From Bdellovibrio sp. ZAP7 (lineage in GTDB: Bacteria > Bdellovibrionota > Bdellovibrionia > Bdellovibrionales > Bdellovibrionaceae): DNA of 64,000 nucleotides. Within the stretch, counting starts at the first letter, position 1. The number at the start of each line of letters is the position of its first letter. The stretch is from contig NZ_CP030082.1 of assembly GCF_006874645.1 (NCBI RefSeq), forward strand, positions 1,860,001 to 1,924,000, given 5' to 3'. A program made the translations under genes and the position numbers. Under the pieces are notes generated by a model. The model worked only from the letters and a program-made list of their open reading frames with translations, was not told the DNA's origin and ran no database searches. This document shows, one piece after another, positions 1 to 64,000 of this stretch.

Positions 1-1
1 A

Positions 2-1015
2 CTCATCACCGCAGATATTAATATTCTGGTCGGTGCCACAAACTATAATCTGGGTGTTGAGTATCCAGCCGTTATCGTAACTCCGGAAGGTACCGGGAAT
101 GTCGGTAACGGTAGCGTGGGCAACATTAAAGCCTCTAAGGTAAGAATGACCCCGGCCGGCGGTACAGCTGCGGTCTACGGGAATATCGTTGAGTTTAAAA
201 CGAAAATTCCTACGGGCGTGACAGTCGATAACCAAGCAAATATCTCCGTTTCAAAATCAAATGTTTCTTTAGGGAATATGAGTTTTGAGCAAGAGATCTT
301 GGACTGTAAAACGGGCCCGGTTTTCGGGGATTATGGTTGGTCATCAAAAATGCCAACCTATGGTTGCGGAGACTTCATGGGTAAGGACGGAACCGTTACA
401 GCCACTATTGGTGGCTTCAACGTTTCTCCAGACCGCTCGACAGTTGAAATCTTCATCAGCTTCCCAGGTGAAACAGGTTTTTGCGGCGGTTATTGGTCAC
501 CTCTAATGGTGTTCTTTGATGACAACTTGCCAAAGTTTGAAAACGTAAGTTCATTTCCTCTGAATCCAGGCGGAAAAGTGTATTGGCCGAATGCCAATCA
601 TCCAGGGTTTTTCTTAGCGATCGACCGCGACAAAAACGGCATGATCGATAAGAAAGACGAGCTTTTTGGGGACAACAACACGGCGATCAATGGTTTTGAA
701 TCCTTGAAGAAATTCGATTCCAATAAAGACGGCGTGATTGATGCCAAGGATAAAGAATTTAAACGCTTGGTGCTTTGGAAAGACATCAACGGTGACGGCG
801 TTTCCCAAAAAGGTGAACTGACGAAGGCCGCTTTGAAATTGGATAAGATTTCTTTGAACTATGAAAACTACGAGGAAGCTCGCGGTAAAAACGCTGAGAT
901 TCGCCAGCGTGCGAAGTTCTGGTATACCGATGCCAAAGGTAAAAAGAAAACTGGAAACGTTTACGATATTTGGTTTGCACCGTATATCCAAACGAATCTC
1001 GCTGACACCAAATAG
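2..1015 (+). CDS. EF-hand/dockerin-like calcium-binding protein, 3' end only
   Basis: The reading frame is open from the left edge to a TAG at 1013-1015, so only the C-terminal ~337 residues are visible; a GTG at 116 is internal. The visible part starts with beta-rich, Gly/Asn/Ser-containing sequence with a few Cys. At about 623-825 there are three EF-hand-type loops: one beginning D-R-D-K-N-G-M-I-D, one D-S-N-K-D-G-V-I-D, and one D-I-N-G-D-G-V-S. These DxDxDG loops are known to bind calcium in dockerins and in secreted bacterial surface proteins. I infer a secreted or surface-exposed protein, but its N-terminus and any signal peptide are outside the window. It converges with the thioredoxin-like gene, with the two stop codons directly adjacent. 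Confidence 0.7.
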   Translation, partial: LITADINILVGATNYNLGVEYPAVIVTPEGTGNVGNGSVGNIKASKVRMTPAGGTAAVYGNIVEFKTKIPTGVTVDNQANISVSKSNVSLGNMSFEQEILDCKTGPVFGDYGWSSKMPTYGCGDFMGKDGTVTATIGGFNVSPDRSTVEIFISFPGETGFCGGYWSPLMVFFDDNLPKFENVSSFPLNPGGKVYWPNANHPGFFLAIDRDKNGMIDKKDELFGDNNTAINGFESLKKFDSNKDGVIDAKDKEFKRLVLWKDINGDGVSQKGELTKAALKLDKISLNYENYEEARGKNAEIRQRAKFWYTDAKGKKKTGNVYDIWFAPYIQTNLADTK

Positions 1016-1510
1016 TTATTTCCCGTTCAGTAAGTCCTGAACGGTTTTCTCTAAAGCCTGTGCTTTCTTAGCGTCAAAGCCGCGAACGAAAGTCACAGGC
1101 TTTGTGTTTTTATCAAACACGAAAACCGTAGGAATCGCCACGACATCAAAGGAATTCATAAATTTTCGATCTGGATCTACAAAGACAGGAAACGGGTACG
1201 GAGATTTCTTTAAGTAAGCATTCCGTTCCTTTTCGTTGTCGTCTTCATTGACCGCTAAAACCACTAAGCCCTGGTTCTTATACTTCTTATAAAGCGCCGA
1301 ATAGTGGGGCAGGGCCTCTTTGCAGGGCTCACACCAGGTCGCCCAAAAATCCACCAGAACGACTTTGCCCTTTAAATCCTCAAAGCGAATCTTGTGTTCG
1401 TTAATTGAGTTTCCCGGAAGCTTATTAAATGAAATGTTCAAAGCCGTATCAGCAGCAAAAACCTGAAGCGAAATCAAAGAACCAAATACCAGGGCTAAGG
1501 CACGTAACAT
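1016..1510 (-). CDS. TlpA/ResA-like periplasmic thiol-disulfide oxidoreductase
   Basis: The product has 164 residues. An N-terminal hydrophobic segment (residues ~1-19, ending V-F-A/A) looks like a cleavable signal peptide, so I place the protein in the periplasm. The thioredoxin-fold core carries W-A-T-W-C-E-P-C with cysteines at 60 and 63, the redox-active pair, and the cis-Pro region reads A-I-P-T-V near residue 127. TlpA/ResA proteins keep cysteines of c-type cytochromes or other exported proteins reduced; the substrate here is unknown. ATG at 1510 lies 7 nt after the stop of the upstream ABC1 gene, so the two are probably co-transcribed. The length is normal for the family. Confidence 0.85.
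   Translation of the reverse strand: MLRALALVFGSLISLQVFAADTALNISFNKLPGNSINEHKIRFEDLKGKVVLVDFWATWCEPCKEALPHYSALYKKYKNQGLVVLAVNEDDNEKERNAYLKKSPYPFPVFVDPDRKFMNSFDVVAIPTVFVFDKNTKPVTFVRGFDAKKAQALEKTVQDLLNGK
1023..1050 (+). terminator. Intrinsic terminator of the EF-hand gene, inside the tlpA-like gene
   Basis: A perfect 8-bp stem (CCGTTCAG at 1023-1030, CTGAACGG at 1037-1044) with a 6-nt loop is followed by TTTTCTCT. It lies 7 nt after the stop of the plus-strand gene and within the last codons of the converging minus-strand gene. The T-rich tail is on the plus strand, so it should stop plus-strand transcription. Confidence 0.6.
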
Positions 1511-1516
1511 AAAACA

Positions 1517-2947
1517 TCAATCCATTTTGTTTAAGTACTTAAGAAGCAAGTCGCGACCGCGCATTTTTGCTTTTAAGATTGATAGGAAAATAAAAACACC
1601 ACCGGTTTTGCGATCCAGAAAAATAATTTCCCGCGGTGGGGTTCTAAAAGAAAACTGACGGGCAATCTGAAAAACCTTTTTTGATAAGCGTTGCGGAAGA
1701 TCCGTATTTTTCCAGTCGTAATTACCTTGTTGGTCAATGACTCCCAAAGTATTGCGAGGATCATTAAACTCGATAAAGGGCTCGACCGTCTCAAAGCAGA
1801 AAGCTTCAAACACAGATTTTAATTCTGCGCTATCACCTTCTTTGATAAAGCCAAGCTTTAGGGCTGCTTCCGTGAACATCTCACGATTATTGAACAGGGA
1901 GCCTTTCACCATTTGGCGATAAGGAATCAAAAAGGAAGCGTCGTAAATGCGGGTTGCACCGAAATCCAGAAGGATCAATTGATCATGGCCTTGGGGATCG
2001 ATGCGAATACGATAGTTTCCGCTATGTGGATCCGTTTGCACAACTCCCCATTCAAAAATTTCTTTAAAATACAGATCCAAGAAATTGGTGGCGAGACGAT
2101 TGCGACGCTCCTGAGGCAAAGATTGAATCACCGGATCATCAGCACGAAGTCCGCGCTCAAACGAGGTCGCTAAAATCTTAGGCCCCGAAAATTCACGGAA
2201 AACTTTCGGGACGACAAAACGTTTATCTCCCTCCAGACGGCGGTGATAGTCTTCGGTGGCATCTGCTTCTTGCAGGTAGTCCGTTTCCTGCAGCAGCATC
2301 TCGCGAATTTCGGAAAATAAAGAATCCGTATTAAAGTCTTTAGGAATCAGCTTTAAAGTGGACAGCAAGGTTTTAATCGCACGTAAGTCGCTATCGATAG
2401 CTTTATCGACGTTGGGATACTGAATTTTTAAAACAATCAGTTCTCCAGTGGCTTTGATTTTTGCGCGATGAACTTGGCCCATGGATGCTGATGCCAGGGC
2501 TTCTTTTTCGATTTCAAGCTGTGCCAATTTTTCAGGCGGCAAAAGTTCCTTTAAGCGCTTCTCGATTGCGACCCAGTTCAACGAAGGAGAGTCCGACTGC
2601 AAAGACTTCAAAAATTCATTCGCCTCCGGCGGAAGGAAGTGCTCCCCATACATGGAAAGCATTTGCCCGGCCTTCATCAGGCTGCCTTTAAGCTGTCCCA
2701 ATTCGGTGCTGATATTGGAGGCTTGAGTTTCTAAAAGCTTTTTCCAATTGGCTTCTTTAAATTCTTTGGATTTTAAAACCGTTGTGACTCCATGTTGCGC
2801 CACGGATGCCCCGGTTTGCAGGGTGAGCTTCGCGATAGAAAGACCCCGAGAGAAAACCGAGGACTTGATTTTATGAAGCCCCTGATCTTCATTCTTAGAT
2901 GCCTGCGCATCATTATTCTGTTTTTTAGCAGACTTTTTCTCATCCAT
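1517..2947 (-). CDS. ABC1/UbiB (AarF) family atypical kinase
   Basis: The 476-residue product has the signatures of the UbiB/ADCK family: a KxGQ motif (K92-A-G-Q95), an Ala-rich nucleotide loop A-S-A-S-M-G-Q-V-H (152-160), a likely ATP-lysine in I-V-L-K (174), the catalytic loop Q-T-D-P-H-S-G-N (304-311) and D-F-G (328-330). Members act as ATPases/kinases in ubiquinone synthesis or other isoprenoid-lipid homeostasis. No ubi genes lie nearby, so a specific ubiquinone role is not shown. The first ~30 residues are charged and Lys/Gln-rich. No clear C-terminal membrane helix of the type seen in E. coli UbiB is visible. It heads a two-gene operon with the TlpA-like gene. Confidence 0.85.
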   Translation of the reverse strand: MDEKKSAKKQNNDAQASKNEDQGLHKIKSSVFSRGLSIAKLTLQTGASVAQHGVTTVLKSKEFKEANWKKLLETQASNISTELGQLKGSLMKAGQMLSMYGEHFLPPEANEFLKSLQSDSPSLNWVAIEKRLKELLPPEKLAQLEIEKEALASASMGQVHRAKIKATGELIVLKIQYPNVDKAIDSDLRAIKTLLSTLKLIPKDFNTDSLFSEIREMLLQETDYLQEADATEDYHRRLEGDKRFVVPKVFREFSGPKILATSFERGLRADDPVIQSLPQERRNRLATNFLDLYFKEIFEWGVVQTDPHSGNYRIRIDPQGHDQLILLDFGATRIYDASFLIPYRQMVKGSLFNNREMFTEAALKLGFIKEGDSAELKSVFEAFCFETVEPFIEFNDPRNTLGVIDQQGNYDWKNTDLPQRLSKKVFQIARQFSFRTPPREIIFLDRKTGGVFIFLSILKAKMRGRDLLLKYLNKMD

Positions 2948-3035
2948 GCTTCAAAATTTTACCCATAACTTGATCAATGTTAAACCTTAAATGTCCACGC
3001 GCCGCATGAGTGTGTTGCTGAGCAAAGAGGATCCC

Positions 3036-4334
3036 ATGGTTATTTTCTGGTTTCGTCGCGATTTAAGGCTGAATGACAATGCAGGTCTCTATCACGCCTT
3101 AAAAGAGAACACTGCTGTTCAACCGCTTTTCATTTTTGACTCAGATATCTTAGATAAAATCGAAGATAAGGCCGACGCCCGGGTGTCGTTTATTTACGAC
3201 ACCGTGGCAAATCTAAAAGCTTCTCTCCAAGAAAAAGGATCGGACCTTTGGGTGCGCCATGGGAATCCGCAAGATGTTTTTAAAGAGCTTTTTGAAAAAA
3301 ATAAGATCACTGCAATTTATACGAATGGTGATTATGAACCCTATGCCCGAAAAAGAGACAAAGAGATCGCCACGATAGCTAAATCCTTCGGTGCTGAATT
3401 TAAATCGTACAAGGACCAAACTCTTTTCGAAAAAGATGAAATTCTAACTGGTCAAGGTAAGCCCTATACCGTCTATACACCCTATAAGAATAACGTGTTA
3501 AAAACTCTGACGCCTTTTTACTTGAAGTCTTATCCGAATGATAAGTACGAGTCAGCGTATCTAAAAAGTAAAAAGGCAGAAAAGCTTCCGAGTCTAAAAG
3601 ACTTGGGATTTAAAAGAACTGCGATTCAGTTTCCGCCTCTGCAGATTTCTGCAAAAACACTTAAAAACTATGCAAAAATCAGAGATCTTCCAGCCGTTGA
3701 AGGTGGGACATCGCACTTGGGCCTGCATCTAAGATTTGGAACGGTCAGTGTTCGTGAACTTGCAAGGGAGGGAAATAAGTTTTCCCCGGTGTGGCTTAGC
3801 GAGTTAATCTGGCGCGATTTCTTTATGCAGATACTGTGGCATTTTCCGGAAGTTGAAAAACGTAGCTTCCGCCCTGAGTACGATAAGATTGCTTGGCGCA
3901 ACTCCAAAGCCGATTTTAAAAAATGGTGCGAAGGTCAGACCGGGTATCCGCTGGTGGATGCAGGTATGCGCGAGCTTAATGCCACTGGTTTTATGCACAA
4001 TCGTGTGCGCATGGTGGTCGCAAGCTTTTTATGTAAGCATCTTCTTATTCATTGGTCGGAAGGCGAGAGATACTTTGCTAAAAAGCTCTTAGATTATGAT
4101 CTGGCTGCGAATAATGGCAACTGGCAATGGGCTGCTGGGTCGGGTTGTGATGCGGCTCCTTATTTTCGAATTTTTAACCCTGAAACCCAGGCGAAAAAGT
4201 TTGATCCTGACAATGAGTATATAAAAAAATGGGTGCCGGAGTTTGAAACAGAACAGTATGCTAAACCCATGATTGATCACAACGAAGCTCGTGGTCGTTG
4301 TCTGCAGGAATTTACGAAAGCGCTTAAAAAATAA
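3036..4334 (+). CDS. phrB: Class I CPD photolyase / cryptochrome family
   Basis: The product (432 residues from this start) begins V-I-F-W-F-R-R-D-L-R-L, the usual photolyase N-terminus. An ATG lies 45 nt further upstream, but ATG 3036 has AGAGG at good spacing and matches the family. The antenna domain is residues ~1-130. The FAD-binding helical domain contains W-R-D-F-F, the block from D-A-G-M-R-E-L to H-N-R-V-R-M, and N-N-G-N-W-Q-W-A-A-G-S-G-C-D-A, which line the FAD and lesion pocket. Length is slightly shorter than E. coli PhrB (472). The expected reaction is light-driven splitting of cyclobutane pyrimidine dimers. The next gene starts 12 nt after its stop, suggesting an operon. Confidence 0.9.
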   Translation: MVIFWFRRDLRLNDNAGLYHALKENTAVQPLFIFDSDILDKIEDKADARVSFIYDTVANLKASLQEKGSDLWVRHGNPQDVFKELFEKNKITAIYTNGDYEPYARKRDKEIATIAKSFGAEFKSYKDQTLFEKDEILTGQGKPYTVYTPYKNNVLKTLTPFYLKSYPNDKYESAYLKSKKAEKLPSLKDLGFKRTAIQFPPLQISAKTLKNYAKIRDLPAVEGGTSHLGLHLRFGTVSVRELAREGNKFSPVWLSELIWRDFFMQILWHFPEVEKRSFRPEYDKIAWRNSKADFKKWCEGQTGYPLVDAGMRELNATGFMHNRVRMVVASFLCKHLLIHWSEGERYFAKKLLDYDLAANNGNWQWAAGSGCDAAPYFRIFNPETQAKKFDPDNEYIKKWVPEFETEQYAKPMIDHNEARGRCLQEFTKALKK

Positions 4335-4346
4335 AGGACGTGTCCA

Positions 4347-5711
4347 GTGAAAGTATTAATGACCGGTGCTACAGGCCTCATTGGTAAGGAACTTGGAAAA
4401 AAACTTGCAAGTGAAGGACATGAAATCACGGTGATCAGTCGCAGTCTGGCAAAGGCTCGTGAAGTCCTTCCTTTTCCCTGCGAAGTCGTGGTGGGAGATT
4501 TAGTTCATGGAAAAATCGAAGATAAACGCTTAGAACACATCGAAGCGGTGATTAATCTTGTGGGCGAACCCGTGGTCGGCATGCGCTGGACGGAAGATAA
4601 GAAAAAAGCAATCTATCAATCCCGAGTTCTAGCGACGGAAAATCTGATTAAAAGCATCCCACCAGATGTTCGTGTCTTTGTGGGTGGTTCCGCCATCGGC
4701 TATTACGGAAGCTGTGCTGATACCATTTTAAAAGAAGATCATCATGCCGGTATGGATTTCTTAAGCGAAGTCTGCAAAGAGTGGGAGCGCGCCTCCAGTC
4801 ACGCACCTGGCAGAAAAGTTTTTATTCGCACCAGTATCGTTCTGTCCAAGCAGGGCGGTGCTTTGGAAGAAATGTTATTTCCCTTTAGAGCCGGGGTCGG
4901 TGGCGTTCTAGGTGACGGAAAGCATTGGATGAGCTGGATTCATATCGACGATATCGTTGCGATGTTTGCTGAAGCGTTGGCAAATAATAACTACGTCGGA
5001 CCTATTAACGGCAGTACTCCGCATCCGGTTACGAACCGCGAATTTTCTCAAACCTTGGTAGACGCTCTGGGGAAATCGTTAGGACCAGCCGTGCCACCAT
5101 TGGCGCTAAAAGCTCTCTTTGGAGAAGCAGCAGAAGTTGTTTTATCTTCTATTCGAGGCAGTGCTGAAAAAGCCATGAGTTTAGGGTTTGCATTTCAATA
5201 TCCCAATCTGCGTAATGCTTTAGAGGAGATCTGTGCTCCCTATAAAGACGGTGAAGAAATCTTTTACGCAGAACAATTTATTCCTCAGCCACCAGAAGAA
5301 ATCTTTCATTTCTTTAAAGACCCAGGAAACTTGGAAACAATCACACCGCCAAGTTTGAATTTTCATATCGAATCGGTTTCTACACCAGAAATCGAGCAGG
5401 GGACGGTTATTGATTATAAATTAAAGATTCGCGGGTTTCCCGCTAAATGGAAAACAGAAATTGACGAATGGAAGCCGCCTTTTCGTTTCGTGGATAACCA
5501 AAAAAAAGGTCCTTATCAGTTATGGCATCACACGCATGAGTTCAGGCCGTTTTTAGGAGGCACTCTGATGGTGGACCGGGTCCGCTATCGTTTGCCGTTG
5601 GGATATATCGGGTGGCTGACTGCGAGTAAGTTTGTCCGAAAAGACGTCGAGGAGATTTTCAAGTACCGCCGCAGTTATATTTCCCGGATGGATACGCCAA
5701 GAAAGCCTTAA
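4347..5711 (+). CDS. TIGR01777-type SDR fused to a C-terminal SRPBCC (START-like) domain
   Basis: The 454-residue protein starts at GTG 4347 with AAGGAC upstream. Residues ~1-295 form an atypical short-chain dehydrogenase of the YfcH/SDR39U1 type: G-A-T-G-L-I-G at the nucleotide-binding turn, V-N-L-V-G-E-P-V, G-S-A-I-G-Y-Y-G and I-H-I-D-D, ending with the usual DUF1731-like tail. Residues ~305-450 resemble a polyketide-cyclase/SRPBCC lipid-binding domain (starts A-E-Q-F-I-P-Q-P-P-E-E-I-F, ends D-V-E-E-I-F-K-Y-R). The enzymatic substrate of this family is not established. Fusion or adjacency of the two domains and linkage to photolyase suggest a light- or stress-linked small-molecule function, which is inference only. 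Confidence 0.8.
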   Translation: MKVLMTGATGLIGKELGKKLASEGHEITVISRSLAKAREVLPFPCEVVVGDLVHGKIEDKRLEHIEAVINLVGEPVVGMRWTEDKKKAIYQSRVLATENLIKSIPPDVRVFVGGSAIGYYGSCADTILKEDHHAGMDFLSEVCKEWERASSHAPGRKVFIRTSIVLSKQGGALEEMLFPFRAGVGGVLGDGKHWMSWIHIDDIVAMFAEALANNNYVGPINGSTPHPVTNREFSQTLVDALGKSLGPAVPPLALKALFGEAAEVVLSSIRGSAEKAMSLGFAFQYPNLRNALEEICAPYKDGEEIFYAEQFIPQPPEEIFHFFKDPGNLETITPPSLNFHIESVSTPEIEQGTVIDYKLKIRGFPAKWKTEIDEWKPPFRFVDNQKKGPYQLWHHTHEFRPFLGGTLMVDRVRYRLPLGYIGWLTASKFVRKDVEEIFKYRRSYISRMDTPRKP

Positions 5712-5719
5712 GAAGGTCC

Positions 5720-5752
5720 AAAAAAAGCCACCTCTAAATGGTGGCTTTTTTA
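5720..5752. terminator. Bidirectional intrinsic terminator
   Basis: A perfect 6-bp GC-rich stem (GCCACC 5727-5732, GGTGGC 5740-5745) has a 7-nt loop, an A-run on the left and a T-run on the right. It sits between the converging SDR fusion and ade genes and can serve both strands. Confidence 0.85.
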
Positions 5753-5753
5753 T

Positions 5754-7514
5754 TTAAACCGTTGCTTCCAGGGGAATAAATTTAAACTGAGTCACATCGA
5801 CCAAACCTTTATCAGTAAGCTTCAAGGTCGGAATAACTGGTAACGCTAAAAAGGCCATTTGAATAAAGGGTTCTTCTAAAACCACGCCCTGACTTTTAAA
5901 GGCACCTTTCAAATTCTCGATACCAGCTTTGATTTCATCAGCACTTTGCAGACTTAAAAGACCCGCAATCGGAAGTTCGACGGAAGCCTTCACTTGTCCC
6001 TGATCTGCAACGACAAAGCCGCCGCCCGTGCGAATGATCTCGTTCACGGCTACGCACATGTCGCTAAGATTGGTTCCGATCACCATGATGTTATGGGAAT
6101 CATGGGCTACGGAACTTGCCAAAGCCCCTGAGGTTAAACCCGTGCCTTTGACGAATCCCAGTCCCGGCGGAAGGTTTTGCCCATAGCGTTCGATATTAGC
6201 CATATACAAAATATCACTTTGATCGAACTGCACACCATCGTAAAAGCACTTTAAATGCTTCGTGATGATTTCATTTTGCACGATCTCGATCACGTTATAG
6301 TGACCTTTTTTACCAGGATACTTCAAATCACTCTCTTTCAACGGAGGGCGTTTAATCGTATTTTCCATTGGAGGCTGGGAAGCCTGCAATTTTGCCGGAA
6401 CTTCGTCGTGTAAACGCAGCTCAGAAACAAGTCGCCCACCAATCATCACGTCTTTGATTTTCACCTCAGAAAGATCAGTCAACAGAACCAAGTCAGCCTT
6501 TTTGCCTGGAGCGACCAGCCCCAAACGCTTTAAACCAAAGTGCTTAGCTGCGGAATAAGTGGCTAAGCGATAAGCGACATGAACTGGCACTTTATGAGTG
6601 TTGATTAATTCCTTAATAATATAGTTGATGTGACCTTCATGCGCGATTTCAAAGGGATTGCGATCATCCGTGCACAAAAGACACTGCGGAGATGAAAAAT
6701 CATTCACCAACGGCGCCAGTGTCTTTAAGTTTTTAGCCACACTGCCTTCGCGAATGATAAGGCCCATTCCTTTTTGCAGTTTTTCTCGGCCCTCTTCCAA
6801 GGTGACCGTTTCGTGACAGTTCTGAATTCCCGCAAGCAAATAAGCATTTAATGCTTTTCCGCGAAGCAGGGGAGCATGACCATCCAGATTCAGATCAGAA
6901 AAGGCTTCCACCTTATCCAAAACATCTTTGTCGGCATTAATCACCCCTGGAAAATTCATCATCTCAGCCAGTCCCAATACGGCGGGATGGTCTTTGAGGT
7001 GTTTCATTTCGCTTAAAGTAAAATCAGATCCCGTGGTTTCAAATCCCGGTAAAGCCGGCACGCAAGAGGACATCTGCACAAAAAGATTTTGTTTGGTCAG
7101 CTCGGCGCACCTTAAAAACCATTCAAACCCGCGAGCTCCCAGGACATTGGTAATTTCATGCGGATCACAGATAGCCGTTGTGGTACCCAAGGGTAAGGTG
7201 GCTGCTTCAAACTCAAAAGGTGACATCATCGACGATTCAATGTGCAAATGTCCATCAATAAAGCCAGGAGTGATAAAGGCCCCTGCGGCATCAATCACGC
7301 GCTTTGCTGTCGCATCCTGGTAATCAAGGCCGACGCCAACAATATATTCCCCGCCAATGGCTATAGCACTGGGATAGGTTTCACCAGTGATGACGTCGAG
7401 AATTTGGACATTCCTGATTAACACGTCTAAAGCTTCATCACCCCGGGCCTGCGCCAGTCGTGTCGGTAATTCAGTGCGAGAAATATTTTGCGTTCTTTTG
7501 TTTTGCAATGACAC
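5754..7514 (-). CDS. ade: Adenine deaminase
   Basis: The 586-residue protein belongs to the amidohydrolase superfamily. Metal-binding motifs G-H-L-H-I-E-S-S-M-M (88-97) and D-P-H-E (117-120) are present, as is the later C-T-D-D-R-N-P-F block and the C-terminal adenine deaminase domain with S-V-A-H-D-S-H-N. The length matches bacterial adenine deaminases (~580-590). It hydrolyses adenine to hypoxanthine and ammonia in the cytoplasm. It is the last gene of the xdhA-xdhB-xdhC-ade operon, 13 nt after xdhC, so its product hypoxanthine would be the direct substrate of the enzyme encoded upstream. Confidence 0.93.
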   Translation of the reverse strand: MSLQNKRTQNISRTELPTRLAQARGDEALDVLIRNVQILDVITGETYPSAIAIGGEYIVGVGLDYQDATAKRVIDAAGAFITPGFIDGHLHIESSMMSPFEFEAATLPLGTTTAICDPHEITNVLGARGFEWFLRCAELTKQNLFVQMSSCVPALPGFETTGSDFTLSEMKHLKDHPAVLGLAEMMNFPGVINADKDVLDKVEAFSDLNLDGHAPLLRGKALNAYLLAGIQNCHETVTLEEGREKLQKGMGLIIREGSVAKNLKTLAPLVNDFSSPQCLLCTDDRNPFEIAHEGHINYIIKELINTHKVPVHVAYRLATYSAAKHFGLKRLGLVAPGKKADLVLLTDLSEVKIKDVMIGGRLVSELRLHDEVPAKLQASQPPMENTIKRPPLKESDLKYPGKKGHYNVIEIVQNEIITKHLKCFYDGVQFDQSDILYMANIERYGQNLPPGLGFVKGTGLTSGALASSVAHDSHNIMVIGTNLSDMCVAVNEIIRTGGGFVVADQGQVKASVELPIAGLLSLQSADEIKAGIENLKGAFKSQGVVLEEPFIQMAFLALPVIPTLKLTDKGLVDVTQFKFIPLEATV

Positions 7515-7527
7515 GGGGAGAGTGCTC

Positions 7528-8331
7528 CTAGTTTTTAGAATTTAAAATGGCATCTCGGGTTTTTAAAATCTGGGCAACAATACTAAAGGAAATTTCCGCT
7601 GGATTATTGCCACCAAAAGAATCCCCCATCGGACAGTAAAATTCTTTAAGCAGGTTTTCAGAAATACCAGCCGCCAAAAGATCACTCTCAAGGCGTCTTC
7701 TTTTCTGATCGCTGCCCACGTTTCCCACATAACTAAAGCGACTGCGATTTTTCATGACTTCCACTAAAACAGGAAGGTCCGAAGAATGCCCCATCGTCAT
7801 GAGTGTTACATAAGAGTTCTCTGGAAGTTTTGCCACTTCCTCTGAAAGTTTATCCGTTACAACAGTTTTTAATTTTGTAGACTGAGGCAGGCGGGAAATC
7901 CATTCCTCGCGTTGATCAAAGCAAGTGACGTGGCAATCCAGGAACAAAAGCATGCGCACAAATTCCTGAGAAATATGTCCTGCTCCGAATACGGCAATAT
8001 GAAAAGGATTTTGAGATTTATGAAGTTCAAAAAAGAAACTTACAACTCCGCCGCAGGTCATGCCGATGTCTTTTTGTAAGTTCCAATCCACAAAATGATT
8101 CTTATGATCTTCACGGATCATGCGTTGAGCTTCTTTGATGGCAGCAGCTTCTACTTTACCACCACCGACAGTGCCAAACTCCAGGCCGTCAAGACTCACC
8201 AGGGCTTTTGCACCCACATCCTGAGGAGCAGACCCAATTTGTTTAACCATGGTGACCGCGACAAAGTTTTTTCCTGCCTCTTGCAGTTTTTTATAAGCGC
8301 TCAGGAAGGTTTCAAAATTAGGCCCGGTCAT
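7528..8331 (-). CDS. xdhC: XdhC-type molybdenum cofactor insertion factor
   Basis: The 267-residue protein has the XdhC/CoxI N-terminal block (G-S-A-P-Q-D-V-G-A-K near 33-42, G-T-V-G-G-G-K-V-E 53-61, M-T-C-G-G 91-95) and a C-terminal Rossmann domain with F-G-A-G-H-I-S (115-121). XdhC binds the sulfurated molybdenum cofactor and loads it into xanthine dehydrogenase. The start overlaps the end of xdhB by 14 nt, typical of tight co-translation with its client. Confidence 0.9.
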   Translation of the reverse strand: MTGPNFETFLSAYKKLQEAGKNFVAVTMVKQIGSAPQDVGAKALVSLDGLEFGTVGGGKVEAAAIKEAQRMIREDHKNHFVDWNLQKDIGMTCGGVVSFFFELHKSQNPFHIAVFGAGHISQEFVRMLLFLDCHVTCFDQREEWISRLPQSTKLKTVVTDKLSEEVAKLPENSYVTLMTMGHSSDLPVLVEVMKNRSRFSYVGNVGSDQKRRRLESDLLAAGISENLLKEFYCPMGDSFGGNNPAEISFSIVAQILKTRDAILNSKN

Positions 8332-10651
8332 AGCGTGAAAGCTCCATCAAAACCACTTCTGGAGTGGCCGGTGATATGATCTGCGGGATTTTTCCCTGAG
8401 CCTTGTAGCGAAGAGCATCCTTGATTGCAGTCCAAGCACTGATTCCCAATAAAAACGGCGGCTCACCCACAGCCTTAGAGCCGTGAATATTTGCGGTGTT
8501 CCCATTGTTCTCGATGAATTCGACATTAAATACGCGAGGCGTATCTTGCACATTCGGAATTTTATAAGTCGTTGGCGAATGACTTAATAGTCTTCCGTCT
8601 TTATTATGGTAAAGCTTTTCAGAAGTCACCCAGCCCATGCCTTGAACAAAGGCACCTGTGACTTGCCCGCGATCAATGCCTGGATTTAAAGGACGACCCA
8701 AATCCATTAAGATATCTGTGCGAAGCATTTTGTATTCGCCAGTATTAGTATCGATCTCAACTTCCGTCGCGGCGACACCATTGGTGAAATACTTAAAAGG
8801 TGTTCCTTTGCCCGTGGCTTTGGAATAACCCAAACCTTCAGTTTTAAAATGAGCATACTCACCTAGGCTTACGCGGTTAAAGTAAGCTTTTAAAAGCAAA
8901 TCCACCCACGAGAGCTGCGTCTTAGTCGGCAAGTGGGTGACTGTGCTATCTTTGAATTCAAATTCTTCAAACTTAAGAGCTGCCTCATCAAACGCCGGGC
9001 ACTCTGCGATATCATCCATCGGAGCCTTGGCCAAAACCTGTTGAAAGACCCAAGCTAAACGCTTGCGGATCCCCATGGCCGCTTTCAAGGCTGCGGCTCC
9101 ATTGATATCTGCCCCGCTAGATGCGGCGGTCGGAGAGGTATTGTGATTTTTCTCAGTCGAGGTTGCCATCACACGCACTTGCTCTGCGGGAATTCCAAAG
9201 CAGTGTGCAACGATTTGTTGGATCTTGGTGTTTACACCCTGACCCATTTCAGTGGCGCCCGTAGAAACCTGCACGGTTCCATCTTTATGCACATTCACGG
9301 AAGCGTTGCCTTGATTTAAAAAGCGTGCGGTAAAGGCGATACCAAACTTAGTGGCTGAGACAGATAGGCCGCGAATTTTTCCTTGGGAGTTTTTATTAAA
9401 CTCATCAATCGCCAGACGGCGTTTATCATACTCGCAGTCTTTGCGCAGACGCGTGAATAAATCCGTCAGGGGAGTATTTTCAAGCTTTTGACCGTAGTGA
9501 GTGGTGTTGCGAGTGTGCTCCTGATAACAATTTCGCTCGCGAATCAGAAGAGCATCGATTTTTAAATAAGCAGCCATTTCCTCAATAATGCTTTCAATGG
9601 TCATCGTTCCTTGTGGACCACCGAAACCACGGAAGGCGGTATTAGAGTACATGTTGGTACGAACGACATGACCTTCAATGAAAGCATTTGGTAAATAGTA
9701 AGCCCCATCGATATGAAACAAAGCGCGATCTAAGATAGAGCTGGATAGATCGGCATAGGCTCCGCCATCCGCATAAAGATGGCATTTAAGTCCCAAGATC
9801 ATTCCTTGGTCGTCAAAAGCCACATCCCAGAAGTTTTTAAACGGATGACGTTTGCCAGTCATCGCCATGTCGTCATCTTTAGATAAAATCAGACGGGCAG
9901 GACGATTCATTTTTTGTGCGACTAAGGCAGCCATCGCTGCAAAGGGTGCCGCCTGACTTTCCTTGCCACCAAAGCCACCGCCCATGCGCTTCACAACGCA
10001 GACGACTTGATGAAGAGAGAGCCCCAAGGCTTCTGCCACCAGATGTTGGGTTTCCGTGGGGTGTTGGGAACTGGAATGAACTTCGATCTGGCCATCCTCT
10101 AATGGGTAAGCGATACAAGCCTGAGATTCTAAATAAAAATGCTCCTGGCCACCACACTCAAAAATTCCACTTAATCTGTGGGGAGCTGAAGCCATCGCTG
10201 CATCGACGTCACCGCATTTCATCGGTCCCGCGTGATACATGAAATCTTTCTTTTCAATACCAGCATCAATGGTTAAAACTGCATCAGCTTTTTCAATATC
10301 AAAAGTGATCAACTGACGGGCTTGTAACAGTTGATCGTAATTTGTTCCGACCAAAATCATGGCCGGCTCTTCGTAATAACCAATTTTGCTTTCAACCAAA
10401 ATAGGCTGCTCAACAACGATCGTGCCCCAGGTATTGTGATGTAAATCCTTCGCTGTAAAAGCCGCAAGAACTCCCGGAGCTTTCAAAGCTTTTTCATAGT
10501 GTATGGCTTTAAGTGTTCCCGCTGCCGCAGGCACACCCACGGGCAGGACCAAGACTTCTCCATGTTGCATAAGTCGATCATCAATAAATACACTGGTGCC
10601 GCTGACATGACCCGTAGAGGAATCATGCGGGATGTTTTTTCCTATGGACAT
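8318..10651 (-). CDS. xdhB: Xanthine dehydrogenase, molybdopterin-binding large subunit
   Basis: The 777-residue protein has the XDH large-subunit signature M-G-G-G-F-G-G-K-E (223-231), the N-terminal a/b hammerhead region, and a near-C-terminal G-S-K-A-V-G-E-P-P-F in which the Glu at about residue 730 corresponds to the general base of xanthine dehydrogenases. It catalyses hydroxylation of hypoxanthine and xanthine to urate. Length agrees with the two-subunit XdhAB form (Rhodobacter capsulatus type). It overlaps xdhA by 10 nt and xdhC by 14 nt. Confidence 0.92.
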   Translation of the reverse strand: MSIGKNIPHDSSTGHVSGTSVFIDDRLMQHGEVLVLPVGVPAAAGTLKAIHYEKALKAPGVLAAFTAKDLHHNTWGTIVVEQPILVESKIGYYEEPAMILVGTNYDQLLQARQLITFDIEKADAVLTIDAGIEKKDFMYHAGPMKCGDVDAAMASAPHRLSGIFECGGQEHFYLESQACIAYPLEDGQIEVHSSSQHPTETQHLVAEALGLSLHQVVCVVKRMGGGFGGKESQAAPFAAMAALVAQKMNRPARLILSKDDDMAMTGKRHPFKNFWDVAFDDQGMILGLKCHLYADGGAYADLSSSILDRALFHIDGAYYLPNAFIEGHVVRTNMYSNTAFRGFGGPQGTMTIESIIEEMAAYLKIDALLIRERNCYQEHTRNTTHYGQKLENTPLTDLFTRLRKDCEYDKRRLAIDEFNKNSQGKIRGLSVSATKFGIAFTARFLNQGNASVNVHKDGTVQVSTGATEMGQGVNTKIQQIVAHCFGIPAEQVRVMATSTEKNHNTSPTAASSGADINGAAALKAAMGIRKRLAWVFQQVLAKAPMDDIAECPAFDEAALKFEEFEFKDSTVTHLPTKTQLSWVDLLLKAYFNRVSLGEYAHFKTEGLGYSKATGKGTPFKYFTNGVAATEVEIDTNTGEYKMLRTDILMDLGRPLNPGIDRGQVTGAFVQGMGWVTSEKLYHNKDGRLLSHSPTTYKIPNVQDTPRVFNVEFIENNGNTANIHGSKAVGEPPFLLGISAWTAIKDALRYKAQGKIPQIISPATPEVVLMELSRYDRA

Positions 10652-12120
10652 AAAACCTCCATTGGTGACGACAACTCGGCCTGCATTTCATGGAAACACT
10701 TTTTAAACAGATTTTCAGTCACCAAGTGACGATATTCGGCGCTTGCGCGTAGATCTGAAATCGGCTTAATCGATCCCGAAGCCAGCGATCCCGCTGTAGT
10801 AAAGGTCATTTCATTAAAGGTTTTACCGACCAAATGAGCTTCAACGGAAGGCATGCGCGTAACGGTAGGGCCAACCCCACCCATTGCGACGCGGGCTTCA
10901 GAGATATTAGTCCCTTCCAATTTTAAAACGATGGCACAAGTAACCGCAGAGATATCCAGATCTTTACGCAATGAAACTTTGAAATAACGATGTAGGTAGT
11001 TGCCTTTAAGAGCTGGAACGAAAATGCCAGTGGCGATTTCATCTTCCGCTTTATCAAAGACCTTATAGCCCTTGTAGTAGTCATTTAGTTTTACAGTGCG
11101 AGCGCCGCGAACCGACTGCAGTTGGATTTCCGCATCCAGCACCATCAGTGCGGGAATGCTATCACCAATCGGTGAGCCATTTAGAATATTTCCTAGCAAC
11201 GTGCCCTGGTTTTTAATCTGCGGAGAAGCAAAGATATGCAAAAGACGTTTTAGCTCCGGGTGAGCGGATTTTACAAAATTCTCAACATCGGTCAGTGAAG
11301 CCATGGCGCCAATCAAGATTCCATGAGCGGAGCCATTCACGGCGTGAACACCAGAAATTTTATTAAGAACCAGAATCTCCTGCAAAGAAGTTTTGGCTTT
11401 ATTAATTAAAACCCCCAAATCCGTCGCCCCGGCCACTAAACGGACTTGCTTGGAAGCGGCCTTAATTTGGAAGGCCTCAGGTAAAGTCGTGGGCATATAG
11501 AGCTTTTTATTCTCAGAAGTGATTTCAATTCCGGCGTGAAGCTCTGATTGGAAGTGAGCCGTTAAGGCCGATGTTAAATAACGAGCTGCCAAAGACTCCC
11601 ATTTATTTAAATCCAAATTTGTCGCAGCCTTTAAAATCGGCTCATAACCCGTACAGCGGCACAAATTTCCAGTCAGGTAATTGCGGGCCTTTTTCTCGGT
11701 GACTTCTTGTTTGGACTCTTTGCAGTCCTCTGCAAGTTGCGCCATCGAGCACACCATGCCCGGCGTGCAAAAGCCACATTGCCCACCGTGAAATTCACGC
11801 ATTTTATTTTGCACTTCACTTAAAGACTCCGCATGCTTCATGCCTTCAACAGTCACAATGCAAGAAAGATCAAAAAGATAAACGGGAGCGATACAGGAAT
11901 TAATCGCGCGCAAGGGAGGCCAACCGTCTTGACGTAAAGTCGCTGTCACAACCGTGCAGGCACCGCAGTCGCCTTCAGCGCAAACAACCTTAGTTCCGGG
12001 TTTATGAAGAGTATTACGCAAGAATTGAGCAAGAGGCAGAAAAGCCTCTTCGCCAGAGACCTTTATCGTCTCGCCATTGACGTTGATTAGAAGATGATTT
12101 CTTTTTGCTATTTGACCCAT
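10642..12120 (-). CDS. xdhA: Xanthine dehydrogenase, FAD and 2x[2Fe-2S] small subunit
   Basis: The 492-residue protein has a plant-ferredoxin-type cluster site (Cys 47, 52, 55, 76), a second [2Fe-2S] helical domain (Cys 115, 118, 154, 156 in C-G-F-C-T-P-G and C-R-C-T-G-Y), and an FAD-binding domain with V-A-G-A-T-D-L-G and G-T-L-L-G-N-I-L-N. It passes electrons from the molybdenum site to the FAD acceptor site. It is the first gene of the purine operon; the promoter should lie in 12121-12190. Confidence 0.92.
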   Translation of the reverse strand: MGQIAKRNHLLINVNGETIKVSGEEAFLPLAQFLRNTLHKPGTKVVCAEGDCGACTVVTATLRQDGWPPLRAINSCIAPVYLFDLSCIVTVEGMKHAESLSEVQNKMREFHGGQCGFCTPGMVCSMAQLAEDCKESKQEVTEKKARNYLTGNLCRCTGYEPILKAATNLDLNKWESLAARYLTSALTAHFQSELHAGIEITSENKKLYMPTTLPEAFQIKAASKQVRLVAGATDLGVLINKAKTSLQEILVLNKISGVHAVNGSAHGILIGAMASLTDVENFVKSAHPELKRLLHIFASPQIKNQGTLLGNILNGSPIGDSIPALMVLDAEIQLQSVRGARTVKLNDYYKGYKVFDKAEDEIATGIFVPALKGNYLHRYFKVSLRKDLDISAVTCAIVLKLEGTNISEARVAMGGVGPTVTRMPSVEAHLVGKTFNEMTFTTAGSLASGSIKPISDLRASAEYRHLVTENLFKKCFHEMQAELSSPMEVLCP

Positions 12121-12189
12121 CCTATAGGCGTCTCATGGATTTTGTGAGGTAGCAAGTAGTCTGAAGTATCTAACGAGGCAGAGCGTAAA

Positions 12190-12220
12190 GAAAAAGGCCC
12201 TCCAGGGGAGAGCCTTTTTT
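12190..12220. terminator. Intrinsic terminator downstream of the acidic hypothetical gene
   Basis: GGCCCTCC (12196-12203) pairs with GGAGAGCC (12207-12214) with one mismatch and a 3-nt loop, flanked by A-run on the left and TTTTTT on the right. On the minus strand it lies just after the stop at 12248 and upstream of xdhA, insulating the two units. The symmetric A/T flanks would also work on the plus strand. Confidence 0.75.
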
Positions 12221-12247
12221 AAATTATTGCAATAGTGAGAACTAAGA

Positions 12248-12766
12248 TTAGTGGCGAACGATATCAGTCGCAGTTTCTTTAGCCACTTCGTTCAAGCAAT
12301 CAGCAAAGAATTTGCAAACCATGAACAGGTGAATTTGTTCATCTTGTTCAAGGGCTGGTTCCAAATCTGGAGACATGAAAAGCTCTTCGATCATATAATT
12401 TACCAGCTCTGGCTGACCTTCCGCTTTTGCACGCTCTTGAATTTGCGTGATCATCTCGTCGTTCATTTGCAGGTAAGATTCCATTTCTGGTTCTGCTTTT
12501 TCGAAACGAGCCACAACTTCATCTTCTGTGATTGGGCGAAGTTTTTTATATTTTTCTTCAAAGGCGCGATTCAAGATCAAAGCCATCATAAAACCCAAGT
12601 CTTGAGCGCTTTCAGACATGTCTTCGATGAATTCCATGAAAAAGCCACCCAAATCTGGTTGCACATCAAACAGGTGCTCAGACGCTTTTTCCAAATCTGC
12701 TTCTGTGGTCATGCCGCAGATCACGTCGATAGAATCTTGTACAACTTCAAATGGGATTTTTTCCAT
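12248..12766 (-). CDS. Acidic hypothetical protein
   Basis: The product has 172 residues from ATG 12766, chosen because AAGAGGA lies just upstream; an in-frame ATG at 12925 would extend into cti and lacks support. The protein is strongly acidic, helical by composition and Met/Glu-rich (for example M-T-T-E-A-D-L-E, E-D-M-S-E-S, L-E-P-A-L-E-Q-D-E-Q). No signal peptide or membrane segment is seen and I do not recognise a family. It is transcribed divergently from cti with only 55 nt between the starts, so the two promoters must overlap each other or the coding regions. Confidence 0.75.
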   Translation of the reverse strand: MEKIPFEVVQDSIDVICGMTTEADLEKASEHLFDVQPDLGGFFMEFIEDMSESAQDLGFMMALILNRAFEEKYKKLRPITEDEVVARFEKAEPEMESYLQMNDEMITQIQERAKAEGQPELVNYMIEELFMSPDLEPALEQDEQIHLFMVCKFFADCLNEVAKETATDIVRH

Positions 12767-12821
12767 GCTATTCCTCTTACTTGTGTTTACTATGGCAGAG
12801 GATACAGGGGAGATCGGCACG

Positions 12822-15149
12822 ATGCAATTCATTAAGACATTAGTTATGATGCTGTTTACGACGCTGGGCTTCTGCCTTTGCTCTGGAGCATTGGCCGCAG
12901 AGACGCTTTCTGAAGACCTTTTCACTCACAAAATTCAGCCCCTTTTTGACAATCGCTGCCTGGCTTGTCACAGCTGTTTCAATGCTCCTTGTCAGCTGAA
13001 TCTGCAAAACTTTGATGGTTTTGCCCGGGGAGCAAACAAATTAAACGTCTATGACGGTACTCGCAGTAAGAGTGTTGAGCCTTCGCGCATCTGGATCGAT
13101 GCAAAGTCCACCAAAGAGTGGCGTGAGAAGGGATTTTTCACGGTTCATAATTCCATCGAACCTGAGAAAAATATCTTTTTCCAAATGCTGAATTTGCGAG
13201 CAATTAATACGTCTTCTGTTAAAGCGCAGGTACATGAAAGCCAAGTCTGCGCCGCCAACAGCGAAGAATTAGATTCCATGAAAACGGCCCAATCGCAGCT
13301 GGGGATGCCTTACGGTTTGCCGGCTTTGCGCGAGACAGAACTTGAAACTATCAAAGCCTGGATTAGCAAAGGTGCCCCGGGGCCAAGTCTTGATGCGGAT
13401 AAGAAAGCCCATTCTATTTCCACGAAACTGGTGTCTCAGGTGGAGATTTGGGAAAAGTATTTAAATCAAAATGAGCTTAAGCAAAAGCTGGTCAGTCGTT
13501 ATCTTTTCGAGCATCTGTTCTTGGCGCACATTTACTTTCCCGAAGAACCTCGAACATTTTTACGCTTAATTCGTTCTAAAAGGTCTTGTGATAAACCAGA
13601 CGAAATTGCCACGCGCAGACCCAATGACGATCCGGGAGTTAAAAAATTCTATTACTGCCTGGTGAGGTTTCCCGGCACGATTGTATCAAAAACGCATTTG
13701 CCTTACGAGCTGTCTCACCAAAAGCTTGCGCGCTTTAAAGAGCTATTTGATCAAAAGTGGGATGTGCAAACCTTGCCGTCTTACGAATCTGGCGTGGCGG
13801 AAAACCCATTCATCGCCTTTCAAGATATTCCGGTGAAAATTCGCTATCAGTTTTTACTCGACGATGCCCAATACCACGTGGCGACCTTTATCAAGGGGCC
13901 TGTATGTAATGGCACCATGGCCGTTAATTCCATTCAAGAGCAGTTCTATACGTTTTTCTTAAATCCCGATTCTGACAATATGGTTCTGTCTAAGGAATAT
14001 GAAAAGCAAGCGGCCCCTTTGTTGGCACTTCCTGGAAAATTTGGCTCTGATGTGGAGTTTACGTCGGCGCCATTGGACCTAAAACGCATCACTGATTATC
14101 GTGAGGCCTATAGACTGCTTCGCAGTAAAGAACTTATTAAGAATCGTCCCGACGGCTATACACTGAATGATATCTGGAATGGTGATGAGAAAAATAATAA
14201 CGCTGTGTTGACCATTTTCCGTCATGACCAAAATGCCGTGGTGATAAAAGGGGCGGTCGGTGATCTTTCAAAAACTGTTTTCGTTCTTGATTATCCGCTT
14301 TTTGAAAGATTGGTTTATAACCTAGTTGTGAATTTCGATGTTTTTGGAAATATCGGGCACCAACTTCTGACTCGAGTTTACATGGATATGATTCGTATGG
14401 AGGCCGAGGAGTTATTCTTAAGATTTTTACCACCCGAGGAACGCCTGCAATACCGTCGGACCTGGTATCAAGGAATTTTGGCTAGCGCCAAAATGGAATA
14501 TATTTATCCTCCAGTAGGGGCTGGAGAGCCCACGGGAGTTCGCTTTACCAAGGGAACCCAAACCAAGCGGCAAATGGTTGAAAAAATACTTTTTTATCGC
14601 ATGAATGAAAAAGTGCGAGGAGAGATCGACGACATTAACTGGCGAAAGGTCACTCCGCCGGCGAGTCTGGGACTTAAAGTAAAAGCCACGGGACTCAACA
14701 ACGAATTCCGTAAAATTTCTTCCATCGCCGCAGGAAACAGCACTCCCTTTGCGCGCTATTTTCCTGATGTGGCCTTTGTGATGGTTAAAGGCAAAGACGA
14801 AACTCGAGTCTTTTCACTCATTCACAATAAAGAGCATGAAAATGTCTCTTGGATCACGGCCGAGTCCTTACGGATGTCTCCGAAAGAAGACACTCTCACT
14901 GTCCGAGAAGGTTTCTGGGCCTATTATCCGAATATGATTTTCCAGGTACCTGAAAAGGAGTTGCCAGCATTTACGACTCTCATCACGCGTATAAAAAATG
15001 ACCAAGGTTATGAAGCCTTGGTAGACAAGTGGGGAGTGCGCAGACAAAACCCCCATTTCTGGAGCGCCTACGACGAACTCCAAAAAGTGTATCTAGATTT
15101 CGATAGAATCAACGCTGGCTACATAGACCTCACCCGCTATTCCTTATAA
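12822..15149 (+). CDS. cti: Fatty acid cis/trans isomerase (cytochrome c-type heme)
   Basis: The protein has 775 residues from ATG 12822, preceded by AGGGGAG; longer in-frame extensions run into the divergent gene. Residues ~1-26 form a signal peptide ending A-L-A-A. The heme-attachment motif C46-L-A-C49-H50 is followed by N-A-P-C-Q-L-N-L and the block V-Y-D-G-T-R, which are hallmarks of Cti. In Pseudomonas and Vibrio this periplasmic heme protein converts cis unsaturated acyl chains of phospholipids to trans, stiffening the membrane under solvent or heat stress. Family length (~760-780) fits. It is apparently monocistronic. Confidence 0.9.
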   Translation: MQFIKTLVMMLFTTLGFCLCSGALAAETLSEDLFTHKIQPLFDNRCLACHSCFNAPCQLNLQNFDGFARGANKLNVYDGTRSKSVEPSRIWIDAKSTKEWREKGFFTVHNSIEPEKNIFFQMLNLRAINTSSVKAQVHESQVCAANSEELDSMKTAQSQLGMPYGLPALRETELETIKAWISKGAPGPSLDADKKAHSISTKLVSQVEIWEKYLNQNELKQKLVSRYLFEHLFLAHIYFPEEPRTFLRLIRSKRSCDKPDEIATRRPNDDPGVKKFYYCLVRFPGTIVSKTHLPYELSHQKLARFKELFDQKWDVQTLPSYESGVAENPFIAFQDIPVKIRYQFLLDDAQYHVATFIKGPVCNGTMAVNSIQEQFYTFFLNPDSDNMVLSKEYEKQAAPLLALPGKFGSDVEFTSAPLDLKRITDYREAYRLLRSKELIKNRPDGYTLNDIWNGDEKNNNAVLTIFRHDQNAVVIKGAVGDLSKTVFVLDYPLFERLVYNLVVNFDVFGNIGHQLLTRVYMDMIRMEAEELFLRFLPPEERLQYRRTWYQGILASAKMEYIYPPVGAGEPTGVRFTKGTQTKRQMVEKILFYRMNEKVRGEIDDINWRKVTPPASLGLKVKATGLNNEFRKISSIAAGNSTPFARYFPDVAFVMVKGKDETRVFSLIHNKEHENVSWITAESLRMSPKEDTLTVREGFWAYYPNMIFQVPEKELPAFTTLITRIKNDQGYEALVDKWGVRRQNPHFWSAYDELQKVYLDFDRINAGYIDLTRYSL

Positions 15150-15150
15150 G

Positions 15151-15193
15151 GTGCCAGGTCCTATTCCTGTATGCGATGCAGAACTACTGGCAC
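15151..15193. other. Hairpin between converging cti and fur-like genes
   Basis: GTGCCAG (15151-15157) pairs perfectly with CTGGCAC (15187-15193), with a 29-nt loop and no T-run. The right arm lies in the last codons of the Fur-family gene. It may help end transcription or stabilise the 3' ends, but evidence is weak. Confidence 0.3.
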
Positions 15194-15663
15194 TTCGAAC
15201 AAAGACCGAAAAAATCCAAGCGGTGAGATAATTGTGTGTAACCCATTTTTTCGACCATTTGGATGTGTTGATCCAAATCGCAAATATGCAGAGGTTCCAC
15301 GCTCTGACAATTACGGCAAATCACGTGATGATGGTGATGGCCTGATTCTAGTGTGAGTTCAAACCGAGCTACACCGTCGCCAAATTCCAAACGCGAAACA
15401 AGTAAGGTCTCTTCGAATTTTTTAAGAATGCGATAAATCGTAACCAGATCTACACCAGCGTCTTTACCGCCTAATTTTTTAAAGATCTCGTCTGCAGAAA
15501 TAGGTTCAGGATGATGCAAAAGAATTTTAAGCATCTGACTGCGCTGCTGGGTCAATTTCATGCCTGCTTTGCGCACTCTTTCTTCAAGAGTGTCGATATC
15601 GATATTTTTACGTTCCTGACTGCATTTATTCACCGGGCCAAGATAGCTGATTTGCGGCCACAA
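15184..15663 (-). CDS. Fur-family metalloregulator
   Basis: The 159-residue form begins at a TTG (15663); a GTG at 15633 is an alternative, and no start has a clear ribosome site. The winged-helix domain contains the typical L-T-Q-Q-R and D-L-V-T-I-Y-R-I-L-K-K-F (recognition helix). The dimerisation domain has a His-rich H-H-H-H-H stretch, C-R-N-C and a terminal C-S-K-C, suggesting a structural Zn site plus a regulatory metal site. Fur, Zur and PerR cannot be separated from the sequence alone. It follows the CysZ-like gene by 25 nt, so it may be read from that promoter. Confidence 0.85.
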   Translation of the reverse strand: MWPQISYLGPVNKCSQERKNIDIDTLEERVRKAGMKLTQQRSQMLKILLHHPEPISADEIFKKLGGKDAGVDLVTIYRILKKFEETLLVSRLEFGDGVARFELTLESGHHHHHVICRNCQSVEPLHICDLDQHIQMVEKMGYTQLSHRLDFFGLCSKCQ

Positions 15664-15688
15664 AGCCAGCCCGGTGTTGTGAATATAC

Positions 15689-16414
15689 TTAGGTTTTCTT
15701 AGATCTCAGTACTGTAAGTGCATTTAATGCGTAATAGGTGTAACAGATGGCTGCGAACACGGGAATAAAGAACAAGGCAAAGGGAATATAGGCACAAAAT
15801 CCCAGGATCAGGCCCATGCCAAAAAGAGCTTTCCCCTCTTTTTCTTCAATCAACTGGCGCTCTTCCTCGCTCGCATAATCCTGTAAAACGTCGTACAAAA
15901 ACACCTTTTTATTGAGCCAAGAAGTCAGACTTAAAGGGACCAGAATCGGGCCCATCGGTAGCAACCACAGTGGTAAAGTCACGGTGAACCAAAAAATAAA
16001 TAAGGCTGTCGCATACAGTGTGTTCCAAAGGCTTCCGATTAAAGTGCCTCCGCGCTTTTTTTCAAGGTGAGGAAAATCTTTTTCAGCAATCCATTTTAAA
16101 GCCAATGGTAAAACAAAAATTGAAACCAGGATCAGCGCCAATAAAAAACAGGCCGGCACAAAAAGGAGCACCAATAAAATCGCGGCAATCGCATCGATGT
16201 ATCCCTCTGCGCCCGTGAAATTGTGAATCCACTGAAACGGCCACAGCCCTTGTAAAAATCCTTCAAGACCAACTGTCCAGCTGCCCCAAAAGAAAAAGAA
16301 AACAGCAAAAACTGCCACGACGGCAAGAATAGGAGGAAGAAACGTTAGAAGCAAAAGGCGAGAGCTAAACAAGGATTCAAAAGACTGTCTGAAAGTTTTG
16401 ATTATCTTGTGCAT
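15689..16414 (-). CDS. CysZ/EI24-like integral membrane protein
   Basis: The 241-residue protein has about four to five long hydrophobic segments and the layout of the EI24/CysZ family: an N-terminal K-T-F-R-Q-S-F-E-S-L, then paired helices, W-L-N-K-K after P-L-S-L-T-S, and a C-terminal Y-Y-A-L-N-A-L-T. In E. coli CysZ imports sulfate, but most distant relatives have no tested function, and no cysteine-biosynthesis gene is nearby. It is upstream of the fur-like gene on the same strand and divergent from the phosphatase gene. Confidence 0.65.
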   Translation of the reverse strand: MHKIIKTFRQSFESLFSSRLLLLTFLPPILAVVAVFAVFFFFWGSWTVGLEGFLQGLWPFQWIHNFTGAEGYIDAIAAILLVLLFVPACFLLALILVSIFVLPLALKWIAEKDFPHLEKKRGGTLIGSLWNTLYATALFIFWFTVTLPLWLLPMGPILVPLSLTSWLNKKVFLYDVLQDYASEEERQLIEEKEGKALFGMGLILGFCAYIPFALFFIPVFAAICYTYYALNALTVLRSKKT

Positions 16415-16468
16415 GAAAACATTTTTCCTCTTTTAAATTCAGCTTGCAAGTGTTTCAATGAGGCGATC

Positions 16469-17059
16469 ATGAGAAAAACGATTTATCTTTTCCGACACGG
16501 ACAAACTGACTGGAATCTGGTGCGCAGACTCCAAGGACATTCAGATATTCCCTTGAATGAGGAAGGCCGCAGACAGGCACAATGTCTGCAAAGTTTTTTT
16601 AGCGAAAATCCGGTTGAAATCATGGCAAGCAGTGATCTTTCCCGCGCCCAACAGACGGCGGCCATTGCCAATGAAAACCTCAATGCGCCCACATTTTTCT
16701 CAGAAAATTTCCGCGAAGTATTTCTGGGGGATGCTGAAGGTATGTCTCAAGATGAAATCCTGGAGAAACACGGCGAAGACAATTGGAAGCGGTGGACCTC
16801 TCATGAAACCAAACATTTTGATTTTACGTATCTTAATGGGGAGTCAGGTGTTGAAGCGATTGAACGCTTTAAAAAAGGCTTGCTGGAATTTTGTGAAGGC
16901 GAAGATTTCACCGTAGCCGGTCTTTGCACTCATGGATTGATGCTAAAAAGATTTTTGCACTCGCTTCGTCCTGATCTACAAGAGCCCCTGCCGATTCCAA
17001 ACTGTGTCGTTTACAGAATCGAATGGAGCCCGGAAGCAGGTTTTGAGTTTAAACTTTGA
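16469..17059 (+). CDS. Histidine phosphatase (phosphoglycerate mutase-like) family
   Basis: The 196-residue product starts at ATG 16469 (GAGGCG just upstream); an earlier ATG at 16409 overlaps the divergent gene's start. The catalytic R9-H10-G11 motif is followed by Q-T-D-W-N; a second conserved region is S-S-D-L-S-R-A-Q-Q-T, and the distal His lies in G-L-C-T-H-G. These are the phosphohistidine mechanism residues of branch-1 enzymes (GpmB/CobC/broad phosphatases). The substrate is not predictable. Its stop is one base from the stop of the converging histidine kinase. Confidence 0.85.
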   Translation: MRKTIYLFRHGQTDWNLVRRLQGHSDIPLNEEGRRQAQCLQSFFSENPVEIMASSDLSRAQQTAAIANENLNAPTFFSENFREVFLGDAEGMSQDEILEKHGEDNWKRWTSHETKHFDFTYLNGESGVEAIERFKKGLLEFCEGEDFTVAGLCTHGLMLKRFLHSLRPDLQEPLPIPNCVVYRIEWSPEAGFEFKL

Positions 17060-17060
17060 T

Positions 17061-18569
17061 CTACTGCAGTCTTGGAAGTCGCATCACGAAAGTAGTGTTC
17101 GCGGCACCGCGGTCCAAAAACAGACTTCCTTTATGATTTTTCATAATCCCCGAGGAAATACTGAGTCCCAAGCCGGTCCCTTTGCCAAGCTCCTTGGTCG
17201 TGAAGAAGGGCTGCATGATCTTTTGGGCCACGTCATCGGGAATTCTTGGACCGGAATCTGTCACGCGAATATCGATATAGTCTCCGTACTCGACGGCGTC
17301 GACACGAATCCATTTTTCCTCTGATTTTTGAGCCGCATCGAACGAATTATTCAATAGATTTAACAGCACTTGCTCGACTTGAATAACCCGGCATTCGATT
17401 TCAAAATCTTCGTCGATAGGAGAAACCTCAAGTTCCACACCGTAATTGTAAAAACGCGTTTTACAGAATTCCAAGGTTTCTTCAACCATCGCTTTGGCGG
17501 AAACCAACTCAAACGGATCTTGTTCGCCTTCACGGGAAAAGGAACGTAAGGATTTAATGATTCTTGCGATTTTGTCAGCGGTCTTGCTGATACTTTCCGC
17601 GGCCTGTTTGATTTTTTCGGGATCGAGTTTTTCTTGCTCCACCATCTGGGTCAGTTGAAAGGAGCGCGCCTGAATGACGGTCAAAGGGTTGTTAATTTCG
17701 TGAGCGATGCCCCCAGACATTTCACCAAGGGCTGCCATTTTCGCAGCGGAAATCATTTTCGCCTGGGTTTCCGCAATTTGCTTTTCCGTTTGAATTTCAC
17801 GCGTCGAATCCCAGGCCACACCATAAAACCGAGTGCCCATCTGTGATTCTTGTTTTCGGCCATACATGTTGATGTGATGAATGGAGCCATCATCGTGGCG
17901 AACTCGATAGCGAATATAAATTTCGGGATCGTTACGATTATAAGCGTCCATAAAGGCGGAGTACGAAGGCTCTCGATCTTCCGGCAAAACACGACGACGG
18001 AAGGTTTCTAAAGGATCTTCATTGGGTTGTTCTCCGTGAAGTTCAAACATGCGTTTGTCCCACACACCGATCGGAGCCACCGGGTCGTATTCAAAAGTCG
18101 CCATCTTTGCAGCTGACAACGAGAGATTTAATTTCTCCAAAGTTTGCGAAAGCTGCATTTCGTGTGCTTTTTGATCATCAATGACTGCGGCAATTCCGAC
18201 AACGCTGATCGGAACACCTTTATCATCGCGTTTAAAAACAGAAATACGATCATCAATCCAGTGATACTGACCCCATACATCTTTAAAGCGATACTCAAAG
18301 TGCAGGACTTCGCCGTCCACCATTTTGTTCAAAACATAATCACGGGACTTTTCCAGGGTTCCTAAATCGTCAGGATGCATCACTGTGGGCCAGTAATTTT
18401 GGCCCATGGCTCGAAGCTGTTCTTGAGTCCAACCGAAGCGGCTAGCGACATTTTCGTTAAACCACGCCATGGTGCCTGTTTGTAAATCAAACAGGTAGAC
18501 AGCACTCGGCAGGAATTCAAAAACCTGCTCCACAAGATTTTTTTGGTTCTTCAAAATTTCTTCAGCCAT
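17061..18569 (-). CDS. Soluble sensor histidine kinase with two PAS domains
   Basis: The 502-residue protein has PAS/PAC domains at ~15-135 and ~150-262, a short coiled linker, a HisKA domain with phospho-acceptor H290 in [11 protein letters not shown], and a HATPase domain with N-box [10 protein letters not shown] (~402-411), D-S-G (438-440) and G-K-G-T-G-L-G-L-S (462-470). No membrane segment is seen, so it senses an intracellular cue. It is divergent from pstS with ~116 nt between starts. No response regulator is adjacent. A role in phosphate control is possible from position alone. Confidence 0.9.
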
Positions 18570-18685
18570 ATGGCTTTAAATGATAGCTTGAACAGCCTCA
18601 TAACGCAAAATGGCTAAATCATAATCAAACCTTAACAATACACAAAAAATACCCCGTGCTAGATTCCGTTCGAATGGGAAAGTGT

Positions 18686-19702
18686 ATGAAATACCTTCAG
18701 TTACTGTCAGCTTTGCTTATATTTGCAGCATCTTTGATTTTTAGTTCGCACGCGCACGCTCAAGTGCCAGTGATTCGCATTGATGGATCCAGCACTGTGT
18801 TCCCAATTACTGAAGCCATGGCTGAGGAGTATCAAACTTCCAAACGCGGTAAAGTCCGTGTGACAGTGGGCATCTCTGGTACTGGTGGTGGCTTTAAAAA
18901 ATTCTGCCGTGGTGAAACGGACATTCAAAATGCCTCTCGTCCCATTCAAGCTGCTGAAATTGAAAAGTGTCGTGCAAAAGGTGTGACGTTTATCGAGCTT
19001 CCAATTGCATATGATGCGACAGCCATTATCGTAAGTCCTAAAAACACCTGGCTTAAATCCATCACGGTTGATGAGCTTAAAAAAATGTGGCAACCAGCAG
19101 CTCAGGGTAAAGTGATGTTGTGGTCTGATGTGAATCCCGCTTGGCCAAAAGAAAAAATGAAGCTTTACGGTGCAGGTTCTGATTCCGGGACTTTCGATTA
19201 CTTTACGGAAGCTATTGTCGGCAAAGCTAAAGCTTCACGTGGAGACTATACGGCCAGCGAAGACGACAACACCTTGGTCACGGGAGTTGCGAATGACCCC
19301 AATGCCTTGGGATATATTCCACTGGCATACGCGGAAGAGAATGTTTCAAAACTTCGCATGGTGCCAGTCGTGGGTGGCGAGAAATCACCAAAAAAAATGG
19401 AAGCAGTCATCCCAGCTCGCAAAACGGTTGAAACGGGGGATTACTTCCCACTTTCAAGACCGGTGTTCATCTACGTCAGTGCAACGTCGTTGGCTAAGCC
19501 TGAAATTTTGGAATTCGCCAATTTCTTCTTAAAGCAATGTCCAACTATCGTTCCTGAAGTTAAGTATGTTCCACTTCCAGGGTCTGCTTATACGATCGGG
19601 CAAGATCACATCAAAATCAAAAAAGTGGGAACTGTATTCGGTGGCCACTCTGAGATCGGGATTAAGATCGAAGACCTGATGAAGCGCGAAAGCGCACAGT
19701 AA
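18686..19702 (+). CDS. pstS: Phosphate ABC transporter, periplasmic binding protein
   Basis: The 338-residue product starts at ATG 18686, immediately before a classic signal peptide ([10 protein letters not shown]..., cleavage after H-A-H-A-Q). The mature protein opens with [10 protein letters not shown] and has G-I-S-G-T-G-G-G-F and [10 protein letters not shown], which form the phosphate-binding loops of PstS. It delivers inorganic phosphate to PstCA. It is first in pstS-pstC-pstA-pstB. Confidence 0.93.
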
Positions 19703-19713
19703 GAAGTCACACC

Positions 19714-20652
19714 GTGAGTAAAAAACAACTTAAGAAACTATCTGAATTTACCTCTGCGGATCATCCTGTCCGCCGCATGCGCCGTTTGAAGGAACGCTTA
19801 ATCGAGGGCGCTTTATTCCTGGCGGCAGCAAGCTCCGTATTTGTAACCTTGGGGATCGTCGGTATCCTGATTACCGAAAGTATTCCATTTTTTGAACACG
19901 TAAGCATTTGGGATTTCCTGACAGACCGTGAGTGGACGCCGTTATTTGAAAATGCCCATTATGGAATTTTGCCGCTGCTTTGCGGGACATTCTTAACGAC
20001 AATCATCGCGTTGATCATCGCGATTCCCTTGGGAACAGTGGCGGCAGCATTCTTAAGTGAATATGTTCGTCCGAATGTGCGTGAAGTGTTAAAGCCGGTT
20101 TTAGAGCTATTGGCAGCGGTGCCAACGGTGGTTTACGGTTACTTTGCTCTTTTGTTCGTGACCCCACTTTTGCAAAAAGTTTTCCCTTCCATGGGGGGCT
20201 TTAACGTACTCAGTGCAGGGCTCGTGATGGGTGTGATGATCATTCCTTACATCAGCAGCTTAAGTGAAGATGCCATGCGCGCAGTGCCCGGACATTTGCG
20301 TGAAGCTTCGTTTGCAGTGGGTGCTTCTCGTATGCAGACGGCCTTCCGTGTGGTTATTCCGGCGGCTTTCTCGGGTATCACGTCAGCTTACATCCTGGGT
20401 ATTTCCCGTGCGCTGGGGGAGACGATGGTCGTTGCGATCGCAGCCGGCATGCAGCCAAATCTCACTTTAAATCCTCTTGAGCCCTCAGCTACGATCACAG
20501 CTTTTATCGTGCAAGTAAGTCTGGGAGATCTCCCGCACGGATCGATTGGATATCAATCGATCTATGTCGCGGGACTCAGTCTTCTGTGTCTAACGTTATG
20601 TTTTAATGTGATTGGTTTGTGGCTTCGTAAAAAGTTTCAGGAGAAGGAATAG
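19714..20652 (+). CDS. pstC: Phosphate ABC transporter permease PstC
   Basis: The 312-residue protein starts at GTG 19714, 11 nt after pstS. About six membrane helices are visible, with the permease motif P-T-V-V-Y-G-Y and the EAA-loop region R-E-A-S-F-A-V-G-A-S-R. It forms the inner-membrane channel with PstA. Confidence 0.92.
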   Translation: MSKKQLKKLSEFTSADHPVRRMRRLKERLIEGALFLAAASSVFVTLGIVGILITESIPFFEHVSIWDFLTDREWTPLFENAHYGILPLLCGTFLTTIIALIIAIPLGTVAAAFLSEYVRPNVREVLKPVLELLAAVPTVVYGYFALLFVTPLLQKVFPSMGGFNVLSAGLVMGVMIIPYISSLSEDAMRAVPGHLREASFAVGASRMQTAFRVVIPAAFSGITSAYILGISRALGETMVVAIAAGMQPNLTLNPLEPSATITAFIVQVSLGDLPHGSIGYQSIYVAGLSLLCLTLCFNVIGLWLRKKFQEKE

Positions 20653-21570
20653 ATGGAATCCAGACAAGACCTTCTTGCCAATATTAAACGTCGTCAGCTG
20701 TGGGATTTTTTCTTCGCACTGGCGGGGCTTCTTGCATTATTATTTGCTTTGGTGACGTTGCTTGCGTTGATTGTGGATCTGGCGATGACAGGTGTTCCGC
20801 GTATCAACTTTGATTTCTTCACAAACTTCCCATCGCGTTTCCCGGAAAAAGCAGGGATTTTGTCTGCGTGGGTGGGCTCTTTTTGTATCATGCTGACAAC
20901 AGCATTCTGTGCGATTCCTTTGGGAGTGGCGGCAGCCGTTTACCTTGAAGAGTACGCTAAAAAGAACTGGGTTTCCTCCCTGATTGAACTCAATATCGTG
21001 AACCTGGCGGGAATTCCATCCATCACTTACGGTTTGATGGCACTTGGACTTTTTGTGTACAAATTAAAATTAGGTCAAAGTATTCTAACTGCGGGTCTAA
21101 CTTTGGGTTTATTGGTGTTGCCAATCATTATCGTAACCACTCGTGAGGCCATCAGATCCATTCCCAATATTATTCGTGAAGCTAGCTACGCAATGGGAGC
21201 CAGCAAGTGGCAAACCATCCGCTATCATATTTTACCGTACTCTTCCGGTGGTATTTTGACTGGCGTGATTATTTCCCTTTCGCGTGCGATCGGTGAAACA
21301 GCTCCTTTGATCACGATTGGTGCCTTGACGTTTATCGCGTTTTTACCAACGTCGCCGGTTGATACGCATTTACCGTATTTAAATTTCAAATGGTTGATGG
21401 ATCCGTTCACAGTCATGCCGATTCAAATGTTTAACTGGTTGTCTCGTCCCCAAGCGGCGTTCCACACGAATGCAGCAGCCACCGGTGTGGTGTTGTTGTT
21501 GATGACGTTGATAATGAATGGGGGAGCCATCTGGCTTCGTTCCCGCTTCCGCAAAAAAATGAAGTGGTAA
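20653..21570 (+). CDS. pstA: Phosphate ABC transporter permease PstA
   Basis: The 305-residue protein starts directly after the pstC stop, with AGGAG overlapping the end of pstC. It has about six helices, G-I-P-S-I-T-Y-G-L and the EAA loop R-E-A-S-Y-A-M-G-A-S-K. It pairs with PstC. An 80-nt gap, AT-rich and without a gene, separates it from pstB. Confidence 0.92.
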   Translation: MESRQDLLANIKRRQLWDFFFALAGLLALLFALVTLLALIVDLAMTGVPRINFDFFTNFPSRFPEKAGILSAWVGSFCIMLTTAFCAIPLGVAAAVYLEEYAKKNWVSSLIELNIVNLAGIPSITYGLMALGLFVYKLKLGQSILTAGLTLGLLVLPIIIVTTREAIRSIPNIIREASYAMGASKWQTIRYHILPYSSGGILTGVIISLSRAIGETAPLITIGALTFIAFLPTSPVDTHLPYLNFKWLMDPFTVMPIQMFNWLSRPQAAFHTNAAATGVVLLLMTLIMNGGAIWLRSRFRKKMKW

Positions 21571-21650
21571 AAGGTACGACACAATTTCTCCATTTGTTTT
21601 TTGAAAGCAAAATGTCCGAAGAAGTTTAGTTTTAGAGTTTAGGAAGTTTT

Positions 21651-22424
21651 ATGAGTAACGAATTAGTACTAAGAGCCGAAGTAAAAGATCTGGTTTTCTC
21701 TTATGGAGAGAAAAAGGTTTTGAACGGTATTACTTTGCCTATTTACGAAAACCGCGTGACGGCGCTGATTGGACCTTCCGGTTGTGGTAAGACGACTTTG
21801 CTTCGTTGTTTTAATCGTATGCATGATCTGTATGCGAATGCTCATTATCAAGGTGAAATCACTCTGCATCCGGATGGCATCAATATTTTGGGTAAAGACA
21901 TTGATCCTATGGAAGTGCGCATGCGTATCGGGATGGTTTTTCAAAAACCAAATCCGTTTCCAAAAAGCATTTATGAAAACGTGGCTTACGGTCTAAAAGT
22001 TCGCGGTGTGAAAAAGAAAGCCTTCATCGAAGAGCGCGTTGAAAAGTCACTTCAGCAAGCCGGTCTTTGGACGGAAGTTAAAGATCGCTTGAGTTCTTCA
22101 GCAACGGCATTATCAGGCGGTCAGCAGCAACGTCTGTGCATCGCTCGCGCATTAGCAACAGAGCCAGAAATCTTGCTACTAGATGAGCCGACGTCTGCCT
22201 TGGATCCGATTTCCACTCGTCACATCGAAGAGCTTATTCAAGAGCTTCGTAAGGACGTGACCATCGCTATCGTCACGCACAGTCTGCATCAGGCAGCCCG
22301 TGTTTCAGATTATACGGCGTTTATGTACCTGGGTGATTTGATTGAATTCGGTGGAAGTGATCAAGTGTTTACGAATCCGAAAGATCAAAAGACCGAGAAC
22401 TATATCACAGGCCGCTTCGGTTAA
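21651..22424 (+). CDS. pstB: Phosphate ABC transporter ATPase PstB
   Basis: The 257-residue protein has Walker [10 protein letters not shown], signature L-S-G-G-Q-Q-Q-R, Walker B I-L-L-L-D-E-P and the switch His in V-T-H-S. The F-Q-K-P-N-P-F-P Q-loop is characteristic of PstB. TAGGAAG precedes the ATG. It ends the pst operon; no phoU follows in this window. Confidence 0.94.
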
Positions 22425-22427
22425 CCC

Positions 22428-22495
22428 GGATCGGTGAAGAAGGCACGACTGCGTTGTTGAATCGTGCCTTACGCTTGTACCTTTTTGACCGATCC
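22428..22495 (+). terminator. Nested hairpin after pstB, possible 3'-end structure
   Basis: An outer 8-bp stem (GGATCGGT 22428-22435 with ACCGATCC 22488-22495) encloses an inner 9-bp stem (AAGGCACGA 22440-22448 with TCGTGCCTT 22462-22470). A CTTTTT run lies between the inner and outer right arms. The inner stem may end pst transcription, though the T-run is 11 nt after it. It separates pstB from the converging gene. Confidence 0.5.
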
Positions 22496-22507
22496 TTGTG
22501 ACCAGTT

Positions 22508-22882
22508 TTAAGCTTCCTTTTTTTCCATTCGCACTACGCGTGCGCAGCTTTGGCAGATTTCGGTGACCGGCCAGTTGAGTTCGCCTTTTCCGACTTTGAT
22601 GTTATTTCCGCAATGAGGGCAGGTGGTTTTTCCATCTAAAACCTGTCCTTCAGACTTAAAGCCTTTCCAGGCAAAGAAAAACCCTAGAAAGAAAAACAGT
22701 GGCACTAAAACAAAGTGAACGACTGGCAACAGAACAGAGATTAAAGACAATCCCCACCAAAGTGCGAGCTTTTTAAGGGCCGTGCGCGTTTTGTCAGATT
22801 GATTAAAAATTTTGATTTCAAGCTCGCCAGATGTGCGGCGCTCATCCATCACGTTTGATTCGATGCTAATTTTTTCAGTCAT
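22508..22882 (-). CDS. Small membrane protein with C-terminal zinc ribbon
   Basis: The product has 124 residues from ATG 22882; an upstream in-frame start at 22948 adds a basic stretch without family support. One hydrophobic region of about 45 residues (W-G-L-S-L-I-S-V to F-F-A-W-K-G) can form two helices. It is followed by a cytoplasmic zinc ribbon: C-P-H-C-G-N-N ... C-Q-S-C-A-R. Function unknown. It has its own promoter region, shared with the divergent NfrA-like operon. Confidence 0.7.
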   Translation of the reverse strand: MTEKISIESNVMDERRTSGELEIKIFNQSDKTRTALKKLALWWGLSLISVLLPVVHFVLVPLFFFLGFFFAWKGFKSEGQVLDGKTTCPHCGNNIKVGKGELNWPVTEICQSCARVVRMEKKEA

Positions 22883-23082
22883 GTCATGAAGCTTACGCCT
22901 AACAAATGATAATAGATATACGCGCCGTTTCGATGCAACGCCCAACACTCAGGTACGCTAAGAAGTTTGTATTCCAGCAAGCGATCCGGACTTTCACGTT
23001 CGTAACTCCTCTTTAGAAATGCCTTCTTTTAACCTCATTTTTCGTCGGAACTTTCTAATTTCCAACCAGTTCGGAGAATGAA

Positions 23083-23904
23083 ATGCGTCAGATAAAAGTG
23101 GCCATCATGGCGATGGCACTTGTCGGTTTAACACAGTCAGTGATGGCACAATCTCAAGGCGGAAGTGCGGAGGCCGCGGCCTCGGATGTGCCCGCAACTC
23201 TTTCCATGCCCATGGATTCTTCCACTTTGATCCTTAAAAAAGGCTTTTTCGATTTTTATTCCGAAAGCAGCTATTACTACGACTATGATTTCGTGACAGA
23301 TTCACGACTTCGTTACTATCAACCAGTGACTGATCTCGGCTCCATTGGAGTCTCTGCCTATATCGGTGCGAACATCCAGTATCAATCACCGGGTGCGAGT
23401 GAAAAATACTATGACAATACTTTTAATCCAAATGTGGGTTTGCAATTTCAATTTGTACCAGGGGTGAAACTAAATGCTCAAGTCGGTTACCGAACAGTGA
23501 CAGGAATGAACGATGAACCCCGTCAGACCACTTGGGACCCGCGTCTGGTATTTAGCGCCGGTGATATTTTGATGTGGGGAATGACCAGAAACTTTACCGA
23601 GGGGTATCTTGAGTCAGCCTTTGTTCCGCGTTTGGATCGAACACCCGTGTCTTTGGTTTGGATCAAGCAAGGGTATCGTTGGTTTCCCAAAGCGAAGCTC
23701 TCCCTGGATGCCTATGGCGAAGGTTATCAACGTGTCAGCAACAGTGAAGATCTGGGGCCGACAATTACCGAGTGGCGCGCCGGGGGGCGTTCTACCTGGA
23801 CTGAAAAATCCTGGAACATCAGTGCGCTCGTTTATCATCCCTTTCCTAAACATGTTTCCAGCGGAGAAATTGAAGGCTTGGTAACTTTGGGAGGCCAGTT
23901 TTAA
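23083..23904 (+). CDS. NfrA C-terminal-domain-like outer-membrane protein
   Basis: The 273-residue protein has a signal peptide (residues ~1-23, ending V-M-A-Q) and then alternating aromatic/polar beta-strand-like sequence with many Tyr, such as S-S-Y-Y-Y-D-Y-D-F and G-L-Q-F-Q-F-V-P-G. It resembles the C-terminal barrel region of NfrA, the E. coli outer-membrane protein used by phage N4, and lacks NfrA's long N-terminal TPR part. The gene for an NfrB-like transferase overlaps its stop (TAATG), which supports this reading. I infer an export channel for the polymer made by the partner. CGGAGAATGAA before the ATG is a good ribosome site. Confidence 0.6.
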   Translation: MRQIKVAIMAMALVGLTQSVMAQSQGGSAEAAASDVPATLSMPMDSSTLILKKGFFDFYSESSYYYDYDFVTDSRLRYYQPVTDLGSIGVSAYIGANIQYQSPGASEKYYDNTFNPNVGLQFQFVPGVKLNAQVGYRTVTGMNDEPRQTTWDPRLVFSAGDILMWGMTRNFTEGYLESAFVPRLDRTPVSLVWIKQGYRWFPKAKLSLDAYGEGYQRVSNSEDLGPTITEWRAGGRSTWTEKSWNISALVYHPFPKHVSSGEIEGLVTLGGQF

Positions 23905-25304
23905 TGGAGAACGTGGGACTAACAGACCTATTTTCAACGCTTACATATTCCGTAATCATCGCGACCAGCGTTTTTATCTTGGATGATCTTTTTATTGATC
24001 TGATCGCCCTTATTAAACGTCTTCGCCCACTGGCGATCTCGAAGCAGACCTTGCAATTGATGAAGCAAATGGACCAAAAATCCATCGCCATCATGATCGC
24101 AAATTGGAAAGAGGCCGAAGTCATCGGTCCTATGATCCGCGGAAATATCCGCGGCATCGACTATCATAACTATAAATTCTTTTTGGGGGTTTACCCCAAT
24201 GACACAGCAACTTGGGAAGAGGCCGCTCGTTTAGAAAAGCTCTATCCAGATAAAGTAACAGTGGTTGTGAATTCAGAACCAGGACCCACTTCCAAAGGGC
24301 AAATGCTGAACGAAATTGCCCGACAAATTCTGGAATCAGAAAAACAGACCGGAAAAAGAATGGATTTATTCCTGCTGCAAGACTCTGAAGATGTTTTGCA
24401 CCCCCATGCCTTTTCGCTTCTAAACTATTTTAGTCGCGAGGCCGACTTTATTCAAATTCCCGTGTTCTCCTTTGATGTCCCAAAAACTTCCTTGGTCGGG
24501 GGAGTGTACATTGATGAATTCAGTGAGTCCCACACCAAAGATCTTTTAGTACGGCAGGCTCTCGGGGCAGCAATTCCGTCGGCCGGAGTGGGGACATGTA
24601 TTTCTCGTGAATTCGTCAAAGCCATGATGCTTCATCAAGAGGGCCAATTGATGAAGGAAGACACTTTGACTGAAGACTATCACTTAGGAATCACGGCAAA
24701 GCCCATGGGGTTTAAATCGCGTTTCGTCTGTGCTCAGTTGGTCGATGAAAATGGCGGCAGAGAATTCATCGCGACACGTGAATACTTCCCGAATAAGTTC
24801 ACCGCCAGCGTTCGCCAAAAATCCCGTTGGACCTTAGGAATTGCATATCAAGGTCTTGCGAACCTTCAGTGGTCCGGTGGATTGATTGACCGTTACTTTT
24901 TACTGCGGGATCGAAAAGGTCCTGCGTGCAGTGTGCTAACCGTTTTTTCCCTGATCGTACTTTTGGGTATGATCTCATTGCAAATGGTGGACGGTGAAAT
25001 TCCACCTCTTTTGCGCACGGATTTTTTCTCCGTACTCTTGACCTTTAATGCTCTAGCGATGTTTTTAAGAATTGTGCAAAGAATGTCTGCTGTGAACCGC
25101 GTGAATGATTTCAGCCAGGCCGCAATGGTTCCGGTGCGCTGGTTGGTTGCGAACGCTGTTAATGTTCTGGCTTCGTTAAAAGCGCATTTGCAGTACCGGG
25201 AAAGTGTTAAAACAGGAAAACGACCCGTGTGGATTAAAACCGAACACCAGATGCCAGCGCATTTCGGAATGGATCTCTCCGAGGTCGAGGTTCAAACCAA
25301 ATGA
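23904..25304 (+). CDS. NfrB-like processive family 2 glycosyltransferase
   Basis: The 466-residue protein has an N-terminal helix (~10-38), a GT2 domain with A-N-W-K-E-A-E-V-I-G (66-75), G-V-Y-P-N-D (95-100), P-G-P-T-S-K-G (126-132), the DxD-like Q-D-S-E-D (159-163), T-L-T-E-D-Y-H (254-260) and an R-Q-K-S-R-W (QxxRW) motif, then C-terminal helices. The D, TED and QxxRW set marks processive synthases (cellulose/NfrB type). E. coli NfrB makes a ManNAc-based exopolysaccharide under c-di-GMP control. This protein is much shorter and lacks the C-terminal c-di-GMP-binding MshEN domain. It is coupled by TAATG upstream and ATGA downstream. Confidence 0.75.
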   Translation: MENVGLTDLFSTLTYSVIIATSVFILDDLFIDLIALIKRLRPLAISKQTLQLMKQMDQKSIAIMIANWKEAEVIGPMIRGNIRGIDYHNYKFFLGVYPNDTATWEEAARLEKLYPDKVTVVVNSEPGPTSKGQMLNEIARQILESEKQTGKRMDLFLLQDSEDVLHPHAFSLLNYFSREADFIQIPVFSFDVPKTSLVGGVYIDEFSESHTKDLLVRQALGAAIPSAGVGTCISREFVKAMMLHQEGQLMKEDTLTEDYHLGITAKPMGFKSRFVCAQLVDENGGREFIATREYFPNKFTASVRQKSRWTLGIAYQGLANLQWSGGLIDRYFLLRDRKGPACSVLTVFSLIVLLGMISLQMVDGEIPPLLRTDFFSVLLTFNALAMFLRIVQRMSAVNRVNDFSQAAMVPVRWLVANAVNVLASLKAHLQYRESVKTGKRPVWIKTEHQMPAHFGMDLSEVEVQTK

Positions 25305-25987
25305 AGAAATACATTTTCGCTTCGATGTTAATTTTGACGGCAGCTTTCGCGACCCTCGCGGAGCTTCAGGTTTCAAAACCATCAGGTGAAAGATGTATTT
25401 TGGTGATTTATGATAATGCAAAAGTGCTCAGCAGTATTCGCAGCTCACTTGCGCATTTTCCCGAATTTCAAAGCCATATGATTGCCATGGCTGACTATGA
25501 AGCTGGAACCATAGAACGGTGTCAGGCCACGTTTATCGTGAATACAGAATTTGATAATCAAGTCCCGCGCCGCCTGGTCGAAGACTATTTGGCAGCGGAA
25601 AAGCATGTAGTGTGGATGGGATATAACATTTGGTATCTGGGAGAGCAGTTAAGTAAAAAGCTCGGCATTCGCTATATCGGATCCCTCTCGAAAGTGCGTA
25701 ATCAGTCTTGCGCCTATTTTTATATGGGCCATTCGGCTCGCTGTGATGACGAGGGCCTCTCAATGCAGCCGGAAATCGTGCCAACCAATGAAGTGCGAAT
25801 CGAAATCATGGCTGAAAGTCGCACCCGGGGGCGGGAGCTAAGTCCTTATGTTGTGCGCGCAAAAAACCTTTTTTACATGGCCGATGTCAACTTCGGAAGC
25901 GTCTTTCAGGCACTACTCACTGAATTTGTGGGCAGTCCGATGCGGGTAAAAACCCTAAAACCACAGCAAGTCGCTGGCCCCAACTGA
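25301..25987 (+). CDS. Exported protein resembling the N-terminal part of DUF2334-type deacetylase proteins
   Basis: The 228-residue product has a signal peptide (K-K-Y-I-F-A-S-M..., cleavage near A-T-L-A). The mature part contains L-V-I-Y-D-N-A, F-I-V-N-T-E-F-D-N and V-V-W-M-G-Y-N-I-W-Y-L-G, like the domain that precedes the catalytic part of DUF2334 polysaccharide-deacetylase proteins (from memory; moderate trust). The deacetylase half itself (NodB-like D/H/H motifs) is absent. ATGA overlap with the NfrB-like gene places it in the same pathway, perhaps polymer modification or export. GC-rich hairpin-like sequence without a clear T-run lies after it. Confidence 0.55.
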   Translation: MKKYIFASMLILTAAFATLAELQVSKPSGERCILVIYDNAKVLSSIRSSLAHFPEFQSHMIAMADYEAGTIERCQATFIVNTEFDNQVPRRLVEDYLAAEKHVVWMGYNIWYLGEQLSKKLGIRYIGSLSKVRNQSCAYFYMGHSARCDDEGLSMQPEIVPTNEVRIEIMAESRTRGRELSPYVVRAKNLFYMADVNFGSVFQALLTEFVGSPMRVKTLKPQQVAGPN

Positions 25988-26028
25988 ATTGGCCTTGACC
26001 TGGTCCTGTCCTTTTTTAGAATAAAGGC

Positions 26029-26334
26029 ATGACATCATTTCACTCAGACAAATATTTTATCCGTGATTCCGTTTACAACTTGGTCGAGCTATCTCTCTTG
26101 GCGAGAATGTATGAAGAAAACTGTCTGCCAACTTCGGGCAACGGTGTTCTGAATAAAACTTCTTTGTCCCAGACGCTTTTAAAAATGAAAGCAACGGAAG
26201 GTAAAGGTCAACTCCGCGTGGCTATTCATGATACGGATCCCGTGGGCTTTTACTGGAACTACGAAGGTCATGAAACGCTATGGGTTCATCCCACGCATCG
26301 TGCAGAAGGTGTTGAACAAGGGCTTCGTGGATGA
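26029..26334 (+). CDS. Mini GNAT-like protein (partial acetyltransferase fold)
   Basis: The 101-residue product ends with V-A-I-H-D-T-D-P-V-G-F-Y-W and L-W-V-H-P-T-H-R-A-E-G-V, which reads like the central strands and the start of the acetyl-CoA loop (R/Q-x-x-G-x-G/A) of GNAT enzymes, but it stops right there, without the rest of motif A and motif B. It may be a truncated acetyltransferase or a small fold of its own. The stop overlaps the start of the next gene (ATGA), so both are made together. The ribosome site (AAAGGC) is weak. Confidence 0.5.
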   Translation: MTSFHSDKYFIRDSVYNLVELSLLARMYEENCLPTSGNGVLNKTSLSQTLLKMKATEGKGQLRVAIHDTDPVGFYWNYEGHETLWVHPTHRAEGVEQGLRG

Positions 26335-27332
26335 GTTCTGATTTCTGGCGGGGTCGCAGAGTTTTTATTACCGGTCACACGGGCTTTCGCGGCAGCCACC
26401 TGGCACTCACTCTTAAAAAAGCGGGTGCCGAAGTTTTTGGATTTTCTTTAAGTCCTTCCACCAATCCCAACTTTTTTGAAGTCGCCAATGTCGGTCAAGG
26501 CTTGAGCTCCACTTTTGGAGACGTGCGCGATGTCGCGGCTTTAAAAGCTTCTCTGGAGTTTTCTCAAGCCGAAGTGGTTTTTCATTTAGCCGGTGGCGGT
26601 GGCTTGCGGGATTCCTGGGATAAAGTTTCTGAAACCTATTCCTCCCAAGTTATGGGCTCCGTGAACTTACTTGAATGTCTACGAGAGACAGCCACAGTTC
26701 GCGCGGTTGTGTTTTTATCCTCTGATAAAGTTTATCGTCCCTCAAAAGCTGATTTAGTCGAAACGGATCCTCTGGCCGGTGGAGCCCCTGCTGCGACGGC
26801 AAAGGCCTGCACTGATTTGATTTTGGAATCTTACCTGCAAGGTGTATTTGCTCCTGAGAAATATAATAAGCATAAAATTGCTCTCGCCTCAGCACGCATG
26901 GGCTCGGTCATCGGCGGAGGAGATTTTTCTCCCGAGAGTTTCATCTGGCAATTGGCTCAAGCAAATCAAGCGGGCTTGGATTTGCCTTTAAAAAATCCTG
27001 ATTCCATTCGTCCCTGGATGCACGTGGATGATGCGGTCTCTGCACTTATGATGTTAGCCAAGGCTTTGTTAGAGCAAGGCCCCAAAGCTTCAGGGGGATG
27101 GAATTTCGGAGTCGGTAGCGCACATCAAATGTCCGTCGGCCAGGCGGCCGAGATTTTTAAATCCAAATATGGCAATAGCAAAGCTCAGGAATTTCAACTG
27201 ACCTCTAAGGGCTCCACTCACGGCATGCTTAATAGCGAAAAAGCCAAGAACCAGCTTTCTTGGAGTCCACAAATTACAGTCGAAGCAGGACTGCAAAGAA
27301 CGGCCGAGTGGTATAAGAACTATTTTGCTTAA
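26331..27332 (+). CDS. CDP-glucose 4,6-dehydratase-like SDR with an altered active site
   Basis: The 333-residue extended SDR has T-G-H-T-G-F-R-G-S (14-22), the form typical of CDP-glucose 4,6-dehydratase (RfbG), F-H-L-A-G, L-S-S-D-K-V-Y (129-135) and R-P-W-M-H-V-D-D. Where active enzymes have P-Y-S-x-S-K, this one reads P-A-A-T-A-K: the catalytic Tyr is Ala154 (codon GCT at 26790-26792), while Lys158 remains. No cytidylyltransferase rfbF is beside it. It may be a pseudo-enzyme or bind a sugar nucleotide without dehydrating it. It is translationally coupled to the mini GNAT gene. Confidence 0.7.
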   Translation: MSSDFWRGRRVFITGHTGFRGSHLALTLKKAGAEVFGFSLSPSTNPNFFEVANVGQGLSSTFGDVRDVAALKASLEFSQAEVVFHLAGGGGLRDSWDKVSETYSSQVMGSVNLLECLRETATVRAVVFLSSDKVYRPSKADLVETDPLAGGAPAATAKACTDLILESYLQGVFAPEKYNKHKIALASARMGSVIGGGDFSPESFIWQLAQANQAGLDLPLKNPDSIRPWMHVDDAVSALMMLAKALLEQGPKASGGWNFGVGSAHQMSVGQAAEIFKSKYGNSKAQEFQLTSKGSTHGMLNSEKAKNQLSWSPQITVEAGLQRTAEWYKNYFA

Positions 27333-27333
27333 G

Positions 27334-28044
27334 CTATGAGATATATTTTTTGCGAATCTTCAAAATTTCCCAGAACACGCGGAAAATTTCACGACTGATT
27401 TTAACTTTGGAACCCGGAACGTCTCTCCAGATGGTGACAGGATATTCAACGACGTTGTGATTTTTCAGGCGCAGTAAAATCTCTACGTCAAAAACCCATT
27501 TACCAATGAACGTTTCTTTAAAGGCCACAGGAACGATCGAGGGTCTAAATAATTTAGCACCACATTGAGTGTCGTAACTTTTCACGTGCAAAAGCTCGCC
27601 CACCAAAGTTGCAAAGCCCCGGCCCAGATAGTGACGAAGCGGAGATCTTTTCACATCAGCACCCAGGCGATAAACGCGGCTGCACCAGATGGAATCAACA
27701 TTTTCATAAAGATTAGAATACTGAAGCATTTTGGGAATTTCAGACAGGGGAGTCGCTAAATCCGCATCCCAAAATCCAATCCAAGATCTATCATCCCAGC
27801 TAAGTTTTTTATAAACTTCCAGCATCCCATGACGAACGGCTTCCGCTTTGCCGCGATTCTTATCCATACGTACCAGATGGATAAAGGCATGCTTTTGTGA
27901 GGCTTGCTCTATGATTTCCGCGGTTTTGTCCTTGCTGCCATCGTCGACAAAGAAAAAATCGATACCCAGATCGTGATGCTGGATAAAGTTTTCAATGTGC
28001 AGGCGCTTTTCTTCGTTATAGCAAGGAACAATAAGTGCGATCAT
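27334..28044 (-). CDS. Dolichyl/polyprenyl-phosphate hexose synthase-like GT2
   Basis: The 236-residue GT-A enzyme starts I-A-L-I-V-P-C-Y-N-E-E, has D-D-G-S-K-D-K-T (34-41), G-K-A-E-A-V-R-H-G and the D-A-D-L-A-T-P metal-binding loop. D-T-Q-C-G-A-K-L-F is typical of the Dol-P-Glc/Dol-P-Man branch. No C-terminal membrane helices are present, so it is a soluble or peripheral enzyme. It likely charges a polyprenyl phosphate with glucose or mannose for use by the membrane transferases at 29.4, 34.1, 36.5 and 38.1 kb. The following divergent gap (28045-28221) holds no gene. Confidence 0.75.
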   Translation of the reverse strand: MIALIVPCYNEEKRLHIENFIQHHDLGIDFFFVDDGSKDKTAEIIEQASQKHAFIHLVRMDKNRGKAEAVRHGMLEVYKKLSWDDRSWIGFWDADLATPLSEIPKMLQYSNLYENVDSIWCSRVYRLGADVKRSPLRHYLGRGFATLVGELLHVKSYDTQCGAKLFRPSIVPVAFKETFIGKWVFDVEILLRLKNHNVVEYPVTIWRDVPGSKVKISREIFRVFWEILKIRKKYIS

Positions 28045-28221
28045 GGGCTCTCTATGGTTGTTAAATTATGCTACCACACGTCAGACCTATTTCAACGCAT
28101 AGGGCAGTGAGGGCCAGAAGATCGTTCCCGTCTCAATGTTCCCTACGCAGCGCAGCAGTCTGCGTGAGGTTTGGAAATTACCAAAAGTTCATCTATATTC
28201 GGCATCTTTCGAGAGTAAAAA

Positions 28222-29406
28222 ATGAAGACGATTGAATTCTTTAGAAAGAGCTTTTTCAGTGCGGCCAAGTACCCGGCGTTAACGGGTTTGCGCGCGCTTG
28301 CGGCGTATTTAGTTTTCACTCGTCACTATCCAGTCCTTGAAGATGTTTCGCCAACACTTTCTTCGATGCTCTCTCAAGGTTATTTAGGGGTGGCGATCTT
28401 TTTTGTTCTGAGCGGTTTCTTGATTCATCAGACCTATGGACTTACACGCAGACTTTCTGAAGAAGGTCTCTTCGTTTATTTCGGCAGACGTTTTGCCAGA
28501 ATCTATCCTCTTTACTTTGTGGTTTGTATTGCGACGTTTGTGTATGCGAATAACTACGAGCCTTTTGATCTCTTTATTAATCTCACAATGTTAAAGGGTT
28601 TTTTTAACGATGTGATCTTCACAGGGGTTGCTCAGGCTTGGTCTTTAACGACTGAAGAGACCTTTTACTTCTGCGCACCGATCATATTCTTTTTCGCCAA
28701 GGGCTGGCGCCGTCTCGCATTAGCTTTAATTGGCACTTATTGCGTGGGCGGTCTGCTAACGGTTATCGGCTCCCAACTTAATTGGCTGGGATTCTTCGAA
28801 GATATTTACTTCACTTTAGAGTGGAGTTTCTTTGGTCGAGCTTTTGAGTTTTTTGCCGGCATCGGTCTATCGATGTTTCTTTCTTCGCGTAAATCCGTTC
28901 GCTCCTGGAAACTGCCGCTTGCAACCTATACAGGTGTCGCCGGTGTGATGCTGACTTTGTATTTGTTGGCAGTGGTGGGGCAGGAGAGATCTGATGGTTT
29001 GGGTATTTTCAGTCCCAAGGGGATTTTCCTGAATAACTGGTTCTCTGTGGTATTTATCGTGTTGCTGATCTATGGACTGGCGACAGAGTCGAGCCTGCTT
29101 TCAAAGTTGCTCTCCACGCGATTGTTCAGTCTTTTGGGTAAAAGTTCCTATGCGTTCTATTTACTTCAACAGGGGCCGCTACAGAACATTTGTGATGGTA
29201 ATGATCTGACCGTCGCTGAAACTTTCGGTGTGACTATCTTGGTTTCGATTGTGGTATTCGCTCTGATCGAAGAGCCGATCAATCATGTTATCCGTAGTCA
29301 GCTTCTAAAATTTAAGAAAAGCCCTGTTCGAGTCGCTCACACTGAGGCTGCACCGGTGGCAGTTACCACTCCGGTTTCTGCCCCAGCCCCAGCTCCCGCG
29401 ACTTAA
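28222..29406 (+). CDS. Acyltransferase 3 (OafA/YrhL-like) membrane protein
   Basis: The 394-residue protein has about ten membrane helices and the family N-terminus L-T-G-L-R-A-L-A-A with a catalytic-type His in F-T-R-H-Y (position ~33), plus F-F-V-L-S-G-F-L-I and F-G-R-R-F-A-R-I-Y-P. These enzymes move acetyl or other acyl groups onto periplasmic or exported sugars. The last ~30 residues are Pro/Ala/Val-rich (A-P-V-A-V-T-T-P-V) and probably disordered. I infer O-acetylation of the surface glycan made by this locus. Confidence 0.85.
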   Translation: MKTIEFFRKSFFSAAKYPALTGLRALAAYLVFTRHYPVLEDVSPTLSSMLSQGYLGVAIFFVLSGFLIHQTYGLTRRLSEEGLFVYFGRRFARIYPLYFVVCIATFVYANNYEPFDLFINLTMLKGFFNDVIFTGVAQAWSLTTEETFYFCAPIIFFFAKGWRRLALALIGTYCVGGLLTVIGSQLNWLGFFEDIYFTLEWSFFGRAFEFFAGIGLSMFLSSRKSVRSWKLPLATYTGVAGVMLTLYLLAVVGQERSDGLGIFSPKGIFLNNWFSVVFIVLLIYGLATESSLLSKLLSTRLFSLLGKSSYAFYLLQQGPLQNICDGNDLTVAETFGVTILVSIVVFALIEEPINHVIRSQLLKFKKSPVRVAHTEAAPVAVTTPVSAPAPAPAT

Positions 29407-29410
29407 TTTC

Positions 29411-30874
29411 CTATCTTGTAAAAGTCTGCGTTTTTGTTTCAATAGGGCGATAGCTTTGCACTGACGAAGGACACTGTTCTTCAGTTGCAAGTAAGATCAA
29501 TTCTTCATTCCACAAACATTTATGGTGAATATCGCCATCTTCTTTTTTGAATGAGAGTTCATTAAAGGTCTTCGTTTCAACGATCGCTAAAACTTCCGGA
29601 TGCTGTCTTAAAGTCTCTTTGAATTTACTCGGTTCCACTCCTACGGGTGTTTTATCCAAATACCAGGAAATGAATGATCCGGTAATTTCCCACATATCCT
29701 GATCTTCGATGGTGCTGGGGAAGTACATTTCTTGAACTTTACTGAAGGACCCCATCGCGGGCATAAAAGCTCTGAAAGGAACTTCATTTCCGGAGTGAAC
29801 GCGAATCGGCAGCAAATCGACGGCGACGAAAAAGAATAAAGCAATACCGGCTAAAACTTTGGAAATTTTAATGGGGTTGGCATTTGCGAATTTGGTTGCC
29901 AGCAAATACCCCGCCGTTATTGCAAGCCAAGGATAAATAGGCAATGTGTATTGGTCATAGTGACGTGCGCTTGTCGAATAAACGGCAATGTGGATAAGCA
30001 GCTGACCCAGAACCAGAATGCATAAAGGGCGCTGATCTTTCCAAAGTTTTCTAATGGCGAACGGAAAAAGAAGTAACAAAATGGCCGCTCTTTCCCAAGT
30101 CGCGCGGAAATACCAAAACGGTTCGTGCGCAGACTGCTGAACAACGTTTTGACCAAATTGACGTTTCAAATAGGCGGACCAAAAGATGAAGCCCTCTTGC
30201 TGATAGTGAAGGAACGTAAAAAGCGACAGGGGAGCAACAATCCCTACGGCGAAAGAGGCTAAAGCTTTAGGTGATTTGAAATTATAAATTAAAATAAAGA
30301 GCCCAACCGGAATCGTCCCTAAAGCACCGGCTCCTTTTGTCAAAACCGCACAAGACAGGCAAAGTCCTGCAAGAAACACGTTAAGACTGCGATTTTTACG
30401 TTCAGCTAATGTCGCAAAATAAAATCCACCCAAAGTGAAAGCCACCATGGGCATGTCCAGCCAACCACTCGCCATGAAATTAAAAAATGTCGTCACCGGA
30501 ATGATGATTAAATAAGTAAAAACAGCATGGCGTTCATTTGTAAGATTCTTTACGGCACCAAACATCGCGGCAATTGCCAGAATTCCTGCTATGGAAGAAA
30601 CCAGACGAATTGTTTGCGCTGAAATTCCAAAAAGCTTAAAGGCCAAAGCATCTAGCCACAAAGCCAAGGGCGGGTGATCCACGAAGGGATCATAAAGTCC
30701 CGGTCCTAAGTTAAAATGAAACAGATTTCCAGTCGACAGAATGTTTTTCGCTAAGGCTCCGTAAGTGGTGCTGCTGACACCAATGCCGGGCTCCCAGTTC
30801 TTCGCAAAAACCAATAAAAAAACACCAGCGATAATATATAAGAATGTGCGAAGACTGTTTTTACTCTCTGTCAT
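29411..30874 (-). CDS. ArnT/PMT-like polyprenyl-phosphate-sugar glycosyltransferase
   Basis: The 487-residue form begins at ATG 30874; the longer in-frame start at 30979 would overlap the upstream gene. It has about 11-12 helices and the periplasmic loop motif P-F-V-D-H-P-P-L (D-H-P-P is a hallmark of ArnT/PMT GT-C enzymes), with an acidic loop near the first helix (W-E-P-G). A soluble C-terminal part of ~120 residues follows. These transfer a sugar from a polyprenyl phosphate to lipid A, glycan or protein in the periplasm. It follows the GT4 gene by 56 nt. Confidence 0.8.
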   Translation of the reverse strand: MTESKNSLRTFLYIIAGVFLLVFAKNWEPGIGVSSTTYGALAKNILSTGNLFHFNLGPGLYDPFVDHPPLALWLDALAFKLFGISAQTIRLVSSIAGILAIAAMFGAVKNLTNERHAVFTYLIIIPVTTFFNFMASGWLDMPMVAFTLGGFYFATLAERKNRSLNVFLAGLCLSCAVLTKGAGALGTIPVGLFILIYNFKSPKALASFAVGIVAPLSLFTFLHYQQEGFIFWSAYLKRQFGQNVVQQSAHEPFWYFRATWERAAILLLLFPFAIRKLWKDQRPLCILVLGQLLIHIAVYSTSARHYDQYTLPIYPWLAITAGYLLATKFANANPIKISKVLAGIALFFFVAVDLLPIRVHSGNEVPFRAFMPAMGSFSKVQEMYFPSTIEDQDMWEITGSFISWYLDKTPVGVEPSKFKETLRQHPEVLAIVETKTFNELSFKKEDGDIHHKCLWNEELILLATEEQCPSSVQSYRPIETKTQTFTR

Positions 30875-30930
30875 GCCGACATTTAAGCATGCTAAGTTCG
30901 GGCAAGCCAAGTCAGAACGGGTAATGAAGT

Positions 30931-32040
30931 TTAGATTTTTTGATAAACCTTCAAGGTCTCTTCTGCGCAGGTTTTCCAAGTGAAACGACGCGAATGCTCT
31001 TTGCCAAGTTTGATCATTTTACTGCGAAGTTCTTCGGAATGAATTAACTGTTCCAGTTTTTCAGCAATTTCTTGTGGGGAGTGAGGGGAGGCGTGAAGTG
31101 CGGCCTCGCCTGTCACTTCTTTTAAAACCCCTTCGTTGGATGTGACAACCGGGCAGCCGAGGCTCATTGCCTCGAGCACTGGAATTCCAAATCCTTCATA
31201 CAGGCTCGGAAACACAAAGGCCGTGGCTTTTTTAAATAGTTCTTCGATCTGTGTGTTCGGGACATAGCTTAAATGAACAAGTTTTTCAGGAAACGGAAAC
31301 TTCGCAATTGCCGCTTTGATTTCGTCATCGCCAAAACCCCAAGTGCCCGCTAAGACCAGTTTGTGGTCTGTGCCTTTTTGGCAAAGGATTTTAAAGGCTT
31401 CAAGTACTGCCGTTACGTTTTTGCGTTTTTCTAATGTTCCAAGGAACAGAATGTATTTCTCTGTCGATAATGAGGCGATTTTCTCTGGTAGAGGATAAGA
31501 ACGATCGCATCCCAAGTAAGTTACATAAGTTTTCGAAGCGAGTTCTGGGAAATATTTTAAGACCTCTTGCTTGGTGAATTCCGAGTTCACGATCACGGCA
31601 CTCAGGTCGCTTTTTAAGACGGCGGTAAGGTCGTCTATTCCCTTATTGTAAAATGCAGAGGTGTTGTACGACTTTTCAAAAACAACCATGTCGTGAATCG
31701 TGACGACCTTAGGAATGCTTGAGCCCATGGAGATTTTAAAATCGGGTCCATGATAGACGGCGTTTTTAGTGGCGATCCCGGTCCAGGGCCACAACGGTTG
31801 AATTTTTCGTCCCAAGTAGGCTTCAAGCTTCTTCCTATTTTTTAGGCGAGAAAGCTTAATAACTGGGATGAATTTTACCTTGGGATGGTCTTTCAGGTGC
31901 TGCCACAGTTGATTCATGTACACGCCAATCCCCGTGACCTTGTCTGGGTTTAACGTACTAACGTCAAAGAAGACTGTTCGTGGCGCTTGATGCAAGGTGT
32001 TGGCTGTCTGTGAATCCATAGGCATAATCTTTGGTACCAT
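30931..32040 (-). CDS. Family 4 glycosyltransferase
   Basis: The 369-residue GT-B protein has G-I-G-V-Y in the N-domain, I-L-F-L-G-T-L-E-K-R-K-N (donor domain start) and the E-x7-E region S-L-Y-E-G-F-G-I-P-V-L-E-A. It is a retaining transferase, mannosyl or similar; sugars unknown. Three closely spaced in-frame ATGs (32040, 32025, 32019) make the start uncertain. It is divergent from rfbB with 116 nt between. Confidence 0.85.
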   Translation of the reverse strand: MVPKIMPMDSQTANTLHQAPRTVFFDVSTLNPDKVTGIGVYMNQLWQHLKDHPKVKFIPVIKLSRLKNRKKLEAYLGRKIQPLWPWTGIATKNAVYHGPDFKISMGSSIPKVVTIHDMVVFEKSYNTSAFYNKGIDDLTAVLKSDLSAVIVNSEFTKQEVLKYFPELASKTYVTYLGCDRSYPLPEKIASLSTEKYILFLGTLEKRKNVTAVLEAFKILCQKGTDHKLVLAGTWGFGDDEIKAAIAKFPFPEKLVHLSYVPNTQIEELFKKATAFVFPSLYEGFGIPVLEAMSLGCPVVTSNEGVLKEVTGEAALHASPHSPQEIAEKLEQLIHSEELRSKMIKLGKEHSRRFTWKTCAEETLKVYQKI

Positions 32041-32156
32041 AGAGATTTGGGGTGCGCCTAGAAAGAATCTTTCTGCATTGCATTCTAGTACAGCTTAGTA
32101 ACCAAAAAAGCATAGAGTATTCCTCTATAAAAAATGTGTAATTCGGGGTTTTTGAC

Positions 32157-33221
32157 ATGATTTTTGTTACGGGCGGCGCGGGCTTCATTGGTTCGAATTT
32201 TATTCTAAACTGGATCAAGAAACATAACGAACCTGTCGTTAATATTGATAAATTAACTTATGCGGGGAACTTGGAAAACCTTAAAGAGGTTCAAGACAAT
32301 CCCAACTACATTTTCGCCAAAGTCGATCTTTTGGATCTGAATGCTTTGGAAAAATTAGTGAAAGAACACAAGCCTCGCGCGATTTTAAATTTCGCGGCAG
32401 AAAGCCACGTGGACCGTTCGATTCATGGTCCTGGTGAATTCATTCAGACAAATATCGTTGGCACATTCAATCTTCTGCAAGTGGCAAAGGAATACTGGTC
32501 ACAACTTCAAGGCAGCGACAAAGAGAAATTCCGTTTCTTGCATGTTTCAACTGATGAAGTTTACGGAAGCCTTGAGTTGAAGGATCCTGCCTTCAGCGAA
32601 ACGACTCCTTATGCTCCGAACAGTCCGTATTCTGCTTCTAAAGCCGCGAGTGATCACTTGGTGCGTGCGTATCATCATACGTACGGTCTTCCGACGGTGA
32701 CGACAAACTGCTCGAATAACTATGGGCCATATCAATTCCCAGAAAAGCTGATCCCTCTCGTAATTCACAATGCTTTGAATGGTAAAAACTTACCGATCTA
32801 TGGTGATGGCTCAAACATCCGTGATTGGTTGTATGTGGTTGATCACTGTGAGGCCATCGAACTTGCTTTGGAAAAAGGTCGCTTGGGTGAGACTTACAAT
32901 GTCGGTGGCTGGAACGAAAAAAAGAACATCGAAGTTGTCGACACTATCTGCAAAACGTTGGATCAAGTTCGCCCTCGCAGCGATGGTAAGAGCTATTTGA
33001 CTCAGAAGGTATTCGTTACCGATCGCCCAGGCCATGACAAGCGCTATGCGATCGATGCAACAAAAATTGAAAAAGAATTGGGCTGGAAACCGAAAGAGAA
33101 TTTCGAAACAGGTCTTGATAAAACTATTCGCTGGTATTTAAGCAACGAGACTTGGGTTTCTAATATTGTTTCAGGTAGCTACCGTGAGTGGTTGGATAAA
33201 AACTATGGAGGACGTCAATAA
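32157..33221 (+). CDS. rfbB: dTDP-glucose 4,6-dehydratase
   Basis: The 354-residue SDR has T-G-G-A-G-F-I-G-S (5-13), the L-T-Y-A-G-N-L motif, S-T-D-E-V-Y-G (131-137) with the catalytic Asp-Glu, and Y158-S-A-S-K162. It converts dTDP-glucose to dTDP-4-keto-6-deoxyglucose. The downstream rfbA start overlaps its stop by one base. rfbC and rfbD are not in the window. Confidence 0.95.
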
Positions 33222-34093
33222 TGAAGGGAATCATCTTAGCTGGCGGCTCTGGGACGCGTCTTTATCCTGCAACGACTGTGGTCAGTAAACAGCTTCTGCC
33301 GATTTACGATAAGCCAATGGTTTATTATCCACTAACGACTCTGATGATGGCAGGGATTCGCGATATCCTGGTTATTTCTACTCCTCAAGACACGCCTCGT
33401 TTTGAACAGCTGTTGGGGGATGGTTCGCAGTGGGGAATTAAGATTTCTTATGCGGTTCAGCCGTCTCCGGATGGTCTGGCACAGGCATTTATCATCGGTG
33501 AGAAATTTATTGATGGTGATGAGTGTGCGTTGGTTTTGGGAGATAATATTTATTACGGTCACGGCTTCATGCAGCTACTTAAAGAAACTGCGAAGCAAAA
33601 ATCTGGTGCGACTGTGTTTGCGATTAAAGTTCCAGATCCTGAAAGATACGGCGTCGTTGAATTTGATAAATCTTTCAACGCTGTTTCTCTCGAAGAAAAG
33701 CCAGCAAATCCTAAATCCCATTATGCAGTGACTGGTCTGTATTTTTACGACAAGCATGTCGTTGAATATGCAAAATCACTTAAGCCGTCACCGAGGGGTG
33801 AACTTGAGATCACTGATCTCAATCGAATTTATTTAGAAAAAGGCAATCTGGACGTTCAAGTAATGGGTCGCGGTTTTGCGTGGCTTGATACAGGAACGCA
33901 TGAAAGTCTCCTTGAAGCGAGTATGTTCATTCAGACGATTGAAAAGCGTCAAGGGGTGAAGATTGCTGCTCCTGAAGAAGTGGCTGCGCGCATGAAATAT
34001 ATTAACAAGGAACAGTTGTTGAAGCTTGCTGAGCCTCTTAAGAAGAATGCTTACGGCCAGTATCTGATTCAGCTTAGCCAAGAACTTGAATAA
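33221..34093 (+). CDS. rfbA: Glucose-1-phosphate thymidylyltransferase
   Basis: The 290-residue protein has the nucleotidyltransferase signature [11 protein letters not shown] (6-16), [18 protein letters not shown] and E-E-K-P, and matches RfbA length. It makes dTDP-glucose. Its start and stop overlap the neighbours by one base each (TAATG), so rfbB, rfbA and the next membrane gene are translationally coupled. Confidence 0.95.
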
Positions 34094-35643
34094 TGGACAA
34101 ATTGGATTCTATATCCTCCATATTAACGAACTTTGTTCTGGTGTTAATTATTGGAGGTTGGGCTCAACGCTACCAGCCGGTTCGTTTCATTTTTAAGAAA
34201 CTTTTGGTTGTCGTGTTGTTTGCTTGCCTGGGCTGGCATTTGTTAACTGCTTTAGCCTACCTTTGTGTGCCTCAATTCTTCGATCACGTAGAGTTAAATA
34301 TTGCAGCGGTAGCTAGTATCTGGAAGCTAGGGAATCCAATTTATACGCTACCGGATGCAGCCTCCAGATATTCTTTGTTATATGGATCATGGCCTTATTT
34401 AGTGAATGCAGCTTTTCAGTCCTTAAGTGGCTCCGTTTACCTTTTAAGTAAGCTTCCGGGGGTTTTGAATTTCTTTATTTTATTTTCTGGATTTTATCTG
34501 ACCATCAGAAAATTGAACCTGTTAGATCGCTTGCTCAGTATGGGTGTGTTGAGCAGTGTCCTCTTGGTGTTTTACCATTTCAGTTATTGGAATCGACCTG
34601 ACTCATTTCTGATGACGTATGCTTTCCTGGCGCTGATGCTTGTTGTCTATAATGAAAAGATCGGAGACCTGGCGACGTATTTGGGAGTGGGGCTTCTTTG
34701 TGGACTGGCTGCGAACTGTAAGATTCATGGAGTCGTCTATTTTATTCCCCCAGTGGTTTATTACTTTGAAAAATCGGGGAGAAAGATCAATTGGTCCTAC
34801 CTGATTTTTGGTGCTTTGCTTGCATTTGCAGGACTGCTGTTGCCGTTCTTTCTTAAAAATGTCGGTGAAGAGAACTACCTTGTTTGGCTTAAGCTTGCCT
34901 CCAAGCATGGTCTGGATGCCCTGGATTTTGTTAAGACCACAACATTTATTTTTTGCTTCCTACTCTTCCTGTTCCTGTTGAAGTTTCACAAACGGTATCG
35001 TTGGACGTATTTATCATTGTGCATCACCGGATTTATGGTGGCGATTGTTGCTAGTAAGCCTGGGGCGGGTACTCATCACTTTATGCCCTTCGTTCCGGCT
35101 ATAATATTTTTTGCGATCCAATCTTATTTTGGTGTTTCAATGGAGGATCGTCGTTCGATGAACTATGTCCTTGCGGCCTTTGTAATATCAATGGTGTTTG
35201 AAGCACATCACAGGCAGAGACGCGTTGTTAAAGAGTTTGAGCAGACCCGAAATGCAATCGCGCAGCTGAAAGACTTTGAAAACATATTAAAGGAAACGTC
35301 TGGTCTGATAGAAATGGGATATTCCAATAGCGAGTCCTATGGTGCAACTTTCTTTAGGCTGACGGCCATTGCAGATCAGCGTTCGGGGTTGTTAATAGAG
35401 GGATCTGCTTTGATGGATATGAATGCCAGTGGACTGAGTATTCCGCCATCCACTGTGGAGACAATTAAAAGTTGTCAGATTCCTACATTCGTTTTTCCGG
35501 CGGAGGGTGCTCCATGGAATATCATGAGTTACTACGGCGAAAAACCTCTGTATTCCCAGGAATTCAAAGATGTCTTCGCTGAAAAGTATGAAAAGGTCCG
35601 CCAGACCGAATATTACGCAGTTTACACCTGCGTAAAGAATTAG
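34093..35643 (+). CDS. GT-C-type membrane glycosyltransferase, paralogue 1
   Basis: The 516-residue protein has about ten to eleven helices followed by a ~130-residue soluble C-terminal part. The first periplasmic loop carries F-F-D-H-V-E-L-N-I and later R-Y-S-L-L-Y-G-S-W-P-Y, an acidic loop like that used for catalysis in GT39/GT83-type polyprenyl-phosphate-sugar transferases. C-K-I-H-G-V-V-Y-F is shared with the paralogue at 36530-38077, which is similar along the full length. Donor and acceptor unknown. Confidence 0.65.
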   Translation: MDKLDSISSILTNFVLVLIIGGWAQRYQPVRFIFKKLLVVVLFACLGWHLLTALAYLCVPQFFDHVELNIAAVASIWKLGNPIYTLPDAASRYSLLYGSWPYLVNAAFQSLSGSVYLLSKLPGVLNFFILFSGFYLTIRKLNLLDRLLSMGVLSSVLLVFYHFSYWNRPDSFLMTYAFLALMLVVYNEKIGDLATYLGVGLLCGLAANCKIHGVVYFIPPVVYYFEKSGRKINWSYLIFGALLAFAGLLLPFFLKNVGEENYLVWLKLASKHGLDALDFVKTTTFIFCFLLFLFLLKFHKRYRWTYLSLCITGFMVAIVASKPGAGTHHFMPFVPAIIFFAIQSYFGVSMEDRRSMNYVLAAFVISMVFEAHHRQRRVVKEFEQTRNAIAQLKDFENILKETSGLIEMGYSNSESYGATFFRLTAIADQRSGLLIEGSALMDMNASGLSIPPSTVETIKSCQIPTFVFPAEGAPWNIMSYYGEKPLYSQEFKDVFAEKYEKVRQTEYYAVYTCVKN

Positions 35644-35699
35644 CAATTTGGCGGGAGTTTCACATTGCAATTTCAAGGTACGAGGATTAGGTTTTTCGC

Positions 35700-36527
35700 A
35701 TGATTTACGACTGTTTTGCATTTTTTAATGAGCTGGATTTACTTGAGATTCGTTTAAACACACTAAACGACGTTGTAGATCGTTTTGTTTTGGTCGAAGC
35801 GACTAGAACTTTTCAAAAGAAAGAAAAACCGCTTTTTTTTGAATTGAATAAGGAACGCTTTAAGCCTTTTTTGCATAAAATCGAGCACGTCGTAGTCGAT
35901 GAATATCCAACTTTCTTTTCTAAATGGCGTATTCCAAAAACCTGGGACTATGATGATCATCAAAAGGAAGGCATTCTTCACGGATTAAAAAAATGTCATC
36001 CGAACGATGTGATCATTGTCTCCGATGTGGATGAAATTCCTCGTCCAGAATTAGTCCGTGAATACGCGAGCAAGCCGGGAATTAAAGTTTTCCAGCAAAA
36101 GCTTTACTATTACTATCTAAATTGTTTCATCAAAACCTATCCAGAGCCAATTCCGTTGGTTGATGGTTATATGCCCTGGTATGGCACCGTGATGTTGAAC
36201 TATAAAGACATCAAAACGATCAAAAAGACGCGTCTTCATCGTGAAACACGTCAAAACACTGATCTGGTCACAATTGTACCAAACGGTGGTTGGCATTTCA
36301 GTTATCTCGGTGGCGCTAAGAAAGTGATCGAAAAGATTGAGGCCTATGCTCATAAAGAGCATAATCGCGATGAATTTAAAGATCCGAAAAAGGTAGAGGA
36401 TATCATCCGCAAGGGTGGCAGTCTTTACGGGGATAAACTAGATTCCCAGTTTGTTAAAGTGGATGAATCATTCCCAAAATACGTTCAGCAGCACAAAGCT
36501 GAACTGCACGAACTGATACTTGAGTAA
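35700..36527 (+). CDS. Family 17 glycosyltransferase (MGAT3-like)
   Basis: The 275-residue protein begins I-Y-D-C-F-A-F-F-N-E-L-D-L-L-E-I-R, the characteristic start of GT17, with L-V-E-A-T-R-T-F (31-38), D-Y-D-D-H-Q (83-88) and a metal-binding V-S-D-V-D-E-I-P-R-P (107-116). Eukaryotic members add bisecting GlcNAc; bacterial members occur in LPS/capsule loci and are mostly untested. It lies between two paralogous membrane transferases, 56 nt after the first and 2 nt before the second. Confidence 0.85.
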   Translation: MIYDCFAFFNELDLLEIRLNTLNDVVDRFVLVEATRTFQKKEKPLFFELNKERFKPFLHKIEHVVVDEYPTFFSKWRIPKTWDYDDHQKEGILHGLKKCHPNDVIIVSDVDEIPRPELVREYASKPGIKVFQQKLYYYYLNCFIKTYPEPIPLVDGYMPWYGTVMLNYKDIKTIKKTRLHRETRQNTDLVTIVPNGGWHFSYLGGAKKVIEKIEAYAHKEHNRDEFKDPKKVEDIIRKGGSLYGDKLDSQFVKVDESFPKYVQQHKAELHELILE

Positions 36528-36529
36528 AT

Positions 36530-38077
36530 ATGCCAGTCTCATCCTTGCTCGTTAATTTTTTATCATTGATGTTGTTGGGGTTCTATCTCCAACGATTTTC
36601 ATTTCTGCGAGCTGGTGTTGCTTTCATATTGAAAGCACTTTTGTTTTCGTCATTGGCCTGGTTGGTATTTACCGGCGCAGGTTATTTATTTACGCCGCTT
36701 TATTTTGATCATGCCGAAGTTAACATTGTGTCCGTCGCAAGTTATTGGCTTCAAGGGCATCCTATTTACACAGCCCTTCAAGATCCCTCGAGATACTCAT
36801 TGTTATACGGGCCTTGGCCTTACCTGGTGAATGCGTTCTTTCAAAGTAGCGGGTTGTCAGTTCTGGTGATGGGAAAGATCCCAGGGGTTCTAAATCTTTC
36901 TATTTTGCTGGCCGCTTTTTACTTAAGTATAAAGCAAATCGGGCTATCGCGTTCTAAGCTTTTGTTGGCACTGGGAACTCTGAGTGTTGTTTTGCTCGGC
37001 TATTATAATTTCAGTTACTGGAATCGACCGGATTCTTATTTAACAGCCTATGCTTTCCTGGCTCTTTTTGTCGTTCTCATGAGTGATAAGCTCGGAGTCT
37101 ATGCGACCTATGGACTTCTAGGATTGCTTTGTGGTTTATCTGCAAACTGCAAGCTGCATGGAGTTTTGTACTTCGTGCCGGCGGTGGTGTTCTATTTGGA
37201 AATGAATCGCACCAAAGTAAAGCTGCTTCCGTTGCTGTGTGCATCGGTTCTGGCAGTCTTTGGATTGCTGATGCCCTTCCTGCTTAATAATGTCGGTGCC
37301 GAGAATTATTTCGCCTGGATCGAAATGGCTTCCAAGCATGGTCTCGTGATGAAGGATTTCGTAAAAAATCTGACCTTCATCGGCAGCTTTTTAATCTTCA
37401 TTTATTTATTGGGGTTTCAGCGAAAGTACAGATGGACTTTCATTGCGTTAGTGATTGTAAGTGTCGTGGTTGCGTTGGCGGCCAGTAAGCCGGGGGCTGG
37501 GCCTCATCACTTTATGCCATTGCTACCACTTGTGCTTTATTTTGCCGTAGACGCGTATTTCAGTATGGGCTCTCAGGAGCGCAGCCGATTGAATTTTGTC
37601 GTTGCAGCCTTTTTGTTAACTGTTTCCTTAAATGGAGTGAATCGACAAAAGCGTGTGGCAGCGTTGTTTCAGCAAACCATCGTGCGTAAAGAAGAACTTT
37701 TGGATTTCTCAGAGGTCTTAAATAGTACGGAAGGGAAGCTCGAAGTCGGATATTCAGAAGTAAAAAACTATGAATCGAGTTTTTTAAAAGTAGTTTCAGT
37801 AGCTAAGGAGCGTGGCCTTTTGTTGGATGGAGCCGCTCTGATGGATATGAAGGCTTCAGGTTTAGCTATTCCCCAAGAGACAATTGAATCAATTAAAAAC
37901 TGTTCCATTCCCAATTTCGTGTTTCCAAAAGATGGTGAACCATGGGGAATGACCAGTTTCTATGGACATAAACCCCTGTTTGATGAAGAATTCAAAGAAG
38001 CTTTTCATCGTGCATACCTTAAAGAGCGTGAGTCCAAGTTTTATTCTCTTTATAAGTGCAGAGAGGGGTTGCGATGA
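36530..38077 (+). CDS. GT-C-type membrane glycosyltransferase, paralogue 2
   Basis: The 515-residue protein parallels the 34093-35643 product along its whole length: Y-F-D-H-A-E-V-N-I, R-Y-S-L-L-Y-G-P-W-P-Y, F-S-Y-W-N-R-P-D-S, C-K-L-H-G-V-L-Y-F, S-K-P-G-A-G and C-terminal A-L-M-D-M-K-A-S-G-L-A-I-P are all shared. The pair must come from a duplication with divergence, perhaps to different acceptors. Its stop overlaps the next start (ATGA). Confidence 0.65.
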   Translation: MPVSSLLVNFLSLMLLGFYLQRFSFLRAGVAFILKALLFSSLAWLVFTGAGYLFTPLYFDHAEVNIVSVASYWLQGHPIYTALQDPSRYSLLYGPWPYLVNAFFQSSGLSVLVMGKIPGVLNLSILLAAFYLSIKQIGLSRSKLLLALGTLSVVLLGYYNFSYWNRPDSYLTAYAFLALFVVLMSDKLGVYATYGLLGLLCGLSANCKLHGVLYFVPAVVFYLEMNRTKVKLLPLLCASVLAVFGLLMPFLLNNVGAENYFAWIEMASKHGLVMKDFVKNLTFIGSFLIFIYLLGFQRKYRWTFIALVIVSVVVALAASKPGAGPHHFMPLLPLVLYFAVDAYFSMGSQERSRLNFVVAAFLLTVSLNGVNRQKRVAALFQQTIVRKEELLDFSEVLNSTEGKLEVGYSEVKNYESSFLKVVSVAKERGLLLDGAALMDMKASGLAIPQETIESIKNCSIPNFVFPKDGEPWGMTSFYGHKPLFDEEFKEAFHRAYLKERESKFYSLYKCREGLR

Positions 38078-39231
38078 TAAATCGTAAGAAGACAATAGGA
38101 GAATTTATTTTCCTATTTGTTATCATCGCAGCGTTCATCCAGAGTGTTATTAAGTTAATGCGTAGAGCTTCTACAGGATGGGATCATGAGATCTACTGTA
38201 AGGCTTCTGAAGTATGGAGCAGCGGCTTAGATCCATATATTGCAGAAAATCTGGGGATGAAGCTTTCTTATTCATATCCGGCGTTATTTCTGACTTTTTA
38301 CCAGTACCTATGTTCAATTAAGTTTATCTTCATCTATATCGACATACTTCTCATTGGTGTTATCGTGTGGCTTCTGGTGCGTAAGCTTTCAAGTAGTTTG
38401 ATTGTTGCGCTTCCTGTTGTGCTTCTGGGCTATAACTCGACATATTCCAATATCGAAACGGGGAATCTAGGTGTCGTTGAAGCTTTTCTGCTAACTCTTG
38501 CACTCGTATTTACGGTTCAGAAAAAAAATTGGTCTTCGATCTTTTTGGTTCCAATGGCATTTTTGAAAATCGTTCCTTCGATGCTGGCTTTGCCAATCTG
38601 GTTTTCGAGCCCAAAATGGAAAGACAGAGCGATTCAGTTTATAGTGTTTGTAGGCGGAATGATTTCTCTTATTGTTGCGAATATTATTTTCTCAAAAGAG
38701 CTGGCCTTATCATTTTTTAGACAGCTTACGGGTGGGTATTTAAATCAACATAGCCCCGCTAATGAAATGACGGCAAACGCATCGAACCCGACAGTTCTTT
38801 TGTTCTTCAAAAACCTGGCAATGATGTTTACAGAGCAATATTGGTTTGCGATTTTTGTAATTTTGGTTGCAGGGCTGGCTGCTCTTACATATTGGGTTTG
38901 GAAAAACACAATTCGTAACGAAGCAAGTGCCCTCTATAGGCTCTGCTGGAGTTACCTTCTGATTTTAATGTGGATTCCACGTTTGAAGCCGTATGCGCTT
39001 ATTCTTTTATGTGTTGCCATGGTGCCATTGCTTTCGCGTGTTCCAAGACGATTCGCATTTTGGATCTTCTTTGTTACCGTGTTCCATCGTGTATTAAATG
39101 GAACTAAGAACAATGAATGGTGGGAATTGATTTCGAACAACACAGCAATCTATACGATGATTGCCGTGTTGATCCTGCTGACTCTCCAATGGAGAAAGCA
39201 AAGACAAACGTCTAAAGACGTAGACGTTTAA
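38074..39231 (+). CDS. GT87-like (DUF2029) polyprenyl-phosphate-sugar transferase
   Basis: The 385-residue product starts at ATG 38074, which overlaps the previous stop and is preceded by GAGAGGGG; an ATG at 38056 lies inside the previous gene. It has about nine to ten helices, G-W-D-H-E-I-Y (acidic first loop), D-P-Y-I-A-E-N, S-Y-P-A-L-F-L and N-I-E-T-G-N-L-G, resembling GT87 alpha-mannosyl-/arabinosyl-type enzymes that use lipid-linked donors. It is last in the rfbBA operon and converges with the polyprenyl-arabinose genes, overlapping their end by 20 nt. Confidence 0.7.
   Translation: MINRKKTIGEFIFLFVIIAAFIQSVIKLMRRASTGWDHEIYCKASEVWSSGLDPYIAENLGMKLSYSYPALFLTFYQYLCSIKFIFIYIDILLIGVIVWLLVRKLSSSLIVALPVVLLGYNSTYSNIETGNLGVVEAFLLTLALVFTVQKKNWSSIFLVPMAFLKIVPSMLALPIWFSSPKWKDRAIQFIVFVGGMISLIVANIIFSKELALSFFRQLTGGYLNQHSPANEMTANASNPTVLLFFKNLAMMFTEQYWFAIFVILVAGLAALTYWVWKNTIRNEASALYRLCWSYLLILMWIPRLKPYALILLCVAMVPLLSRVPRRFAFWIFFVTVFHRVLNGTKNNEWWELISNNTAIYTMIAVLILLTLQWRKQRQTSKDVDV
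39206..39229. terminator. Palindromic hairpin in the overlapping 3' ends
   Basis: AAACGTCTA (39206-39214) pairs perfectly with TAGACGTTT (39221-39229), loop AAGACG. On the plus strand AAAAATATTTT follows; on the minus strand only broken T-runs follow. It codes for the C-termini of both converging proteins and likely acts in both directions, perhaps weakly. Confidence 0.45.
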
Positions 39232-39949
39232 AAATATTTTCAGGAATAGAACAAATAATCCACATGATGTATCGCCAGAAGAACGGCAGATAAACAGTGT
39301 TTTTCTGATCTTCGATGGCCCTGGCGATACCCGCACCCACTTGTGGAGCCTTTCCAAATAACGGCGATTTCTTGTGATCTTTCGTCATGGGTGTGTCTAC
39401 AGGTCCCAGTTTTAAATTTACAATATGGACGCCAGTTCCGAAGAGTCTGTTGCGCATACCATCCAGGAAACAAGTCATACCGGCTTTGGCAGATCCATAG
39501 ACATAATTAGATTGTTTGCCACGGTCTCCCGCCACGGATGAAATCACAGCGATCGTACCATTTTTTTGCGCGACCATTTTCGGAGCTATATAAGTCAGCA
39601 GGGAAGCATGGCTTACGAAGTTACTGTTTAGCAGGTGAAGCATTTCGGCTTGATCGACTTCGGCTTTTCTTGGATCTCCCAAAACCCCGTGAGCTACCAG
39701 TACGACATCGACGGACCCATGATTTGTCCAAATGTCGTTAACAAGCTTTTGATGAGATGAAAGATCATTCAGGTCATGGCTGATGACTGAAACTTTTCCG
39801 GCACCACGGACACGAAGATCACTGGCAATCGCTTCCAGCATTTGGGAGTTTCTGCCCCACAAAATAAGTTCATTTTTTGCTGTGGCATATACTTTAGAAG
39901 TCTCTTGAGCAATTGCTGAAGTGGCTCCAATAATCAGGATTTTTTTCAT
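39212..39949 (-). CDS. dprE2: DprE2-like polyprenylphosphoryl-2-ketoribose reductase (SDR)
   Basis: The 245-residue product starts at ATG 39949, whose ATGA overlaps the dprE1 stop; a TTG at 39964 is less likely. It has I-G-A-T-S-A-I-A-Q-E (nucleotide loop), N-x-x-S/V-S-S-V-A-G-D-R-G and Y-G-S-A-K (Tyr/Lys pair), and a C-terminal helical segment F-F-W-R-Y-I-M-W-I-I. In mycobacteria DprE2 reduces decaprenylphosphoryl-2-keto-ribose to decaprenylphosphoryl-arabinose, using the product of DprE1. The neighbour gene makes this assignment strong. Confidence 0.85.
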   Translation of the reverse strand: MKKILIIGATSAIAQETSKVYATAKNELILWGRNSQMLEAIASDLRVRGAGKVSVISHDLNDLSSHQKLVNDIWTNHGSVDVVLVAHGVLGDPRKAEVDQAEMLHLLNSNFVSHASLLTYIAPKMVAQKNGTIAVISSVAGDRGKQSNYVYGSAKAGMTCFLDGMRNRLFGTGVHIVNLKLGPVDTPMTKDHKKSPLFGKAPQVGAGIARAIEDQKNTVYLPFFWRYIMWIICSIPENIFKRLRL

Positions 39950-41253
39950 CGGACTCGTCTCCAAAAACTAGAAGAAAACTGAGGATCAATAAATTGTTCA
40001 AAGGATTTACGCTGGGGATAGAAGGCGGAAAAACTTTCTTTCGACATTCTGGCGTCTTTTGCCGGATAGACGGCGCCACCGGCGGAGCGCACGATTGCGT
40101 CGCACTCTTCCAGGACCTGATAAAGGTCTTCGCCGTAGTTTGCAAAATCTAATGCAAGTGTCACGCCCTCTTTAGGAAATGACATCATTCCCTCTGAAGG
40201 TACGTTTCCAAAGGTTTTCAGCACCGCCAGGAAAGATCCCATTTGGCTCTTGTTCAACAGTTGGATGATCTTTTGTACTGCGGCACCGGAGTCGTTCTTA
40301 TATGGAACGACGAATTGATATTGTAAGAAGCCTCTTTTGCCATAGATGCGGTTCCAGTTGTGAATTGCATCCAAAGGGTAAAAGAAGGGTTCATAGTGAA
40401 CAAGGTTTTTCTTTCGTGGAGTAATATTCTTTCTGAAATACAACTCGTTGAAGGCGCGAATCGAAAACTTGTTGAGTGTTATCTCGGGGAAATACACTGG
40501 GATATTTTTGAGGCTCGTTAGTTTGTGAACTTTGTAGTTTTCTGTGGCTTGTGGTTTTGCAAAGTTGCCACGAATAAAAATACCACGAATATCTTTTTCG
40601 CTGCTGACACAATCTACCCAGGCAACTGTATATTCATAGCCAGTTTCAGATTCGGCAGCGATTTCGAAAAATTCGCTGAGGGAGTGGAATTGAATTTGCT
40701 CTTGATCGATCCACGATGAATCGATTTTTGTAAGATTAAACTCAACCCAGGTGATGAATCCTGTCAGCCCAAGACCACCGATGGTCGCATAGAAAAGATC
40801 GCTGTTTTCATTTCGAGAACAAATCAGTCTTTCTCCAGACGATCGAAGAATTTCAAAGCGGCTAACGTGATGGCCAAAATTTCCCGCGATATGATGGTTT
40901 TTTCCATGGATATCATTGGCAATGGCGCCGCCGACCGTTATAAATTTTGTACCCGGAGTAACGGGTAGGAACCACCCTCGCGGGACTGCAAGTTGAAGTA
41001 TTTCGTCAAAAGAAACTCCCGCTTCGCAACACAGAACTCCCGTTTCCTGATTAAAATCGATATAGCGATTTAATCCGGTCGAGGAAAGAAGTACGCCATG
41101 GTCATTAAGGCAAGAGTCACCATAGGATCGTCCCAATCCGCGAGGCAATAATGAAGCACTGACCTTTGGCAATAACGAGAACCGGTTCGAAAAGGGATAA
41201 AGGGTCTGATCTGTCGCCAGGGGATATTGTCCCCAGCTCTGATTATCTCTCAT
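39946..41253 (-). CDS. dprE1: DprE1-like FAD-dependent polyprenylphosphoryl-ribose oxidase
   Basis: The 435-residue product starts at ATG 41253 (ATGA overlap with the upstream stop). The FAD domain has P-R-G-L-G-R-S-Y-G-D-S, V-T-P-G-T-K-F-I-T-V-G-G-A-I-A-N-D-I-H-G and K-N-H-H, the DprE1 signature. The C-terminal part has Y-G-K-R-G-F-L-Q-Y-Q-F-V-V-P. It oxidises the 2'-OH of polyprenylphosphoryl-ribose, the first step of epimerisation to D-arabinose. Length (~435) is close to that of mycobacterial DprE1 (~460). Confidence 0.88.
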   Translation of the reverse strand: MRDNQSWGQYPLATDQTLYPFSNRFSLLPKVSASLLPRGLGRSYGDSCLNDHGVLLSSTGLNRYIDFNQETGVLCCEAGVSFDEILQLAVPRGWFLPVTPGTKFITVGGAIANDIHGKNHHIAGNFGHHVSRFEILRSSGERLICSRNENSDLFYATIGGLGLTGFITWVEFNLTKIDSSWIDQEQIQFHSLSEFFEIAAESETGYEYTVAWVDCVSSEKDIRGIFIRGNFAKPQATENYKVHKLTSLKNIPVYFPEITLNKFSIRAFNELYFRKNITPRKKNLVHYEPFFYPLDAIHNWNRIYGKRGFLQYQFVVPYKNDSGAAVQKIIQLLNKSQMGSFLAVLKTFGNVPSEGMMSFPKEGVTLALDFANYGEDLYQVLEECDAIVRSAGGAVYPAKDARMSKESFSAFYPQRKSFEQFIDPQFSSSFWRRVR

Positions 41254-42662
41254 GTCGAAATCCAACCGATCAAACCTAGAATAGCAAAGCAGACCCAGCT
41301 GATTTTGTCTTTAACCGCAAATACAACGGGATCATCATGCATTTCATCTCTATTGGTAAGAATCCAAATTCGCGAGATCCAAAATAGCAATATCGGCGTC
41401 GCAAACCACAAATGTTGTGGATTTGTGTAAAGGGCACGAACATCTTTACTTTGAAGGTAAAGAAGAATGATGAGAATCGCAATCAGTCCCGAGCCGGCCC
41501 CCAATGACTGAATCATGGGATAGTCAACTTGGCGATAGCCTCGTCCATCTATCGTCAGCTTGTTTTTACTTCTGATGATTTCTGTACATCTCTTAACGCA
41601 AGCCAGACTGAAAAAGAATAACGTCGCAAAACTCAATAACCATTCTGAAACTGGAATAGATGTGGCGCCTGATCCCGCAAAGATTCTCAAAGTATACATC
41701 ATGGAAAGAATGATGATGTCCACGACAACACTTTGCTTAAGGTAAAGTGAATAGGCCAAATTCAACATCAGGTAACCTGATATCCACGCCAGATATTCAT
41801 TTGGCAATGGAAGTGCGAAAAGAAACGACCCCAGGAGAAGTGTCGGTAAAAGCAGTATTCCCCATTTGATTGATAGATTGCCCGAAGCGAAGGGTCTATT
41901 CTTTTTGGTGTGATGGTTGCGATCAGAGCGTAGGTCCAAGATGTCGTTGAATATGTAAACGAAGGATGCGGATAGGCTAAAACCTGCAAACGCACAAAGG
42001 CAATTGATGACAATGTCTATATTCCAAATTTTGTGACCTGCGAGTGCAGGGAGGAACACCAAAGCATTCTTGATCCACTGGTGTGGTCGCATTTGCTTGA
42101 TAATTAGTTTAAAAATACTTTTTTTATCGTCGACGATGTACTGCGTAGGTTTTTCCAGCCGTCTAATTTTTGCACGTAAATTGTTCGTCGGATTAACCGC
42201 AATAACTTCATCTGCATCAGTCCAAATTTTTAAATCTGCATCATGGTCCCCAACATATGCGAATTTTTGACTTCCAATCATTTCTTTTATAGCAGCGAGC
42301 TTATTTTGACCTTTATAGTTTTTCTCCATAGTCGAACCGATTGAGCGATTAAATATACCCAAGTGATTGGCTACTTCTTGGACCCATAGATCAGGGCTTG
42401 CAGATGCCAAAATGACTTCTCGACCTTCCGCTTTAGCATTGCGCAAAAGATCTAAGACAGAGATGCGATAAGGCAAAAGTTTGGCAACAACGGGAGCATG
42501 TTTTGCAAGTTGTGCTTTGAAATATGCTTTGCCTTTAAGTAGCCACAAAATACTTTTCAAAAACTGTAAAGGGTTACTCTTAAGTAGCACAAGCCATTGC
42601 TCATAAAGTAAATCAGTTTTTATGAGGCAATCATCTAAATCACAAACAAGCGTATGTTTCAT
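41250..42662 (-). CDS. HAD phosphatase-UbiA fusion: polyprenyl-phosphate phosphoribosyltransferase
   Basis: The 470-residue fusion has an N-terminal HAD domain (D8-L-D10-D-C-L-I-K-T, S-A-S-P-D, Y-V-G-D-H-D-A-D) and from ~185 a UbiA-type prenyltransferase with M-R-P-H-Q-W-I-K-N (191-199), N-D-I-L-D-L-R-S-D (239-247) and N-R-P (255-257). The UbiA part resembles DPPR synthase (Rv3806c), which attaches phosphoribose from PRPP to decaprenyl phosphate. The HAD part can remove the 5-phosphate, so steps 1 and 2 of the arabinose donor pathway may be fused. About eight helices follow. No ribosome site is evident before ATG 42662. Confidence 0.85.
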   Translation of the reverse strand: MKHTLVCDLDDCLIKTDLLYEQWLVLLKSNPLQFLKSILWLLKGKAYFKAQLAKHAPVVAKLLPYRISVLDLLRNAKAEGREVILASASPDLWVQEVANHLGIFNRSIGSTMEKNYKGQNKLAAIKEMIGSQKFAYVGDHDADLKIWTDADEVIAVNPTNNLRAKIRRLEKPTQYIVDDKKSIFKLIIKQMRPHQWIKNALVFLPALAGHKIWNIDIVINCLCAFAGFSLSASFVYIFNDILDLRSDRNHHTKKNRPFASGNLSIKWGILLLPTLLLGSFLFALPLPNEYLAWISGYLMLNLAYSLYLKQSVVVDIIILSMMYTLRIFAGSGATSIPVSEWLLSFATLFFFSLACVKRCTEIIRSKNKLTIDGRGYRQVDYPMIQSLGAGSGLIAILIILLYLQSKDVRALYTNPQHLWFATPILLFWISRIWILTNRDEMHDDPVVFAVKDKISWVCFAILGLIGWIST

Positions 42663-42671
42663 AGGAGGTGG

Positions 42672-42791
42672 ATGTTAGCGACTCCACTCGGGGAGAGCAA
42701 GTGGGCGCGTTGTGTCAACCTGATTCGCAAAATATTTGCCACAGTGTGGAATGGTTGGAATAATTCGACCCTTGCGAGGGCAGGTCAGTGA
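42672..42791 (+). CDS. Possible small upstream ORF, 39 codons, coupled to the O-antigen ligase gene
   Basis: ATG 42672 follows AGGAGGTG (42663-42670), the best ribosome site in the vicinity, and the frame stays open for 39 codons. It stops at TGA 42789-42791, overlapping the GTG start of the next gene (GTGA). The peptide is cationic with two Trp (S-K-W-A-R-C, W-N-G-W-N-N). I know no family for it. It could be a leader peptide that couples translation, or chance: the spacing of 1-3 nt from AGGAGG to ATG is short. Confidence 0.4.
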   Translation: MLATPLGESKWARCVNLIRKIFATVWNGWNNSTLARAGQ

Positions 42792-44026
42792 CTGAAATAG
42801 TGCAGAATGAAGAGAGAAAAATTTGGAGTATCTTAGCGATACTTTTAACTCTAGCAACTGCAGTTAGTCGAAATCTCGTAGATCTTCTTTTCGTTTTGTC
42901 GGCGCTTATTATCATTTACCATGATTTTAAAAGTTGTAAATTGCGTGGTCTAAAACAAATTTTTTCTAATTTAAAGTACGCCTCGATCCTGATTGGAGTG
43001 TGGACCGTTGCAAATATCGCAGGCTACTTTTGCTCCTCTGGAGTTGGCCCTTTGCAGCTGAAAGAAATATTGAGTCTGCGATGGGTACTTAGTTTTTATG
43101 TCTGCATATATCTGGGAATGCACATGGCTTTCCGCGAGAGTGTTTTTCGCAAAATTGCGGTAGCATACTGCCTTATTCTACTTGTGAGTACTTATCTTCA
43201 GTATTTTGTCTTCGCTCAATTTGGACGATTTCAAGGTTTATTTGAAAATCCCAATATCGCCGCATTTTGTATAGCGATGCCTTTGGTTTTCTTGTTTGTA
43301 TGGGAATCGGTGAGTTATCAGGAAACTAAAAAGATTGATTGGACTCTTAGTGTTTGCAGTCTGTTTTTAGCGATCCTGATTTTCTTTACGTTGGGTAGGG
43401 GAATTTGGATTAGCGTAATCTTTAGTTTTTTCGTTATTTCGCTGCTTTTAAAGATAAAAAGAAATCTTCTTGTCGCGATAATTGCCTCCTGTTTCATAGG
43501 TGGTTTATTTGCGGGTAACGTCTTTGGGCTAAAAGACCGTGTTATGTATTCGTTCGACACGACCGAGAACTCTTCTCAAGGCATTCGATTTCTTTTGTGG
43601 CGTAGTAATTGGGAAATCCTTAAAGATTATCCTTTGTTTGGCGTGGGATATTTAGAAAACTACCGTTTGGAAATTCCCTATTTCAAAAAAATTGGTATTT
43701 CGAGCTATGTGGATGAAACAAATCAATACAGCAGTCATGCTCACAACGACCTGTTGCAGGTTGCGGTGGGGGGAGGGGTTGTTGCTGTTATTTCGTTCTG
43801 CTTGCTATTTGGTGGTGCGATTAAGCTCAGTTATGGTGTATTTCGTAGGTCCAGAAGTCAGGAAATACGGATGTTTGCGTTGGGCGGCCTTGCGATTTTG
43901 ATCGTATTTCTCGGAATGGGGATATTTGATAGTCCTTTCGTCATTCCGTTTTCAAGGAATTCCTTTTTGATCTTTTTTGGGCTTTGTCTTGGACGAATGC
44001 AAAGAATGTCCAAAGGTTCTATTTAA
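42788..44026 (+). CDS. O-antigen ligase/polymerase family (WaaL/Wzy)
   Basis: The 412-residue protein starts at GTG 42788 (GAGGG upstream), with about twelve helices. The long periplasmic loop contains S-S-Q-G-I-R-F-L-L-W, Y-P-L-F-G-V-G and S-H-A-H-N-D-L-L-Q; the conserved His/Asn region is typical of Wzy_C/O-antigen ligase. R-G-I-W-I-S also fits. It either joins O-antigen to lipid A-core or polymerises units. It is divergent from the polyprenyl-arabinose operon. Confidence 0.85.
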   Translation: MTEIVQNEERKIWSILAILLTLATAVSRNLVDLLFVLSALIIIYHDFKSCKLRGLKQIFSNLKYASILIGVWTVANIAGYFCSSGVGPLQLKEILSLRWVLSFYVCIYLGMHMAFRESVFRKIAVAYCLILLVSTYLQYFVFAQFGRFQGLFENPNIAAFCIAMPLVFLFVWESVSYQETKKIDWTLSVCSLFLAILIFFTLGRGIWISVIFSFFVISLLLKIKRNLLVAIIASCFIGGLFAGNVFGLKDRVMYSFDTTENSSQGIRFLLWRSNWEILKDYPLFGVGYLENYRLEIPYFKKIGISSYVDETNQYSSHAHNDLLQVAVGGGVVAVISFCLLFGGAIKLSYGVFRRSRSQEIRMFALGGLAILIVFLGMGIFDSPFVIPFSRNSFLIFFGLCLGRMQRMSKGSI

Positions 44027-44048
44027 AAATAGCTTGGGCGAAATGTTG

Positions 44049-44774
44049 TTATCTCAAAAGGGTAAGCCACTTTTCGATGGACTTCTTGCAATTTATTTCT
44101 AGGATTTCACTGATTTTTCTCAGTGTCTCTTCTTGGAGGCCGATATAAGAGATCATTTTTTCTTCATTCTCTAAAAGAGGTAACACAGATTGCCGAAAGT
44201 AGTTTGGTTCTGTAATGGCGCCGGCGAGCACTACAGTTGTTGTGGCAGAGTTGAGTATTCTATTCTGTAAGTTATTTTGGGCGCAGATATCATATGCAAA
44301 TTTTGTTTTTCCATCCTCTTGCGTCGCAAGTATGGAGTCTTCGTTGATTGATATAATCAGCTCATTCGCCGCGTCACTCGCATCGAGATCATAGTAACGT
44401 GGCGCCGTTTTTTGGTCAAAATGCTTAAATAAGATACATTTATCAGGCATTGACAGTTTTGAAACGCTGTATACATATTTCCCAAGGCACTTGAGTACCT
44501 GTAGTAACCGTCTTTTTCTTCCTGCTGAATAACGATGGTAATCCAGGTTAACCAATTCAAAAAAAGAATTTATTTTGAAACCATCATTTAAAATTGTGTC
44601 TTTTGAAGTCGGATTGAATTCGCCGAGTGGTCGGAACTCACAGCGACCTTCTGGCCAACGTTCATTACCATAAAAGCAAGCTCGAATGCCGGCAGAGTTT
44701 AGGCTATTCACTAGATGGATTTTGGCAAGTGTCGAGATACTTGGCCCCGTATAAGCGGAAATTAATTTAACCAT
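44049..44774 (-). CDS. Hypothetical protein, possible GT-B-like fragment
   Basis: The 241-residue product is not recognised. Its start L-I-S-A-Y-T-G-P-S-I-S-T-L-A-K-I-H-L-V-N followed by G-I-R-A-C-F-Y-G-N-E-R-W recalls the N-terminal domain of some GT-B enzymes, but the donor domain motifs are missing. It converges with the ligase gene and lies alone on the minus strand between plus-strand glycan genes. The base composition is AT-rich like its surroundings. Confidence 0.6.
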   Translation of the reverse strand: MVKLISAYTGPSISTLAKIHLVNSLNSAGIRACFYGNERWPEGRCEFRPLGEFNPTSKDTILNDGFKINSFFELVNLDYHRYSAGRKRRLLQVLKCLGKYVYSVSKLSMPDKCILFKHFDQKTAPRYYDLDASDAANELIISINEDSILATQEDGKTKFAYDICAQNNLQNRILNSATTTVVLAGAITEPNYFRQSVLPLLENEEKMISYIGLQEETLRKISEILEINCKKSIEKWLTLLR

Positions 44775-44861
44775 GATGCTGTACTCTAATGTATTATGCT
44801 TGTTTTAACTAGAAAATTTGTGTGAGATAGTTGGCTATCTTGAATTTATGACGAGAGCCCG

Positions 44862-45644
44862 ATGAAGAGTTTTGAGAACGATTTTTATAGAATATTGGAT
44901 CTTTTGAAAAAAAGAATTCCATTTGCGTTTAATCGTTTTTCTGATGGCGAGCTTTTCATTTTTCAGAATAAAGAACTGATCTTGGGTGATAATCTTATTA
45001 AAATTGGTAGCGAGAGTCGAGGTGGTCCTTATAAGAAGGAAGATCACAAGCACTTCGACCCAAACCAGCACTCTTTCTATCGTGATAGACTAATGGATGC
45101 ATTTATATTTCGTAAAGACAATTACTTCAAAGGCATCAGTTGTCGTTGTTGTGTTGGAAGAGAAAATCTAAATTGGCAATTGAAACATCTGCAAGAGTCT
45201 GCTGATGATCAATTTCTTACTTGGGCCAACCTTCTCGTTAATGGAAACTATCCGAAATTCATGGCAGAGATGCTTCCGCTTTTTGCGTCCTATCCAACAG
45301 TTTTCATCTGTAATGAGAAAGCTGAGTTAAAGAATTTGCCGTACGTAGTGAAGGACTTCAGGGTCGGATATAATGCGATGATCAATGATTATCATAAAAT
45401 TGAAGAGATCGCATCTTGGATTGGGCAAAACAATATTACGGGGCATCTGTTTCTATTTTCGGCGTCTTCATACAGTAAAATGGCGATTCACCAACTTTAC
45501 GATAAATTCCCTCTAAATACTTATATTGATGTTGGCACAACGATGAATGCATTTATGAATATGAGCATTGAGCGAGTGTATTTGGGCGATTACTGGTTTG
45601 AGAAACCAAGTCCATCCGACATCTATAAAATCTGTGTATGGTAG
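44862..45644 (+). CDS. GT-D-fold-like putative glycosyltransferase
   Basis: The 260-residue protein has R25-F-S-D-G-E30 near the N-terminus and D-V-G-T-T-M-N-A-F near the C-terminus, a pattern like the GT-D family (R-F-G-D-G-E-x... and D-x-G). GT-D enzymes add glucose to Ser-rich adhesin glycans in streptococci and occur in LPS/capsule loci. Function here unproven. CGAGAG before the ATG. The next gene overlaps its end. Confidence 0.6.
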   Translation: MKSFENDFYRILDLLKKRIPFAFNRFSDGELFIFQNKELILGDNLIKIGSESRGGPYKKEDHKHFDPNQHSFYRDRLMDAFIFRKDNYFKGISCRCCVGRENLNWQLKHLQESADDQFLTWANLLVNGNYPKFMAEMLPLFASYPTVFICNEKAELKNLPYVVKDFRVGYNAMINDYHKIEEIASWIGQNNITGHLFLFSASSYSKMAIHQLYDKFPLNTYIDVGTTMNAFMNMSIERVYLGDYWFEKPSPSDIYKICVW

Positions 45645-46348
45645 TTATGTTATTAGATCATATAAAGGTAACTAAGCTTGAATGGGATAGCCACTTTTTT
45701 GAAAAAGGTGTTTATATAGTTGAGACGTCAGACTTTTCAGCCTTGAAAGAGTATCTATCTAAATCTAACGAGCCGGCGCTTTACTATCTTTTCTCCAACA
45801 TAAAAATAAATGAATTGTCTGATCGCCTTATGGATCATAAAATGACGTACGCTATTGATGTTAAGGGCATAGTCAATTTTCCTACTCCAAACTCCTGTGT
45901 TTTTTATGATGGAAAGAATGCGCGTACTGCAGAACTTGAGCATTTGGCCGTTCTATCCAGCAGAAATTCGCGTTTTCGCACGGATGATTTGATTCCAAAG
46001 AATAAAGTAGATGAGTTATTTAAAATGTGGATTGGTAATGCTTTAAAGCCAAATCCTGCGACAAAAATACTTCTCAAACATATAGATGGAAAAGTGGCTG
46101 GCATGGTCTCATTTCGGCCAACTCCAGATCTACTAAAAATCGAGTTGGTTGCAGTACGCGAAGATTTTCAGCGAAGAGGATGTGCTGCCGAAATGTTGAA
46201 GGCTTGTATTGGGTACGCTCAAGATCACAGCATTAAACGAATTGAAGTGGTAACTCAGGAAGTTAATAAAGGTGCTTGTGAGCTTTATGTAAGAGCCGGA
46301 TTTAAACTTGTAGATAGTAAGTATATATATCATGTGCATACAACTTAG
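45638..46348 (+). CDS. WecD-like GNAT N-acetyltransferase
   Basis: The 236-residue protein starts at ATG 45638 or ATG 45647; either is near the upstream stop. The start L-E-W-D-S-H-F-F-E-K is the signature of WecD/dTDP-4-amino-4,6-dideoxysugar acetyltransferase relatives. The acetyl-CoA loop Q-R-R-G-C-A-A-E follows L-V-A-V-R-E-D-F. If dTDP-4-keto-6-deoxyglucose from RfbBA is aminated, this would be a natural acylating enzyme, but no aminotransferase is in the window. Confidence 0.7.
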   Translation: MVVMLLDHIKVTKLEWDSHFFEKGVYIVETSDFSALKEYLSKSNEPALYYLFSNIKINELSDRLMDHKMTYAIDVKGIVNFPTPNSCVFYDGKNARTAELEHLAVLSSRNSRFRTDDLIPKNKVDELFKMWIGNALKPNPATKILLKHIDGKVAGMVSFRPTPDLLKIELVAVREDFQRRGCAAEMLKACIGYAQDHSIKRIEVVTQEVNKGACELYVRAGFKLVDSKYIYHVHTT

Positions 46349-46354
46349 GAATTC

Positions 46355-47554
46355 ATGAAAATTGCCATTGTCTCTTTGGATAATTCAGATCGTATTCTCG
46401 CTGGAGGCAAGCACGTCCATCAGCAGTTGCTGAAGAAGGCTTTTCAGAAGCAAGGGCATTCAGTTTTGATGATTTTTCCCAAAAGAACATTGATTTTTTT
46501 GTTTGGAAGAGGCCTTATTGCTGTGCTATCGAAGTTGCGCATCTTAGATCGATCTTTTAGTTATGCTTGGACTCTTGAATGTTATTGCAAAAGCATAAGT
46601 CAGCAATTGAGAACAGTATCACAGGATTTAAATGTTGTATTTGCACAGGATCCTGTTTCCTCCGTAGCTGCAGGACGTGTCTTAACAAATTCGGTTCCGA
46701 TAGTGATGACATTGCATGGTTACCTAGCTCGTGAGTCCGTCAACTACGGAAATTATTCATCAGATGAACAGAAAAAGGTGACTAAAGAGGCCCTTTGGTA
46801 TGAACGGGAGTCATTGAAATTTGCTAAAAGAGTGATCACCGTTGACAGCAAAATTGAATCTTACTTATCAGAGTTTTTTGATTCCCATAAGTCAGTCACA
46901 GTCCTTAAAAATGCGGTGAACCCTGAATTGTTCCGATTACTCGATTCAAACTCGTCTAAGATTCTAAAAAGCGAACTTGGCTTACCAGGAAATAAAGATA
47001 TTGTATTGGTGCCGCGTCGGCTGGTTCGTAAAAATGGTGTCGATATCGCAATAAGGGCCTGTGCCGAGTTAAAAAAGACAAATACTTCTTATTATTTTGT
47101 AGTCATTGGTGGCGGCCCTGAACATTCCAACTTAGCCGATCTTATTCGACAGCTGGGTTTGTCATCCGACGACATTGTTCTGAAAGGAGACACGAATCAC
47201 GATCTTGCTATTAAATATTACGAAGTAGCAGACGTGGTCTTAGTTCCTTCGGTTATTCGAGATGGTGTTGAAGAGGCTACTTCTTTAAGTATGTTGGAAG
47301 GTATGGCTGCCCGAAAAGTCGTCGTCGTATCTGCGATTGGTGGAATGAAAGAAGTCATCGTTAATAGAATTAATGGTTTTTCCTTTGAACAAGGGAATGT
47401 AGGTGAGCTCACTGAACTATTGAGTGGTTTGAAAAAACTAACTAACGAAGAGAGGTCCAAAATAGTTGATAGGGCCTATCACGATGTGTGTGAACGCCAT
47501 CATTACGAAAGACATGCTGAGAATTACCTTCTGGAATTTGAGAAGTCCAAATGA
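46355..47554 (+). CDS. Family 4 glycosyltransferase
   Basis: The 399-residue GT-B protein starts at ATG 46355 with AGGA before it. The donor domain begins V-L-V-P-R-R-L-V-R-K-N-G, followed by G-G-G-P-E and the region P-S-V-I-R-D-G-V-E-E-A-T-S-L, in which the E-x7-E motif can be read. N-domain L-A-G-G-K-H-V-H-Q is typical. It is part of a plus-strand run (GT-D-like, GNAT, GT4, Wzx), coupled to wzx by ATGA. Confidence 0.85.
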   Translation: MKIAIVSLDNSDRILAGGKHVHQQLLKKAFQKQGHSVLMIFPKRTLIFLFGRGLIAVLSKLRILDRSFSYAWTLECYCKSISQQLRTVSQDLNVVFAQDPVSSVAAGRVLTNSVPIVMTLHGYLARESVNYGNYSSDEQKKVTKEALWYERESLKFAKRVITVDSKIESYLSEFFDSHKSVTVLKNAVNPELFRLLDSNSSKILKSELGLPGNKDIVLVPRRLVRKNGVDIAIRACAELKKTNTSYYFVVIGGGPEHSNLADLIRQLGLSSDDIVLKGDTNHDLAIKYYEVADVVLVPSVIRDGVEEATSLSMLEGMAARKVVVVSAIGGMKEVIVNRINGFSFEQGNVGELTELLSGLKKLTNEERSKIVDRAYHDVCERHHYERHAENYLLEFEKSK

Positions 47555-48993
47555 GCAAAAAGAATATCAGAATTAATGTCATTGCTCGAAGTGTTGTAAC
47601 AATTGTTGAATTGTTATTTTCACTTTTCTCATTTCCCTATGTCGCACGTATCTTGGCACCCGAAAGTATTGGGCATATTGATTTCGTCAATGCGGCAGTG
47701 GCCTACTTTATAACTATCGGTTCATTTGGTATAGCAGAATATGCAGGTCGGGAGATTGCTCAACACAGAGACGACCTTAACGTTGTAAGTTCCGTGCTGT
47801 CGAAATTTCTGGGATTACGGCTGAAGCTAGCCTTTGTTTTAATTATTGTTTACCTTGTTCTGGTTGTGCCATTTTATGGGCACAGCACTCCGTTGTTTTA
47901 TTGGTCGACAATTCTTATTCTGACGTCCGCATTCAATTTGGTCTGGGCATTAGAGGCCTTGGAAGATTTCTCTTACCTAGCAACGGCGCGTATTTTATCT
48001 AAAGTTGGACTTTTGGTTTATCTTCTTACAATGGTAAGAACGAAAGAAGACGTCGTTACCTATTTTCTGGGAATGATACTGTTCGATTTCATTTATTATA
48101 TTTTAGCCGTTTTTAGATTGAAGGCTACCTATCATGTGAAGTTTGGCTTAAAAGTCCTACGTGAAAAAATTGATACTAGTGAGTTTAAGAATCTAATCCG
48201 AATATTCATGATGGTGCTTATTCAGGGTTCAATTGCGGGAGTACCTTCTCTGGTAATGGGCCATCTGCATTTGTTCCATGATCTCGGACTACTATCGACA
48301 GCTATGAGGTTCTTTTGGATGGGTTATTATTGTATTACACCGCTCTCGACGGTTTTACTTTCCAGAAGCATGAGCTTTAAGTCCCACGTTCATAAGAATG
48401 AAAGATTTGATCATCTAGATGGAGCTGCATTGTCATTATTGACTCTTGGTGTGCCCGTGACATTTGGTTTGATTGCGACCGCTGCCGATGTAATTCCGCT
48501 ATTAGTCGGTGGAGAATATACAGGATCGATTCTTCTTTTGATGATGTTGTCGCCTTTGATTTTGCTTTTTGTATTAAATAATTTCTGGAGTATGCAGGTC
48601 GTTTTTTCTCACAGAGGTGATCGTGCCTTGATTATTTCAAATTCCTGCGGATTGGCGACAGTGATACTTTCATCAGTGATATTGATCCCCTGGTTAAGTG
48701 CCGCAGGTGCAGCAATATCATATTTTTTAACCTACGCAGTTATGTGTGCTATTCCGTATTTCTATGGCCGAGAATATTACAGAATGTCAGGGGTCTTATT
48801 GGATATCGGAAAAACCTTAATTGCCGGAATCGTAATGTGTGCCGCAATTTACTTCGTTCAGGCGACGTCGTTTGCTAAATTAGGTGGCAAGATTGCGATG
48901 GGGGTTGCAATATATCTCTTGGTTCTATTTATCTTCCGCCATCGCATGGTCGTCTCTTTTTTAGACAATTTTAAGAGTGCTAAAGTTCAATAA
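47551..48993 (+). CDS. wzx: Wzx-type O-antigen flippase
   Basis: The 480-residue protein has about twelve to fourteen helices and the polysaccharide-export MOP-family start, with L-F-S-F-P-Y-V-A-R-I-L-A-P near 25-37, F-G-I-A-E-Y and E-Y at the second conserved loop. It would flip undecaprenyl-diphosphate-linked O-units to the periplasm. It overlaps the converging GT4 gene by 14 nt. Confidence 0.85.
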   Translation: MSKKNIRINVIARSVVTIVELLFSLFSFPYVARILAPESIGHIDFVNAAVAYFITIGSFGIAEYAGREIAQHRDDLNVVSSVLSKFLGLRLKLAFVLIIVYLVLVVPFYGHSTPLFYWSTILILTSAFNLVWALEALEDFSYLATARILSKVGLLVYLLTMVRTKEDVVTYFLGMILFDFIYYILAVFRLKATYHVKFGLKVLREKIDTSEFKNLIRIFMMVLIQGSIAGVPSLVMGHLHLFHDLGLLSTAMRFFWMGYYCITPLSTVLLSRSMSFKSHVHKNERFDHLDGAALSLLTLGVPVTFGLIATAADVIPLLVGGEYTGSILLLMMLSPLILLFVLNNFWSMQVVFSHRGDRALIISNSCGLATVILSSVILIPWLSAAGAAISYFLTYAVMCAIPYFYGREYYRMSGVLLDIGKTLIAGIVMCAAIYFVQATSFAKLGGKIAMGVAIYLLVLFIFRHRMVVSFLDNFKSAKVQ

Positions 48994-50206
48994 TTTTTTC
49001 AGCCTGTTTTAATGGGTTGATTGTTGTTGTGTATGTCTTCAAACTCTTACGTTTTTCATAAATTGTATAAACTTCGTTGGCGATCGCTTCTATATCCGAA
49101 ATATTCGCATGGAAATGGCCCTGGGAAATTAAAAGATTCTCTAGCTCAGTGTTATTCGTAAGCCCAAGTATTGGCTTACCAGAATTTAAATAGTCATAGA
49201 ATTTATAGGGAATCGTCGTAGCGCTACGTTCGTCAGTATGTTGAATTAAAACACAAACGTCATTTTCCTGAATAAAACTAATTGCCTCTGTGCGGGGGCG
49301 AATCGGAAACTGCTTAACATAGCTCTTTTTCAGATAGGACTCTTTATACTCACTATAAATTTCACCTAAGTTAATAAGTTCAATATCGTTTTCTTTAAGT
49401 TTATCGTTTTTAATCAAATGTTCTAATGCGGCTATAAGCGTATTGAAGTTTCTATTTGAATAAAGCGTTCCGAGGTGAAGGAGTCTAAATTTTTCATGTG
49501 CGATAGGAGCTCCTGAAGCTTCAAATTTGCGGGCGCCTGGATACACACAGATAATATTTTTAGCTTTGTACTTCTCGCGAGCCTCAGTCGCTGCTTTTTC
49601 TGTAACGAAAATAACTTTCTTAGAGAATTTAACAATGAACTTTTCAAGTAGAGCAAGAAGTTGTGCAGATCGGGAGTTTCTGCCTATACCGCTGCCGCTT
49701 AAAGGATCCTGGAGTTCTACTGTGACATCTTTTCTAAAAATTGTGCCGGCTGCCACCGCAGATAAATGTGAAGACGCTGCTCCGCCCGTCGAAAAGACAA
49801 CATCGAATCGATTAGTCAACAAAAGCCAAATAGAGGCCAAAAACGAAGTTACTGCCCAAGATAATTTGCCTCCGCCAAGTCCATTCGTGAACACGATTAA
49901 TAACCAATCGATGGGATATCCGATAAGCACGATTAACGGAGACCACAGCCATGCGGATGCAGGAGTTTTGCGGTGAGTACTTTTGAGCTCGTTGCGCTCT
50001 GTTTTGAAGTCTGCCGGTGATAAACTTGGAATTCTGTAGTGCTTGACGTTCGGGTTGCTATTTTTTGCAGAGGACATTCCTGAAATCAATGTCACCTTAT
50101 GGCCTAGCTTCGTCAGGCTATCTACTTTATCGTCTAGCCATTCAGCAGGGCAGCAGCCTGTGATTCCAGCAAAGTAAGATACGACTAGGATATTTTTGGA
50201 TGTCAT
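48980..50206 (-). CDS. Family 4 glycosyltransferase
   Basis: The 408-residue product starts at ATG 50206 with AAAGG upstream; a TTG at 50212 is less likely. A Cys-rich start S-Y-F-A-G-I-T-G-C-C-P-A is unusual. It has long membrane-like segments at ~90-130 (W-L-W-S-P-L-I-V-L-I-G-Y). The donor domain begins L-L-H-L-G-T-L-Y-S-N-R-N-F-N. It is the last gene of a seven-gene minus-strand run. Confidence 0.8.
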   Translation of the reverse strand: MTSKNILVVSYFAGITGCCPAEWLDDKVDSLTKLGHKVTLISGMSSAKNSNPNVKHYRIPSLSPADFKTERNELKSTHRKTPASAWLWSPLIVLIGYPIDWLLIVFTNGLGGGKLSWAVTSFLASIWLLLTNRFDVVFSTGGAASSHLSAVAAGTIFRKDVTVELQDPLSGSGIGRNSRSAQLLALLEKFIVKFSKKVIFVTEKAATEAREKYKAKNIICVYPGARKFEASGAPIAHEKFRLLHLGTLYSNRNFNTLIAALEHLIKNDKLKENDIELINLGEIYSEYKESYLKKSYVKQFPIRPRTEAISFIQENDVCVLIQHTDERSATTIPYKFYDYLNSGKPILGLTNNTELENLLISQGHFHANISDIEAIANEVYTIYEKRKSLKTYTTTINPLKQAEKIIEL

Positions 50207-50218
50207 GCTCAAGTACCT

Positions 50219-51799
50219 TTAATCTTCAAATTTACCGCGAGCATTGGCGTTAATGCCGTACTGGGGGAGGAGTGTCTGAAGTTCTTTTTTATATTCTTTG
50301 AAGTTCCATTTACCTTTTACGATTGCCGTCGCAACATAGGGATAAATATTGTTGTCCCAATGGTGGGCGCCGCGCTTAATGCCATTTCTATGCATGTATC
50401 CACAGCGTAGTTTTAATGAACGACATGTTTTTTGGGCTTTGAGTTCGAGTTCCCAAATTGTATTGCCTTTATGCTTACTCAACATGGCGGTAAAAGAATC
50501 GATATTCCAAAGTGTGGGTTGTACCGAAAATAACCATTTCGAGATAGGCAGCATGCGATAAATATTTTTTCGTCGAAGCACAGGAATTGAAAAGCTTTGA
50601 GATGCCTTAATCAGACGGATGCTGTCTAAGCCTTTCATTAGAAAGCGCGGATGTTTTCTACGAATTAACAAGTTAATCGCGGTCTCAATTTGTTTGTAAT
50701 CAACATCTTCAACCAACGGCATATCTTCGTGTTCAAAAAGGCAATATTCAAAGCCTCTTTTTTTAAGCTCACCAAAACAATGAAGTAAACGTTCAGGATA
50801 CGATTGCTTGTCGTCGAATATAACTTGCTCGAATCCTTCAGGAACAAGATCCGAATGTTTATTCAAGAACACGAAATTCGTGCCTAAATTCGGACGATGC
50901 TTTTTAAGTTGTCCGAAATAAAGAGGCCAGACGTCTGAATAGTCCGTGTGACTATACATAACTGTACAAACACTGGTTGAAGGGCGACTAAGAAATTTTG
51001 ATTTTTCGTAGAGGCCTGAATCCATAAAAAACCATTTGTGCAACAGGTGGTTGTTCAATCCTTGGGATGGAGAGAGCGTGACTAGCGCTCTAGGGGATTT
51101 TTTACTTTCAGATAGCATTTCGTTGCTGAATGGATTGTCACGGTTACTGTCAGGTAGTCCGATCTCAATAGTTTTTAAGAACTTGCTATCAGGTGCAAGG
51201 TATCCCAAGGATCGTTGGTACATTTTACCGAGGATGTCGATGTTTTCGCTGGAGGAATAGAACCACATATCTGCGTATCCCTCGTTAAGCTGGTTCCACA
51301 TCGCAGAATAAACAAAGTTCATGTCTTTATTCACATCAAATACAATTTCAGATACTTTGTAAGGCTGATATTGATTGTATTTGTCCATTTGGCCAAGATC
51401 GAATCGCGACACAACGACGACATCATATTTGAAGTTATTTTTCTGCTCGTATTCAGCCTTTAAAGAAATTGCTTCTTTTCGCGAGTAAAAAAAACTTAAT
51501 GAATTTTCAACCGTGCGAAAAGCTTGGCCTCCAGGAGGGATAAAGAATTCTTCGGTCACGCCTGCAGATGCCATATCTTGCTTAAAGGACTTCTGTTGCT
51601 CAAATGTTGAGGTTTTTAGATAGGGGCCATAGCACTTTTTAATAACATTTTCGTTTTCAATATCCCAAGAGTGAATAAAGACATCAACATTCTGATTATT
51701 TAAAACGTGTTCTTTGATGTATTCGAAGCCATCCATACCGGAGCTTTTAGACAAACGATTGTTGAATTTTCCATAGAGGCAAAGTGCAATTCTTTTCAT
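50219..51799 (-). CDS. Large two-part putative glycosyltransferase
   Basis: The 526-residue protein seems to have two parts. The first (~1-270) starts R-I-A-L-C-L-Y-G-K-F-N and has V-D-V-F-I-H-S-W and V-V-V-S-R-F-D-L, with R-F-D like a metal-binding DxD substitute. The second (~278-526) has V-C-T-V-M-Y-S-H-T-D-Y-S, T-N-F-V-F-L-N-K-H-S-D and L-F-E-H-E-D-M, again glycosyltransferase-like. Families of this kind occur in LPS/capsule loci but I cannot name one securely. It sits between the nucleotidyltransferase row and the GT4 gene. Confidence 0.6.
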   Translation of the reverse strand: MKRIALCLYGKFNNRLSKSSGMDGFEYIKEHVLNNQNVDVFIHSWDIENENVIKKCYGPYLKTSTFEQQKSFKQDMASAGVTEEFFIPPGGQAFRTVENSLSFFYSRKEAISLKAEYEQKNNFKYDVVVVSRFDLGQMDKYNQYQPYKVSEIVFDVNKDMNFVYSAMWNQLNEGYADMWFYSSSENIDILGKMYQRSLGYLAPDSKFLKTIEIGLPDSNRDNPFSNEMLSESKKSPRALVTLSPSQGLNNHLLHKWFFMDSGLYEKSKFLSRPSTSVCTVMYSHTDYSDVWPLYFGQLKKHRPNLGTNFVFLNKHSDLVPEGFEQVIFDDKQSYPERLLHCFGELKKRGFEYCLFEHEDMPLVEDVDYKQIETAINLLIRRKHPRFLMKGLDSIRLIKASQSFSIPVLRRKNIYRMLPISKWLFSVQPTLWNIDSFTAMLSKHKGNTIWELELKAQKTCRSLKLRCGYMHRNGIKRGAHHWDNNIYPYVATAIVKGKWNFKEYKKELQTLLPQYGINANARGKFED

Positions 51800-51804
51800 A
51801 AGAC

Positions 51805-52506
51805 CTAATGAAACAATAGACTAAGGTTTACGACGTCAGTGACATCGTGGTTTATGACCTTTAATTTATCGTCGATAAGAAAGTTAAATGACGGACAAAG
51901 GAAAAGGCTGTTCTTAAATGCCACTCGTTCAGGATTCTTAACGCTGCCCAAAGCGGCGTGCAAAAACGTTGGTAAGTTTCGGAAGAAATAGGTACCTGCT
52001 GAGGCAACGTCAGAAATGACCTTTTTCTCTGCACACTCAAGAACTACATTGTTTTGCATTTTAAGATAGCTGAACTTTGGATTAGAATCATTGAATGTAG
52101 GAATGATTCCAAACAGTGTTGGATCCAAAGCAAACATTTTGCTTGGTGAGAAGTCTGGGGCCGAATAATCAATATCGACAAGATCTACGGCGATTGGCTT
52201 CCCGAAATCTTTAACTAGGGATACTCCAGCCAGGGCCGTGTTTAGCGCCCCACGTGTCATTTCTTTAAGTATGACTTGTTTTGATCCTGGAAAACTACTT
52301 TCTAAATAATCTTGGAGTTCAGGTAGTTTTTCAACTTCACGAAGTACAAAGATAAGATCTTCTGCTTTAGCTTCTCCAGATTTGAACCAAGGACGGCTAC
52401 TGATTATTTGTGTAATCATAGGCTTTCCTTGATATGGAAAAAACGGGCGAAATGTCCCGTCTTTCAACACAAGATCCGGGCCTGCTAAAGGGACGATGAT
52501 ATTCAT
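51805..52506 (-). CDS. Nucleotidyltransferase-like protein, third of a row, active-site loop lost
   Basis: The 233-residue product is related to the two genes upstream: it shares the C-P-S-F-N-F-L-I segment and the V-A-S-A-G-T-Y-F-F segment. However the nucleotide loop that should read G-x-G-S-R-F is A-G-P-D-L-V-L here, and the usual K-P-K-P is F-R-P-F-F-P. The acidic site D-L-V-D-I-D is retained. It is likely inactive as a nucleotidyltransferase or has a changed role. Its ATG overlaps the previous stop (TAATG). Confidence 0.65.
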   Translation of the reverse strand: MNIIVPLAGPDLVLKDGTFRPFFPYQGKPMITQIISSRPWFKSGEAKAEDLIFVLREVEKLPELQDYLESSFPGSKQVILKEMTRGALNTALAGVSLVKDFGKPIAVDLVDIDYSAPDFSPSKMFALDPTLFGIIPTFNDSNPKFSYLKMQNNVVLECAEKKVISDVASAGTYFFRNLPTFLHAALGSVKNPERVAFKNSLFLCPSFNFLIDDKLKVINHDVTDVVNLSLLFH

Positions 52507-53240
52507 TAATTAGTCTCTTTTAGTAATTTCAGATAAACTTCTAGATCTTGAGGTGTGCCGGTACCGTGCATTTTGTGTTTATCGATTTCGTAAATACCAA
52601 TTTTAGCACCGTCGTTGATGCAGTAGTTGTAAGTCGGACAAACATAGAATTCGTTATTTACGCGATCGTTTTGAGTGATCATGTCAATGGAAGCGTCTAC
52701 AAACATTTTTCCAGATTTATATAGGTAAATGCCCACAGTTGCTTGATCGCTAATAACTTCCTTTTCGCGCACCATAGTTACATGGTTTTTAGCATCGAGC
52801 TTTGCATAGCTCCATTTTGGATCGTTATCGATGAAAGTCATAATTGATCCGTCTAAAGAGCGATCAAACATATCATCTACATAGGCTTGAATATCGACAT
52901 CGACAATCTGATCACTGTTCGCAATTAATAGTGGCGAATCATTATTGATATGTTTTCTGGCGTGAAGAACTGTGATTGCAGCGCCTTCAGTAAGGCGATC
53001 AATAGTTACAAAGCTAGCGTTGTAGTTTTGTTGTATTTTATTGGCAAGTTCGCGTTCTTGCTCAAGATGTTCTTTGCGAGCAATCAAAATATAACGAGCA
53101 TCCTTAACTTTAAGGTTGTTCATAACTCTTTCGATCATTGGGACACCCATTACATCGATAAATGGTTTTGGTTTTTTATAACCAGCATTCGCGAAACGGG
53201 ACCCTGCACCAGCCATAGGAATCAAAACATTAATGCTCAT
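52506..53240 (-). CDS. Sugar/alditol-phosphate nucleotidyltransferase
   Basis: The 244-residue enzyme has the full loop P-M-A-G-A-G-S-R-F (8-16), then K-K-P-K-P-F (22-27), and an acidic N-S-D-Q near residue 107. It resembles the small cytidylyl/uridylyl transferases of capsule loci such as C. jejuni Cj1416, but the substrate is not predictable. It is the only clearly complete member of the three. Its ends overlap both neighbours by one base (TAATG). Confidence 0.75.
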   Translation of the reverse strand: MSINVLIPMAGAGSRFANAGYKKPKPFIDVMGVPMIERVMNNLKVKDARYILIARKEHLEQERELANKIQQNYNASFVTIDRLTEGAAITVLHARKHINNDSPLLIANSDQIVDVDIQAYVDDMFDRSLDGSIMTFIDNDPKWSYAKLDAKNHVTMVREKEVISDQATVGIYLYKSGKMFVDASIDMITQNDRVNNEFYVCPTYNYCINDGAKIGIYEIDKHKMHGTGTPQDLEVYLKLLKETN

Positions 53241-53962
53241 TACTTATCTGCCTTTGCGTAAGTGTCGTAGGCGCGTGCTCCTTCAACGGTAGCAAGCGAG
53301 TGATATTGATTGCGATCGATTTTGAAAGTGCCTAATTTTCTTTGCTCCAGAATTAGTTCGTTAAAAACTGGGCACACGTAATAATTTCCATTCACGTGTG
53401 CATCTTTTTTGATCATTGCAGAGGCACCAGCGACGAAGTCCTTACCTTTTTTGAAGTAATAAACACCGGCAGTAGCATTGCGGCTGATTGGACGCTTTTC
53501 TTCTGCCTGAACAATGTAGCCATGTGAATCTAGGCTTACGTAAGACCAACGTGGGTGAACAGAATCGAAAATAACAGTGCCACCGTCATAAGTACGGATC
53601 GCTGTTACGAACTCCTTTAGGTTAATGTCTAAGATCTGGTCGCCATTGGTGATCAAAAGTTCTTCGTCGTTATTGATGCTGTCGATAGCATAAAGAGCTG
53701 AGCAAGCTGCACCTTTGGTGCTTCCTTCGACAACCATTACTTCAGCCGTAGGACATAGTAATTTAATAACGTTGTCCATATGCCAGCGTTGTGCGTCCTC
53801 TTTGTTGATTAAAAAGATGAACTTGGATGCGACTGACGAAAGGTTCTTTACCACGCGTTCAACAAGGGGAGTTCCATTTACTTCAAATAGGTATTTCGGG
53901 TATTTTAGGCCTTCTTTAAAAAATTCTTCAGAATTTCCGGCCATTAAAACTACGATATTCAT
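53240..53962 (-). CDS. Nucleotidyltransferase-like protein, first of a row, altered loop
   Basis: The 240-residue product matches the next gene in fold: P-K-Y-L-F-E-V-N-G-T-P-L-V-E-R, N-G-D-Q-I-L-D-I, A-T-A-G-V-Y-Y-F and Y-V-C-P-V-F-N-E. The nucleotide loop reads M-A-G-N-S-E-E-F instead of G-x-G-S-R-F, so the Arg is missing. It starts one base after the stop of the HAD gene region and may work as a partner of the intact enzyme. Confidence 0.65.
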   Translation of the reverse strand: MNIVVLMAGNSEEFFKEGLKYPKYLFEVNGTPLVERVVKNLSSVASKFIFLINKEDAQRWHMDNVIKLLCPTAEVMVVEGSTKGAACSALYAIDSINNDEELLITNGDQILDINLKEFVTAIRTYDGGTVIFDSVHPRWSYVSLDSHGYIVQAEEKRPISRNATAGVYYFKKGKDFVAGASAMIKKDAHVNGNYYVCPVFNELILEQRKLGTFKIDRNQYHSLATVEGARAYDTYAKADK

Positions 53963-53963
53963 T

Positions 53964-54599
53964 TTACATCTTTCCCGCTACTGAGTTGATCTCGTTGATG
54001 CGTTGACGGATTTTTTCATACGAAACATCGTAAACAGTTTCGATTTTCATAAGGTGAGCACCACTCGCTAACGCAGCCTTGATCCCGTTCTCATTGTCTT
54101 CCAAAATCAAACACTCTTCGGGCTTCAATTCGAAGTGCGCCATCATTTTTTCATAGATTTCAGGATGTGGTTTCGAGTGAGTAACGTCCTGATTGCTTAA
54201 TGTGCGATCAAGATATTTTGCTAAGTCACTTTTTTCCATCATCAAATCGATTGTCTGGCGAATCGAGTTCGAGCATACACCGAGCTTGTAATTTTCAGAT
54301 TTCAATGTCGATAAAGCACGTTGATGGCAAAACATAGGCTTACAACGTTGATAGATCATTTCCATGGTGTAGATTTGCTTCAAATTATTGATTAAGCCGT
54401 GCAAACCTTTGGGAAGTGCTCTTTCCATGCTAAGCATTTCAAGTTTCTTTTTGGTCGGAAGTCCATCGTACGTTACTAAGTGATCATAGCGGCTGATTTG
54501 AAAGCCAAACACGTCCAAAGCTTTGTTCAAAGACTCGTAGTGCCAGTCTTTTGCATCGATGAGTACGCCGTCCATGTCGAAAATAATGGCCCTAATCAT
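53964..54599 (-). CDS. HAD-superfamily hydrolase, beta-phosphoglucomutase-like subfamily
   Basis: The 211-residue enzyme has F-D-M-D-G-V-L-I (D8, D10 catalytic), C-S-N-S-I (motif II), K in S-K-P-H-P-E (motif III) and L-E-D-N-E-N-G (motif IV), with a helical cap after D-A-K-D-W-H-Y. It should be a small-molecule phosphatase or phosphomutase. Its place before the nucleotidyltransferases suggests that it prepares or edits a phosphorylated precursor. Confidence 0.85.
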   Translation of the reverse strand: MIRAIIFDMDGVLIDAKDWHYESLNKALDVFGFQISRYDHLVTYDGLPTKKKLEMLSMERALPKGLHGLINNLKQIYTMEMIYQRCKPMFCHQRALSTLKSENYKLGVCSNSIRQTIDLMMEKSDLAKYLDRTLSNQDVTHSKPHPEIYEKMMAHFELKPEECLILEDNENGIKAALASGAHLMKIETVYDVSYEKIRQRINEINSVAGKM

Positions 54600-54610
54600 T
54601 CCAATTCCTT

Positions 54611-55240
54611 TTATTCTTTAATAGCCAATTGAAGATCTTCCGGGATGTCGGTGCAGATCCATAGGTTTTCTTGTTTATGCATGTTGTTTTGCATCAGCTC
54701 ACTCCAGAAGGGTTTATGGTCTCGACCATGAAGTTCGGGGGATACGAGACATACTATTTTATTCTGTCCGAGGTAGGAGTGAATACGTTCAAGATTTAAA
54801 TAGCTTTTGCTAAAGTGATCGTACCAAATTCCCTTCACACCTTGAAGCAAGGTCGGAGTGGGAACTTCGTATTCACTTTCTCTTGCGAAACAAGTTAGGC
54901 CTTTTGCTAAGCTTTTTACTGTATCTGGAATGGACATATCGAAAAGAAAGTAGTTTTCAAGTCCATATTCATTCAACGCTTTTTTCAGAATATCCTGTAA
55001 ACCGTCTGATTTGATATTGATGGCTAAAGGCAAATTTTTAAATGGTTTAAAAATTTCAAGAAATTGTTCGAGTGGCATTTCTCCGCCAGTTGGTAAATCG
55101 TGGCAGATAACTAATTTGCCGTTTGCATCTCTCAAGTCGGTTTCAGTTCCATACCCCAGTTCGAAAGATCTACGAAAGGCTACTTCCGTATTCTTTTCGG
55201 ACGCGATTTTCCAATAGCCTCTATGACTTAAAATTTTCAT
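54611..55240 (-). CDS. Glycerophosphodiester phosphodiesterase-like protein
   Basis: The 209-residue form begins at ATG 55240; ATG 55255 is an alternative. GDPD catalytic positions are visible: H6-R7-G, E33-T-D35, H47-D and K77 in A-I-N-I-K. It is shorter than typical GDPDs (~240-350) and has no signal peptide, so it acts in the cytoplasm. It opens the GDPD-HAD-nucleotidyltransferase run. In this setting it may act on a phosphodiester sugar intermediate rather than on lipid breakdown products. Confidence 0.75.
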   Translation of the reverse strand: MKILSHRGYWKIASEKNTEVAFRRSFELGYGTETDLRDANGKLVICHDLPTGGEMPLEQFLEIFKPFKNLPLAINIKSDGLQDILKKALNEYGLENYFLFDMSIPDTVKSLAKGLTCFARESEYEVPTPTLLQGVKGIWYDHFSKSYLNLERIHSYLGQNKIVCLVSPELHGRDHKPFWSELMQNNMHKQENLWICTDIPEDLQLAIKE

Positions 55241-55332
55241 GCAGTCAAAATACATTGCCCGATTAAGTTTCTCAAGAGATCTAGATGCTTTATCGTTGTT
55301 TTAGTGACGTCTTTGCGCCTGGCGTAAATGGG

Positions 55333-56325
55333 TCATGGGTTTTTATTAAGAAAAGCCGCTACCGCAGTCGCTATGCTCTCTGCCGACATGGGGTTAAAGG
55401 TTTCTTGAGGATCGCAAACGTCTCTGACGAACTCGCGATCTGAAGCAACAATTGGAGCGTTCAGTTGATTGGCCTCAACCAATGGCAATCCAAATGATTC
55501 AAATAGTGACGGGTAAATAGTGACAGAATTAGCTATAGCATTGAGCAAATTTGAATGCTCCATTTCATTTACGATGCGGACATTGAGACGTTTTTGACTT
55601 GCGATGTCGACAAGTATCTTGTGAAGGGTGGGGTAGTTTTTTGCATTTAAAATAAGCACTAATTCAGGATGTAAACCGAATTTTGAGGATAGTATTTCCC
55701 AGGCCAAGATCAGATTTAAATGATTTTTATGTGGTTCGCCAGATGCCACATAAAGGAATGGCTTTTGACTGTTAGGCTTGTTTTCAAATCTAATTTTCTC
55801 CCAGGAAACTTTTTCGGTAAAGGGTAAGACCTTTAAAATGGGAGAAAAGTGAAGAGATTGTTTTACCAAAGCTGCCATCGTTTTTGTTTGAACAATGAAG
55901 GTATGTTCTTTTCTACTGCAAAGTTTGAATAGAGTTTTCTGAAGTGCAACTTTGATGGCGAAGATTCTGGACACTTTTAGGTCAAGTGGTCCGACGATAT
56001 AGCGGTTCTGGCAGAATACATAAGTTTTAATCGGTAAGGGAAGAAGTGGTGGGAAGTTGCCAAAATATAAGGCCGCAGTGTTGGGCGTATTGTGATTTTT
56101 AAGAATGACTAGGTCTATCTTCAAACGAGCAAAAATCGAACGAGGCATTCTTATAAATTCAACCCCCGGTATTGGCTCTATTTGAAAAGTGTCGTTAATT
56201 ATGCAAACTACACTTTTCTTGGTAGAAGCTTGTCTGAGTGTCTGATTAAGTAAAACGGCGCCGCCACCTGAACTAATATTTTGGGCGACGATAACTATAT
56301 TTTCTTGTGGCAATTCTTCTAACAT
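55333..56325 (-). CDS. Family 4 glycosyltransferase
   Basis: The 330-residue GT-B protein starts I-V-I-V-A-Q-N-I-S-S-G-G-G-A-V-L-L, has Y-V-A-S-G-E-P-H-K-N-H (donor domain) and S-L-F-E-S-F-G-L-P-L-V-E-A (E-x7-E). It stands 92 nt before the GDPD gene on the same strand and is divergent from the next GT4 gene by 67 nt. Confidence 0.85.
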   Translation of the reverse strand: MLEELPQENIVIVAQNISSGGGAVLLNQTLRQASTKKSVVCIINDTFQIEPIPGVEFIRMPRSIFARLKIDLVILKNHNTPNTAALYFGNFPPLLPLPIKTYVFCQNRYIVGPLDLKVSRIFAIKVALQKTLFKLCSRKEHTFIVQTKTMAALVKQSLHFSPILKVLPFTEKVSWEKIRFENKPNSQKPFLYVASGEPHKNHLNLILAWEILSSKFGLHPELVLILNAKNYPTLHKILVDIASQKRLNVRIVNEMEHSNLLNAIANSVTIYPSLFESFGLPLVEANQLNAPIVASDREFVRDVCDPQETFNPMSAESIATAVAAFLNKNP

Positions 56326-56392
56326 AGCGTAATCTTGGCGATCAGCAGAGTATTGGTCAATTATATATATTAAGTGGCCAACGGAGGCATTT

Positions 56393-57604
56393 TTGAGGGT
56401 TGCAATTCATTCCTATGTTTACTATCCAGAATCATTTTTAGTGAATGAATTGGCTGCAGAGTTAGTTGCAAGGGGTTATGCAGTTCAGGCTTACACGGGC
56501 TTACCCAATTATCCAAAAGGTGAGTTCTTTGCGCCATATTCTTTGTTGTCCGGGCCGTACACCGAGAAACACGAAGGTGTTGAAATTATTCGCTACCCAA
56601 TCGTTCCGCGGAAAAAAGGTTTTTTTTGGCTTGCACTTAACTATTTGTCCCATCTCGTGAGTGGATTGTTATGCAGTTTTCGCCTAGAAAAAGTAGATGC
56701 TCACATTGTGTTTGCAACGTCGCCAATTACCACTGCAATTCCCGCTATTATAAAAGCGCGTTTTACGGGAGCAAAGGTTATTATTTGGTTGCAGGATTTG
56801 TGGCCGGAAAGTGTTTCTGCGGTGGGCGCTCTCGGCAGGAAGTCAATATCCTATAAAATTATCGGTAGTATGGTTCGATGGATATACAAAAATACTGACG
56901 TTATGTTGATCCAATCTCCCGCCTTTAGGTCGAATTTGAATGAATTTGGCTTCAAAGGTAAAATAGTCGATGTGCCGAATTGGGCTCCTTCAGAAATTGA
57001 GCAGACGAAAAAAGAAGAACCATCCTGGCTTAAAGAATTTCCTCAAAATGAATTAACTATTACTTTTGCTGGTAATATTGGCAAGGCGCAAGCTGTTTCG
57101 ACGGTCCTGAGTGCAGCCAACTCCTTGAAACATCATCAGGAAATTAAATTTGTTTTTGTTGGTGACGGAAGTCAGAAAGAATGGGCAGAGAAGTATGTTC
57201 GTGATCGTGAGCTACCAAATGTAATCTTTTTTGGAAGAAGGGCGGTAGCTGACATGCCAGCATTGTTTCGTAGATCCAGTGCTTTATTGGTGAGCCTTTC
57301 CGATGAACCCATTTTTTCTATGACAATTCCGTCTAAAATTCAGGCCTATATGGCCGCGGGACGTCCCATTGTTGGCTGTTTAAATGGGGCTGGTGCCGAC
57401 GTTATCAGGCAGTCTGGTTGCGGCCTCGTCGCATCAGCACTGAATAGCGAGGAATTGAGTCAGGTAATTTTAAATTTCAAGAATTCGTCGAAAGATCAGG
57501 TTAGCGAGTTTGCTGCAAATGGTAAAAGTTACTATCAAAAACATTTTGCCAAGGAAGTTGCTATTAATGCGATTGAAGGTGTTTTGAAATTAGGGAGTTC
57601 TTAA
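56393..57604 (+). CDS. WbuB-like family 4 glycosyltransferase, TTG start
   Basis: The 403-residue protein starts at TTG 56393, supported by GGAGG five bases before it. N-domain: Y-Y-P-E-S-F-L-V-N-E-L-A, G-L-P-N-Y-P-K-G, W-L-Q-D-L-W-P-E-S, all typical of WbuB, which adds L-FucNAc in E. coli O26. The donor domain has F-A-G-N-I-G-K-A-Q. L-FucNAc or the related L-QuiNAc made by the 58.8-61.9 kb genes could be its donor. It overlaps the converging WavE-like gene by 15 nt. Confidence 0.85.
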   Translation: MRVAIHSYVYYPESFLVNELAAELVARGYAVQAYTGLPNYPKGEFFAPYSLLSGPYTEKHEGVEIIRYPIVPRKKGFFWLALNYLSHLVSGLLCSFRLEKVDAHIVFATSPITTAIPAIIKARFTGAKVIIWLQDLWPESVSAVGALGRKSISYKIIGSMVRWIYKNTDVMLIQSPAFRSNLNEFGFKGKIVDVPNWAPSEIEQTKKEEPSWLKEFPQNELTITFAGNIGKAQAVSTVLSAANSLKHHQEIKFVFVGDGSQKEWAEKYVRDRELPNVIFFGRRAVADMPALFRRSSALLVSLSDEPIFSMTIPSKIQAYMAAGRPIVGCLNGAGADVIRQSGCGLVASALNSEELSQVILNFKNSSKDQVSEFAANGKSYYQKHFAKEVAINAIEGVLKLGSS

Positions 57605-58411
57605 AAATTTGCGCATTTTAAATTGAATTCTATCAGCAAAATGTAAAATTGGCCCCCGAGGTGCGCAGTCTTCGATAGTTTTAATGTTTAATAGATTCAG
57701 TACTGTATCACGTTTCAAAAAATCTTTTAATGAAGTGATTTCTCCCGCTGCAGATGAACGTATTAGGTAAGGGGAGAAGTTTTCAACGTTAATGATTTTG
57801 AATTCATTTTTCATTATTTCAAATGCTCGTGTTTCCGGGCAATTCAAAAGTAAATCAATTTCGTAGTTAGAATTTAGAAGGTATAGAAGTCCAATTTTTG
57901 CTTCAGCTGGTGTTCTGTCTGTCCAGATTGGGTACGGTACTTTAGACGTATCCTCGAGTACCTCGCGGAGTCGCTGAAACGTCTGAAGTAGCTTTACGGT
58001 TGTTCCGCCAAATAGATGGTCTGAAATATGATACCGTTTGTAGCTAACATCACGGACAAAAATATTGCCATATACAAGTTTCGATGGATCAAGTTCTTCA
58101 ACGAACTTATTTAAATTCGAATAAAATTCATCCGTTCGTGTTTTTACTACTAACGGCGTCATAACAGACTCAAGACCCAACAGCGTGCTTCGTGTCTGAT
58201 AGTAAATATTTTGGGCATTGTGAGTTTGGATAATTTTCGGAAGTTCTTGATGAACTATATGCACGTTGGGAAGGTTTACCGATGGCGCTGCGTTAGACCA
58301 AGTTGAAACTATAATGTGCTTAAAATGATCGGCGTTTTTCTCAATCATTTTCATTGTATTTGCGTGCCAAGGGCCCGCGATCAACAGCGTGCAATCATAA
58401 TTCGTATTCAT
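57590..58411 (-). CDS. WavE-family LPS synthesis protein
   Basis: The 273-residue protein has V-K-T-R-T-D-E-F-Y-S-N-L and H-I-S-D-H-L-F-G-G-T, the typical conserved blocks of WavE (LPS core/O-antigen synthesis, Vibrio cholerae). N-terminal part T-L-L-I-A-G-P-W. Exact reaction unknown. TAGGA lies before ATG 58411. Confidence 0.75.
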   Translation of the reverse strand: MNTNYDCTLLIAGPWHANTMKMIEKNADHFKHIIVSTWSNAAPSVNLPNVHIVHQELPKIIQTHNAQNIYYQTRSTLLGLESVMTPLVVKTRTDEFYSNLNKFVEELDPSKLVYGNIFVRDVSYKRYHISDHLFGGTTVKLLQTFQRLREVLEDTSKVPYPIWTDRTPAEAKIGLLYLLNSNYEIDLLLNCPETRAFEIMKNEFKIINVENFSPYLIRSSAAGEITSLKDFLKRDTVLNLLNIKTIEDCAPRGPILHFADRIQFKMRKFLRTP

Positions 58412-58816
58412 GAATATCCTAAATCGGTTTCAAAGATATTCCGGATGTTAAGAAGTTCGTGCAACACAATTCATTCGAGCAATAAAAAAATGATCGCTGC
58501 GTTGCGCGGTTTTGCTGTATTCGCAAACATACAATATGTGAACCCAGATTTTAGGAGTAACATCAACTTTACGAAGTTTATTGTGAAATGCCGTTCGGGT
58601 TTGATGGAGAATATTATTTTTGTTTCCCCTTAAGCTAAATGCGCAAATTACCGTTAATGGAAGTTTAAAGGTAAATTGGGCGATGTGGACGTAGTGGTGT
58701 AATAGCTGACCTCATTTGTGGTGAGGGTTGGAAATAAAAACTTACTGAAGCATTGAGTTAAAACTATCTAAAATACTAAAAACACTGAAATATCTTCGCT
58801 TAAAGTGGGGTTGTAA
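58412..58816. other. 405-nt AT-rich intergenic region
   Basis: No convincing gene is present. A plus-strand open frame runs through its left part to a TAA at 58631-58633, but it begins inside the WavE-like gene and matches nothing I know. AT-rich sequence near 58750-58800 is the likely promoter area of the next operon, but I cannot define -10/-35 boxes with confidence. No repeats or tRNA were found. Confidence 0.6.
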
Positions 58817-59698
58817 GTGAAAGTATTAGTGCTAGGTGCTGCCGGAATGTTGGGGCACCAAGTGTGGTTAAAATGTTTAAAGTCTTTTGGTGTTGGTAGT
58901 GTCGCTGCAACACTCCGCAAATCTAAATCCCATTACGATAATTTCGGAATTTTTAAAGAAGGTGACGTCTATGACGGAGTCGATGTTTCCAATTTTGAAT
59001 CTTTATCGGGAGTTCTTACTACGATCAAACCAACCATTGTCGTAAATTGCATCGGCCTGACCCTTCGAAAAGAAGAATTAGGCAATATCGAAAAATGTAT
59101 CGAAGTGAATTCAATGCTGCCACATAAGCTTGAGCTGTGGGGGAAAAATAACGACTGTCGCGTTATTCATTTTAGTACAGATTGTGTCTTTGACGGTGCG
59201 AGAGGTAATTATTCTGAATACGATGTGCCATCGGCAAATGATCTTTATGGTAAATCCAAATTCTTAGGCGAAGTTGGTGGCGTAAATGCATTAACTTTGC
59301 GCCTATCCATTGTTGGTCGGGAGCTTGAAGGTAAAACAGAACTAATCGAATGGTTTTTGTCTCAATCCGGACGCAAAGTAAATGGTTACAGTCGCTTTAT
59401 GTACTCTGGTTTGACGACCAACTTTGTCGCAGACGAAGTCGTGCGATTGATTCGCGATTTCCCTCAGCTAAGTGGGGTCTATCATGTCTCTAGCGAATAT
59501 ATTTCCAAATATGACTTATTAGTGAAAGCAAATGAGATTTATCATTGTGGCGTAGAGGTGAAGCCTTACGATGGTTATGTCGGCAATAAAACTTTAAATT
59601 GTGAGCGTTACGCGAAGGCCACTGGATTTGTTAAACCAAGCTGGGATCAAATGTTGCGTACGATGAATCAAGACAGTTCAGTGAATTACGGAGTTTAG
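58817..59698 (+). CDS. RmlD-like UDP-sugar 4-keto reductase (WbvR-like)
   Basis: The 293-residue SDR starts at GTG 58817 (AGTGGGG upstream). It has L-G-A-A-G-M-L-G-H (6-14), F-S-T-D-C-V-F-D-G and Y-G-K-S-K (Tyr/Lys). Its length and layout match RmlD/WbvR and lack the C-terminal cupin domain of CapF/FnlB. In the V. cholerae O37-type pathway WbvR reduces the 4-keto-L-sugar made by WbvB, giving UDP-L-RhaNAc, which WbvD epimerises to UDP-L-QuiNAc. The next gene starts 2 nt after its stop. Confidence 0.8.
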   Translation: MKVLVLGAAGMLGHQVWLKCLKSFGVGSVAATLRKSKSHYDNFGIFKEGDVYDGVDVSNFESLSGVLTTIKPTIVVNCIGLTLRKEELGNIEKCIEVNSMLPHKLELWGKNNDCRVIHFSTDCVFDGARGNYSEYDVPSANDLYGKSKFLGEVGGVNALTLRLSIVGRELEGKTELIEWFLSQSGRKVNGYSRFMYSGLTTNFVADEVVRLIRDFPQLSGVYHVSSEYISKYDLLVKANEIYHCGVEVKPYDGYVGNKTLNCERYAKATGFVKPSWDQMLRTMNQDSSVNYGV

Positions 59699-59700
59699 TT

Positions 59701-60771
59701 ATGTATTTTGATGGCAAAGTGGTTTTAGTTACGGGTGGAACGGGATCAATGGGTAAAACTTTCGTGCGTAGAGTTTTGACTGGCGAGATGGGCGTTCCTA
59801 AAAAACTGATCGTCATGTCACGTGATGAAGGCAAGCAACATAACATGCGTCTTTCATATCTACATAAGACGGTGTCCACTGATGAGGTCGTATATAATAA
59901 CTTTAAAAATGTGCTGGAGTTCAGAATTGGTGATGTTCGGGACTACGCTGATGTTTGTGCTTCCGTAAAAAATGCTGACATCGTAATTAATGCGGCTGCT
60001 CTAAAGCAGGTACCTACGTGTGAGTATTTCCCAGAGCAAGCAATTATGACTAACTGTCTTGGAGCATATAATATTTCGCGCGCTATCAGAGAGCACGACT
60101 ATCCGGTACATACTGTTGTGGGCGTTTCGACTGATAAGGCTTGTAAACCAATCAACGCTATGGGGATGTCTAAAGCTCTTCAAGAGCGTGTTTTTATTTC
60201 TGCTAATGTTTCTGCACCTAAAACACGATTCATCTGTGTTCGATACGGTAACGTTCTTGCTTCGCGCGGGTCAGTTATCCCGTTATTTCATGAACAAATT
60301 AAAACGGGCGGTCCAGTAACAATTACTGATACGCGTATGACACGATTCTTATTAAGCCTGGATCAAGCGGTTGATACCGTCTTTAATGCATTGAAATATG
60401 CAAATGCAGGAGAGATCTTCGTGCCACGCGCACCTGCGGCGCTTATGACTGATGTCGCAAAATGTTTAATCGGAGAAAGAAATATTGAAGTTAAAGTAAC
60501 GGGAATTCGTCCTGGTGAAAAACTTCATGAGATTATGATCTCTGATGAGGAGGCTCCATATGTCGAGCCAAGAGGCGACTACTTTGCCATTAAGTCAATG
60601 CTTCCAGAACTAAATGGTGGCACTGTCGATGTGAGAAACTCCTTTTTGAAAAAAGAATTTGCATCGACTGACACGCTTTTGGATCTAAGTGGTACAATGG
60701 CTCTTTTAAAGAAACATCAACTCCTGATCGATGATTCTCCTGGATTCACGGATGACGAAATGTTGAGGTAA
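59701..60771 (+). CDS. UDP-GlcNAc 4,6-dehydratase/5-epimerase (WbjB/FnlA/CapE/WbvB type)
   Basis: The 356-residue CapD-related SDR has V-T-G-G-T-G-S-M-G-K-T (10-20), S-R-D-E-G-K-Q-H-N-M, S-T-D-K-A and N-A-M-G-M-S-K, with Met in place of the usual Tyr, which is normal for this family. It starts UDP-L-FucNAc or UDP-L-QuiNAc formation. It lies between the reductase and the 2-epimerase. Confidence 0.88.
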   Translation: MYFDGKVVLVTGGTGSMGKTFVRRVLTGEMGVPKKLIVMSRDEGKQHNMRLSYLHKTVSTDEVVYNNFKNVLEFRIGDVRDYADVCASVKNADIVINAAALKQVPTCEYFPEQAIMTNCLGAYNISRAIREHDYPVHTVVGVSTDKACKPINAMGMSKALQERVFISANVSAPKTRFICVRYGNVLASRGSVIPLFHEQIKTGGPVTITDTRMTRFLLSLDQAVDTVFNALKYANAGEIFVPRAPAALMTDVAKCLIGERNIEVKVTGIRPGEKLHEIMISDEEAPYVEPRGDYFAIKSMLPELNGGTVDVRNSFLKKEFASTDTLLDLSGTMALLKKHQLLIDDSPGFTDDEMLR

Positions 60772-60775
60772 TTTT

Positions 60776-61891
60776 ATGAAGGTGATGACTATTGTCGGAA
60801 CACGGCCTGAGTTGATAAAGTTGTCTCGTGTGATCGCTGTTCTTGACGCGCATTTGGAGCATATTTTAGTTCATACGGGCCAGAACTATGACTATGAGTT
60901 AAATGAAGTTTTTTTTGGTGATCTGGAAATTCGCCGTCCCGATTGTTTTATGAATGCAGCAGCGTCAACACCAATTCAGACAATAGCCAATGTTCTTGTC
61001 GAGTCGGAAAAGTTGATGCTTGAGCATAAACCTGATGCAGTATTGCTTTATGGAGACACGAACTCCTGCATGGCTGTTATAGTCGCAAAAAGATTGAAAA
61101 TTCCGATTTTCCATATGGAAGCTGGAAACCGTTGTTTCGACCAACGTGTACCAGAGGAAATTAATAGAAAAATTGTAGATCATCTTTCGGATATCAATAT
61201 GCCGTTGTCCGAGCATGCGCGAGGCTACTTGATCAGAGAAGGGCTGCCGGCTCAACAGACTATTAAAGTTGGATCCAGCATGAAAGAAATTTTTGAGTAT
61301 TATATGCCGAAAATTGATAGTTCCAAGATTCTCGAGCAGCTTGGCGTACAGTCCAAAAGTTTCATTCTCGTTAGCTTGCATCGTGAAGAGAATGTCGACT
61401 ATACAGAGAATTTAAATAATATATTGGAGTCTTTTCAATTTTTGGTGAAGACTTTTGATAAAGATGTTTTGGTTTCGACTCATCCGCGTACTCAGAAAAA
61501 GCTCGATAGCTTAGGGTTTGATATTAATGCGAACAAAAGGGTTAAGTTTCTTAAACCGTTTGGATTTTGTGACTATATTAAGCTACAGAAGAATGCTTTT
61601 TGCGTTGTATCGGACAGTGGAACGATTACTGAGGAGGCCAGTCTGCTTAGAGTCCCTGCAGTTACAGTTCGTAATGCCCACGAAAGACCGGAAGGAATGG
61701 ATGTCGGCACGTTGATTATGTCTGGTACTGAGCCTCAAAGCATTGTGGATTCGGTTAAAATCGCAACGGCGACGGAAATATCAACGATTGTGTCTGATTA
61801 TGACAATGGAAAAGTTTCAGAAGTAGTTCTTAAGGTCATTTGCAGCTATGCCCACTATGTGAACCGCTATAATTGGCGAAAGATGATTTAA
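60776..61891 (+). CDS. UDP-2-acetamido-2,6-dideoxy-L-hexose 2-epimerase (WbjD/FnlC/WbvD type)
   Basis: The 371-residue WecB-fold enzyme has I-V-G-T-R-P-E (6-12), H-T-G-Q-N, Y-G-D-T-N-S and H-M-E-A-G-N-R-C-F-D-Q-R-V-P-E-E, the form found in FnlC/CapG/WbvD rather than in WecB (which has H-V-E-A-G-L-R). It inverts C2 to give UDP-L-FucNAc or UDP-L-QuiNAc. 4 nt separate it from the dehydratase gene. Confidence 0.88.
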   Translation: MKVMTIVGTRPELIKLSRVIAVLDAHLEHILVHTGQNYDYELNEVFFGDLEIRRPDCFMNAAASTPIQTIANVLVESEKLMLEHKPDAVLLYGDTNSCMAVIVAKRLKIPIFHMEAGNRCFDQRVPEEINRKIVDHLSDINMPLSEHARGYLIREGLPAQQTIKVGSSMKEIFEYYMPKIDSSKILEQLGVQSKSFILVSLHREENVDYTENLNNILESFQFLVKTFDKDVLVSTHPRTQKKLDSLGFDINANKRVKFLKPFGFCDYIKLQKNAFCVVSDSGTITEEASLLRVPAVTVRNAHERPEGMDVGTLIMSGTEPQSIVDSVKIATATEISTIVSDYDNGKVSEVVLKVICSYAHYVNRYNWRKMI

Positions 61892-61980
61892 CTATTGTGT
61901 CTAACTTAATGGGGAAACTAATTTGTCTGTTTTACTCACGAAGAAGTACTCGAAAGTTTTTTCACAAATGAGGAATAGCT

Positions 61981-63048
61981 GTGCGTAAAAGACTGGTAGC
62001 CTACTTTGAAGAGATTTTGTCGACCAGGATTGTTGAACAATTGTTAACTGCGGTATTCTATGGAATTTTGCTGTGGGCTAGCTATCACTATTTATTTGAA
62101 GTTAGACCATGGCTTGAAAATCTAAGTTTTGACTACCCCGCCACGCTCACTATGTTGCCAGCGGATCCGCATGTGTACTGGAAGTTTTCTGGATTTATGG
62201 ATTGGAAGGATCTCCAGATTAATTTATATGGTCCCTATTTTGTGTTGAAACTGTTCGGTTGCAATCCTGATTTGGTTTTTACCTTCAATTTGTTGTTGTT
62301 GCTTGGTGCTTTATATTATTTTGCCCAAGCTGTTCAGAAATCATTCTTTGCAGTTTCTTGCTTAGTATTGCTCAATCCGATTATTCTTAGTCAGGTTTTT
62401 TATCCGAATAAAGAAATATATATGCTTGTTTCTTCTTTTCTGTTGTTAACCTCAGAAAAGTTGGAAAATAAAAACCTTCTTTGTTGTGGGCTTTTTGTCG
62501 CATTTTTTGCAAAAATTGAGTTTATCCTAGTTGTGCTCTTTTGGGTTTTTGCGCGACGGTATTCAACACGCATCTACTACGTTATTGTTTCTTTAATTTT
62601 AGTGGTGATATCGATAGGGTATAGCATGATCCCGGGTATGAGTGGGAAGTTGACTGTGCTAGGTGCCGCCGAGCAGTTTAAGAATTTCGGTTTTACTGCT
62701 GTGCTTCAATATTTGGCTGAAAAGTATCATCTATTCTTTTTGGTTGTTATACCTCGTGTCGCGATTTCAATGCTCGAGGGCGTCATTAATTTTATAAGGG
62801 TTCCATCTTCTTTTAGTGAAGGTTTTCATACGATTATTTCCAGTTTCGTGATGAGTACGCTATTTTTACTTGTTCTTTTTCGGACGCGTTTTAATCGTCT
62901 TTCAAGTGAATATTTGTTTCTTGCGTTGTGGCTAATTGCTGTGGGTACCGTTCCATTCGCATTGCATAGATACATGATTCCAATTTACCCTTTTCTGTTT
63001 TCTATTTTGCTTTCCCCGAAGCTCACAAATGAGACTGTGAATGAGTAA
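61981..63048 (+). CDS. Multi-span membrane protein, O-antigen polymerase (Wzy) candidate
   Basis: The 355-residue product starts at GTG 61981 with GAGGAA upstream. It has about nine to ten helices and a cytoplasmic N-terminus. P-N-K-E-I-Y-M recurs in some Wzy-like proteins. No O-antigen-ligase His loop is visible. The position after the sugar-nucleotide genes and before the Wzz-like gene suggests a polymerase. It overlaps the next gene. Confidence 0.55.
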   Translation: MRKRLVAYFEEILSTRIVEQLLTAVFYGILLWASYHYLFEVRPWLENLSFDYPATLTMLPADPHVYWKFSGFMDWKDLQINLYGPYFVLKLFGCNPDLVFTFNLLLLLGALYYFAQAVQKSFFAVSCLVLLNPIILSQVFYPNKEIYMLVSSFLLLTSEKLENKNLLCCGLFVAFFAKIEFILVVLFWVFARRYSTRIYYVIVSLILVVISIGYSMIPGMSGKLTVLGAAEQFKNFGFTAVLQYLAEKYHLFFLVVIPRVAISMLEGVINFIRVPSSFSEGFHTIISSFVMSTLFLLVLFRTRFNRLSSEYLFLALWLIAVGTVPFALHRYMIPIYPFLFSILLSPKLTNETVNE

Positions 63049-63610
63049 GATTATTCTCTCCATAAGTATTTTAATTTCGGTTCTTTGTGGAGTGTGGTAT
63101 TTGAGCGTTCCTCAGCAGTATGTTACACGCGTCAGCGTGATAACCGGGCCGCGTGTATTGGACGGTGAATTGAGTCTCATTCCACCTCAGTTTAAAGTAG
63201 AAGACTATTTCCAACAGATGGTCGAAGAATTGAATCCTGATGTTAAAATATTAGCAATTCAGTCGACTCAAGGAAGTCGCATCTTTTTTGACTTTAAGGC
63301 TTCGAATGTTGATGAGGTAAAACCATTAGCAAGAAAAATTTTCTTTGCGGCCCTACAGAAGCAAATTAATCTCGTAGATGAGAAATATCCCAATGCGCAT
63401 CTTTTGGCGGGATATAGTTCAGTGATTGATTTTTATTATTCTAACCTTTTATCGCGAATAAATGTAGATCAAGGCAACGCTTTCATGACGTTTAGATTCA
63501 ACTATATATTTATAGATCGTGAAACGAAGTCTGGTCTCAAATATGTTATCTTTGCCGTTATCGCCATGGTACTAGTCAACCTGGCAGTTTGGCAAATAAG
63601 GAAGATTTAG
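63041..63610 (+). CDS. Small Wzz-like chain-length/co-polymerase candidate
   Basis: The 189-residue product has a membrane helix at ~3-22, a periplasmic part of ~140 residues and a second helix near the C-terminus followed by W-Q-I-R-K-I. This N-in/C-in topology is that of polysaccharide co-polymerases (Wzz), but the protein is about half the usual size and no Pro-rich motif near the second helix stands out. Its overlap with the polymerase candidate supports the idea. Confidence 0.5.
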   Translation: MSKIILSISILISVLCGVWYLSVPQQYVTRVSVITGPRVLDGELSLIPPQFKVEDYFQQMVEELNPDVKILAIQSTQGSRIFFDFKASNVDEVKPLARKIFFAALQKQINLVDEKYPNAHLLAGYSSVIDFYYSNLLSRINVDQGNAFMTFRFNYIFIDRETKSGLKYVIFAVIAMVLVNLAVWQIRKI

Positions 63611-63647
63611 CTATTTTTCTAAAAAATGGATCTAGTGCGAACAGTGG

Positions 63648-64000
63648 CTATTTTTCACGAAGTTTGATAATTTCCTCGTAGGAGGTCGGGCACATATAGT
63701 TCTCTATATGGCCATATTCTATCTCTTGTAATTTATTTTTACGATACTTTGCAATTGCTACGGAGCCTGTGCCGTGAATCTCGTCACAGTAAATTCGAGT
63801 TGTAACATCATTATCAATGTGGCTCCTGTAGTGGCTCCACTTGATAAAAATTCTTTGCCTCTTGATGGTCTCATCCATGACATCTTCAATTTCTTTATTT
63901 TCTACGTAGTTATCTGCGAAATTTATACCTATCCAAGTAGAGCCTGGAATTCTCATTGTTTGTACTAAAGAAATGCTTTTCGAAAAGAATAGTTCCAACC
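63648..64000 (-). CDS. Unidentified protein, 3' end only
   Basis: The reading frame is open from the right edge to the stop at 63648, so the gene is cut and at least ~116 residues are visible. The visible part includes P-G-S-T-W-I-G-I-N-F and I-F-I-K-W-S-H-Y-R-S-H-I. I do not recognise a family. It converges with the Wzz-like gene, 37 nt away. Confidence 0.55.
   Translation of the reverse strand, partial: LELFFSKSISLVQTMRIPGSTWIGINFADNYVENKEIEDVMDETIKRQRIFIKWSHYRSHIDNDVTTRIYCDEIHGTGSVAIAKYRKNKLQEIEYGHIENYMCPTSYEEIIKLREK

Follow-up and report, generated by a model that had tools for sequence, protein, structure and literature searches.

Among the closest described systems is that of Citrobacter youngae O1/O2, for which Kelly et al. 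(PNAS 2024; PMC11127046) reported a three-component system with a HAD-PPPRS (ORF15), a MATE protein (ORF14), a GT136 glycosyltransferase (ORF12) and an epimerase (ORF13). In its HAD-UbiA protein the UbiA part forms polyprenyl-P-ribose-5-P, which the HAD part dephosphorylates; the fusion made farnesyl-P-Ribf in vitro, and a GT-C enzyme transfers the ribose donor onto the O antigen (PMC11127046). The epimerase gene decides which pentose is added, Xylf being found with ORF13, and glycans containing Araf have DprE1/E2 homologues in their locus (PMC11127046). D-Araf is also known on the pilins of Pseudomonas paraeruginosa (PMC12369383, PMC10115798) and in a Devosia cell-wall polysaccharide (PMC8707391), and a D-arabinose precursor pathway was proposed for Azorhizobium caulinodans noeC/noeH/noeO (noeCHOP) from similarity to M. 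tuberculosis (PMC2443382).

The window analysed here is a stretch of 64,000 nucleotides from Bdellovibrio sp. ZAP7, in which relatives of HAD-UbiA and DprE1/E2, by sequence the donor synthase of a Kelly-type three-component system, are encoded by three intact minus-strand ORFs (42662-39212). Their organization as one minus-strand operon with ATGA overlaps at both junctions, put forward in the preliminary description, was confirmed as follows:

41250..42662, minus strand: HAD-UbiA fusion of 470 aa, with a predicted HAD phosphatase (aa 1-180) and a predicted UbiA-fold polyprenyl-phosphate 5-phosphoribosyltransferase (aa 183-470)
41250..41253, minus strand: ATGA stop/start overlap from HAD-UbiA to the DprE1-like gene, read from the sequence
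39946..41253, minus strand: DprE1-like FAD oxidase of the VAO type (putative polyprenyl-phosphoryl-ribose 2'-oxidase), 435 aa, ATG start at 41253
39946..39949, minus strand: ATGA stop/start overlap from the DprE1-like to the DprE2-like gene, read from the sequence
39212..39949, minus strand: DprE2-like SDR reductase, 245 aa, ATG start at 39949

The longer starts proposed by the ORF tool for the DprE1-like (41265) and DprE2-like (39964) genes are TTG codons upstream of the ATG. The end of the convergent DprE2-like gene overlaps the last 20 bases of a GT87 gene (38056-39231). For this locus, the identity, order and overlaps of the genes were established, together with the conservation of active sites, the predicted folds and the genomic context.

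The whole fusion protein scored 585 bits with the NCBIfam HAD-UbiA model PRK08238 (cut-off 351). For its UbiA half, the NCBIfam models of decaprenyl-phosphate phosphoribosyltransferase yielded an E-value of 7e-42, against 2e-7 for ubiA_proteo (4-hydroxybenzoate octaprenyltransferase), and a phmmer search of solved structures returned only 8j8j (E 6.4e-27) and 8j8k at E<=0.1, both structures of M. tuberculosis Rv3806c. In an AlphaFold2 model of the fusion (built from 11 relatives, pLDDT 89), the predicted fold of the UbiA half matched 8j8j with a Z score of 28.6 (282 residues, rmsd 2.9), other UbiA enzymes reaching at most Z 21.0. A better alignment with menaquinone/ubiquinone prenyltransferases had been named beforehand as the observation that would speak against this pathway; the comparison came out opposite, Rv3806c being the better match both by sequence and by predicted fold, which favours the phosphoribosyltransferase reading.

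Eleven PRPP/Mg-site residues have been described in Rv3806c: Arg22, Lys28, Tyr70, Asn73, Asp77, Lys87, Arg90, Gln135, Tyr138, Lys143 and Tyr157 (PMC10994848). Ten of the 11 were identical in the window protein. The equivalents of the first seven of these residues and of Tyr138 and Lys143 were identical in all the aligned sequences (n = 48/48), and that of Tyr157 was kept in 46 of the 48. The exception, which counts against the assignment, was Gln135 (a ribose O3 contact in Rv3806c), replaced by Asn in the window protein and by Thr in most relatives. Taken together, sequence and model strongly support a role of the UbiA half as a polyprenyl-phosphate phosphoribosyltransferase (DPPRS/PPPRS), and not as a quinone prenyltransferase. 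In the HAD half, Asp8, Asp10, Ser87, Lys121, Asp139 and Asp143 were all present, with Asp8/Asp10, Lys121 and Asp143 invariant among the 48 aligned relatives, and its modelled fold resembled 3fvv (Z 17.6) and SerB (Z about 14-15); a phosphatase with intact catalytic residues, predicted to remove the 5'-phosphate, is strongly supported on these grounds.

The DprE1-like protein scored 366 bits (E 3e-109) with the NCBIfam DprE1 model and the DprE2-like protein 191 bits (E 4e-56) with the DprE2 model; since both scores are below the equivalog cut-offs (500 and 250, respectively), the proteins were named DprE1-like and DprE2-like and not strict equivalogs. The latter passed the cut-off of the SDR model PRK07102 with 281 bits. 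Among solved structures, the DprE1-like protein matched DprE1 at E 9e-76 and the next family, cytokinin dehydrogenase, at E 2e-9, while the DprE2-like protein matched DprE2 (21gq_C) at E 3e-30 and the next SDR at E 4e-12; by sequence, both are much closer to true DprE1/DprE2 than to the rest of their superfamilies. His116, Lys346 and Lys399 of the DprE1-like protein (matching His132, Lys367 and Lys418) were invariant in 77 aligned sequences, as were the Ser-Tyr-Lys-Asn residues of the DprE2-like protein in 72. Covalent DprE1 inhibitors target Cys387, and Ala took its place in the window protein and in 70 of the 77 aligned sequences overall; M. avium, which also has Ala there, is resistant (PMC11124399).

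A single scan for relatives of this DprE1, run on a collection in which each species is represented by one genome, yielded 513 stretches encoding such a protein. The best 80 of the 513 showed 49-56% identity to the window protein and spanned Chloroflexi, Verrucomicrobia, Acidobacteria, Nitrospirae, Proteobacteria, Bdellovibrionales and others. Linkage was scored in the 67 DprE1 loci with enough flanking sequence, drawn from these best 80 plus the loci of the relatives: within 6 kb of DprE1, DprE2 was present in 64/67 loci, UbiA in 48/67, and HAD, UbiA and DprE2 together in 39/67. DprE1 relatives were also found on 66 plasmids, mostly rhizobial. Among phage records, one unannotated contig matched the UbiA part at 29%. 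The arrangement is widespread and not rare; the rarity of D-arabinose in Gram-negative surface glycans or pilins, as first supposed, did not hold up, given that hundreds of bacterial genomes encode DprE1 paired with DprE2, in many cases together with HAD-UbiA, and that both the HAD-UbiA enzyme and the part it plays in adding pentofuranose to Gram-negative O antigens were already published (PMC11127046).

Among 24 genomes of the genus, HAD-UbiA was detected in nine and DprE1 in seven, DprE2 being present in the same seven plus one copy at a contig edge. Two genomes (G012 and G015) carried HAD-UbiA and were negative for DprE1/E2, from which, under the published rule, ribofuranose is predicted for them. 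When the window was compared with its closest syntenic relative (L103), the blocks flanking the trio region had 84-91% DNA identity, against 69% for the trio and 67% for the GT87 region, with unmatched stretches between; this pattern is compatible with the exchange of a polysaccharide-type cassette while the locus around it stayed conserved.

The genes surrounding the trio were the following:

32157..34093, plus strand: rmlB-like dehydratase and rmlA-like thymidylyltransferase, both nucleotide-sugar genes (families assigned by eye on the translation)
34093..35643, plus strand: paralogue of the 36530 GT-C, 49% identity by sequence comparison
36530..38077, plus strand: GT-C membrane glycosyltransferase of unclassified family, candidate D-arabinofuranosyltransferase from predicted fold and genus co-occurrence
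38056..39231, plus strand: GT87-family GT-C (PF09594, E 2e-11), alternative candidate pentofuranosyltransferase
42788..44026, plus strand: O-antigen polymerase/ligase (Wzy_C; PF04932, E 9e-21)
47551..48993, plus strand: Wzx-type flippase, the only protein of the genome that matches PF01943, located 4.9 kb away from the trio

An O-antigen-type context had been proposed, and is borne out by these glycosyltransferase, Wzx, Wzy-like and NDP-sugar neighbours; the sister loci of the genus that carry the trio likewise had a Wzy-like gene near it. The GT87-like neighbour of the preliminary description stood (PF09594), whereas the GT39-like description stood only in part: the gene at 29411-30979 passed PF13231/PF02366, and the 36530 protein is a GT-C by model fold. 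No Pfam or NCBIfam family was above threshold for the 34093 and 36530 proteins, the former having a PF13231 match below threshold and the latter none. The 36530 model (pLDDT 84) had a GT-C fold, with Z scores of 20.1 for ALG12, 19.8 for ArnT, 14.0 for EmbB, 13.1 for AftD and 12.3 for AftA. A GT-C fold says nothing on which sugar is moved. Asp60 and Glu63 were invariant in six members of the 34093/36530 family, and their spacing equals that of the essential Asp31/Glu34 of Citrobacter ORF12, a weak hint (PMC11127046).

The 34093/36530 family was found in 5/24 genus genomes, all of them within the seven DprE1-positive ones, a nesting with a chance of 5e-4 by one-sided exact count, a figure that ignores shared ancestry and the picking of the family from these same loci. 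In three sister genomes its gene was directly beside DprE2 or one gene off. The GT87 protein occurred in three of the 24 genomes, all trio-bearing and DprE1-positive. When 80 named DprE1 loci of other phyla were searched, neither family was matched near DprE1, the matches being restricted to genus loci, indicating that, beyond the genus, the transferase is not conserved together with the trio, as would be expected if it varies with the acceptor. When the other membrane neighbours in the sister loci were compared by profile with these two families, no match emerged. Two of the seven trio genomes had neither family, so other transferases must exist. We tentatively suggest that the 34093/36530 proteins may be a new D-arabinofuranosyltransferase family and that, within the genus, they may be swapped together with the donor trio in the manner of a serotype-like cassette. 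The genus counts of DprE1 and of fusion-only genomes, and an unclassified GT-C family confined to DprE1-bearing genus genomes, are what is new here.

The trio very probably synthesizes the donor in a pathway for pentofuranose addition that feeds GT-C decoration of a surface polysaccharide. The activities, and with them the sugar, the lipid, the glycosyltransferase, the flippase and the acceptor, are what we infer from the data above. The UbiA half would transfer ribose-5-P from PRPP to polyprenyl phosphate and the fused HAD would remove the 5'-phosphate; the DprE1-like flavoenzyme would then oxidize C2', and the DprE2-like SDR would reduce it with inversion, giving polyprenyl-phosphoryl-beta-D-arabinofuranose. 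These steps (phosphoribosylation, dephosphorylation by the fused HAD and two-step 2'-epimerisation), as originally proposed, are strongly supported by homology and intact catalytic residues, and polyprenyl-phosphoryl-D-arabinofuranose is the likely product as judged from sequences and models. The donor would be flipped to the periplasm by a flippase, and a GT-C (a member of the 34093/36530 family or the GT87 protein encoded at 38056) would place the sugar on the surface polysaccharide of this Wzx/Wzy-type locus. The 47551 protein is probably the O-unit flippase; the genome had no GtrA/Rv3789-type flippase (Rv3789 being a member of the GtrA family) and no further Wzx-type flippase (PF01943), both of which count against the proposed pathway.

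Membership in the UbiA superfamily (PF01040) agrees with the UbiA domain being a quinone or lipid prenyltransferase placed next to unrelated oxidoreductases, but Rv3806c is clearly better than any prenyltransferase by sequence and fold, the genome already has four other UbiA proteins elsewhere, and the linkage to DprE1/E2 is conserved across loci, which leaves this reading with a negligible probability. A quinone-prenyltransferase identity in particular was rejected on NCBIfam scores, phmmer against solved structures and fold comparison. It is also very unlikely that the final sugar is another pentofuranose, be it unepimerised ribose or another epimer, through an oxidase/reductase outcome that differs from that of mycobacterial DprE1/E2. 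The dependence of the pentose on the epimerase gene, as for Xylf with ORF13 (Kelly et al., PMC11127046), and the two HAD-UbiA genomes negative for DprE1/E2 are compatible with such an outcome, although the DprE1 and DprE2 relatives of the window both have intact catalytic residues, and the published Araf-containing glycans are those with DprE1/E2 homologues (PMC11127046).

The same donor might deliver D-Araf not to the locus polysaccharide but to a distinct glycolipid or to a protein, type IV pilin, as in P. aeruginosa PA7/Pa5196, where a homologous pathway arabinosylates pilin (PMC12369383, PMC10115798). This destination seems unlikely, considering that the trio had no recognisable pilin gene next to it and that the neighbours in the window and in its relatives were glycosyltransferase, Wzy-like, Wzx, NDP-sugar and acyltransferase genes. 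The locus offers a genus-level example for the published rule by which a bacterial glycan is predicted to contain D-arabinofuranose where HAD-UbiA is encoded together with DprE1/E2. Some close relatives have the trio, some only HAD-UbiA and some neither, and this natural comparison makes the ribose-versus-arabinose prediction directly testable. Moreover, DprE1-type enzymes are common outside mycobacteria and mostly have Ala where the mycobacterial covalent inhibitors need Cys387.

Among the known systems, that of Azorhizobium differs in its acceptor, the Nod factor, and in the placement of its genes in a symbiosis operon. The transferase, oxidase and reductase of the mycobacterial DPA pathway (Rv3806c, Rv3807c, DprE1 Rv3790, DprE2 Rv3791) are homologous to the trio, but in the window the phosphatase is the fused HAD and not the unrelated Rv3807c, the DprE1-like protein has Ala for Cys387, and the genome is without a GtrA/Rv3789-like flippase. 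Pseudomonas paraeruginosa PA7/Pa5196 (PSPA7_6245-6251) shares a Gram-negative polyprenyl-P-Araf pathway, with a transferase that has no fused phosphatase (PMC11127046), a type IV pilin as acceptor and TfpW as glycosyltransferase. Compared with Citrobacter, the window has DprE1/DprE2 where O2 has a single SDR epimerase, no dedicated MATE (ORF14) recognised next to the fusion, and a candidate transferase (36530), a GT-C by predicted fold, that may differ from GT136. As in Citrobacter, an N-terminal HAD and a C-terminal UbiA-type phosphoribosyltransferase are predicted in one protein of an O-antigen locus, with epimerase genes alongside and a GT-C nearby; by sequence, the system is of an already-known kind, with its biochemistry right by homology.

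The window region 36524-46352 was compared at the DNA level with positions 2663-13463 of L103, the closest syntenic relative, revealing strong divergence or unmatched stretches around the trio of HAD-UbiA, DprE1-like and DprE2-like genes. Identity was 66-69% for the trio and the convergent GT87 gene, whereas the flanks retained 84-91%, a diverged region between conserved flanks, resembling the pattern of serotype-type cassette replacement.

Two genomes of the same genus each carried a HAD-UbiA gene without DprE1 or DprE2, predicted to provide ribofuranose, or another pentose:
L106:9129-10550, HAD-UbiA, first genome
L109:9053-10456, HAD-UbiA, second genome

In the fragmented genome G003, a DprE2-like gene lies at a contig edge (contig 433:102-830) and DprE1 was not found; the trio may have been cut by the assembly. 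At locus L104 the operon is split by an AAA_14/DUF4143 ATPase gene (L104:10568-11833), which has HAD-UbiA on one side and DprE1 on the other. A 513-aa membrane protein adjoining HAD-UbiA (L105:7397-8938), with a DDPYIH motif near its start and no Pfam match, is possibly a further GT-C transferase.

In the 435-aa DprE1-like protein (window 39946-41253), residue 367, aligned with mycobacterial Cys387, is Ala, as in 70 of the 77 aligned sequences from other bacteria; covalent DprE1 inhibitors should therefore not act through that bond on proteins with this Ala.

The UbiA part shares 29% identity with a protein encoded on an unannotated phage contig from human faeces (MT837543.1:4892-5743); a phage-borne system was likewise mentioned by Kelly et al. 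(PMC11127046).
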